From the IMG/VR virus record IMGVR_UViG_3300005821_000007, positions 1 through 30,939 of that record: DNA of 30,939 bases. One strand, 5' to 3'. Position 1 is the first letter of the stretch; every line of letters begins with the position of its first letter. The position numbers and the translations under genes were made by a program. The notes beneath the pieces are model-generated. The model was not told the origin of the DNA, made no database searches, and was given only the letters and a program-made list of their open reading frames with translations. Below, one piece after another: positions 1 to 30,939 of the stretch. The stretch comes from a virus.

Positions 1-61
1 GTGTCCTCCGTGTCATATGCATCCTCCTTTCTTTCCTTCCTGGCAGCGGTTTTCTAATTCT

Positions 62-490
62 ATGACTAAAACTTGTTCAACATGTAAAGAAACCAAGCCC
101 TTCTCTGACTTCAACAAGAGAGCATGCAATAAGCATGATGGCTATCAGTCTAGGTGTCGTGTTTGTGCCAACAAAGCTCAGAAAGAACATTACTACAACA
201 ACAAGCAATACTACACCGACAAGCGTGCTAGGCGCAGAAAACAGGTGAGAGCGTGGTTACAATCCTTCAAAGAAGGAAAGGCTTGTTTGGACTGTGGAGA
301 AACCTTTCCTGTTGTCTGTATGGATTTTGACCACACAGAAGATAACAAACTTTTCAATATTAGTCGCGACGGTTTAAGTAAATCGAAGAAAGCGTTACTA
401 AAGGAAATGGCGAAATGTGAGATAGTGTGTTCTAACTGTCACCGGATTAGGACATACAACAGAAAACAAAACTATTCGGTCGTCGTCTAA
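62..490 (+). CDS. HNH endonuclease-like zinc protein
   Basis: A 142-residue protein with two zinc-binding halves. The N-terminal half has CSTC and CRVC pairs, and the C-terminal half has CLDCGE, MDFDH and CSNCHR, the usual signature of small phage HNH nucleases (metal-binding His in the DH pair, the CxxCH knuckle near the C-terminus). I chose the ATG at 62 because the protein begins just before the first zinc pair (MTKTCSTC). An in-frame ATG at 17 exists but would add an unrelated stretch; neither has an obvious Shine-Dalgarno. The last 15 bases, including the stop, lie inside the tRNA-Gln(CUG) gene. A role as a free-standing homing-type nuclease acting at the tRNA array is inference. Confidence 0.8.
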   Translation: MTKTCSTCKETKPFSDFNKRACNKHDGYQSRCRVCANKAQKEHYYNNKQYYTDKRARRRKQVRAWLQSFKEGKACLDCGETFPVVCMDFDHTEDNKLFNISRDGLSKSKKALLKEMAKCEIVCSNCHRIRTYNRKQNYSVVV

Positions 491-549
491 CGGTAGGACG
501 GTAGCTTCTGGTGCTATCTATCGGAGTTCGAATCTCTGCGACCGATCCA
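476..549 (+). tRNA. tRNA-Gln(CUG)
   Basis: Cloverleaf with acceptor TCGGTCG paired perfectly to CGACCGA, anticodon loop TTCTGGT (anticodon CTG) on stem GTAGC/GCTAT, and encoded CCA. It reads CAG. Its 5' end overlaps the 3' end of the HNH gene by 15 bases. Confidence 0.93.
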
Positions 550-550
550 C

Positions 551-624
551 TGGGGAGTCGTCTAATGGTAGGACGCGAGCCTTTGGCACTCGCTACGAAG
601 GTTCGATCCCTTCCTCCCCAGCCA
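551..624 (+). tRNA. tRNA-Gln(UUG)
   Basis: Acceptor TGGGGAG pairs with CTCCCCA; the discriminator is G and CCA is encoded. The anticodon loop CTTTGGC gives anticodon TTG; the closing pair of the stem is a C-A mismatch. It lies one base after tRNA-Gln(CUG) and is similar in its D-arm, which suggests the pair arose by duplication. Confidence 0.92.
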
Positions 625-654
625 TTGACAAGTAACCATACGTGACCATAGTAA
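625..654 (+). promoter_or_regulatory. possible sigma70-like promoter within tRNA array
   Basis: A perfect TTGACA at 625-630 is followed 18 bases later by TAGTAA (649-654), just upstream of tRNA-Pro. The -10 is weak, so this is a tentative internal promoter of the array. Confidence 0.3.
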
Positions 655-661
655 ATAATAC

Positions 662-738
662 CGGGGTATAGCACAGCCTGGCAGTGCGCTCGCTTTGGGA
701 GCGAGAGGTCGCAAGTTCGAATCTTGCTACCCCGACCA
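662..738 (+). tRNA. tRNA-Pro(UGG)
   Basis: Acceptor CGGGGTA/TACCCCG, anticodon stem CTCGC/GCGAG with loop TTTGGGA (anticodon TGG), encoded CCA. Confidence 0.94.
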
Positions 739-778
739 TGTTAAACAATAGTTCCTCTTTGACAACTGAATATTTCTT

Positions 779-851
779 TGTGCGATAGGCAAATAGGTAA
801 GCCAGCTGACTGTTAATCAGTTGATTGCAGGTTCGAACCCTGCTCGCACAG
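779..851 (+). tRNA. tRNA-Asn(GUU)
   Basis: Acceptor TGTGCGA/TCGCACA, anticodon loop CTGTTAA (anticodon GTT), discriminator G. The genome continues with CTA instead of CCA, so CCA must be added after transcription. Confidence 0.92.
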
Positions 852-961
852 CTACATAGCTCTGGCATGTTGCAACATGTGCAGAGTTAGGGTTAACCCG
901 TCACCCGGTGGGGTGCAATCTAGAAACCTGTATTTATCGCAGGGGGCGGGTTCCCGGATCT
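852..961 (+). ncRNA. unexplained structured segment between tRNA-Asn and tRNA-Trp
   Basis: No reading frame or standard tRNA fits these 110 bases, yet they are rich in complementary segments. There is a hairpin of CTCTG with CAGAG around a perfect palindrome (catgttgcaacatg, 867-880). A possible three-way junction follows: AACCCG (895-900) with CGGGTT (947-952), CACCC (902-906) with GGGTG (911-915), and CCTG (927-930) with CAGG (940-943). It would be co-transcribed with the tRNAs. It may be a small RNA, a processing element or a decayed tRNA; the function is unknown. Confidence 0.35.
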
Positions 962-1031
962 ATACCATTGATGTAGTGGCGCATGACTGATTCCAAACCA
1001 GTTCGACGGGGTTCGATTCCTCGATGGTATG
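962..1031 (+). tRNA. tRNA-Trp(CCA)
   Basis: Acceptor ATACCAT/ATGGTAT, anticodon loop TTCCAAA (anticodon CCA), discriminator G. No CCA tail is encoded. One A-C mismatch closes the anticodon stem. Confidence 0.9.
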
Positions 1032-1034
1032 CAA

Positions 1035-1106
1035 GCCGCCATGGTCCACCGGCTACGACGCCCCGTTGTCTGCGGGGAAAACTCGGTTCGACCCCGAGTG
1101 GCGGCG
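1035..1106 (+). tRNA. tRNA-Asp(GUC)
   Basis: Acceptor GCCGCCA/TGGCGGC, anticodon stem CCCCG/CGGGG with loop TTGTCTG (anticodon GTC), discriminator G. The tail CCA is not fully encoded. Confidence 0.93.
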
Positions 1107-1110
1107 CAAT

Positions 1111-1186
1111 GCTCTGATAGCTTAGTCGGTATAAGCGTCTGGTTGAAGCCCAGAAGTCCCCCGTTCGATTCGGGGTCAGAGCACCA
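1111..1186 (+). tRNA. tRNA-Phe(GAA)
   Basis: Acceptor GCTCTGA/TCAGAGC, stem TCTGG/CCAGA with loop TTGAAGC (anticodon GAA), discriminator A, encoded CCA. Confidence 0.94.
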
Positions 1187-1192
1187 ATATTA

Positions 1193-1273
1193 GGAGCAGA
1201 CGCCTATTCGGTAGGGCATCCGGCTGTAACCCGGTGGTTTTTATACATGGGGGTTCGAATCCCTCCTGCTCCA
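1193..1273 (+). tRNA. tRNA-Tyr(GUA)
   Basis: Acceptor GGAGCAG/CTGCTCC, stem TCCGG/CCGGT with loop CTGTAAC (anticodon GTA). It has the long variable arm expected of bacterial tRNA-Tyr. No CCA is encoded. Confidence 0.92.
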
Positions 1274-1275
1274 CT

Positions 1276-1349
1276 GTGACCGTAGTGTAAAGGCTGCATA
1301 GCTGATTGTGTCTCAGCTGGTGAGGGTTCAAATCCCTTCGGTCACCCCA
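1276..1349 (+). tRNA. tRNA-His(GUG)
   Basis: Acceptor GTGACCG/CGGTCAC, loop TTGTGTC (anticodon GTG), C at the discriminator position and encoded CCA. The base before position 1 is T, not the G that bacterial tRNA-His normally encodes at -1. It is separated by two bases from tRNA-Tyr. Confidence 0.92.
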
Positions 1350-1353
1350 TTTT

Positions 1354-1429
1354 GCTACCGTAGTAGATTGGTATAGCACGCTACGCTGATAACGTGGAAA
1401 AGGCAGTTCGATTCTGCCCGGTAGTACCA
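1354..1429 (+). tRNA. tRNA-Ile(GAU)
   Basis: Acceptor GCTACCG/CGGTAGT (first pair G-T), stem CTACG/CGTGG with loop CTGATAA (anticodon GAT), discriminator A, encoded CCA. Confidence 0.93.
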
Positions 1430-1440
1430 AAGGAGGCTCA

Positions 1441-1692
1441 ATGCCGAAGTGTAGATATTGTGGAGAACCTGAAGCCTATGACAGTGGCTTCACCGTTGAG
1501 TGTTGCAACATAGACTGCGATCACTACAACGAGGAGCAGAGGCTCAAGAGAGCTTACTCCACCGTGGAGAAGCTACAACGTGAGGCGTTCCTAAAGGAAT
1601 ACCTGAAAGAGGAGTCAACCGACCCTGATATAACACCAACGTTTCATTGGGGCATCGACTCAACACTAAACGACGATTTAAGTGAAGATTAA
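1441..1692 (+). CDS. small zinc-knuckle protein, function unknown
   Basis: An 83-residue acidic protein. Residues 4-27 hold CRYC, CC and CNIDC, consistent with a small zinc ribbon; the rest (about 30-60) is a charged helix, then an acidic tail. The ATG is preceded by a strong AAAGGAGG Shine-Dalgarno immediately after tRNA-Ile, so it is well expressed from the tRNA transcript. It sits alone between tRNAs. I do not recognise the family; nucleic-acid or protein binding is plausible only because of the cysteine pattern. Confidence 0.75.
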   Translation: MPKCRYCGEPEAYDSGFTVECCNIDCDHYNEEQRLKRAYSTVEKLQREAFLKEYLKEESTDPDITPTFHWGIDSTLNDDLSED

Positions 1693-1699
1693 ACCTTTA

Positions 1700-1768
1700 T
1701 GCGGGCGGTCAAGCGACCAGCCAGGTCTCATAAGCCAGGTTAGCCGAGAGCGTTACTCGGGTCCGCTA
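1700..1768 (+). tRNA. degenerate initiator-like tRNA-Met(CAU)
   Basis: TGCGGGC pairs with GTCCGCT except at the first position (T-T), which recalls the unpaired 1-72 position of bacterial initiator tRNA. The anticodon loop CTCATAA carries CAT; its stem CAGGT/GCCAG has an A-A mismatch. The T-arm CCGAG/CTCGG is perfect but its 7-base loop is AGCGTTA instead of the usual TTCGAAT type, and the D-loop is very short. No CCA is encoded. It may be a functional but unusual tRNA-fMet, or a decayed one. Confidence 0.5.
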
Positions 1769-1771
1769 CAA

Positions 1772-1847
1772 GGGGGATTAGCTCATCTGGGAGAGCGCCT
1801 GCTTTGCACGCAGGAGGCGGTCGGTTCGAGTCCGACATCCTCCACCA
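1772..1847 (+). tRNA. tRNA-Ala(UGC)
   Basis: Acceptor GGGGGAT/ATCCTCC, stem CCTGC/GCAGG with loop TTTGCAC (anticodon TGC), discriminator A, encoded CCA. Confidence 0.94.
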
Positions 1848-2013
1848 GCCTAGGACGATATTCCTAGACAAAGACACATTGCCCGTCCCGTTGGGAACTC
1901 ACTCTTGAGAGGGGCTTTGTGTAAGAAGTACCGTGATACAGCGTAAGGTGTCAAGAGCACGGTATGGAAAGTCCCCTTCCGGTCCCACCAGCTGCGTTGG
2001 GTAAGGGGCATTT
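1848..2013 (+). ncRNA. unexplained structured segment between tRNA-Ala and tRNA-Lys
   Basis: These 166 bases have no convincing gene. A hairpin CTAGGA/TCCTAG (from about 1850) follows tRNA-Ala directly. ACAAAG (about 1868-1873) can pair with CTTTGT (about 1915-1920), and TACCGTG can pair with CACGGTA (about 1930-1966) around an inner hairpin. The 3' part has CCCCTT pairing with AAGGGG around CCCA/TGGG. The density of pairing suggests a folded RNA made with the tRNA transcript. It ends in GGTCCCACCA, which mimics a tRNA 3' end, but no cloverleaf fits. Confidence 0.35.
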
Positions 2014-2085
2014 GGGTCCGTAGCTCAGCGGCAGAGCAGCTAGCTTTTAACTAGTCGTGCGAGGGTTCGAGTCCCTCTGGACCCA
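2014..2085 (+). tRNA. tRNA-Lys(UUU)
   Basis: Acceptor GGGTCCG/TGGACCC, stem GCTAG/CTAGT with loop CTTTTAA (anticodon TTT), discriminator A, no encoded CCA (CTA follows). Confidence 0.93.
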
Positions 2086-2089
2086 CTAA

Positions 2090-2161
2090 GGATGTGTAGC
2101 TCAGCGGCAGAGCAGCTAGCTCTTAACTAGTAACGCGGGGGTTCGAGTCCCTTCACATCTA
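2090..2161 (+). tRNA. tRNA-Lys(CUU)
   Basis: Acceptor GGATGTG/CACATCT, stem GCTAG/CTAGT with loop CTCTTAA (anticodon CTT), no encoded CCA. The D-arm and anticodon arm are nearly the same as in the preceding tRNA-Lys(UUU), so the two look like a tandem duplication. Confidence 0.92.
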
Positions 2162-2162
2162 C

Positions 2163-2238
2163 GCCTTGTTAGCTCAGTCGGTAGAGCACCTGTTTTGTAA
2201 TCAGGATGTCATCCGTTCGACCCGGATACAAGGCTCCA
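2163..2238 (+). tRNA. tRNA-Thr(UGU)
   Basis: Acceptor GCCTTGT/ACAAGGC, loop TTTGTAA (anticodon TGT) on stem CCTGT/TCAGG (one T-T mismatch), encoded CCA. Confidence 0.92.
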
Positions 2239-2239
2239 T

Positions 2240-2313
2240 GCGGGTATGGTGTAGTGGCAACACAAAAGGTTTCCAACCTTTTATCGTGAGTTCGAATCTC
2301 ACTACCCGCTCCA
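2240..2313 (+). tRNA. tRNA-Gly(UCC)
   Basis: Acceptor GCGGGTA/TACCCGC, stem AAAGG/CCTTT with loop TTTCCAA (anticodon TCC), discriminator T, encoded CCA. Confidence 0.94.
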
Positions 2314-2314
2314 T

Positions 2315-2389
2315 GCAGGTGTAGCTCAGCGGTAGAGCTTCTCGTTGCCAACGAGATTGTCGCTGGTTCGATCCCAGTCACCTGCTCCA
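2315..2389 (+). tRNA. tRNA-Gly(GCC)
   Basis: Acceptor GCAGGTG/CACCTGC, stem TCTCG/CGAGA with loop TTGCCAA (anticodon GCC), encoded CCA. Starts two bases after the previous CCA. Confidence 0.94.
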
Positions 2390-2390
2390 T

Positions 2391-2463
2391 GTAGCGAATC
2401 CGAATGGCTAGGGCTCCGGTTGCAACCCGGATAACGTGGGTTCGATTCCCACTCGCTACTCCA
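2391..2463 (+). tRNA. tRNA-Cys(GCA)
   Basis: Acceptor GTAGCGA/TCGCTAC, stem TCCGG/CCGGA with loop TTGCAAC (anticodon GCA), discriminator T, encoded CCA. Confidence 0.94.
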
Positions 2464-2464
2464 A

Positions 2465-2539
2465 GGTCCTGTAATTTAATGGTTAGAATGGCTGGCTTTC
2501 ATCCAGTTAATCGGAGTTCGATTCTCCGCAGGATCACCA
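2465..2539 (+). tRNA. tRNA-Glu(UUC)
   Basis: Acceptor GGTCCTG/CAGGATC, stem GCTGG/CCAGT with loop CTTTCAT (anticodon TTC), encoded CCA. Confidence 0.93.
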
Positions 2540-2543
2540 ATTT

Positions 2544-2628
2544 GCCGGGGTGGCGGAATTGGCAGACGCGCCGGATTTAGGATCCGGTGTCTTATGGCGT
2601 GGAGGTTCGAGTCCTCTTCCCGGTACCA
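2544..2628 (+). tRNA. tRNA-Leu(UAG)
   Basis: Acceptor GCCGGGG/TCCCGGT, stem CCGGA/TCCGG with loop TTTAGGA (anticodon TAG), a long variable arm as expected for class II tRNA-Leu, encoded CCA. Confidence 0.94.
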
Positions 2629-2629
2629 T

Positions 2630-2703
2630 GCTCCCATAGGTTAGAGGTAGACCGCTTGGTTCTCAGCCAGGTAGCCTGGGTTCGATTCTCAGTGGGAGTA
2701 CCA
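2630..2703 (+). tRNA. tRNA-Glu(CUC)
   Basis: Acceptor GCTCCCA/TGGGAGT, stem CTTGG/CCAGG with loop TTCTCAG (anticodon CTC), encoded CCA. Confidence 0.92.
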
Positions 2704-2704
2704 A

Positions 2705-2782
2705 GGACGTGTAGCCCAACTGGCAGAGGCGGTTGTTTCAAACACAGCTTATGTGAGAGTTCGAATCTCTCTTCGTCCACCA
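2705..2782 (+). tRNA. tRNA-Leu(CAA) with short variable loop
   Basis: Acceptor GGACGTG/TTCGTCC (six of seven pairs), stem GTTGT/ACAGC with loop TTCAAAC (anticodon CAA), encoded CCA. The anticodon reads UUG (Leu), but the variable region is only about six bases (TTATGT), a class I body, whereas bacterial tRNA-Leu is class II. Confidence 0.85.
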
Positions 2783-2783
2783 A

Positions 2784-2869
2784 GGAGAGTACCGCTAAGT
2801 GGCTGGCAACGAGGTTTGAACCCTCGGGTGGGCGAAAGCTCAGGCGTTCGACTCGTCTACTCTCCGCCA
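2784..2869 (+). tRNA. tRNA-Ser(UGA)
   Basis: Acceptor GGAGAGT/ACTCTCC, stem CGAGG/CCTCG with loop TTTGAAC (anticodon TGA), long variable arm, discriminator G, encoded CCA. Confidence 0.93.
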
Positions 2870-2871
2870 AT

Positions 2872-2959
2872 GGATTATGCGGCAAGGTGGTCCTTGCTCT
2901 CGCCTGCTAAGCGAGCGGTGCCTTCGGGCATCGGGGTTCAATTCCTCCATTTTCCGCCA
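2872..2959 (+). tRNA. tRNA-Ser(GCU)
   Basis: Stem CTCGC/GCGAG with loop CTGCTAA (anticodon GCT), a long variable arm (GTGCCTTCGGGCAT), discriminator G and encoded CCA. The acceptor GGATTAT/ATTTTCC has two T-T mismatches, so it is somewhat weak. Confidence 0.88.
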
Positions 2960-2960
2960 C

Positions 2961-3035
2961 GCGCCTGTAGCTCAGTGGAAGAGCAGGATCCTTCTAAGTT
3001 CTTGGCCGGGAGTTCGAATCTCTCCAGGCGTGCCA
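2961..3035 (+). tRNA. tRNA-Arg(UCU)
   Basis: Acceptor GCGCCTG/CAGGCGT, loop CTTCTAA (anticodon TCT) on stem GGATC/GTTCT (one mismatch), discriminator G, encoded CCA. Confidence 0.9.
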
Positions 3036-3040
3036 TTTTT

Positions 3041-3115
3041 GCCCTCGTAGCTCAGCGGAAGAGCACTGGTTTACGGAACCGGGTGTCGGAGGTTCGAATC
3101 CTTCCGGGGGTGCCA
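3041..3115 (+). tRNA. tRNA-Arg(ACG)
   Basis: Acceptor GCCCTCG/CGGGGGT, stem CTGGT/ACCGG with loop TTACGGA (anticodon ACG), encoded CCA. Reading CGC/CGA would need A34 to inosine editing by host TadA. Confidence 0.92.
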
Positions 3116-3121
3116 ATTATA

Positions 3122-3130
3122 TGCTATACT
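3122..3130 (+). promoter_or_regulatory. extended -10 promoter
   Basis: TGC-TATACT (TG motif at 3122-3123, -10 at 3125-3130) lies directly after the tRNA-Arg(ACG) CCA and 30 bases before the next start codon. There is no clear -35, since that position falls in the tRNA T-arm. The same TATACT hexamer recurs at the other promoters here. Confidence 0.5.
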
Positions 3131-3160
3131 TACTTTGTAGGGTCTTATCAGGAGCAGATT

Positions 3161-3817
3161 ATGGTAGATAGAACATCGGGCCTTGCCCAGAACCTAACCG
3201 GGATGCCAGCCGAGTACGTAGCTCGTCTTCTGGCCTCAGACGCCAAGACTGATGTCTTAGAGCGCACTACTGCCATCCACCACAAACCAACCCTTACTGC
3301 GGATGTTTCGGTCTCTGCTCCAGGTCTAGGTCCGCAGCCTGTGGCTATTGGAAATGTCATAACACTTCACTATGACACCCCCGCAACCGATGAGGGATAC
3401 CGCATTCTGAAGATCCCCTATAACCTGGTTAGTGCAGGCAACGTGGCTGGGGTTGAGCCTTCCGTTAGTTTCCATATTCACTGGACCAAAGGCGTAAACT
3501 CCGACGAGAGCGCAGCTACGGTTCGCTGGGTATTTGAATACACCATGTTTGACGGCAAAGATGATGAGATTACCTCTCCTACGGTTTCTGGCCTAATCAA
3601 CATGGATGACGTTTATGATGATGCAGGAACGACTACCCGTGTTGTTTACAGAACTGCTGACTTTCCCGTCACGGATCTAGTAGCCGGGAACTATCTGGGT
3701 GTGAAGATTACAAACGACGCAGGGAACAGTACAATACTTGGTGGACCCGTCCTTGTCTCAGCAGACATGCTGTGGAAGGGTTGGATCAATACCAACGCCG
3801 ACACCTTCGACCCATAA
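3161..3817 (+). CDS. beta-rich phage protein, possible virion component
   Basis: A 218-residue protein. After a short N-terminal helix region (NLTGMPAEYVARLLASD) it is predicted by eye to be mostly beta, with a conserved-looking core around HIHWTKGV and VRWVFEYTMFDG. This His-Trp strand pattern is familiar to me from uncharacterised phage structural or tail-associated proteins, but I cannot name a family. The start at 3161 is supported by CAGGAG ten bases upstream and by the extended -10 promoter at 3122; an in-frame extension upstream would run back through tRNA genes and is not credible. It ends ten bases before tRNA-Thr(GGU). Confidence 0.8.
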   Translation: MVDRTSGLAQNLTGMPAEYVARLLASDAKTDVLERTTAIHHKPTLTADVSVSAPGLGPQPVAIGNVITLHYDTPATDEGYRILKIPYNLVSAGNVAGVEPSVSFHIHWTKGVNSDESAATVRWVFEYTMFDGKDDEITSPTVSGLINMDDVYDDAGTTTRVVYRTADFPVTDLVAGNYLGVKITNDAGNSTILGGPVLVSADMLWKGWINTNADTFDP

Positions 3818-3827
3818 ACCTTTATGT

Positions 3828-3902
3828 GCCCTTGTAGCTCAGGGGAAGAGCAACTGCATGGTAAGCAGTAGGCCGTGAGTTCGATTCTCACCGAGGGCTC
3901 CA
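3828..3902 (+). tRNA. tRNA-Thr(GGU)
   Basis: Acceptor GCCCTTG/CGAGGGC, stem ACTGC/GCAGT with loop ATGGTAA (anticodon GGT), encoded CCA. Confidence 0.93.
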
Positions 3903-3911
3903 TTTGTCCTA

Positions 3912-3939
3912 TTGACAAGGTAATATTAGGACTTATACT
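3912..3939 (+). promoter_or_regulatory. sigma70-like promoter
   Basis: TTGACA (3912-3917), spacer of 16, TATACT (3934-3939). It faces the two secreted-protein genes that follow, but an intrinsic terminator begins only nine bases after the -10. Confidence 0.7.
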
Positions 3940-3947
3940 AAACTTAG

Positions 3948-3973
3948 CCCCAGGACTTAATCTGGGGGTTTTT
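3948..3973 (+). terminator. intrinsic terminator or attenuator
   Basis: CCCCAG (3948-3953) and CTGGGG (3962-3967) form a stem with an 8-base loop, followed by GTTTTT. It would end the upstream tRNA transcript. Its position over the probable start site of the promoter at 3912 is unusual. Confidence 0.75.
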
Positions 3974-3991
3974 AAACGTTTGAGGGACAAA

Positions 3992-4444
3992 ATGAAAAAC
4001 ATTATTCTAATTGCAGGTCTTGCCCTGTTTGCATTTGGTTGTGACGGCAACCATATCATAGGGGACTTGCCAAACTGTATTGATAGCGTTACTGACGAGT
4101 GCGTACCAGAGGTCATCGAGGAGTTCTGCGACGACTGTGAAGTGTGCGAAGTGTGCGAAGTGTGCGAAGTGTGTGAGGTTTGTCCTCCACCAGAGCCACC
4201 TGTTTGTTTCGAGCGTATCGAGACGGAAACCTGTGTAGAGGAGTGCATTCAGTGGTCCACTTGGGATGCCAACCGCTGTTGCAAGTGGGAAGATGCTTGC
4301 GAGACTACTGTTGACTTCGTGTTGGTCCCTTGTCCCGATGAACCGCTTGTGTGCCCAGAAGAGCCACTAAGCTGTGACTCTTATGGCGATGACGTGCCCC
4401 GTGGACACCTCCCCAAGGAGTGTCGGGGCAACGGCAAGAACTAA
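3992..4444 (+). CDS. Cys-rich lipoprotein
   Basis: A 150-residue protein. MKNIILIAGLALFAFGC is a typical lipoprotein signal peptide (positive N-end, hydrophobic core, lipobox AFG-C17). The mature part is very rich in cysteine, with a run of CEVC units (about residues 46-63) encoded by a 9-base tandem repeat, then further Cys pairs and many acidic residues. GAGGGA lies about five bases before the ATG. It would be lipidated and exported in the host envelope, held by disulfides or metal. No family recognised; a superinfection or envelope-modifying role is only a guess. The next gene also encodes an exported protein. Confidence 0.8.
   Translation: MKNIILIAGLALFAFGCDGNHIIGDLPNCIDSVTDECVPEVIEEFCDDCEVCEVCEVCEVCEVCPPPEPPVCFERIETETCVEECIQWSTWDANRCCKWEDACETTVDFVLVPCPDEPLVCPEEPLSCDSYGDDVPRGHLPKECRGNGKN
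4136..4183 (+). repeat. 9-base coding tandem repeat (CEV units)
   Basis: Five consecutive copies of a TGYGAAGTG-type unit, the last diverged, in frame with the lipoprotein gene. Copy number could vary by slippage without shifting the frame. Confidence 0.85.
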
Positions 4445-4456
4445 AGAGGGAATACA

Positions 4457-4798
4457 ATGACTAGACTTCTACTGGCTGCATCTGTAGCCCTATTACTGGC
4501 AGCAGCTGTATACTCAGAAGGTTGCGGCTCAGACTCACAGTTCGATAGCGGTGTAGCGCCCGTTGCAGAGATTGGGTGTACCGACCTAGTTTGCACGCTC
4601 CTTGTCTGGAACGCCAGCGAGGTACGTGTCTATGACACCGTGGACCCTAACGCCTACCATATGTGGGAAGACTACCAAGGCTACCTCGATGAGCGCCGCC
4701 TGACATATCGCTTTCCACTGCCTCCTACCGGTGTTGCTCTTGCGGAAGCATGCAACCCGGAAGGAGTATGCACGACCGTAGAGTCTACAGAAGATTAA
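4457..4798 (+). CDS. small exported protein or lipoprotein
   Basis: A 113-residue protein with an N-terminal export signal (MTRLLLAASVALLLAAAVYS) followed by EGC at residues 21-23, where a lipid attachment or signal peptidase site would fall. The mature part has four further cysteines and a compact mixed fold with an FN3-like look (CTLLVWNASEVRVYD, YRFPLPPTGVALAEAC), not assignable with confidence. GAGGGA precedes the ATG. It is adjacent to the Cys-rich lipoprotein and overlaps the FmdB-like gene by one base (TAATG), so the two secreted proteins probably act together in the envelope. Confidence 0.75.
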   Translation: MTRLLLAASVALLLAAAVYSEGCGSDSQFDSGVAPVAEIGCTDLVCTLLVWNASEVRVYDTVDPNAYHMWEDYQGYLDERRLTYRFPLPPTGVALAEACNPEGVCTTVESTED

Positions 4799-4971
4799 TG
4801 CACTACGAATATAGATGCCAATCCTGTGCCCACGAGTGTATCTTCGAACAGAAGATCACCGATAAGCCCAAGAAGAAGTGTCCGGTGTGTGGAAAGATGA
4901 AGCTCCAAAGGCAGATTTCCCGCACCTCGTTTGCTTTGCTAGGAACTGGTTGGTATAAAGATGGATATTGA
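4798..4971 (+). CDS. FmdB-family zinc ribbon protein
   Basis: A 57-residue protein that fits the FmdB-type zinc ribbon: the family start MxxYEYRCxxC (here CQSC), then CPVCG and a basic stretch. FmdB-like ribbons are common small proteins in bacteria and phages; their role is unclear. The ATG overlaps the previous stop in TAATG, and the stop falls inside the next gene, indicating translational coupling. It is shorter than most bacterial members but complete for the domain. Confidence 0.8.
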   Translation: MHYEYRCQSCAHECIFEQKITDKPKKKCPVCGKMKLQRQISRTSFALLGTGWYKDGY

Positions 4972-5329
4972 TGATGCGCTATCTGAGCTAGAAGCGGTGG
5001 GGATTGGAACCTCCACCACCTCTGCTAATATTGCTATAGATCCAAACTATCCAACCGCAACAGGAACAGGGATAGGCCAAATCTTTGTAGGAGACTCTAG
5101 TAATGATATAGTGTTCGGTAGTGGAGACAACGACTGGTCTACTATATCTGGTGCCCCCCAGATGACCCTGCAGATGGGACCTATGACGCTTAGCCCCCTA
5201 GAGAACGGGGATGTCGAGATAGTAATGGACGTAGATGGTCTTCGTGAGGAATATCTTATCAATGCTGAGAAGGTTAGAGGCTTTCTCAGGAGTATTGCAG
5301 ACGTTATTGTAGAGGGTAGAGAAACATGA
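4961..5329 (+). CDS. hypothetical phage protein
   Basis: A 122-residue protein with a Gly/Thr/Ser-rich N-terminal half (about 15-55) and a C-terminal half that reads as beta strands followed by a helix (INAEKVRGFLRSIADVI). No family recognised. It starts inside the FmdB-like gene (11-base overlap) and its stop overlaps the next ATG in ATGA, so it is part of a coupled group of small genes. Confidence 0.65.
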   Translation: MDIDDALSELEAVGIGTSTTSANIAIDPNYPTATGTGIGQIFVGDSSNDIVFGSGDNDWSTISGAPQMTLQMGPMTLSPLENGDVEIVMDVDGLREEYLINAEKVRGFLRSIADVIVEGRET

Positions 5330-5562
5330 TTAAGTACGAAATGGTTACTAGGAAACCGCTCCCCATCTACAAGGTGGAGCACAATGGAAACTTCGCTACG
5401 GTGAAGAAGACAGAAGACAACCGCTGGGAGCTGTTCCTAGCAAACGAGAGTAAGTTCTTCAAGAGTCGAAGAGCTGCTTTCCACTTCTTCGAAACAGGAG
5501 AGAAGTTTAAGGTCAAGCCTGTGTATGCAAGCAGAGGGAAGGCTACAACGAGAATTAGATAA
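5326..5562 (+). CDS. hypothetical small basic protein
   Basis: A 78-residue protein, strongly basic in its second half. The pattern of short strands and a helix (FATVKKTEDNRWELFLA, then SRRAAFHFFETGEKF) suggests a compact alpha/beta fold that could bind nucleic acid, but no family is recognised. It begins in an ATGA overlap and its stop codon abuts tRNA-Val with no spacer. Confidence 0.65.
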   Translation: MIKYEMVTRKPLPIYKVEHNGNFATVKKTEDNRWELFLANESKFFKSRRAAFHFFETGEKFKVKPVYASRGKATTRIR

Positions 5563-5637
5563 GGGAGAGTAACTCAGTGGTAGAGTGGGATCTTTACACG
5601 GTCTTGGTCGCAGGTTCGAACCCTGTCTCTCCCACCA
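5563..5637 (+). tRNA. tRNA-Val(UAC)
   Basis: Acceptor GGGAGAG/CTCTCCC, stem GGATC/GGTCT with loop TTTACAC (anticodon TAC), encoded CCA. It begins on the base after the preceding stop codon. Confidence 0.93.
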
Positions 5638-5638
5638 C

Positions 5639-5713
5639 GCTCCACAAAGCTCTGGTTGAGCTACGGTGTCTTATATGCATAGTGGCCCGGTTCGATTCTG
5701 GGGTGGAGTACCA
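5639..5713 (+). tRNA. tRNA-Ile(UAU)
   Basis: Acceptor GCTCCAC/GTGGAGT, T-arm CCCGG/CTGGG with a TTCGATT loop, encoded CCA. The anticodon stem GGTGT/GCATA pairs at four of five positions around loop CTTATAT (anticodon TAT). It would read AUA, the rare Ile codon. Confidence 0.82.
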
Positions 5714-5725
5714 AAGGAAAACAAT

Positions 5726-6295
5726 ATGAGATTTCTATATAAGGCGTTCTATTGGCTTGTTCCCTGGTGGTACGGTACGACTATGAGATTCACTCGTCGT
5801 AACCGAAAGCACCCGCAGGTAGCTACCTACACCAACACACGGCAGATAGCAGATGCTATAAACTGGGGCCGTAACTGGCGACCAGATCCGTGGAAGCAAG
5901 CTCTGGATGTTGTTATGCATCCTCGTAAGTTCCAAGCTAAGATCAACGCGGGAGACTCCGAGTTCGGTGACTGTGACGACCACGCACTATATTGGGCAAT
6001 AGCTCTACTAAAGTCAGGCCTGGCGGATCGCGCTTGGATGGGCACCATTTGGTACCAAAAGCCTGACAAGAAGAAGGGCACCGGCCACGCTATCTGTGTC
6101 TTTGAGAAAGATGGAAAGACCTTTTGGGCGGACTACGGTATGCCTCGTGTGGTTGGAGAAGGCTGGGCTTGGGCGCACGACGCTGCTGGAGTTCGTAGAT
6201 CAGAGCTAAAGGCTGCAGGTAAGATCGAGGTGACACTTAGACGCAACGGATCTCCAAAACTTAGGAAGCGAACCGGAAAGCGGTATCTTCCATAA
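5726..6295 (+). CDS. transglutaminase-like cysteine protein
   Basis: A 189-residue protein with a papain/transglutaminase-like triad visible in order: Cys83 in GDCDDHALY, His121 in GTGHAICVF, and Asp136 in FWADYG. This C-H-D spacing is typical of small phage and bacterial transglutaminase-like proteins. The N-terminus has an aromatic basic segment (FYWLVPWWYG), which might touch membrane. The start has AAAGGAAAA upstream; earlier in-frame starts lie in tRNA-Ile and are rejected. The stop codon abuts tRNA-Leu(UAA). Protease, amidase or cross-linking activity is possible; the substrate is unknown. Confidence 0.75.
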   Translation: MRFLYKAFYWLVPWWYGTTMRFTRRNRKHPQVATYTNTRQIADAINWGRNWRPDPWKQALDVVMHPRKFQAKINAGDSEFGDCDDHALYWAIALLKSGLADRAWMGTIWYQKPDKKKGTGHAICVFEKDGKTFWADYGMPRVVGEGWAWAHDAAGVRRSELKAAGKIEVTLRRNGSPKLRKRTGKRYLP

Positions 6296-6370
6296 GGCCA
6301 CGTAGAGAATTGGCATATCGGGCTGACTTAAAATCAGCTGTCTTTGCAGGTTCAAATCCTGCCGTGGCTA
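6296..6370 (+). tRNA. tRNA-Leu(UAA) with short variable loop
   Basis: Acceptor GGCCACG/CGTGGCT, stem GCTGA/TCAGC with loop CTTAAAA (anticodon TAA), T-arm GCAGG/CCTGC with TTCAAAT. CCA is not fully encoded. The variable region (TGTCTT) is short, so the body is class I despite a Leu anticodon, as in the tRNA-Leu(CAA) at 2705. Confidence 0.85.
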
Positions 6371-6384
6371 CCGAGGAACCAAAC

Positions 6385-6930
6385 ATGACTGAAAGCACTA
6401 CATTAATCTTGAATGCCTCCTACGAGCCAATGGGTATCGTAAAGTGGGAAAGAGCCATTTGCATGTGGCTCGATGACAAGGTAGAGATCCTTGCTACATA
6501 CTCTGAGAGAGTCTATGACTCAATCCGAGACTGGTGTGGCAAGATGCCCGCAGTGGTGCGTCTTCTGAGCTATGTGAGCCTCAAGGTTAAGAGCGTGAAG
6601 TTCTCTCGTATAAACGTTTTTGGTAGAGACGAGTTTCGTTGCCAGTATTGCACCTCGCAGCCTGGAACCGCAAGCTTGACCTACGACCACGTTGTCCCTA
6701 AGTCTCGTGGTGGAAAGACCAACTGGAACAACATCGTTACATGTTGCATCCAGTGTAACTGGCAGAAGGCAGACCGTACTCCAGAGGAGGCCGGAATGAA
6801 GCTAAAGAAGAAGCCCTACACCCCTGACCGTAGGCCGCTTATGCGTAAGCTTGTATTTGCTGCCCCCAACTCTCCCACAGAGTGGAGAGACTACCTTTAC
6901 TGGCAAACGGAGCTTGAGAACGATGGCTAG
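6385..6930 (+). CDS. HNH endonuclease
   Basis: A 181-residue protein with a classic HNH domain at about residues 80-140: RDEFRCQYC (first zinc pair), LTYDHVVPKSRGG (catalytic His in the DHV motif), NWNNIVTCCIQCN (Asn and second zinc pair) and the downstream NWQKADRTPEEAGM typical of this subfamily. The N-terminal part (SYEPMGIVKWERAICMWL) matches the usual accessory region of such nucleases. GAGGAACC precedes the ATG. It lies directly after tRNA-Leu(UAA) and overlaps the next gene by eight bases. It could be a homing endonuclease or a DNA-processing enzyme. Confidence 0.88.
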   Translation: MTESTTLILNASYEPMGIVKWERAICMWLDDKVEILATYSERVYDSIRDWCGKMPAVVRLLSYVSLKVKSVKFSRINVFGRDEFRCQYCTSQPGTASLTYDHVVPKSRGGKTNWNNIVTCCIQCNWQKADRTPEEAGMKLKKKPYTPDRRPLMRKLVFAAPNSPTEWRDYLYWQTELENDG

Positions 6931-7279
6931 TCCTGACGACGAAATCTGGTTGGATAGAATATACTTCAAGTGCAACTGCACTCTGGAAGACCATCTTATC
7001 GAGTTTGAGGTCATTGACCTAGATGCGGGGATGGAACATAGGCATTGGAAGTCTATTCAGCTAGAGGTTTCTCCTATCCTCAACTTTGAGCGTTCTTTCT
7101 TCAAGAGAATATGGATAGCTCTTCGTTATATTGTAAAGAAGGAGCCCCGCTATGCTCGTCACTTCGGTTCAGTGTCCATCAACGCGGGACCGGACCTTGA
7201 CAAGCTTGAGAAAATGATTAGAAGGGTATCAGCAGCTTCTAAGTTGCGAAAGCAAGTAAACGAGAAGAAGAAGGTCTAA
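6923..7279 (+). CDS. hypothetical phage protein
   Basis: A 118-residue protein, translationally coupled to the HNH gene. The first half is beta-like (DRIYFKCNCTLEDHLIEFEV, WKSIQLEVSP), the second half helical and basic, ending in KKKV. It resembles small uncharacterised phage proteins whose early strands describe a short beta sheet followed by a basic helix. No function assigned. tRNA-Ser(GGA) follows six bases after the stop. Confidence 0.7.
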   Translation: MASPDDEIWLDRIYFKCNCTLEDHLIEFEVIDLDAGMEHRHWKSIQLEVSPILNFERSFFKRIWIALRYIVKKEPRYARHFGSVSINAGPDLDKLEKMIRRVSAASKLRKQVNEKKKV

Positions 7280-7285
7280 AGTTTT

Positions 7286-7375
7286 GGAGAGGTGGCCGAG
7301 TGGTCTAAGGCGCGCGCTTGGAAAGCGCGTGGGCTTTAACGAGTCCCGAGGGTTCAAATCCCTCTCTCTCCTCCA
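7286..7375 (+). tRNA. tRNA-Ser(GGA)
   Basis: Acceptor GGAGAGG/TCTCTCC, stem CGCGC/GCGCG with loop TTGGAAA (anticodon GGA), long variable arm, encoded CCA. Last tRNA of the array, 15 bases before the IMPDH-like gene. Confidence 0.94.
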
Positions 7376-7390
7376 TTTAGTAGGGGTACT

Positions 7391-8419
7391 ATGAAAACTG
7401 CGCTATCGTTCGATGATGTTCTATTGGTTCCAGGTTACAACGACATTGAGAGTAGGTCGGATGTGTCCCTGGAGACGGACGTAGCGGGCGTACACCTGCA
7501 TCTACCGATCATTGCAGCCAACATGCCCTCAGTCTGTGAGTACTACATGGCCGACGCCGTTGGTGCAGCAGGGGGCATAGGCATCATCCACCGTATGCAG
7601 TCTATCGGCTCCCAGTGCGACGATGTAGCTATGAACGCCCAGTTCAAGACAGGCGGAGCTATTGGCATTGGTGATGACTGGAAGGTGCGTGCTGAGAGCC
7701 TTATGGGGGCTATGGCCACTATGATCTGTTTGGACGTTGCCCACGGGCACCAGACCAGGGTTGTGGACGTAGCCTTGGAGTTCCTGGACACCTACAACTC
7801 CCCTCTAATCATAGGCAACATCGCCACAGCCGCCGCCGCTGTACACTTCGCTGATGAGATCCAGGACATAGACCACTCTAGGGTGGCTCTGAAGGTAGGC
7901 GTTGGTGGAGGCTCCGTATGCACCACTCGCATCAAGACTGGCTTTGGGGTACCTACCCTCCAGTCTGTTATGGATGTCTACCAGGCCCTGGATGAGATGG
8001 ACTCCGATATCAGCATCATTGCTGACGGTGGCCTAAAGTCCAGCGGAGATATCGTTAAAGCCTTGGCTGCAGGAGCCGACGCTGTCATGCTAGGCAGTCT
8101 CCTGGCAGGAACCAAGGAAGCCCCTGGAGATGTCATCAAAGATGACAAGACCGGGCTCAAGTACAAGGTCTACCGAGGAGCAGCCTCCTACGGAGCCAAA
8201 GCAGCCCACTTCGGAGAAGCCGAGTATGTGGAGGGCGCGGAGCGTCTCATCCCTTACAAGGGCGCTGTCATCAAGACTCTCAACTCCCTCGCAGACGGAA
8301 TCAAGTCAGGCCTCACCTATTGCGGTGTGGACAACCTCGCAGACCTGCAGGAAGAGGTAGAGTTCGTCCGCATCACCGAAGCAGGCTTCAAGGAGTCCAT
8401 GCCTCATGGAATATTCTAA
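7391..8419 (+). CDS. guaB: IMP dehydrogenase/GMP reductase family protein without CBS domains
   Basis: A 342-residue TIM-barrel enzyme. Visible landmarks: FDDVLLVPGY at the N-terminus, the catalytic loop GVGGGSVCTTRIKTG with Cys177, IIADGG for phosphate binding, YRGAASYG, and a C-terminus FVRITEAG-like as in IMP dehydrogenase. IMPDH normally carries a CBS pair in the barrel (about 490 residues); here the CBS insert is absent and the length is like GMP reductase (about 346). The loop KTGFGVP recalls GMP reductase, the C-terminus IMPDH, so the reaction (IMP to XMP or GMP to IMP) is unsettled. It would adjust the guanine nucleotide pool. It has AGGGGT upstream and overlaps the phosphoesterase gene. 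Confidence 0.88.
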   Translation: MKTALSFDDVLLVPGYNDIESRSDVSLETDVAGVHLHLPIIAANMPSVCEYYMADAVGAAGGIGIIHRMQSIGSQCDDVAMNAQFKTGGAIGIGDDWKVRAESLMGAMATMICLDVAHGHQTRVVDVALEFLDTYNSPLIIGNIATAAAAVHFADEIQDIDHSRVALKVGVGGGSVCTTRIKTGFGVPTLQSVMDVYQALDEMDSDISIIADGGLKSSGDIVKALAAGADAVMLGSLLAGTKEAPGDVIKDDKTGLKYKVYRGAASYGAKAAHFGEAEYVEGAERLIPYKGAVIKTLNSLADGIKSGLTYCGVDNLADLQEEVEFVRITEAGFKESMPHGIF

Positions 8420-9075
8420 TGACTGATATAGTTTGCATCTCTGACACCCACACCTACCATAAGCGTGTAGTTGTGCCAGCAGGGGACATCCTCGTCCACG
8501 CAGGAGACTTCTGTGGTAGAGGTGACCCACTAGAGGTGGGCCACTTCTTGGATTGGATGGAGGGCCTTCCCCACAAGGTGAAGCTGGTAGTCCCCGGCAA
8601 CCACGACATATGTGTGTATGAGGACGAAGACGTTCGCAAGGAGTTCAAGAAGTCCGGTATCCACCTCCTTATAGATGAGGAGTATGTTGACTACCGTTCA
8701 GGTCTACACTTCTATGGCGTGCCCTGGACCCCAGACTTCTACCCAGATACTTGGTCTTTTCAATACTGCCAAGCCGGATGCACCCCTGAAGAGATTTGGA
8801 ACAAGGTGCCAGACTGCACGGACATCATCATCTCCCACGGACCCCCTCATGGGTGCGCTGACCAGATTATCCCTCATGTCAACCAGCATTTAGGCAGCGA
8901 GGTTATGCGGGACTGCATCCACGATAGGAAGGACACCCTACAGGGCGTCATCTGCGGACACATACATGGCGGGTACGGCCACCACAAAAATGAGGATGGT
9001 GTGAGCATCATCAACGCGGCAATCAACACGGAGGCATATATGCCTACCAACGAGGCGATAGTATGGACCCTGTAA
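8419..9075 (+). CDS. calcineurin-like metallophosphoesterase
   Basis: A 218-residue enzyme with the full metallophosphoesterase motif set in order: DTH (Asp9, His11), HAGD (Asp30), GNHD (60-63), SHGPPHG, and GHIHGGYG near residue 190. These residues bind the two metal ions. It resembles the short phage and bacterial members related to MPPED-type phosphodiesterases; the substrate (cyclic nucleotide, nucleotide or RNA end) cannot be told. It starts in a TAATG overlap with the IMPDH-like gene and overlaps the next start by 13 bases. Confidence 0.9.
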   Translation: MTDIVCISDTHTYHKRVVVPAGDILVHAGDFCGRGDPLEVGHFLDWMEGLPHKVKLVVPGNHDICVYEDEDVRKEFKKSGIHLLIDEEYVDYRSGLHFYGVPWTPDFYPDTWSFQYCQAGCTPEEIWNKVPDCTDIIISHGPPHGCADQIIPHVNQHLGSEVMRDCIHDRKDTLQGVICGHIHGGYGHHKNEDGVSIINAAINTEAYMPTNEAIVWTL

Positions 9076-9416
9076 TAGTGGAATCACCCTTTGCTGGTGA
9101 TGTGGAACGAAACCTACGGTATGTGCGTGCCTGCATGCACGACTGTCTGGTAAACTATGGAGAGGCCCCATTTGCCTCCCACGCCCTCTACACCCAGCCC
9201 GGCGTGCTGGACGACGAGGTGCCAGAGGAGCGCCAGCTTGGAATACGTGCTGGCTTCGTTTTCAGGAAGCTTGCCAACAAGACCGTGGTGTATGAGGATT
9301 TTGGCCATTCAGGCGGAATGGAGTATGGTATCAACCATGCCGACGCTGCGGGCCATCTTATTGAGTTTCGTAAGCTTCCTTCAGAACTGCTAGAGTGGGT
9401 GAACAATGGCGACTAA
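9063..9416 (+). CDS. DUF7768-like (nucleoside deoxyribosyltransferase-related) protein
   Basis: A 117-residue protein with the pattern of the DUF7768 domain: ESPFAGDVERNLRYVRACM at the N-terminus, then EAPFASHALYTQPGVLDD and RQLGIRAG. These motifs resemble nucleoside 2-deoxyribosyltransferase folds, in which the N-terminal Pro-Phe-Ala-Gly loop binds the nucleoside, but activity has not been shown for this family as far as I know. Its place between a phosphoesterase and peptide deformylase, after an IMPDH-like gene, suggests a nucleotide-related role. It overlaps both neighbours. Confidence 0.75.
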   Translation: MDPVIVESPFAGDVERNLRYVRACMHDCLVNYGEAPFASHALYTQPGVLDDEVPEERQLGIRAGFVFRKLANKTVVYEDFGHSGGMEYGINHADAAGHLIEFRKLPSELLEWVNNGD

Positions 9417-9909
9417 GAGCGTACTGACATATCCAGCCAAGGAACTACGTGAGAAGTGTACAAATGTGGTGGACTTCACCTCAGAGGAGTTCCTGACCGT
9501 GATGCAGGACATGGTTGACACCCTAGGCGCTTATGGCGCTATAGGACTGGCCGCTCCTCAGATTGGTGTCACTAAGAGGGTCTTCATCACCAACGTAGAC
9601 GGAAAGCCCCAGTTCTTCATCAATCCTCGGATTACCCGCAAGGACGGCAGTATTACCACCAAAGAAGGATGCTTGTCCTTCCCTAATGTCTTTACCAGGG
9701 TGGAACGAGCCTCAGAGATCACCATCCACGCAATAGACGCTGATGGGGGAGAGTTCACGGCTGAGTTGACTGGAATAGACGCCGTTGCTGCTCAGCACGA
9801 GTATGACCATTTGGACGCAGTATTATTCATTGACAAGGTCGGTCAGCTCGAAAAGAGTATGATGCTGAAGAAACTGCGCAAAGTAAAGAAGAAGTTCGGC
9901 ATCCGCTAA
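9406..9909 (+). CDS. def: peptide deformylase
   Basis: A 167-residue metalloenzyme that removes the formyl group from the N-terminal Met of new proteins. All three signature motifs are present: AIGLAAPQIG (motif I), EGCLSFP (Cys89, motif II) and QHEYDHLDA (His131, Glu132, His135, motif III). Unlike many truncated phage deformylases it keeps a C-terminal basic helix (KKLRKVKKKFGIR). It overlaps the DUF7768-like gene by 11 bases. With the large tRNA set it fits a phage that reinforces translation in the host. Confidence 0.95.
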   Translation: MATKSVLTYPAKELREKCTNVVDFTSEEFLTVMQDMVDTLGAYGAIGLAAPQIGVTKRVFITNVDGKPQFFINPRITRKDGSITTKEGCLSFPNVFTRVERASEITIHAIDADGGEFTAELTGIDAVAAQHEYDHLDAVLFIDKVGQLEKSMMLKKLRKVKKKFGIR

Positions 9910-9938
9910 TTGCTATTGGTAGTATGTCGTGATATACT
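9910..9938 (+). promoter_or_regulatory. sigma70-like promoter
   Basis: TTGCTA (9910-9915), spacer of 17, TATACT (9933-9938), immediately after the deformylase stop and 28 bases before the next start codon. Confidence 0.65.
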
Positions 9939-9965
9939 TATTCTGTATAAGGTGTACGTAAAGGT

Positions 9966-10304
9966 ATGATAGAAATAGGTTGGCCCACCCTGCAGAAGCA
10001 GGTGAACGCTCAGGTCTGGCGTGTCCTTGACTTGAGCGGTCTTACGACCAGTGTGCGAAATTCTAAGAACTATACCAAGTCTGGCTTCGTTTATATGGAC
10101 GGTAATCGGGTTCAAGATCTTAGAGCTACTGTACCTTTAGGTTCTCCTTTCAGATTGGAAATACGATTTCCAAATGGACGCATCAAGGGTGAGGACATCA
10201 TGCTTGTGCCCGTCAATCGCCTCTCTAAGAGGAAGCCAAGACAAACGTCGCCTGGCTCAACCCCCTATCTCAACGACCCACCCAAGTTTTTCTACAAGGG
10301 CTAA
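9966..10304 (+). CDS. S4-like RNA-binding domain protein
   Basis: A 112-residue basic protein. Residues about 18-60 read like an S4 domain: VWRVLDLSGL, an SVRNSKNYTKSG segment, then FVYMDGNRVQDL and LGSPFRLEIRF, matching the family's recruitment helix and the G-x-V-x-x-(N/D)G-x-x-V turn. S4 domains bind structured RNA in ribosomal protein S4, pseudouridine synthases and HSP15. The C-terminal tail is Pro-rich and basic. A role at ribosomes or stalled nascent chains is inference. It has its own promoter and is followed without spacing by the next gene. Confidence 0.6.
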   Translation: MIEIGWPTLQKQVNAQVWRVLDLSGLTTSVRNSKNYTKSGFVYMDGNRVQDLRATVPLGSPFRLEIRFPNGRIKGEDIMLVPVNRLSKRKPRQTSPGSTPYLNDPPKFFYKG

Positions 10305-10487
10305 ATGAATACTCCTTACGTTCCAAAGTTCCACTGCGAATATTGCGGTAAAGACAAAGAAGCGACTGTATGTGGTGAAGAGGGTCTTTTTATTCCATGC
10401 CAGTGCAAGGAAGCTAGGGAGGGTCGCGACCGCGATCACTACTTGATGATGGAACGACGTAAACAAGCTCGGAGACAGCAGCGATAA
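10305..10487 (+). CDS. small zinc-ribbon protein
   Basis: A 60-residue basic protein with CEYCGK (about residues 11-16) and a second Cys group (CQCKEA), together a probable four-cysteine zinc site, then an Arg/Lys/Gln-rich tail. The start directly follows the preceding stop (TAAATG). Its 3' end forms the left arm of an intrinsic terminator. Function unknown. Confidence 0.7.
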   Translation: MNTPYVPKFHCEYCGKDKEATVCGEEGLFIPCQCKEAREGRDRDHYLMMERRKQARRQQR

Positions 10488-10506
10488 CTCGTTGCCGTCT
10501 CTTTTT
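10472..10506 (+). terminator. intrinsic terminator
   Basis: GAGAC-a-GCAGCGA (10472-10484), TAAC loop, TCGTTGC-c-GTCTC (10489-10501), then TTTTT. One mismatch in twelve pairs. It overlaps the last codons of the zinc-ribbon gene and separates the metabolic genes from the head operon. Confidence 0.88.
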
Positions 10507-10530
10507 CAATTCAATCAATGAGGGACAACC

Positions 10531-11244
10531 ATGGCTACTAATATGACAGACCTAAAGCGCAGGAGGCGACAGCCCAATGTGCGAGCTATCAAGAAACACT
10601 CCGACATTGTTCGCGGCGCTGCTGGCGGCCTTGTTGTTGGTGGAGCACGAGAGAAGACCCCTACGGGAGTTGTCGTGCCTGGATACGTGGGAAAGACATT
10701 TGAGACCTACTACGAGACTATGCTAGCTGGTACATCTACCGCAAGTCTTCGACACGACAAAAAGGATCGCACCGTCCGCATCATCACTGGTAGCCTATTC
10801 GTCCTTGTCCAAAAGGGAGACGAGCCTGGTTCCCAGCAGAGAGCTTACGCAGGAGACGAAATAGTTCTTGAGCGAGGCGTTACTTACCGTTTGGCTACAT
10901 CAAAAGAGAACTGTGAGTTCTTTGTATGTCAGAGCGCTAAATACTCCGCTACTCTTGAGGTTGTGGACGATAGCTCCCTTACTACTAAGGAAATAAACGA
11001 ATCCCTCTTGCAAGAGCCCACCCTTGGTCAGAGAGTCTCCCAGAGCAAACCATCAGATGGTCAGACTCGTCGTAGAGGCTCTAAGGCTAAGCAACAGCTT
11101 ATGGCCGCCAAAGGTGCCAGAAACTCAGCACAAGTAATCAACTCTGCACCTTCTGATCCTGTCCCAGGCAGAGCCGGTGCTGTTGAAGCGGGCGTTAGCC
11201 CTAGGCCGTCCCAAGGACGCTTTAGCGATGAGGGTGCCGGATAA
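10531..11244 (+). CDS. cupin-like phage protein
   Basis: A 237-residue protein. The N-terminus is basic (MTDLKRRRRQPNVRAIKKHS). Residues about 60-135 look like a single cupin barrel: VRIITGSLFVLV, AYAGDEIVLERGVTYRLAT and ENCEFFVCQ, where the Gly-Asp-Glu and hydrophobic strand spacing match the cupin pattern, although the usual His metal ligands are not evident. The C-terminal 90 residues are Ser/Gln/Arg-rich and likely disordered. It opens the head operon with a GAGGGA Shine-Dalgarno and ends three bases before the next gene. A structural role in the virion is inferred from context. Confidence 0.7.
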   Translation: MATNMTDLKRRRRQPNVRAIKKHSDIVRGAAGGLVVGGAREKTPTGVVVPGYVGKTFETYYETMLAGTSTASLRHDKKDRTVRIITGSLFVLVQKGDEPGSQQRAYAGDEIVLERGVTYRLATSKENCEFFVCQSAKYSATLEVVDDSSLTTKEINESLLQEPTLGQRVSQSKPSDGQTRRRGSKAKQQLMAAKGARNSAQVINSAPSDPVPGRAGAVEAGVSPRPSQGRFSDEGAG

Positions 11245-11247
11245 ACA

Positions 11248-13638
11248 ATGAGTGATCCCTTCCTATATCTTGAGGACCTTATAAAGGCCGGAACCGATGG
11301 ACCCCTAATTGCTGGTAAAGGCACTAAGGGTTCTGTCGCTGGGCCTAAGACTTCTGCTCCCAAGGATGGGCCGCTAACCCTTCCTAAGGGTCCAGGTGCC
11401 TCGGCAAAGCCTGCGGGTCCAACCAAGATGAAGACCCCAACACCTCCTGGTGGTTGGGATGTTTATCGTGGCTCTGGCGTTCCTCCTGCCGACGCTGGGT
11501 ATTCTCTCATTGATGGTAAGTATAAGCGACCTATGGGTTCTGGAGGAAAGGGCAAAGCCGCTCCAGAAGATGATCCTAAGAAGACGAAGGGCGCTGCGGC
11601 AGACCCCGCATCCACTGCTGCTGGCGAAGAGGCTCCTCCACCTAAGAAAGGGAAGGCAGCCGACAAAGAGGCTGTTCAAGCCCAAGAGGCTAGTCAGAAG
11701 CCAGAAAAGAAGTTAGCAACTTCCGGCAAGGAGTCCGGTCCTGTTGGTTCCTCCGCTGCTAAGATTGAAGAGTCAAAGCAAGCAACATCTCTTGGTACAG
11801 ACGATTCTGCTATGCAAGGTCTTGAGGCAGCCGCCCAAGACGTGAGCGGTGGCAAGAAGAAGGCACCCGCCAAGAAGAAGGCAGGAGCCAAGAAGGCAGG
11901 AGCCAAGAAGGCAGGAGCCAAGAAGGCAGGAGCCAAGAAGGCACCCGCTAAGAAGAAGGCACCCGCTAAGAAGGCACCCGCTAAGAAGGCACCCGCTAAG
12001 AAGAAGGCACCCGCTAAGAAGGCTGCTCCTAAAGCTGTTCCGGCCTCTTCCCCAGAACAGAAGCTGTCACGAGACTTGCACAAGAAGCAGTCTAAAGAAC
12101 TAGTAGCTTCCATCAAAGCACACCTCGATTCCGGGTCAGTGGATTCCGCGAAGGAGAAGCAGCTTGAGTCAGTTCTCTCCATTCTGCAAGACAAAGCTGT
12201 TATGAGACACATGCCCTCCTCTGACCAGAAGAAGGCTCTTGCTCTAGCTAAGAAAGTTGCAGGCGAGCACGGAAAACCAATTAAGCAGCCTACAGCTAAA
12301 GACTTCAACCTGGATATAAAAGACGCGGACAAGTTCGCAGATTCCGGGAACTGGGACAAAGCAGAGGCTCATTTGGCTTCCGTTTATGATAAGGCTCAGC
12401 ATATACAAGACCCAGACCAACGAAGAGCGGTTACGCAGAGAGTTGGCGCTAAGGTAAAAGCGATTGACAAGAAGCGTAGGACTCAGGAAAACCAGATTCA
12501 GCGCGGCGAGGACAAAGCAGCCAAGGCTAAACTCAAGGAAGAAGCCGCCGCTGCCAAGCTCGCACCAGTGCCCGTTACCACAGATGAGCAGGCTATCGAG
12601 CGGGATATGCACAAGCAGTCCGCCGCAGAGCTAATCGCCACCATCAACGAGCACCTGGATGCAGGAGCTGATGTGGATGATGCAAAGCGCGACCAGCTTG
12701 CAAGCGTTATAGGGGTTTTGGAAAAGCAAGGCGACATAAAGGATATGCCCTCTAAAGAAGAGAAGCAGGCATTGTCCGTAGCTAAGAAGGCGGCAGGTGA
12801 GTTCTCTAAGCCTTACAAGCCACCAAAGGAAGACCCACAAAAGAAGTCCCCTGAAAAGCCCAAGACCAACTATGCCGCTAAGTTCAACAGCGGAATGGCA
12901 GCGGGCACTCGCATAGGCCATGCAGCGGCAACCACAGCGGGAGCCGGGGGAATAGCCTCCACCACAATAGATTACGCATCTAGCGGTGCTGTAAACGCAG
13001 GACACCACTTATTGAGTGGTGGAAAAGTAGAAGCTCCAGCATCATCAGCCGCAAAGGCTCCAAAAAAGGGAGCAGAAGTCGAGCAGTCATCCATGAAGAC
13101 AGAGAAATCACTTGAACTGTATCTAGACGTAGATATGATAAAAGCAGTACAATCCCCAAACATTGGTACCTCCTCTACTACTGGAAGCCGAGCTAAGATG
13201 AAGCACGAGGCCTCTTACGACAAGCGACCAGCGGGCATCGCTAGCGCAGGCCTAGTAACCAAAGAAGACCCCGACCAAAAGAGGAAGACCTCTGGCGGCG
13301 GTGAAACTGTTTCGGAAGACATTGACGAGAAGCTCAAGTTCAAGAAAGAGGAAGAAGAGGATAAGGATGATAAGGATACAGAGAAGTCTCTAGTGACCGC
13401 TCCTAACCCTACCGATTTCTTGAAGTCTTTGAACAAAGACGTGCGGGAAGAACTAAAGATGTTTCTTCCAAACGACATGGAAACCAACTTCATGGTGGAT
13501 ATTCTAGAGTACGACCCAATTCTTGTCTCCAAGGGACAGCTGTCCATCAAAGGCAGGGATCGTCACCGCTTCAACGAGTGGGCACAAGAGCGCCTACACA
13601 AGTCTATTGCTTCTCTAAATGAGAGGGTATCAAGCTAA
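11248..13638 (+). CDS. large Lys/Ala-rich head-operon protein with duplicated domain
   Basis: A 796-residue protein, mostly disordered by composition. Residues about 202-260 are a histone-H1-like run of KKAPAKK and KKAGAKK units. Two similar ~75-residue helical units follow, one near residue 272 ([20 protein letters not shown]) and one near 452 ([20 protein letters not shown]), each ending in a Pro-rich [10 protein letters not shown] or [10 protein letters not shown]. An alpha-helical Gly/Ala segment follows at about 545-590. The region EKSLELYLD near residue 620 carries a peptide shared with neighbouring proteins. The C-terminus (about 710-796) looks globular. It immediately precedes the portal, with a TAATG overlap. 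DNA binding through the basic run, or an internal head protein, is inference. Confidence 0.8.
11853..12023 (+). repeat. 15-base coding tandem repeats ([10 protein letters not shown])
   Basis: Four identical 15-base units (GCAGGAGCCAAGAAG) at 11881-11940, followed by similar GCACCCGCTAAGAAG units. They encode the histone-H1-like basic run, and the near-identical DNA suggests recent expansion by slippage. Confidence 0.9.
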
Positions 13639-15410
13639 TGTCCGATGACTGGAATGACCTAATCTCCTCTTGGAACAACCAGACCCAGGTTGTGCCCTCT
13701 ATGGTAAGAGAGCACATCGCCAAGTCTCGCTTGAAGCCAGAAGATGCTGCTCGCGGACTGCGCACGCAGATGTTCGACCCTCTTGCAATTCAATACGCAA
13801 TGGGGTTCAAGGACCGTAAGTACTCCCTCACCTATGATGTTCTCAAGCGCATCCCTCATCAGGTTTCCGTAATCTCCGCTATCCTTCAGACGCGCTGCAA
13901 CCAGGTAGCCGCGTTCAGTGTGCCTTACCGTTCCTCAAAGAGCGTAGGGTACACCATCAAGCACAAAGACCCAAGCCACCTCACAACCAAGTCCGAGGTT
14001 GAGTTTATCAAGGACCTGGAGCGTTTCATCTACAACTGTGGATATGACGAGCCTAACCCCTACAATAACAATAAGCGTGATGACTTCGAGAGCTTTCTCA
14101 AGAAGATTGTCCGTGACTCCCTCCAGTATGACCAGACTTGCGTAGAGGTCATTCCTGACCGCCGTGGCGCACCTTACGAGTTCATGGCTGTGGATGCTGC
14201 TACGATTCGTATCGCTGCGGTAGATACACCTTTCGGCCCTAACGACTCCTGGCATGGGCGCTCCCAGAACTTCAGTGGCCGCGTGCTCGCTGAGATGGAC
14301 CAAGACCCTAACAGGCACCCATACCGTCACCTGAAGATGTATGAGGGCAGCAAGTACGACAAGAAGGCTGACTTCGTCCAGATTATCAACGGCCAGATTG
14401 AAACCGTTTACACCCGCGAAGAGATGATCTTCGGTGTGCGTAACCCACGAACTGACATCTACATCCAGGGCTACGGCTATGGAGAGCTTGAGCAGTTGGT
14501 TACAACCATCACCGCTCACCTCTACGCAGAGGAATACAACCGTCGCTTCTTCAGCCAGGGCTCTGCTCCTAAGGGCATCCTGAACTTCAAGGGCGACTCC
14601 ATGACCCCCGACCAGCTAGAAGGGTTCCGCCGTCAGTGGCGTGCGAACCTTGAGGGTGTGGACAACGCCTGGAGAACTCCTATCCTCCAGTCTGAGCAGG
14701 GCGTGGATTGGGTAGACCTCAACCCCACCAACAAGGACATGGAATATGGTTCCTGGTTGGAATACCTCATCAAGATCACTTGTGGTGTGTTCCTTATCGA
14801 CCCAGCCGAGATCAACTTCGATCTCAAGGGCGGCGTCTCGCAGACACCTCTGTTTGAGTCCTCGCAGGAGTGGAAGCTCAAGGCATCTCGTGACCGAGGC
14901 CTCAAGCCCCTTCTTCGCTTCTTGGCCAAGCTCATCAACGAGAACATCATCAGCCAGATTGATGACCGCTACGTATTCGACTTCGCCGGTCTTGAGGAGC
15001 TGACAGAGCAAGAGAAGCACACCCTCCGCACGGAGCAGGTGGCTTCCTACCTCACCCTAAATGAGGTTCGCCGCTCTGATGACCTTCCTGACCTAGAGCA
15101 TGGTGACATGCCAATGAACCCAACCTACCTGCAGGCTATTCAGATGAAGCAGCAGGCAGAGCAGGCAGAGCAGCAGATGGAGCAGCAGAACCAACAAGCA
15201 GAGGCTCAGGCCGCTCAGATGGAGCAGCAAGCCCAAGCTGCCGCTGGCGGCGAAGAAGGAGACCCAGGCCAGGGAGAGCCTGAGGACAACGTTGATGCTC
15301 CTCAGTACAGCGACTCCTTCGGCAAGTCCCTAGTTCTGCCTCAGTCGGATGGCAAGTATCTTGAGATTGCACTGGATGACCTAGACGACTGGAAAGATAG
15401 TGTGAGATGA
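13638..15410 (+). CDS. portal protein
   Basis: A 590-residue protein with the features of tailed-phage portals: an N-terminal region with RIPHQVSVISAILQTRCNQV, a central stem region with YAEEYNRRFFSQGSAPKGIL, and the conserved downstream WRTPILQSEQGVDWVDLNP then EYGSWLEYLIKITCGVFLIDP. The portal forms the dodecameric ring at one head vertex through which DNA enters and leaves. The C-terminal 100 residues contain a Gln/Glu/Ala coiled stretch and the shared GKSLVL peptide with KYLEIALDDLDDW. The length is normal for myovirus-type portals. It overlaps the genes on both sides. Confidence 0.9.
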   Translation: MSDDWNDLISSWNNQTQVVPSMVREHIAKSRLKPEDAARGLRTQMFDPLAIQYAMGFKDRKYSLTYDVLKRIPHQVSVISAILQTRCNQVAAFSVPYRSSKSVGYTIKHKDPSHLTTKSEVEFIKDLERFIYNCGYDEPNPYNNNKRDDFESFLKKIVRDSLQYDQTCVEVIPDRRGAPYEFMAVDAATIRIAAVDTPFGPNDSWHGRSQNFSGRVLAEMDQDPNRHPYRHLKMYEGSKYDKKADFVQIINGQIETVYTREEMIFGVRNPRTDIYIQGYGYGELEQLVTTITAHLYAEEYNRRFFSQGSAPKGILNFKGDSMTPDQLEGFRRQWRANLEGVDNAWRTPILQSEQGVDWVDLNPTNKDMEYGSWLEYLIKITCGVFLIDPAEINFDLKGGVSQTPLFESSQEWKLKASRDRGLKPLLRFLAKLINENIISQIDDRYVFDFAGLEELTEQEKHTLRTEQVASYLTLNEVRRSDDLPDLEHGDMPMNPTYLQAIQMKQQAEQAEQQMEQQNQQAEAQAAQMEQQAQAAAGGEEGDPGQGEPEDNVDAPQYSDSFGKSLVLPQSDGKYLEIALDDLDDWKDSVR

Positions 15411-15913
15411 CTCGTAAGCTAGCCTATAGGACAGCCTTTCGGGGCCTGCCTATTTCTGTGGAGAACAGGGCTGGCTCATACCGCTACTGGTATGATCCAC
15501 ACGCAGAAGAAGAAGGCAAGACGAAACAGAAGTACCCCTATGGGTATATCAGAAGTACCCTTGGTACTGACGGGGATGAAGTAGATATCTACTTGGGACC
15601 AGATAAGGACTCAGAGCAGGTTTTTGTGATCACGCAACACAAGGCCCCTGACTTCAAGAAGGTAGATGAGCAGAAGGTAATGTTGGGGTTTTCCTCGGCT
15701 AAGGCAGCGAAGGCTGCTTATTTGAAGCATTTTGATGACCCCCGATTCTTCGGTAGTATGAAAGAACTGACAATGGATGAATTCAAGAAAAAGCTACAGG
15801 AGAAGAAGGGCAAGCTCATTAAAGCCCAACAGCCCCTGTATCTGCGCAAGTCCGTGGTGGGAAGTAATACACCCAGACTGCCAAAGCTGTATCTAAGCCC
15901 TGGAAAAGTGTAA
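15407..15913 (+). CDS. phage inorganic pyrophosphatase-like (InPase) domain protein
   Basis: A 168-residue protein that matches the pattern of the phage InPase domain often found in polyvalent virion proteins: YPYGYIRSTLGTDGDEVDIYL, then VFVITQHKAPDFKKVDEQKV and MLGFSSAKAAKAAYLKHF, with acidic residues of DGDEVD as likely metal ligands. Here it is a separate gene, coupled to the portal by an ATGA overlap. The C-terminal tail has two LYL peptides (QPLYLRKS, KLYLSPGK) like those in neighbouring head proteins. Pyrophosphatase activity is by analogy only. Confidence 0.75.
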   Translation: MTRKLAYRTAFRGLPISVENRAGSYRYWYDPHAEEEGKTKQKYPYGYIRSTLGTDGDEVDIYLGPDKDSEQVFVITQHKAPDFKKVDEQKVMLGFSSAKAAKAAYLKHFDDPRFFGSMKELTMDEFKKKLQEKKGKLIKAQQPLYLRKSVVGSNTPRLPKLYLSPGKV

Positions 15914-15920
15914 GACTAAG

Positions 15921-15929
15921 TGTTATACT
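15921..15929 (+). promoter_or_regulatory. extended -10 promoter
   Basis: TGT-TATACT (-10 at 15924-15929) in the short gap after the InPase gene, 22 bases before the next ATG; the -35 position (TGGAAA) is poor. The same TATACT is seen at the other promoters. Confidence 0.45.
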
Positions 15930-15950
15930 GCTATGGAGTGTATTCTATAA

Positions 15951-16655
15951 ATGCCTGCTTTTAAATCACCCAACCCCGGCCCAATCTCTAAAGAGGTTGA
16001 CAGGGCTGCTTATATGAACAAGGGCGAGAAGCTCGTTGGTGGAAAGGGCGACAACCGCCCCGATTCTGACTTCTGCCCAGTTCAGCTCAAGGCTGGTATC
16101 AAAGTAGAGATGGAACACACCAACGACAGAGCCAAAGCCAAAGAGATTGTCAAAGACCATCTCACCGAGAGCAAAGATTACTACGAGCATCTAGACAAGA
16201 TGGAAGATAAGATGAAAGATACCGAAAAAAGCTTAGGCCGAGCAAACGACCTTATCAAGTCTATTAGGGAAACAATCCCCGCTCCCGCTGAGGAGTACGA
16301 CATTGTCACGCCAGAGCCCGCTCCCGAGCCTGAGCCCGTCTCTATTCTTGCCAAGGCTTTGAAGGCCATCGCTGTTATCGGCCTTAGCCGTAGAGCGCGC
16401 ATGGATGCTGCCTACACCGTAGGCGTTGGCCAGGGTAAGCAAGTAGCTACTCCTTTCGCCACAGAAGACCTTTCTGGACAAGACTTGAGCATTGGTGTTC
16501 CTAAAGAGCAGCTCCGCCCAGCCCACGAGCCTCCTGTTGTTCCTGTTCGTAGAGTTGAGACTCCCAGCGAGATCGCACCCAAGCCTTGCAGCGACCACAC
16601 ATACGCCACCCCCGATAATGGCACAGCCCCCGCCAAGCCTTTCTGGAGACGCTAA
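15951..16655 (+). CDS. DUF5661-like head-operon protein
   Basis: A 234-residue protein. Residues about 40-88 (QLKAGIKVEMEHTNDRAKA and EIVKDHLTESKDYYEHLDKM) match the short DUF5661 domain seen in phage and bacterial proteins, with GIKVEMEHT and DHLTE as landmarks. This is followed by EKSLGRANDLIKSIRE, a Pro/Glu stretch, a small helical segment (about 125-150) and a Pro-rich tail. Start codon with GGAGTG upstream. It overlaps the next gene in TAATG. Role in the virion is inferred from context only. Confidence 0.75.
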   Translation: MPAFKSPNPGPISKEVDRAAYMNKGEKLVGGKGDNRPDSDFCPVQLKAGIKVEMEHTNDRAKAKEIVKDHLTESKDYYEHLDKMEDKMKDTEKSLGRANDLIKSIRETIPAPAEEYDIVTPEPAPEPEPVSILAKALKAIAVIGLSRRARMDAAYTVGVGQGKQVATPFATEDLSGQDLSIGVPKEQLRPAHEPPVVPVRRVETPSEIAPKPCSDHTYATPDNGTAPAKPFWRR

Positions 16656-17095
16656 TGGACAAACGTTTATACATTAGAGCAGACTTGCTCAGCAAGAGCA
16701 AAGAACAGACCGGAGAGCACGCAGGAGGCACCTACGTTGCCCGCGTTGTAACCGGTACCGAGAAGGACGGCTCCCCGCAGTATCGTTACTTCCGCTCCCA
16801 AGCTGACTACAATAAGTACCTCAGCCAGCAGAGAGATGCCAAGAAGAAGGGCAAGAATCTCGGCCAGGGCAAGAAGACCAAGACTGGCGCTAAGGGCGAG
16901 AAGGGTCCTTCTCACGATGAGAAGCTCCGCTCTAAGCTAAAGGAGCAGCAGGAAAGCTCCTCCACAAAAACAAACAGTAACCCATCCAAGAAACTAAGTG
17001 AGTCACACAGCAAGAAGAGAAGCTTGTTTAGTGGTGGCTCCAAGAAGGCCCAGAAAAGCCTCACATTGTACCTAGGAGATATTGATGTCGAATAA
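16655..17095 (+). CDS. small basic head-operon protein
   Basis: A 146-residue, very Lys-rich protein. The start MDKRLYIRADLLSKSK and the end QKSLTLYLGDIDVE are both versions of the peptide shared among neighbours. Between them is a compact domain (GGTYVARVVTGTEKDGSPQY, RYFRSQADYNKYL) followed by a long basic disordered run. It could contact DNA or serve as an internal head protein. No family recognised. Coupled to both neighbours by overlaps. Confidence 0.7.
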   Translation: MDKRLYIRADLLSKSKEQTGEHAGGTYVARVVTGTEKDGSPQYRYFRSQADYNKYLSQQRDAKKKGKNLGQGKKTKTGAKGEKGPSHDEKLRSKLKEQQESSSTKTNSNPSKKLSESHSKKRSLFSGGSKKAQKSLTLYLGDIDVE

Positions 17096-17603
17096 CCTTC
17101 CCCGAAGACCAGTTCGTTTCGTTGAACAAAACGAAGAGCTGTTGAAGTCCCAAGAGGGCATCGCAGGTCAGAGACAGGGCGCGACTGACTTCAGTGAAGA
17201 TCAGCCAGTGGCTCAGATCTCTCGCCCAACTGCCCAGTATCGCACCCCAATCGACCGCGTTAGCGGCAACGAGTTCTTCCGCCGATACCTTTCTGGCGAA
17301 CTCGACATGGGATACGCAGTCAGCAAAGTTGTTGATGCTCTTCACCGCGCCAAAGATGGTGGCGGAGTAGACCAGCTAAACAACGAGGAAAAGACTTGCC
17401 TAAGCATTCTCTTCCCTCAGCAGTTTCATGGTATGGAGAACGCCTATGTTTCCGGTACCATCGCTGCAGTACAGCTTAGAATTCAACCAGAAGAGATTAT
17501 GGCAATCCGAGTTGAAGTAGCTAAGCACGTACAGGAAGAGATGAACTACAACGCCGGTCGCGGTGGTGGTTCTGCCGCAGGTCGTCACCAGACTCGTTCG
17601 TAA
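17085..17603 (+). CDS. hypothetical head-operon protein
   Basis: A 172-residue protein. The ATG at 17085 has AGGAGATATTG upstream; a TTG one codon earlier is less likely. The N-terminal 60 residues are polar and probably flexible; residues about 65-155 are helical (GYAVSKVVDALHRAKDGG, EEIMAIRVEVAKHVQEEM). The tail is Gly-rich. The first 11 bases overlap the preceding gene. No family recognised. Confidence 0.7.
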   Translation: MSNNLPRRPVRFVEQNEELLKSQEGIAGQRQGATDFSEDQPVAQISRPTAQYRTPIDRVSGNEFFRRYLSGELDMGYAVSKVVDALHRAKDGGGVDQLNNEEKTCLSILFPQQFHGMENAYVSGTIAAVQLRIQPEEIMAIRVEVAKHVQEEMNYNAGRGGGSAAGRHQTRS

Positions 17604-17604
17604 T

Positions 17605-17811
17605 ATGAAAGTCAAGACAAATCTCTCGGCTGAGGAACTAAACCTCGTCAGCAAAGGGCTGAGTCGTCTTGCAGCTAAACAGCAGGAGGACGGCCAGTTC
17701 GTCCCAAACAACGCAGCGGAGAGAGAGCTGCTAGCCTCAGCTACCGACTCGCTGGAGGAAATGCTGCTTAGTCTGAAATACCAAGTATCTGAAATGTTCA
17801 AAGGGGAGTGA
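17605..17811 (+). CDS. small helical protein, unknown
   Basis: A 68-residue protein predicted to be two helices (SAEELNLVSKGLSRLAAKQQ and LASATDSLEEMLLSLKYQV), like a helical hairpin. One base separates its ATG from the preceding stop. Nothing links it to a family. Confidence 0.6.
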   Translation: MKVKTNLSAEELNLVSKGLSRLAAKQQEDGQFVPNNAAERELLASATDSLEEMLLSLKYQVSEMFKGE

Positions 17812-17821
17812 AAGGCCGTAT

Positions 17822-18517
17822 GTGCGTTACCTTCTAGTTCTCCTACTCGTTCTTTGCAGTTGTAATCACCTCCCCAAACCTGTTATACCAGGGAAGCAGG
17901 TAGGCAACTCTTCGAACTCAACGGTTGCCTTGGTAGCCCCTACTAGCTTCTTTGATAAGGAAGGAGACCAGTGGGCTTTCTGCACGGGCTCCTTTATTAG
18001 CGAATATGAAGTATTGACGGCCAATCATTGCGTAACAGAGATAGGCGATAGAATAAACGTAGCCACCTATAGCGATTACGCGGCTACAGACGGAACCTTC
18101 GAGAAGAGACACTTCACAACGTTCCAAGTAATAAAGATGTATAAGTCAGCGGATCTAGCGCTGCTTAGGATTGTAAAAGAAGAGAGATCACGTTTACCTG
18201 CCCACTCGGTTATTCACGTTGGGCACAGAGCCCCTCACGTAGGGGAGAAGGTCTACATCGTAGGCCACCCAAACTCCGCCCTCTGGTCGTACACAGTTGG
18301 TATCGTATCAAGCGGGATTAGGCTCATTGAGAAGTTCGGAAAGTCAAGCAAGTTCTTTCAGCACCAAACCCCGGTTTTCGAGGGTAACTCAGGTGGACCA
18401 GTAATAACCATGAATGGGGAACTCGTAGGAGTAGTATCTCTTTACACCCCAGGAGTCAGTCAGCTAAACCTCTCAGTCCACTTGGACGAAATTAGAGAGT
18501 TCCTAGGAAGAAAATAA
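17822..18517 (+). CDS. trypsin-like serine protease lipoprotein
   Basis: A 231-residue protease of the chymotrypsin/HtrA fold. The triad is visible: His69 in LTANHCV, Asp111 in SADLALL and Ser190 in GNSGGP. It begins with GTG (AAAGG upstream); the N-terminus MRYLLVLLLVLCSC is a short lipoprotein signal (LVLC-S-C), so the enzyme should be exported and lipidated in the host envelope. There is no PDZ domain. It sits in the middle of the head operon, after a small helical protein and before a KSL-motif protein, an unusual place for a secreted protease. A prohead maturation role is less likely because a separate prohead protease lies at 26668. Confidence 0.88.
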   Translation: MRYLLVLLLVLCSCNHLPKPVIPGKQVGNSSNSTVALVAPTSFFDKEGDQWAFCTGSFISEYEVLTANHCVTEIGDRINVATYSDYAATDGTFEKRHFTTFQVIKMYKSADLALLRIVKEERSRLPAHSVIHVGHRAPHVGEKVYIVGHPNSALWSYTVGIVSSGIRLIEKFGKSSKFFQHQTPVFEGNSGGPVITMNGELVGVVSLYTPGVSQLNLSVHLDEIREFLGRK

Positions 18518-18518
18518 C

Positions 18519-19016
18519 ATGTCAGAATACAAAGATTCGCCCAAGCCATTGCGACAAAGTGACCCTAACCCCCTTTTCAAAGAGGCGGATGATGGTTATG
18601 TTATCAAAGGTAGGACAGCGATTGAGCGACAAAGAGATGCCGATGGAACTGGCTATTCTTCCCGCCGCCCAAGCTCTGTTGAACCTAAGGACTACAGCCT
18701 TTACGTTGAGGCGGACAAAGTCAGCAAGTCTAAGTCCCTCTCCACTAAAGAAGAGATTGACCCAGACGAGGTAATCAAGTCGTACATGACCAAAGCCTCG
18801 TTGCCCCCAAACCCAGCTTTGGACAAGGGCTGCGATGAAGACGACGAAGATACCGAAAAAGCTGTGGTTTCCGTAGACGGGAAGAAGCCAAGCAGCCTGG
18901 ATGTCATCACCAGCACCCCTAAAAAACCCAAAGCTTCCACGGATCGCAACCGCACGGGGGGTCCAAACAACACTCCTCGATTTGGCATGGCCAACCTTAC
19001 TACACCTAAGAAGTAA
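18519..19016 (+). CDS. head-operon protein with shared KSL peptides
   Basis: A 165-residue, charged and probably disordered protein, with KDYSLYVEADKVSKSKSLST and DTEKAVVSVDG variants of the shared peptide and a Cys-Asp-Glu run (CDEDDEDTE). It begins one base after the protease stop and ends 13 bases before the MuF gene. No family recognised; by position and composition it may be an internal head component. Confidence 0.65.
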   Translation: MSEYKDSPKPLRQSDPNPLFKEADDGYVIKGRTAIERQRDADGTGYSSRRPSSVEPKDYSLYVEADKVSKSKSLSTKEEIDPDEVIKSYMTKASLPPNPALDKGCDEDDEDTEKAVVSVDGKKPSSLDVITSTPKKPKASTDRNRTGGPNNTPRFGMANLTTPKK

Positions 19017-19029
19017 AATAAGATAAACG

Positions 19030-21924
19030 ATGGACAATCGGTTAGCGTCATTACGCAGGATTCTGCGTATACACATCAATTGGCTGACCGTAAAGTTGCT
19101 CGGTAAAGAGCTAGTCTCAAAAGAGGAGCTAGCTGAACTGAAGGACTACGGAAGGCTTGACCTGGGGGACGAGGTAGGACTTATAGAAAGTTCCTTCGTT
19201 CTTGGCCGTACCAGTGCGCTCTCCAAGAAATCCGAATATAAAGACATCACCCTAGAGAAGCTCTCGATGCTCAAGAAGAGAAAGTTCTCTTCCATCGAGA
19301 AGCTCGCAATTAGAGAAGCAAAGCTCCACGCCTCGCGCCGTCTTCAGATTCTGTCAGAAGAGGCTGCCGCTGGAGCTTTCGCGCGTGTGAACAAGGCCAC
19401 CCAGGACCTCATCGCTGATGCCACCGCAAAGGACATCATCCAAGAGGAACTAGCCCTGGCCTTAGCTGAGAAGAAGACCCGCAAGCAGTTGGCCACCTCC
19501 GTAGGCAACAAGCTCGGCGCTGACCTCACAGCGGGGTTCCGCAAGCTACTCGTCACAGAGATGCACAGAGCCAAGACTCGTGGCGTTGCTATGGCGATTT
19601 CCAACAAGGTGGACATCTACTCCACCTCTGAGGGTGCGCAGTCTATCGTTAGCGTAGTTCCCAACAGGGGAGCATGCAAGGACTGCGAAAACCTGTATCT
19701 CTCAGAGACAGGCGATCCCAGAACATTCAAACTATCGGACCTTGTAGGACAGGGTACCAACGCCGACCCCGGCATTAGCCATGCCCGCACGCATGGGCTA
19801 CACCTAGGCTGGCGTCCAGTTATGCCCCCGGCACACCCTAACTGCTTCTGCGAGCTGGTGTACGTCCCCGCAGGCATGGGCTGGAAGAACGGCAAGCTGG
19901 TAGTTGTAGACGAGCTAAAGTACAAGGAGCAAATCAGCAAGGCTGTTGACAAAAGCACCATGTCCGCTACGATCAAGCCTCATGGCGCACCAAGCAACCA
20001 GGGCGATAAGACACCCAAGCCTGGTAGTTTGCCAAAACTAGGAGGAGACGCTCCTGCTCTAGATGTATCCGCACACGCATCCACCCCAGAACCCACACAA
20101 CAACAGCAAGAACCTGCTGGAGACTCTAGGGAATATGATTACTGGGCACCAAAGTCAGGAGTCCCTCCTACAGGAGAGGGCTGGGAACAAGCAGAGGATA
20201 GCCAAGCATGGAGGCGTCCTAAGGGCTGGGCCGATGTAGGCGAAGGCGAGGACGAAGGCAACGAACGACCAACTATGTCCCCGGAAGAGAACATCGTTGC
20301 GAGACAGAAAGTAAAGGACTACAGCCACAAAGAGCACTCAGTTGCCGAAGCCAAAGATCACATCCAGAACGGAGAAGTAATCAACTCTGTTTCTATGAAA
20401 AAGATGGAGGAGTCAGGCGAGGGCTTGGCAGGCATAAATGATACGTTCAAACAGGACATAGCCGGAAACGGATCAAAGCTTACGAAGCCAGGTAACGCAG
20501 CGTTCGGCTCTGATATTCAAAGAGAAGCTTCTGCGTATTCGGGCTTTGTTCTGGGCGGATGTGGCGACAGATGCTCACCCACCTTTATCTCAACTAAGGA
20601 CAAGCAACCATCCAGTGGTATGGCTTGGCTGGGTGACTACCGCAATGCCATGACAGCCATCGACAGTATTTACCACCGTCCCGAAGGTCCTTCGAAACGA
20701 AGTGATGCCGAAAACCTAGTTCAAGGCCTACTAGATATGGCTCCAGACAAGGACGCAGCTGTTGAACAGATGTCCAGGATAACAATCATGGACATGGTTC
20801 ACAACAACACTGATAGGCACGTTGAGAACCTTATGGTTAATGAGGACTTCTCGGACATACAAGCTATTGACCACGGCTATTGTTTTGAGCCAGGACTTCA
20901 GTCATATAAAAGCAAAATACATCAGGGGTTCAATGCCACCGGCAGGCACTTGAAGATACCCGCCAGTGTGCGGGAGCGCCTTGAGAAGACCTCCTATGGT
21001 GACATGAGGCAGGCCCACGGCGATCACCTCCAGGAGTGGCAAATAGCTCAGACCTATATGCGCATGCAGTATGTTATGCACATCGCTGACGAGAATGATG
21101 GCAACTTGCCCTATGACGCTTTCCAAGGCGATTACACAAAGGATCGCCTAATAGGCAATGCTCGCTTCGAAGACTTTATGGTAGACTGGATTGATACCCA
21201 CTCCGCAGATCCAGACAGCCCACACCACGCCGCAGCAAAGCGCTTCGACCAAGTAGGAGTGTTCGTAGATCCTGCCAACGTCAGAGCCGAACCATATGTT
21301 ATGATGACAAGGCTGGGCGTAGGAGAGAACTATACTTACGAGCAAGAGGTAAGGTCAGAGAAGGCCGCCGCCGAGGCTTATAGAAACCCAGGTGCCCCGT
21401 GGGTCTTGGCTGCTAAAAACAAACAAGATGACATGATAGAGGCCATCAACGCTCCTCAACTAAAAGAGGCTAAAGCTAAGCAGGATGCTGCGATGAGGAT
21501 CTACCAAGACGCTCAGCATGAGATCTTTGAGTTCAAGAGGCTCAATAAAGATCCAAACGATGAATATTGGGCGATGCAGGAAGCAATTCAACCTTTAGCC
21601 AAAAAGTACAAAGAGGCTCGGAAAGAGTTCGTCGATTTGAATACTAAGACCGAAAACCTAAAGACCCGAGAGCGCCGCATGTTCAACATCGTTCCTGAAG
21701 GTTTCCGAGAGAAGTTCGACGAGCTTGAAGAGAAGGTTAACAACGCTAGGGAGGATAGGCGTGTTGGCAGGCGTGGAGCCAGGGCCTATAGAATGGAACA
21801 CGGCACGAGGGTTAAGTCACCAGCGGAGATAGAGAAAGAGAAGCGCCACGGCGCACCTGAAGGCTTTAAGGCGTGGCAGAGTGAGGGCAATAACGCTGAT
21901 GGTGCGACCACGGAAAGGGACTAA
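19030..21924 (+). CDS. MuF-type head protein fused to PI3/4-kinase/HipA-like domain
   Basis: A 964-residue fusion. Residues about 100-285 form the MuF/SPP1 gp7-like minor head domain: LLVTEMHRAKTRGVAMA, Cys216 and Cys219 in ACKDCENLYL, TFKLSDLVGQGTN, and PPAHPNCFCEL (266-276). A linker with SGVPPTGEGW follows. The second half has a kinase-like core: a probable ATP-binding Lys in GSKLTKPGN, then IMDMVHNNTDRHVENLMV with Asp595, His597 and Asn600, and QAIDHGYCF with Asp614. This matches the catalytic and metal-binding loops of PI3/4-kinase and HipA-like enzymes. A coiled-coil tail fills the last 200 residues. MuF proteins are packaged and may be ejected with DNA, so the kinase may act in the host; that last step is inference. 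Confidence 0.85.
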   Translation: MDNRLASLRRILRIHINWLTVKLLGKELVSKEELAELKDYGRLDLGDEVGLIESSFVLGRTSALSKKSEYKDITLEKLSMLKKRKFSSIEKLAIREAKLHASRRLQILSEEAAAGAFARVNKATQDLIADATAKDIIQEELALALAEKKTRKQLATSVGNKLGADLTAGFRKLLVTEMHRAKTRGVAMAISNKVDIYSTSEGAQSIVSVVPNRGACKDCENLYLSETGDPRTFKLSDLVGQGTNADPGISHARTHGLHLGWRPVMPPAHPNCFCELVYVPAGMGWKNGKLVVVDELKYKEQISKAVDKSTMSATIKPHGAPSNQGDKTPKPGSLPKLGGDAPALDVSAHASTPEPTQQQQEPAGDSREYDYWAPKSGVPPTGEGWEQAEDSQAWRRPKGWADVGEGEDEGNERPTMSPEENIVARQKVKDYSHKEHSVAEAKDHIQNGEVINSVSMKKMEESGEGLAGINDTFKQDIAGNGSKLTKPGNAAFGSDIQREASAYSGFVLGGCGDRCSPTFISTKDKQPSSGMAWLGDYRNAMTAIDSIYHRPEGPSKRSDAENLVQGLLDMAPDKDAAVEQMSRITIMDMVHNNTDRHVENLMVNEDFSDIQAIDHGYCFEPGLQSYKSKIHQGFNATGRHLKIPASVRERLEKTSYGDMRQAHGDHLQEWQIAQTYMRMQYVMHIADENDGNLPYDAFQGDYTKDRLIGNARFEDFMVDWIDTHSADPDSPHHAAAKRFDQVGVFVDPANVRAEPYVMMTRLGVGENYTYEQEVRSEKAAAEAYRNPGAPWVLAAKNKQDDMIEAINAPQLKEAKAKQDAAMRIYQDAQHEIFEFKRLNKDPNDEYWAMQEAIQPLAKKYKEARKEFVDLNTKTENLKTRERRMFNIVPEGFREKFDELEEKVNNAREDRRVGRRGARAYRMEHGTRVKSPAEIEKEKRHGAPEGFKAWQSEGNNADGATTERD

Positions 21925-21927
21925 TAA

Positions 21928-22161
21928 ATGGCTGAAGAAGAGACAAAAGAGAACGAGATTGAGTTCATTGCTTACGGCAAGAATGAGGAAGTCGTGGGAA
22001 CCGTTTGGTGGAATGGCAAGAAAGTGGACTCAGATTCACACATATTGCTTGGAAGATTACGAGACCTTGAAGTTAAGGGTCTTACAATAGATGATGGGGT
22101 AGAGTTCTTGAATGAACTCCCCGGTAGATTCAGAAGCTACCTGACAGCAAGGAAACTATAA
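21928..22161 (+). CDS. small acidic protein, unknown
   Basis: A 77-residue protein. The first half forms probable beta strands (IEFIAYGKNEEVVGTVWWNG), the second a helix (DDGVEFLNELPGRFRSYL). Start three bases after the MuF stop. The TAATG overlap couples it to the next gene. No family recognised. Confidence 0.65.
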   Translation: MAEEETKENEIEFIAYGKNEEVVGTVWWNGKKVDSDSHILLGRLRDLEVKGLTIDDGVEFLNELPGRFRSYLTARKL

Positions 22162-22640
22162 TGCTACGTAAATGTATATATGGAGGAGGAGATGGCTGCT
22201 CACGCCAGGGCGGGGATGGTTCTCTCCAGCATGGTAATACTTTTGTCCATCGCTACCCTACTATTGAAGAAGCAGGGAGGCCTGTGGGCTCCTTCGTAAA
22301 GTCTGCAAACCCAGCGGATGAAACCCCTCAATCTATCGCAGATTTCACTATTGCCTTTGATGAGGATAACACTTCTGCTATTATGTCATTAGTTCTGTCA
22401 AAGAGCATTGATGTAGAAGAACTCATCAAGTCGCTCTATGACTTCGACCTGGAGACTGAGGAAGGCATCGAGAAGTTGCTTGAGCTTCTTCCAATCATGG
22501 ATCCAGATATCGTTGTTGAGATGGTAGAGAAGATTTGGCCTGGGTATACTGTAGATCAAGCAGACCCCGACCTCCTAAGAGCCGAGATTAAAGGCTATCT
22601 CTTAGACTATCTAGGAGAGGATGAAGATGCATCTATTTGA
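22161..22640 (+). CDS. hypothetical head-operon protein
   Basis: A 159-residue protein. The N-terminal segment contains a Cys/Gly-rich stretch (CIYGGGDGCSRQGGDGSL), then a VLSKSIDVEELIKSLYDFD helix carrying the shared KS-type peptide, and an acidic helical tail. Function unknown. It shares 14 bases with the following PAS gene. Confidence 0.6.
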   Translation: MLRKCIYGGGDGCSRQGGDGSLQHGNTFVHRYPTIEEAGRPVGSFVKSANPADETPQSIADFTIAFDEDNTSAIMSLVLSKSIDVEELIKSLYDFDLETEEGIEKLLELLPIMDPDIVVEMVEKIWPGYTVDQADPDLLRAEIKGYLLDYLGEDEDASI

Positions 22641-23133
22641 GATTACACTCACATGCTCTGCTGCAGGAGCCATAGTAGCCTGGCTCTGGTCACTCCACAA
22701 GGTAAAGATGATGGAACACAATCTGGATAGCGCTACTTGTCTTGTTAGGAAGAGGACAGTGGCCCTCCACAACCTGGAGAAGTTGATTGAGAACAGCCTT
22801 ACCGCGTTCTCCCAACTAGAAGTATTCGCAGAAAAGACAATAGACGGGATGGTGGTAGTGAAGGATATAGATGAGGAAGATTCCCACTTCGTTTATGCCA
22901 ACCCGGCTATGAGTGAAACATTAGGCTACACACAGGATGAGCTTATAAGCCGTCCGTGGAGAGATTTCTTGGTAACCACATCGAAGGATCAAGCCGACAA
23001 GCTAGACCAGCAATGCTGCGGGGTTCTAGCTGAGTACCGATGTAAGAGTGGAGAGAAGAAGCTACTTTCTGTTTCGTCCTGCCCTGCTGATGAAGAGGGC
23101 TATGTATATGCTGTTTTTAGAGAGATAAAGTAA
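22627..23133 (+). CDS. membrane-anchored PAS-domain protein
   Basis: A 168-residue protein (ATG at 22627 is preferred because AGGAGAGG ends six bases upstream; an ATG at 22621 gives two more residues). An N-terminal membrane helix (SAAGAIVAWLWSL) is followed by a helical linker with coiled-coil character. A PAS domain at about residues 65-168 shows DGMVVVKDID, FVYANPAMSETLGYTQDELI, RPWRDFLVT, AEYRCKSGEKK and a closing YVYAVFREI strand. PAS domains sense ligands, redox state or light, or form dimers. There is no kinase or other output domain, so it would signal by protein contact, for example with the following membrane and helix-turn-helix-like proteins. Confidence 0.85.
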   Translation: MHLFEITLTCSAAGAIVAWLWSLHKVKMMEHNLDSATCLVRKRTVALHNLEKLIENSLTAFSQLEVFAEKTIDGMVVVKDIDEEDSHFVYANPAMSETLGYTQDELISRPWRDFLVTTSKDQADKLDQQCCGVLAEYRCKSGEKKLLSVSSCPADEEGYVYAVFREIK

Positions 23134-23357
23134 TGGCCAACAAAGCAGACCTTACAGGAGGAAATGGTTGGCAAGAGTATCAGCGTTTGGTCCTTTACGA
23201 ATTGAAAGCCCACACCGACACCCTAGCGGAGTTTGGTGCAGAGCTTACGACCGTTAAGGTTGAGATCGGTATGCTCAAAGTTAAGGCAGGCCTATGGGGT
23301 TTGCTAGGCGGTTTGATCCCTGTGGCTATCGCTGTTGTTTCTAAGATGGTAGAATGA
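23133..23357 (+). CDS. XhlA-like coiled-coil membrane protein
   Basis: A 74-residue protein: a coiled-coil-like helix (residues 10-48, YQRLVLYELKAHTDTLAEFG) followed by a C-terminal membrane helix GLWGLLGGLIPVAIAVV. This layout, with the WGxxGGxxP turn entering the membrane, is like haemolysin XhlA-type phage proteins that accompany holins. It is coupled by TAATG to the PAS gene. A holin or holin-partner role is only a possibility; no endolysin is in view. Confidence 0.7.
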   Translation: MANKADLTGGNGWQEYQRLVLYELKAHTDTLAEFGAELTTVKVEIGMLKVKAGLWGLLGGLIPVAIAVVSKMVE

Positions 23358-23575
23358 GTCTAAACGAACGACAATTCAATACTATGGATTTACTGGTTCT
23401 AAAGAACCTACAGCAGCTTGGTCCCAAAACCAAACTACAGCTCATGCAAAAAGGCGTACATTCGGCAATGGTCAATCGCCTCGAAGAATTAGGTGTTCTC
23501 ACCAAAGAACACGACCCAGCAACAAACCTAAACTACTACACGGTGAATAATGACTGTTTCGACACGGGGACATAA
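23354..23575 (+). CDS. small winged-helix-like protein
   Basis: A 73-residue protein with the helix arrangement of a minimal winged helix-turn-helix: TMDLLVLKNLQQLG, TKLQLMQKGV, SAMVNRLEELGVLTKE, then a wing-like TNLNYYTVN. It overlaps both neighbours. It may regulate transcription or be a small structural protein; the DNA-binding call rests on pattern only. Confidence 0.5.
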   Translation: MSLNERQFNTMDLLVLKNLQQLGPKTKLQLMQKGVHSAMVNRLEELGVLTKEHDPATNLNYYTVNNDCFDTGT

Positions 23576-25094
23576 AGGACACGCGCATCGCTGGACTCTT
23601 AGACAGGGTCCTCAGATCGTTTCGTCCGTAACAGAAGGTGCAGACCACCGGCACGAGGTAAGAGGCAACCTATCTGGTCCTCCTATCACTGTTGGTGATA
23701 AGCATATTCACGAGTTGATGATGGATCACATACTTGTGCAATCGGGACCTCCTGTTGAGCAGTCAGAGGCTAAGAAAGATATGGATGACTACGGAACAGG
23801 CCTAGGCACTCCTAGGGACCTAAGCAAGGGCATGATGCCTGACATGGTGGATCCAGATCACTCCTACGTGTTCAAGTCTGGTGAGTTTGGTCTATACGAT
23901 TACTGGTACATTGACAACTTCCACAACTACTGGAAGTACTCTAACGCGCCGGAAGGCACCCCAGACTACGACCCAACTCTTGGCATTCCGCTAATGGCTA
24001 AGGACCAGCCCATGCCAGCAGAGAACCCTCAGTTCTTTACCGCAGATGGCCAAAAGCGCAGCCAGGCAGTTCCCCCAGACATGATGCCTGAAGAGAACCC
24101 AGACTACAACTCCCTAGACCCCAGAAACATTTGGTATGAGATGTACGAGCGCGACGTTGATCGACGCTACATCTACCTGGACTCTGACGTTCGAGAGAAC
24201 TTAGACCTGTGGGTTCAGTACCAGCTTCGCGTCACAGACGCCAATATTCCAAAGCTTCGTAACTTCGCGAGAGAAAAGTTCACATCCGAACACCCCAAGG
24301 ACAAAGTCATAGGGGCCATGCTTCTGCTTATGGATCAGGGCCTTTATGAGCTTGAGGAGCTGGCGGAAGCCACAGTCTCCGACCTGTCTTTCATCGACAA
24401 GACTGTGAAGCTACTAGGACGCAAGTTCCTTTGTGACCCAGACCTGCTTGACTTCTTGACAAGCCTGCAAGGCCCTAGAGACCCTGCAGCTCCTCTGTTT
24501 AGCATTATCTCTATGCAGGGAGAAGGAAAGCTTGGCGTAAAGCATCTAGCTTCCATCTTCAAATACCTCAGGGTATCTCCAGCCTACCTCCTCTCCTGGC
24601 ACGCCAGCCACATCTACTCGCGCATCATCAACCGCCTAGCCTTTGAGGACTTCGATCCTGATGAAGTAGACGGAGAAACTCTTAGTGAGTTGAAGAGAGT
24701 GTTTGGGACCCAGAAGGATTTGCAGTATCTGGTAGACCCCAAGCTCAGAGACTTACTGCTTGAAAACTACGGCACTACCGTCCAGAAGAGTATTGTGCCG
24801 AGAATCGACGCAGACGACTATACTGCTCTCACCGTGTTCTCCGACCTTGTAGGTCGCCGGGACGATGAGATTGAGTTCTCCACCTGGCTCCACGCCCAGC
24901 CTATGCACGACATATCTCCAGAGGAGCAGGCAGAGGTTGACGCCGCTGTAGCAGCCTCTAATGAAGAAGCCGCCGCAGAAGAAGAAGGCGAAGACAGCTC
25001 CGGTACGGATGCAGACGGCAACATAGTGGAATCAGAAAACGCCGACCAGGAAGCTGGGGCAGTTGACACTGACCAAGAAAAGGTGGCAGAGTAA
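23550..25094 (+). CDS. topoisomerase IB-like protein, probably catalytically altered
   Basis: A 514-residue protein. The N-terminal 60 residues have three His-x-His elements (GHAHRW, DHRHEV, KHIHEL) like a YmaF-type metal motif. Residues about 205-410 read like the core of eukaryote-type topoisomerase I: RYIYLDSD, KDKVIGAMLLLMDQ, LLGRKF, PLFSI and SPAYLLSWHASHIY, then FGTQKDLQYLVDPKL, reminiscent of the active-Tyr segment (GTxK..YLDP). The arginines expected in the motifs equivalent to LALRAGNE and FRTYNAS are absent (here LYELEEL and YLLSWHAS). The protein may therefore bind DNA but not cleave it. An acidic tail ends the protein. It overlaps the previous gene by 26 bases. Confidence 0.55.
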   Translation: MTVSTRGHKGHAHRWTLRQGPQIVSSVTEGADHRHEVRGNLSGPPITVGDKHIHELMMDHILVQSGPPVEQSEAKKDMDDYGTGLGTPRDLSKGMMPDMVDPDHSYVFKSGEFGLYDYWYIDNFHNYWKYSNAPEGTPDYDPTLGIPLMAKDQPMPAENPQFFTADGQKRSQAVPPDMMPEENPDYNSLDPRNIWYEMYERDVDRRYIYLDSDVRENLDLWVQYQLRVTDANIPKLRNFAREKFTSEHPKDKVIGAMLLLMDQGLYELEELAEATVSDLSFIDKTVKLLGRKFLCDPDLLDFLTSLQGPRDPAAPLFSIISMQGEGKLGVKHLASIFKYLRVSPAYLLSWHASHIYSRIINRLAFEDFDPDEVDGETLSELKRVFGTQKDLQYLVDPKLRDLLLENYGTTVQKSIVPRIDADDYTALTVFSDLVGRRDDEIEFSTWLHAQPMHDISPEEQAEVDAAVAASNEEAAAEEEGEDSSGTDADGNIVESENADQEAGAVDTDQEKVAE

Positions 25095-26251
25095 TGGAAC
25101 TAGATCTATTTGACTCCTGGGAGCCTATCACGAAAGCAAGGAAGCCCCTTGGCCTAGAGAACTGGAAGCGCCTTTCCCACATGGCAGAGCAGCTAAAGGG
25201 CAAGAAGGCAGCCGACCTGACCTTCACCACCAGCTACCCTGGCCACGAGGGCAAGAAGAAGACCCTAGGGTCTATTGAGGGCAACCTCCATTTCCTTCTG
25301 GGATATGGCAACCCTGCCTTCCACTTTGCCCCCTACCACTGGATGGTAATGGATCCTAACCTCAATGAGGAGGATGCGCTCATTCTCCACAGCACCAAGG
25401 GCCACCCTTCCCGACCAGAGCTTTGGGAACGTGCAGAGCTTGAAATGGACGACGAGGGGGATCAAATCGAAGGACAGCCCCATCCATCCGTAGCTGACGT
25501 TCGTGAGATGGTCAAAGTTGCCAGAGCCAAGAAGGCCGAGAGCATCACCGTCGATTCGGGCATAGGAAACTACACAGCCATTCCATCTGAGGGATTGGTC
25601 TACGGCAACCACAACGACCACTCATACTCCTGGGCCATGGTCAAGGACTCCTTCTTCGCTGCAGCCAATCCTGAGCTGATGGAGAAGATGAACGAGGCTC
25701 AAGAAGCCCACACTGCTATGGAAGCAGAAATCTCCTACACAGCAGAGCCAGAGGAAGAGACCTCCGAAGTTCCTGAGATTCCAGAAATGGTCAAGCACAT
25801 CGCTTACCAGTACATGGGCGAGGCCTTCGAGGACACAACCTACTCGCTAGTCAAGTCCCACTTCCCTGTGCCTAGCTCAACGGTCCCCGTAGAGTCAGTC
25901 AAGGGTACGACTCTGTATGGGGTGGTTACGACCAACTCCATCGACTTCTACGATAGAGAGGGCTGCCCAGTAAACGTTTCTGTGTATGATATCCCCTTCA
26001 CCAGCTTTGACCTGACCAAGGGCGGTAATATGTTCGCCAGCGTGGTTCATAGCTTCGGAGCCAAGTACTTCGGTATTACTCCAGACCTCGCGCAGTATGT
26101 AGTAGAGAACGCCCCACCGCAGGCCCCTAGGGTGCTTGAAGCTGAGGCTTCGCCCAACTTCGGTGATGTTGGCGGGACCTACGCAGACCTAGAGAACCTA
26201 GACAAAGCAATAGTCATAGAGGAAGACGGAACCTATCGGGTGGTGGTTTAA
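25094..26251 (+). CDS. hypothetical head-operon protein
   Basis: A 385-residue protein of mixed composition. An N-terminal part (about 1-120) is His/Trp-rich (NPAFHFAPYHWMVMDPN); a central acidic linker follows; the C-terminal half has VESVKGTTLYGVVTTNSIDF and a strand-rich region. No family recognised. It begins in a TAATG overlap and is coupled to the next gene the same way. It is near the end of the head operon, so a virion role is inferred. Confidence 0.65.
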   Translation: MELDLFDSWEPITKARKPLGLENWKRLSHMAEQLKGKKAADLTFTTSYPGHEGKKKTLGSIEGNLHFLLGYGNPAFHFAPYHWMVMDPNLNEEDALILHSTKGHPSRPELWERAELEMDDEGDQIEGQPHPSVADVREMVKVARAKKAESITVDSGIGNYTAIPSEGLVYGNHNDHSYSWAMVKDSFFAAANPELMEKMNEAQEAHTAMEAEISYTAEPEEETSEVPEIPEMVKHIAYQYMGEAFEDTTYSLVKSHFPVPSSTVPVESVKGTTLYGVVTTNSIDFYDREGCPVNVSVYDIPFTSFDLTKGGNMFASVVHSFGAKYFGITPDLAQYVVENAPPQAPRVLEAEASPNFGDVGGTYADLENLDKAIVIEEDGTYRVVV

Positions 26252-26493
26252 TGAGTAATACAGTATTCCTAGCCTGTTCCAAGTGCCACGAGATGGTCAT
26301 CAAGAGCATTGATGGCGAGATCAAGATGAGGACCAAGATTCTCCTCATCTCTGAGGAAAAGGGAGCACGCGCCGTCTGCAAAGGATGTGGGGACGAGATT
26401 CCTATCCCTGTAAAGCTGGACGTTGACATGGTGAAGTCCCTCGCTCAAGAACGTTCACCTTCCCTTTATCTACGGTCTTTCGACAAAAAGTAA
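26251..26493 (+). CDS. small zinc-ribbon protein
   Basis: An 80-residue protein with CSKC (residues 9-12) and CKGCG, a four-Cys zinc ribbon as in the Com type of phage regulator, and a C-terminal SPSLYLRSFDKK close to the peptide shared by head proteins. Last gene of the head operon; the intergenic promoter region follows. Confidence 0.7.
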   Translation: MSNTVFLACSKCHEMVIKSIDGEIKMRTKILLISEEKGARAVCKGCGDEIPIPVKLDVDMVKSLAQERSPSLYLRSFDKK

Positions 26494-26502
26494 TCTTTTT
26501 AG

Positions 26503-26530
26503 TTGACAGTACGATAGGATGTTATATACT
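26503..26530 (+). promoter_or_regulatory. strong sigma70-like promoter of capsid operon
   Basis: TTGACA (26503-26508), spacer of 16, TATACT (26525-26530). It faces the prohead protease, scaffold and capsid genes with a leader of about 130 bases. Confidence 0.8.
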
Positions 26531-26537
26531 TAGTAGT

Positions 26538-26645
26538 GAAGCTTGAGGTCTCCACCTTATAGAGGGCTTCTGTACAGAATAGCCTTCTCCACAAAGGGAG
26601 TTACTTGACACCTATAAAACGTGTCTAGTGCTCCCTTTTTATTTT
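26538..26645 (+). terminator. structured leader ending in intrinsic terminator
   Basis: Stem GAAGC/GCTTC (about 26538-26572) competes with a second fold of GGCTTCTGTACAGAATAGCC. A long hairpin follows: AAAGGGAG (26593-26600) with CTCCCTTT (26631-26638), inner GACAC/GTGTC, then a T-rich tail. A transcript from the promoter at 26503 would meet this terminator before the protease gene. It may be an attenuator or end upstream read-through. Confidence 0.75.
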
Positions 26646-26667
26646 AGACTACAAGGTAATACTCAAT

Positions 26668-27414
26668 ATGCAACATGGCTGGACTGACGAAGACACATTC
26701 ACATTCTTCATGCCCGCGACCGCTCTTGAAGTAAAGAAGTCTGGAAAAGGCAAAGACACCAAGCGTTGGATTCAGGGAATCGCTTCCACTGACTCCCGCG
26801 ACTTACAGGGTGAAATTGTCAAGCAACACGGCATTGACTTCTCATACTTCCTGAAGCACGGGTACTTCAACGATGATCACAAGACCGGACCTGAACACAA
26901 GGTCGGGCAACCTACTGAATGCAAAATCACCAAGAACGGTATGTGGGTGAAGGGTTTTCTCTTCAATAGCCACAAGAAGGCAGACGAGTACTGGGAGCTA
27001 ATGCACGCTCTCAACGAGTCTGGTTCCACCCGTCAGGTTGGTTTCTCTATTCAGGGCAAGGTAAAGAGGCGTGCGGGCAAAGAGATTGCCGAATGTTGGA
27101 TTCAAGACATCGCACTAACCCCCGCACCAGTAAATACAACTACGTGGGCAGAGATTGCAAAATCCTTGTCTGCAGATAAATGGGCACTAACTAAATCTGA
27201 CGTTGCTGATGAAGCAGAAGAGGATGAAGAGAAGGCATTAACCGCAGGCGGTGGATCACCGCTTGTACCAGAGAGTCTTGAAGGTGGCGTCAAAAAGGAT
27301 CGCACTAGCAAGGCATTAACCTACGACGAGACTGTAGATCACCTCCAGAAGTCCGAAGGACTAACAGAGGAAGCTGCAGTGGCTGTCGCAAATGTAGTGT
27401 TTGAGCTTTTTTAA
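26668..27414 (+). CDS. prohead protease
   Basis: A 248-residue protein with the layout of phage prohead proteases of the HK97/U35-S78 fold: RWIQGIASTDSRDLQGEIV at the start, DDHKTGPEHKVGQPTE (His71 or His77 a catalytic candidate), then STRQVGFSIQGKV with Ser127, and IQDIALTPAPVNTTTWAEIAKSL, which closes the protease domain. The acidic Lys/Glu-rich C-terminus may be removed during maturation. It is followed by scaffold-like and major capsid genes, the usual order. The start has no strong Shine-Dalgarno (AAGGTAATACTCAAT). Confidence 0.88.
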   Translation: MQHGWTDEDTFTFFMPATALEVKKSGKGKDTKRWIQGIASTDSRDLQGEIVKQHGIDFSYFLKHGYFNDDHKTGPEHKVGQPTECKITKNGMWVKGFLFNSHKKADEYWELMHALNESGSTRQVGFSIQGKVKRRAGKEIAECWIQDIALTPAPVNTTTWAEIAKSLSADKWALTKSDVADEAEEDEEKALTAGGGSPLVPESLEGGVKKDRTSKALTYDETVDHLQKSEGLTEEAAVAVANVVFELF

Positions 27415-27425
27415 GGAGCAATCAA

Positions 27426-28382
27426 ATGAGTGAAAAAACTGTAGCAGAAGAGAGTGTCTCAAAGGCACTTGAAACGCTCCAGGATCTCGCAAAGGGCCAC
27501 AGCTCACGCGGCACCGCAACGACTGATGTAGAGTCGATGCGAGATGCTGGCGCAGGCGCTGGTTCCGATGGTGGATCAACTCAGGTATTCCATACGCCAA
27601 CCAACTCTGACCCAGGAACATGGGCCGGAACAGGACAGCGTACGTCACCTGAGGATGGAGCAACAGACGGTATTGACGAGAACGGAACGGACTATTCCGG
27701 TTCCGCAGAAATGGTCAAGTCCGTACTAGCCAAGGCAGCAGCAGGGGAAACCCTTGATGCAGTAGAGAAGGCCGTTCTTTCCGCAGTAATCGAGAAGGGT
27801 ATGTTCGACAACTTCTCCGGTACTGGCAAGAAGAGCGTCTCTAAGGCAGCTGACTGTGATGACAAGGACGACGACAAGGATGACGACAAGGACGACAAAA
27901 AGAATCCTTTCGCCAAGAGCCTTCTTGAGAACGAAGACGTTTCCAAGGGTCTTGAGGTTTCGTCCTTCCTAGCTGGCTGGGCCAACGTAAACAGCGATGC
28001 ACTTTCGGGTGTTGAGGCTCGTCTTACGAAGTCCCTCGAAGGCGCACACGCGGAGCAAAACGGATACAATGCAGAGCTTGCGAAGTCAATCGTAGGTCTT
28101 GCAGAGGTTCTTACCCTCCAGTCTCAGCGCATCGAGCAGCTTGAGAGCACGCCAGCGCGCGCTCCTAAGTCCGCAACGGCCGTTGAGAAGAGCTTTGGCG
28201 CAGGCGGAGCAGCAGCACCTGAGGGTGAGCAGCTTTCGAAGAGCCAGGTTCTAGGCACCATGACTGAAATGGTTCAGTCGGGAGATCTCAGTGCAACTGA
28301 GGTCGTTAAGTTTGAGTCCACAAATGTCCTCGCATCGGACTTGGACGCTAAAATCCGCGCATACCGTACCGGTAGTCGCTAA
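27426..28382 (+). CDS. scaffold-like capsid assembly protein
   Basis: A 318-residue, acidic, flexible protein between protease and capsid genes, where scaffolding proteins lie. It has Ala/Lys helices, an Asp-rich run (DDKDDDKDDDKDDKK, about 145-160), and repeated AKS/SKA peptides. The C-terminal 40 residues (SKSQVLGTMTEMVQSGDLSA, then TEVVKFESTN) look like a helical shell-binding domain. AAGGAG precedes the ATG. Alternatively it could be an internal head protein. Cleavage by the prohead protease is likely but not visible. Confidence 0.75.
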   Translation: MSEKTVAEESVSKALETLQDLAKGHSSRGTATTDVESMRDAGAGAGSDGGSTQVFHTPTNSDPGTWAGTGQRTSPEDGATDGIDENGTDYSGSAEMVKSVLAKAAAGETLDAVEKAVLSAVIEKGMFDNFSGTGKKSVSKAADCDDKDDDKDDDKDDKKNPFAKSLLENEDVSKGLEVSSFLAGWANVNSDALSGVEARLTKSLEGAHAEQNGYNAELAKSIVGLAEVLTLQSQRIEQLESTPARAPKSATAVEKSFGAGGAAAPEGEQLSKSQVLGTMTEMVQSGDLSATEVVKFESTNVLASDLDAKIRAYRTGSR

Positions 28383-28406
28383 TAGAATCTATTAGGAGAA
28401 TATAAA

Positions 28407-29861
28407 ATGACTATTGGTCTTTCGTCCTTTCAGAACTCAACGTCAGGTATGTCTGGTTTCGGTGCAGGAACCGATCAGGATATCGCTGAGCTGAGCAAAG
28501 CACTTGAAGCTGGTTACCAGACCGGCGCAGGTAAAACAGGTGGTTCCGCACTTCGTGTCGAGTCCCTTGAAGCATCACTTAAGGTGCTTACCTACACCTC
28601 CTCCCATATTAAACTATGGAAGAAGATCCCCAAGAGCCCAGCTTACTCGACCGTTGAGGAATACAACCAACTAATTAACTACGGTGGAAACCAGAATCCT
28701 TTCGTTCAGGAAGGTGAGCTTCCACAGGCTACCGACACTTCGTACGCACGTCGTGTTCAGCTTGTTAAGTTCCTTGGTACCACCCGCGAGGTCACGCATC
28801 AGGCGTCCCTTGTCCATCCAGCTCATGGCGACTTGATCGCTCTTGAGAACCAGTCGGGCATCCTTTGGTTGCTTGAGCAAGTTGAACGTAACTTGTTCGC
28901 TGGTGACTCCTCTCTCTCCTTCGATGGTGAAGCAGAGCAGTGGGATGGCCTTGACTCCTTGATTGATGCATCGTCCGTTCTCGACTTGGAAGGTAACTCC
29001 ATCCAGGAAGCAGACATGGAAGAGGCAGCAAACGAGATCATCGAGAACTACGGTTTCCCAACCGACATGTTCCTCGGTACTCGCACGATGTCCGACCTTG
29101 TAAAGACGTTCTACCCTCGTGAGCGCGTCTCCCTACCTGCACCACAAAATGGTCAGGTTGGTCAGTCCATCCAGACAATCAGCACCCAGGCTGGCGTAAT
29201 CGAGTTCAACCCTGACGTATTCATTCGTCAGACCTCGACCCCACCTGCAGCTGCAACGTCTCCAAATGCTCCAGCGGCTCCAGCGATCATCGCTGCGATT
29301 ACGCCAACTGGCACATCTGGTGACCACAACAAGGGTGCCCCAACCGGTACCTCCAACGTGAACTACGTCGCAACGGCTTGTAACCGTTTCGGTGAGTCCG
29401 CTCCTTCCCCAGTTCAGGCTGCGGTTGAGGCACAGACTCAGGTTAACAAGGACGCCGGAACTTACCTTCCTGTCTCTGTTGATAACGCACCTTCTGTTGG
29501 TGCCTTCCCAGCTGAATACCTTCGCATCTACCGCTCGTCTGCAACTCTTGCAGCTGGCGTTCCTACGGATCTTTCGGCTTACGCCCTTGTCGCTCAGGTT
29601 CCAGTTGCCTCCCAGGCAGCCTCAGGTACCACAGTCTGGAACGATGAAAACCTTACCCTACCATTCACGTCTACGGCGTACTTGGGTGAGCTTACACCAT
29701 CGGTTCTTACATTCCGTCAGCTCATGCCTATGATGAAGATGGACCTTGCAGTTCTCTCCCCAGCTTACCGTTGGATGATTCTTCTGTACGGTACTCCAAT
29801 CCTCTTCGCTCCTAAGAAGTGGATTCGCATGATCAACATCGGTCGTCTCGAAGTTCGTTAA
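28407..29861 (+). CDS. major capsid protein with FN3/Ig-like insertion
   Basis: A 484-residue HK97-fold capsid protein. The N-terminal arm (GLSSFQNSTSGMSGFGAG) is followed by core segments such as SSHIKLWKKIPKSPAYST, FVQEGELPQATD and LEQVERNLFAGD, a spine-like helix at DMEEAANEIIENYG, and a C-terminal strand set (MMKMDLAVLSPAYRWMILLYG). Between about residues 280 and 425 a Pro/Ala linker introduces an FN3/Ig-like domain (YVATACNRFGESAPS, YLRIYRSS), which probably projects from the capsid. AGGAGA is upstream. Codon use is very even, as in highly expressed phage genes. Confidence 0.9.
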   Translation: MTIGLSSFQNSTSGMSGFGAGTDQDIAELSKALEAGYQTGAGKTGGSALRVESLEASLKVLTYTSSHIKLWKKIPKSPAYSTVEEYNQLINYGGNQNPFVQEGELPQATDTSYARRVQLVKFLGTTREVTHQASLVHPAHGDLIALENQSGILWLLEQVERNLFAGDSSLSFDGEAEQWDGLDSLIDASSVLDLEGNSIQEADMEEAANEIIENYGFPTDMFLGTRTMSDLVKTFYPRERVSLPAPQNGQVGQSIQTISTQAGVIEFNPDVFIRQTSTPPAAATSPNAPAAPAIIAAITPTGTSGDHNKGAPTGTSNVNYVATACNRFGESAPSPVQAAVEAQTQVNKDAGTYLPVSVDNAPSVGAFPAEYLRIYRSSATLAAGVPTDLSAYALVAQVPVASQAASGTTVWNDENLTLPFTSTAYLGELTPSVLTFRQLMPMMKMDLAVLSPAYRWMILLYGTPILFAPKKWIRMINIGRLEVR

Positions 29862-29871
29862 AGGATAGGTA

Positions 29872-29908
29872 GGGGCTAGGAATCATTCTAGCCCCTGCCC
29901 CTTGTTTT
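29872..29908 (+). terminator. intrinsic terminator after capsid gene
   Basis: GGGGCTAG (29872-29879) and CTAGCCCC (29888-29895) form an 8-base stem with an 8-base loop; TGCCCCTTGTTTT follows. The T tract is not immediate, so it may be partial, allowing reduced read-through into the next genes. Confidence 0.65.
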
Positions 29909-30556
29909 ATGGCTAAGTGTCAATGGTGTGATAAAGAACTTCCTTCAAATAATGAGGAAGTTAACTCTTGTGGCTCTTGCCTATTTCGATCCCGAGAAGA
30001 AGCTAATAAGGCTTCGGACGAAGATGGAGATACAAACCCAGAAGGTGTCAAGGTAAACTTTGACCTTTCTGGACTGGGTGAGGATAAGAAGATATCCAAA
30101 GCCAGGGGGAAAAGAGCAGGAGAGCTAAAAACTACTCTGTTTGCTAACTCCATGAAACCGGAACATCCACAAACGAATCAGGAGATACTGATGAAGAGAG
30201 TGAAAGTAAAGAGTAATAGCATTCGCGGCAAAGTTCTTGTCGTGGGTGATTCATTAGTTCTTAACTTCGATGAGAATGGTGTCGCTGAATGTTTTGCAAG
30301 CGATGTCCCTCAGATCAAAGCCTACTCCCGTGTACGCCCTAACAGGATCGCGGTAGTCGAAGAGGCCCCTAAGAAGGCCGCTCCAGCCCCAGCTCCAGCC
30401 CCTGCTCCAGCCCCTAAGAAGGAAGAGAAGAAGGAAGAGAAGAAGGCTGAGGTCAAGGTTTCGAAGCCTAAGAGCGATAAACCTAAAGAAGACAAACCCA
30501 GCTTCTTCAAGAAGGCAGCCCCTAAGAAGGCAGCCCCTAAGAAGGACGTTGAGTAA
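29909..30556 (+). CDS. zinc-finger and Ala/Pro-rich head-associated protein
   Basis: A 215-residue protein. The long form begins with a zinc ribbon (CQWC and CGSC, residues 4-24) but has no Shine-Dalgarno. An internal in-frame ATG at 30191 with CAGGAGATACTG upstream would give a 121-residue form with VKSNSIRGKVLVVGDSLVLN. The C-terminal half is a run of Ala-Pro and Lys/Glu repeats (APAPAPAPAPAPKKEEKKEE). It follows the capsid gene, so a head or neck role is inferred. Which start is used is not settled. Confidence 0.65.
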   Translation: MAKCQWCDKELPSNNEEVNSCGSCLFRSREEANKASDEDGDTNPEGVKVNFDLSGLGEDKKISKARGKRAGELKTTLFANSMKPEHPQTNQEILMKRVKVKSNSIRGKVLVVGDSLVLNFDENGVAECFASDVPQIKAYSRVRPNRIAVVEEAPKKAAPAPAPAPAPAPKKEEKKEEKKAEVKVSKPKSDKPKEDKPSFFKKAAPKKAAPKKDVE

Positions 30557-30567
30557 GGAATATAATC

Positions 30568-30813
30568 ATGGCAAGAGCAAGAAAAGTCGTAAGCGACCAG
30601 AACAGCCAGGAGTTCGATGAGCTTCGCCGCCAGTTTAACAACCTACTAGCTATTATGGAGGCAACCACTGATTTCAGTACCCTTCAGACAGCTATCACAG
30701 CCGGTGTAGACGCCGCTGATACAGGTCGTGAACTTAACGGTGTTCGTCCAACCCCAACCCATCCTCGCCGTCCCCGTAATCTGGAGACTGAGGAATTGGG
30801 TACTGACTACTAA
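30568..30813 (+). CDS. small phage protein, unknown
   Basis: An 81-residue protein with AAGGAA ten bases before the ATG. A helix (SQEFDELRRQFNNLLAIMEA) is followed by a polar, Pro/Arg-rich tail. It ends 26 bases before a terminator. Small proteins like this are common after capsid genes; no family recognised. Confidence 0.65.
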   Translation: MARARKVVSDQNSQEFDELRRQFNNLLAIMEATTDFSTLQTAITAGVDAADTGRELNGVRPTPTHPRRPRNLETEELGTDY

Positions 30814-30839
30814 GTCGTAGACATAAGAAAATAATACCA

Positions 30840-30882
30840 TACCCTCCTCCCCCTTCTAAAGGGCAGGGGGGTATTGTATTTT
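30840..30882 (+). terminator. intrinsic terminator at end of capsid operon
   Basis: TACCCTCCT (30840-30848) pairs with AGGGGGGTA (30865-30873), extended inside by CCC/GGG, followed by TTGTATTTT. It ends the transcription unit that starts at 26503. Confidence 0.8.
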
Positions 30883-30902
30883 AAGCCCCTTGATGCTACA
30901 AT
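30874..30902 (+). promoter_or_regulatory. promoter facing out of window
   Basis: TTGTAT (30874-30879), spacer of 17, TGC-TACAAT (-10 at 30897-30902). The -35 is part of the T-tract of the terminator. The gene it drives lies beyond the window. Confidence 0.55.
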
Positions 30903-30939
30903 GAGCTAGTATCAATTTCCACTCCTATAGAGAGTTTTA

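What the first reader, a model, noticed from the sequence alone, without database searches (positions are those of the whole stretch)
19030..21924. MuF head protein carrying a kinase-like effector domain
The N-terminal MuF domain fits a packaged minor head protein; residues about 480-660 hold NNTDRHVENL and AIDHGYCF, a close match to PI3/4-kinase and HipA-like catalytic loops, with a candidate ATP-binding Lys upstream. MuF proteins with C-terminal toxin or enzyme domains are known; a lipid/protein-kinase-like domain in this place would make a virion-delivered kinase. It could act on host EF-Tu, tRNA synthetases or others at ejection.
Basis: partly seen in the sequence, partly recalled or inferred. 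Interest (0 to 1): 0.8.

Follow-up and report, generated by a model that had tools for sequence, protein, structure and literature searches.

The report
Phage head protein fused to kinase
A tailed phage related to Bacillus phage SPO1 makes a head protein whose second half is an intact-looking kinase enzyme; related phages swap that kinase, with a small neighbour gene, as a cassette, which suggests an enzyme carried in the virus particle and released into the bacterium at infection.

Summary
Confirmed and extended. ORF 19030-21924 (964 aa) joins a remote MuF-type minor head domain (residues 1-294) to an apparently intact PI3/4-kinase/HipA-like kinase (about 441-690). Pfam PF00454 is above its curated cut-off (9.7e-8); K486, E499, D595, H597, N600 and D614 are invariant in 11 homologues; AlphaFold plus Foldseek give PI3K/PI4K/CtkA folds. 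The gene lies between portal and prohead protease/scaffold/major capsid protein.

Not in the finding: (1) nine other contigs encode the same fusion. (2) The kinase half is replaced by recombination: L020 and L021 have identical MuF domains (dS 0.02) but 57%-identical kinases (dS 1.0); L019 and L023 are 95% versus 26%. (3) A 77-91 aa gene directly downstream changes with the kinase type; in a viral-contig scan it followed a MuF-kinase gene in all 11 hits. (4) Two unrelated phages have canonical Phage_Mu_F + PI3/4K fusions, one followed by a weak homologue of that small gene; other relatives encode MuF and kinase as adjacent genes.

Best reading: a virion-packaged, host-entering kinase effector of MuF polymorphic-toxin design, probably with a cognate inhibitor/partner. 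Packaging, activity and target are untested. New variant of a known kind.

The parts
19030..21924 (+). MuF-kinase fusion gene, 964 aa
   Evidence: ORF; homologues with the same architecture on nine other contigs, L002 and L018-L025
19030..19911 (+). MuF-type minor head domain, residues 1-294
   Evidence: Homologues in Spounavirinae; sub-threshold PF04233 in relatives; hhalign 87%; AF2 pTM 0.73 and Foldseek head-morphogenesis matches
19912..20349 (+). Variable linker, residues 295-440, in which the identity drop between relatives begins
   Evidence: Regional identities and sliding DNA identity
20350..21099 (+). PI3/4K/HipA-like kinase domain, about residues 441-690
   Evidence: PF00454 9.7e-8; AF2 pTM 0.83; Foldseek
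20485..20487 (+). K486, predicted ATP-binding lysine
   Evidence: invariant in 11 homologues, in a predicted strand
20524..20526 (+). E499, predicted salt-bridge partner of K486 in the helix that follows
   Evidence: invariant in 11 homologues
20812..20829 (+). Catalytic loop D595-R596-H597-x-x-N600
   Evidence: invariant D595, R596, H597, N600; PF00454 match
20869..20871 (+). D614, predicted metal-binding aspartate (DFG-like position)
   Evidence: invariant in 11 homologues
21100..21921 (+). C-terminal extension and charged tail, residues 691-964; the tail is the least conserved part
   Evidence: regional identities, dN/dS about 0.5 in the tail
21928..22161 (+). 77-aa downstream gene that co-varies with the kinase type; candidate cognate partner or inhibitor
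   Evidence: within-type 62-80% versus 36-42% between types; profile scan finds it only behind MuF-kinase genes; translationally coupled
13638..15410 (+). Portal protein (context)
   Evidence: PF04860 2e-23, SPO1 gp3.1-like
26668..29861 (+). Prohead protease, scaffold and major capsid genes (context)
   Evidence: PHROGs 1028, 15087, 752

Best explanation
The gene encodes a MuF-type minor head protein. Its N-terminal domain docks it inside the procapsid, probably at the portal as for SPP1 gp7. Its C-terminal half is an active PI3/4K/HipA-like kinase that is packaged with the DNA and enters the host at infection, where it phosphorylates a host component. The kinase arm is an exchangeable cassette: relatives keep the head domain and swap the kinase together with the small gene behind it. 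That gene most likely encodes a cognate partner that binds the kinase and keeps it inactive in the producing cell. Shown here: fold (predicted), catalytic residues, head-module position, purifying selection, recombinational exchange, co-variation of the small gene. Inferred: packaging, ejection, host target, inhibition by the partner. My estimates: kinase fold with intact active site 0.95; MuF-type head protein 0.9; packaged and delivered 0.65; protein rather than lipid or small-molecule substrate 0.7; small gene is an inhibitor/immunity protein rather than a chaperone, other partner or hitch-hiker 0.4.
For: Pfam PF00454 above cut-off and matched by 11/11 homologues; invariant K486/E499/D595/H597/N600/D614; AF2 pTM 0.83; Foldseek PI3K/PI4K/H. 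pylori CtkA, E 4e-6 to 3e-5, prob 1.00. MuF. Head module: portal, protease, scaffold, MCP. Independent MuF + PI3/4K fusions with both domains over Pfam cut-offs: L107, L160. Adjacent MuF and kinase genes in L078-L081 and L090. Cassette exchange: L020/L021 dS 0.024 in MuF, 1.00 in kinase; L019/L023 dS 0.29 versus about 3.2, identity profile. Purifying selection on the kinase, dN/dS 0.2-0.36 in pairs where it could be estimated. Small gene. Delivery precedents: PMC6316719, PMC5576092, PMC5512222.
Against: No virion proteomics. The window's own N-terminal domain scores no PF04233 hit. In SPO1-like phages the MuF gene stands alone, so the head role does not need the kinase. In L078-L081 the kinase is a separate protein, whose packaging would need another route; in L078 and L080 it is followed directly by the prohead protease with no small gene, so the partner is not universal. 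Jamet et al. 2017 found MuF toxins only in temperate phages; this phage resembles the SPO1 lineage and no integrase was found in the available fragments (fragments only).
Confidence: 0.65

Rival explanations
1. The kinase acts during assembly: a head-bound kinase that phosphorylates phage proteins (scaffold, capsid, itself) as a packaging or maturation switch, with no role in the host.
For: The gene lies in the head module between portal and protease/scaffold/MCP, so it is probably expressed late; kinases are also adjacent but unfused in L078-L081.
Against: The kinase is swapped for divergent versions while MuF and a neighbouring gene stay 93-100% identical; an internal assembly enzyme should co-evolve with its phage substrates. 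Stand-alone MuF homologues exist without it.
Confidence: 0.15
2. A late-expressed kinase acting in the infected producer cell (for example superinfection immunity or envelope change, as proposed for the HipA-like kinase of Gratiaviridae), tethered to heads but not delivered.
For: HipA-like kinase between portal and MCP genes in Gratiaviridae, for which a late immunity role was proposed (PMC8008677).
Against: Fusion to a MuF domain in the window and, independently, in L107 and L160 would place it inside heads, which is pointless for an action in the cytoplasm of the producer.
Confidence: 0.12
3. The C-terminal half is a degenerate or non-catalytic kinase fold used as a structural or binding module.
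For: The region is among the most divergent of the protein; Foldseek TM-scores are modest (0.3-0.46).
Against: All catalytic positions are invariant across domains only 20-50% identical and dN/dS is 0.2-0.36.
Confidence: 0.06

Closest known systems
MuF polymorphic toxins (Jamet et al. 2017, PMC5576092; Zhang et al. 2012, PMC3482391)
   Same: MuF head domain N-terminal, variable enzymatic domain C-terminal, cassette-like exchange, small downstream gene
   Different: The main text of PMC5576092 names nuclease, metallopeptidase, ADP-ribosyltransferase and RelA-type domains and does not contain the word kinase; those toxins were found only in temperate phages, this phage resembles the SPO1 lineage
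SPP1 gp7 (PMC6316719)
   Same: MuF-type minor head protein, portal-proximal gene
   Different: gp7 has no effector domain described; sequence relation to the window domain is remote
HipA-like kinase of Gratiaviridae phages (PMC8008677)
   Same: HipA/PI3K-type kinase gene between portal and MCP
   Different: described as a separate protein beside an ATPase and a glycosyltransferase; interpreted as superinfection immunity, not virion delivery
HipA/HipT toxin kinases and their HipB/HipS antitoxins (PMC9325769, PMC8262856)
   Same: PI3/4K-like kinase fold; small partner gene; HipT(Lp) is the best PDB profile match (E 0.07)
   Different: HipA_C profile not over cut-off; the small gene shows no match to any PDB chain, HipS chains being among those deposited, and no Pfam family; the gene order is toxin then partner
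Polyvalent-protein kinases (Iyer et al. 2017, PMC5512222) and zeta-toxin MuF fusions
   Same: kinases in phage proteins proposed to be injected; MuF fused to the zeta-toxin small-molecule kinase
   Different: those protein kinases are a separate STYK group that lost the C-terminal subdomain; here the C-lobe is present and the family is PI3/4K/HipA-like

Membership tests
PI3/4K-like kinase superfamily (PF00454) | Profile score over curated cut-off | tested here: met
   32.6 bits against 27.1; 11/11 homologues match at E <= 0.1
PI3/4K-like kinase superfamily (PF00454) | Catalytic Lys, Glu, DxHxxN loop and metal-binding Asp | tested here: met
   K486, E499, D595, H597, N600, D614 invariant
PI3/4K-like kinase superfamily (PF00454) | Two-lobed kinase fold | tested here: met
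   AF2 pTM 0.83 and Foldseek PI3K/PI4K/CtkA; a prediction, not a solved structure
PI3/4K-like kinase superfamily (PF00454) | Phosphotransfer activity | not testable with these tools
   needs an assay
HipA toxin kinases (PF07804) | HipA_C profile over cut-off | tested here: not met
   13.2 bits against 30.5
HipA toxin kinases (PF07804) | HipB-type (HTH) or HipS antitoxin neighbour | tested here: not met
   no such Pfam or PDB match for the small neighbour gene
MuF minor head proteins (PF04233) | Profile score over cut-off | tested here: not met
   no hit for the window; relatives only below cut-off; the independent fusions L107 and L160 meet it
MuF minor head proteins (PF04233) | Homology to MuF core (helical bundle, TE..A, CxxC...HPxCxC) | tested here: met
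   hhalign 87%, E 4e-6; motif conservation; fold matches
MuF minor head proteins (PF04233) | Gene in portal/head module | tested here: met
   between portal and protease/MCP
MuF minor head proteins (PF04233) | Present in virions | not testable with these tools
   needs proteomics
MuF polymorphic toxins | Conserved N-terminal trafficking domain with recombining C-terminal domain | tested here: met
MuF polymorphic toxins | Cognate immunity gene downstream | tested here: inconclusive
   co-varying 77-91 aa gene, function unknown
MuF polymorphic toxins | Toxicity to bacteria | not testable with these tools
   needs an expression test
MuF polymorphic toxins | Carried by temperate phages | tested here: inconclusive
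   no integrase in the fragments; portal SPO1-like
Polyvalent-protein kinases (Iyer 2017) | Loss of the kinase C-terminal subdomain | tested here: not met
   several confident C-lobe helices after the catalytic loop

The most novel reading that the evidence does not exclude
A new class of virion-delivered PI3/4K-like kinase effectors: capsid-borne kinase cassettes, each with a dedicated small inhibitor gene, exchanged between related phages on a fixed MuF head domain, used by SPO1-like phages to modify the host (or rival phages) in the first moments of infection.
Probability: 0.35. Interest if true: 0.8.

Novelty: new variant of a known kind. Interest (0 to 1): 0.62.

Why it matters
Enzymes delivered inside phage heads are known (T4 Alt, MuF toxins), but a PI3/4K/HipA-like kinase as the payload, exchanged by recombination as a two-gene cassette in SPO1-like phages, was not found in the papers searched. 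If true, it extends MuF effectors beyond the temperate phages in which they were reported, gives a set of natural kinase/partner pairs for testing specificity, and points to host proteins whose phosphorylation helps a phage at entry. The same kinase family recurs with MuF, NUDIX, ADP-ribosyltransferase and GNAT domains in many uncharacterised phages.

Tried and rejected
Direct relatives in bacterial genomes: none for the window kinase. tblastn of the kinase region against named phages: only weak hits; Edwardsiella phage ZHS (H30) is an opposite-strand chance match. Staphylococcus phage tail-protein hits at E >= 1 are noise. The Rad50-like PDB match falls on the charged tail, E 0.06, rejected. 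Small gene: no Pfam, PHROG or PDB family and no relative in named phages. L160 also has a 79-aa ORF after its fusion, but it does not match the partner profile, so it is not counted. A repeated LYL/LIKS peptide motif in neighbouring head-module proteins was considered as a capsid-targeting tag, but the MuF-kinase lacks it. 'Fast evolution' of the kinase half was rejected because synonymous divergence jumps too.

Full report
What is there. The ORF at 19030-21924 is intact and encodes 964 residues. The window is covered by a 61-kb virus contig (IMGVR_UViG_3300007871_000033) at 99-100% DNA identity. Its portal resembles SPO1 gp3.1, about 40% identical. The prohead protease, scaffold and major capsid genes follow at 26.7-29.9 kb, so the ORF sits inside the head module, between portal and protease.

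Kinase half. PF00454 matches residues 578-626 with E 9.7e-8, above the curated cut-off; NCBIfam's SCO1664 family matches the same place below its cut-off. A scan with the N-terminal domain gave other contigs carrying the same fusion. In the resulting alignment of 11 kinase domains, some only 20-28% identical to the window's, K486, E499, D588, D595, R596, H597, N600 and D614 never change. The AlphaFold model (pLDDT 78.5, pTM 0.83) puts K486 in a strand, E499 in the following helix, D595-N600 in a loop after a long helix and D614 directly after a strand, which is kinase topology. Foldseek finds PI3K p110, PI4KII and H. pylori CtkA at E 4e-6 to 3e-5, probability 1.00, with modest TM-scores, as expected for a remote relative with inserts and extensions. 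By sequence profile the best PDB matches are HipT/HipA_C proteins, E 0.07. It therefore belongs to the PI3/4K-like superfamily and resembles HipA kinases, but fails the HipA_C cut-off.

MuF half. Residues 5-285 match stand-alone 286-aa proteins of Lysinibacillus and Bacillus Spounavirinae phages, E down to 8e-24, encoded near portal genes. PF04233 itself does not hit the window, but matches close relatives nearly end to end below its cut-off (L024 E 3.4e-4, L023 1.9e-3, L019 2.9e-3). Profile-profile comparison of 60 relatives with six canonical MuF proteins gives 87%, E 4e-6, over the TE..RA region. The modelled domain finds phage head-morphogenesis and minor-capsid proteins. This is remote MuF homology, not a formal PF04233 hit.

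Independent cases. L107 (609 aa) and L160 (639 aa) are MuF-kinase fusions with both Pfam domains over cut-off. In L078-L081 and L090 the MuF gene is followed by a separate kinase gene. A Mycobacterium abscessus prophage protein joins a VG15 minor capsid domain, a kinase-like middle (weak evidence, by similarity to the Mx1 kinase) and an ADP-ribosyltransferase. BFVD matches include phage proteins named head morphogenesis or portal that contain the kinase fold, so the combination is in databases although I found no paper describing it.

Cassette exchange. L020 and L021 are identical in the MuF domain (dS 0.024) and 99% in the gene after the small ORF, yet their kinases are 57% identical (dS 1.00) and tails 43%. 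L019 and L023 are 95% in MuF (dS 0.29), 26% in kinase (dS about 3.2) and 93% in the gene after the small ORF. Sliding DNA identity places the junctions in the linker and around the small downstream ORF. Because synonymous divergence jumps with protein divergence, this is replacement by recombination, not fast protein evolution. Two kinase types result: type I (window, L002, L019, L022, L024, L025) and type II (L018, L020, L021, L023). Within pairs where it can be estimated, the kinase evolves under purifying selection (dN/dS 0.2-0.36).

The small gene. The 77-aa ORF 21928-22161 begins 3 bases after the fusion's stop codon; in relatives the two genes abut or overlap. Its orthologues are 62-80% identical within a kinase type (one pair is identical) and 36-42% between types, while flanking genes show no such split. 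A scan of viral contigs with its profile found 11 loci, all directly behind a MuF-kinase gene; in L186 the contig begins inside that gene. The L107 fusion is followed, at the same place, by a 77-aa ORF that matches the profile, E 6e-4 among 12,099 ORFs. This suggests a cognate partner, perhaps an inhibitor, but hitch-hiking is not excluded, and L078-type loci lack it.

Mechanism. By analogy with SPP1 gp7, which the portal targets to the procapsid interior in few copies and which supports initiation of infection (PMC6316719), and with MuF toxins proposed to be delivered to the host (PMC5576092), the most likely mechanism is packaging by the MuF domain, entry with the DNA and phosphorylation of a host component, with the small protein restraining the kinase in the producing cell. 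Packaging, entry, activity, substrate and restraint are all inferences. Assembly-switch and non-delivered late-kinase models remain possible.

Novelty. MuF-effector fusions, a phage-encoded HipA-like kinase in a head module (PMC8008677) and proposed injected kinases of another group (PMC5512222) are known. A PI3/4K-like kinase as an exchangeable MuF payload with a co-varying partner in SPO1-like phages is a new variant. Limits: the relatives with the same fusion are all metagenomic fragments, the host is unknown, the literature search covers only openly licensed papers, and there are no experimental data.

Noticed in passing
window 15407-15913: Stand-alone InPase-like domain (PF18823, 1.2e-34) right after the portal gene; the same domain is fused inside MuF-like proteins of relatives L039, L042 and L087.
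   Followed up: partly
window 17822-18517: Trypsin-like serine protease (PF13365 1.2e-18) with an N-terminal lipoprotein-like signal (LLVLCSC), encoded inside the head module shortly before the MuF-kinase gene; conserved in relatives.
   Followed up: no
window 11248-26493: A short peptide motif like LYLxxDLIKS/LYLRKS recurs in several otherwise unrelated head-module proteins (11248, 15407, 16655, 18519, 26251; LIKS alone in 15951 and 22161) and in none of the 14 earlier genes; it could be a capsid-targeting or protease tag. No significance test was made.
   Followed up: partly
window 11248-13638: 796-aa protein before the portal with a long lysine/alanine repeat (AKKAPAKK), histone-H1-like.
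   Followed up: no
window 22621-23133: 170-aa protein with an N-terminal hydrophobic segment and a PAS-like sequence (FVYANPAMSETLGYTQDELI) in the head module; no PHROG function.
   Followed up: no
L106, L108, L109, L166 (also Mx1, L013): Phages with a NUDIX-containing protein bearing a C-terminal PI3/4K-like kinase, followed directly by a second kinase gene; L170 adds an ADP-ribosyltransferase and L179 an Acb1-like and a GNAT domain.
   Followed up: partly
L087:4989-9320 and 9807-10787: MuF-like protein carrying an intein/Hint insertion, InPase and a poly(A)-polymerase head domain; a kinase-like ORF (SNHDSHAGNF) lies 0.5 kb downstream.
   Followed up: partly
L022:5766-5768: An in-frame TGA splits the MuF domain of this relative; sequencing error, degeneration or recoding not resolved.
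   Followed up: no
window 9406-9909: Phage peptide deformylase (PHROG 2890, 8.6e-32), near a dehydrogenase-like gene at 7391-8419.
   Followed up: no
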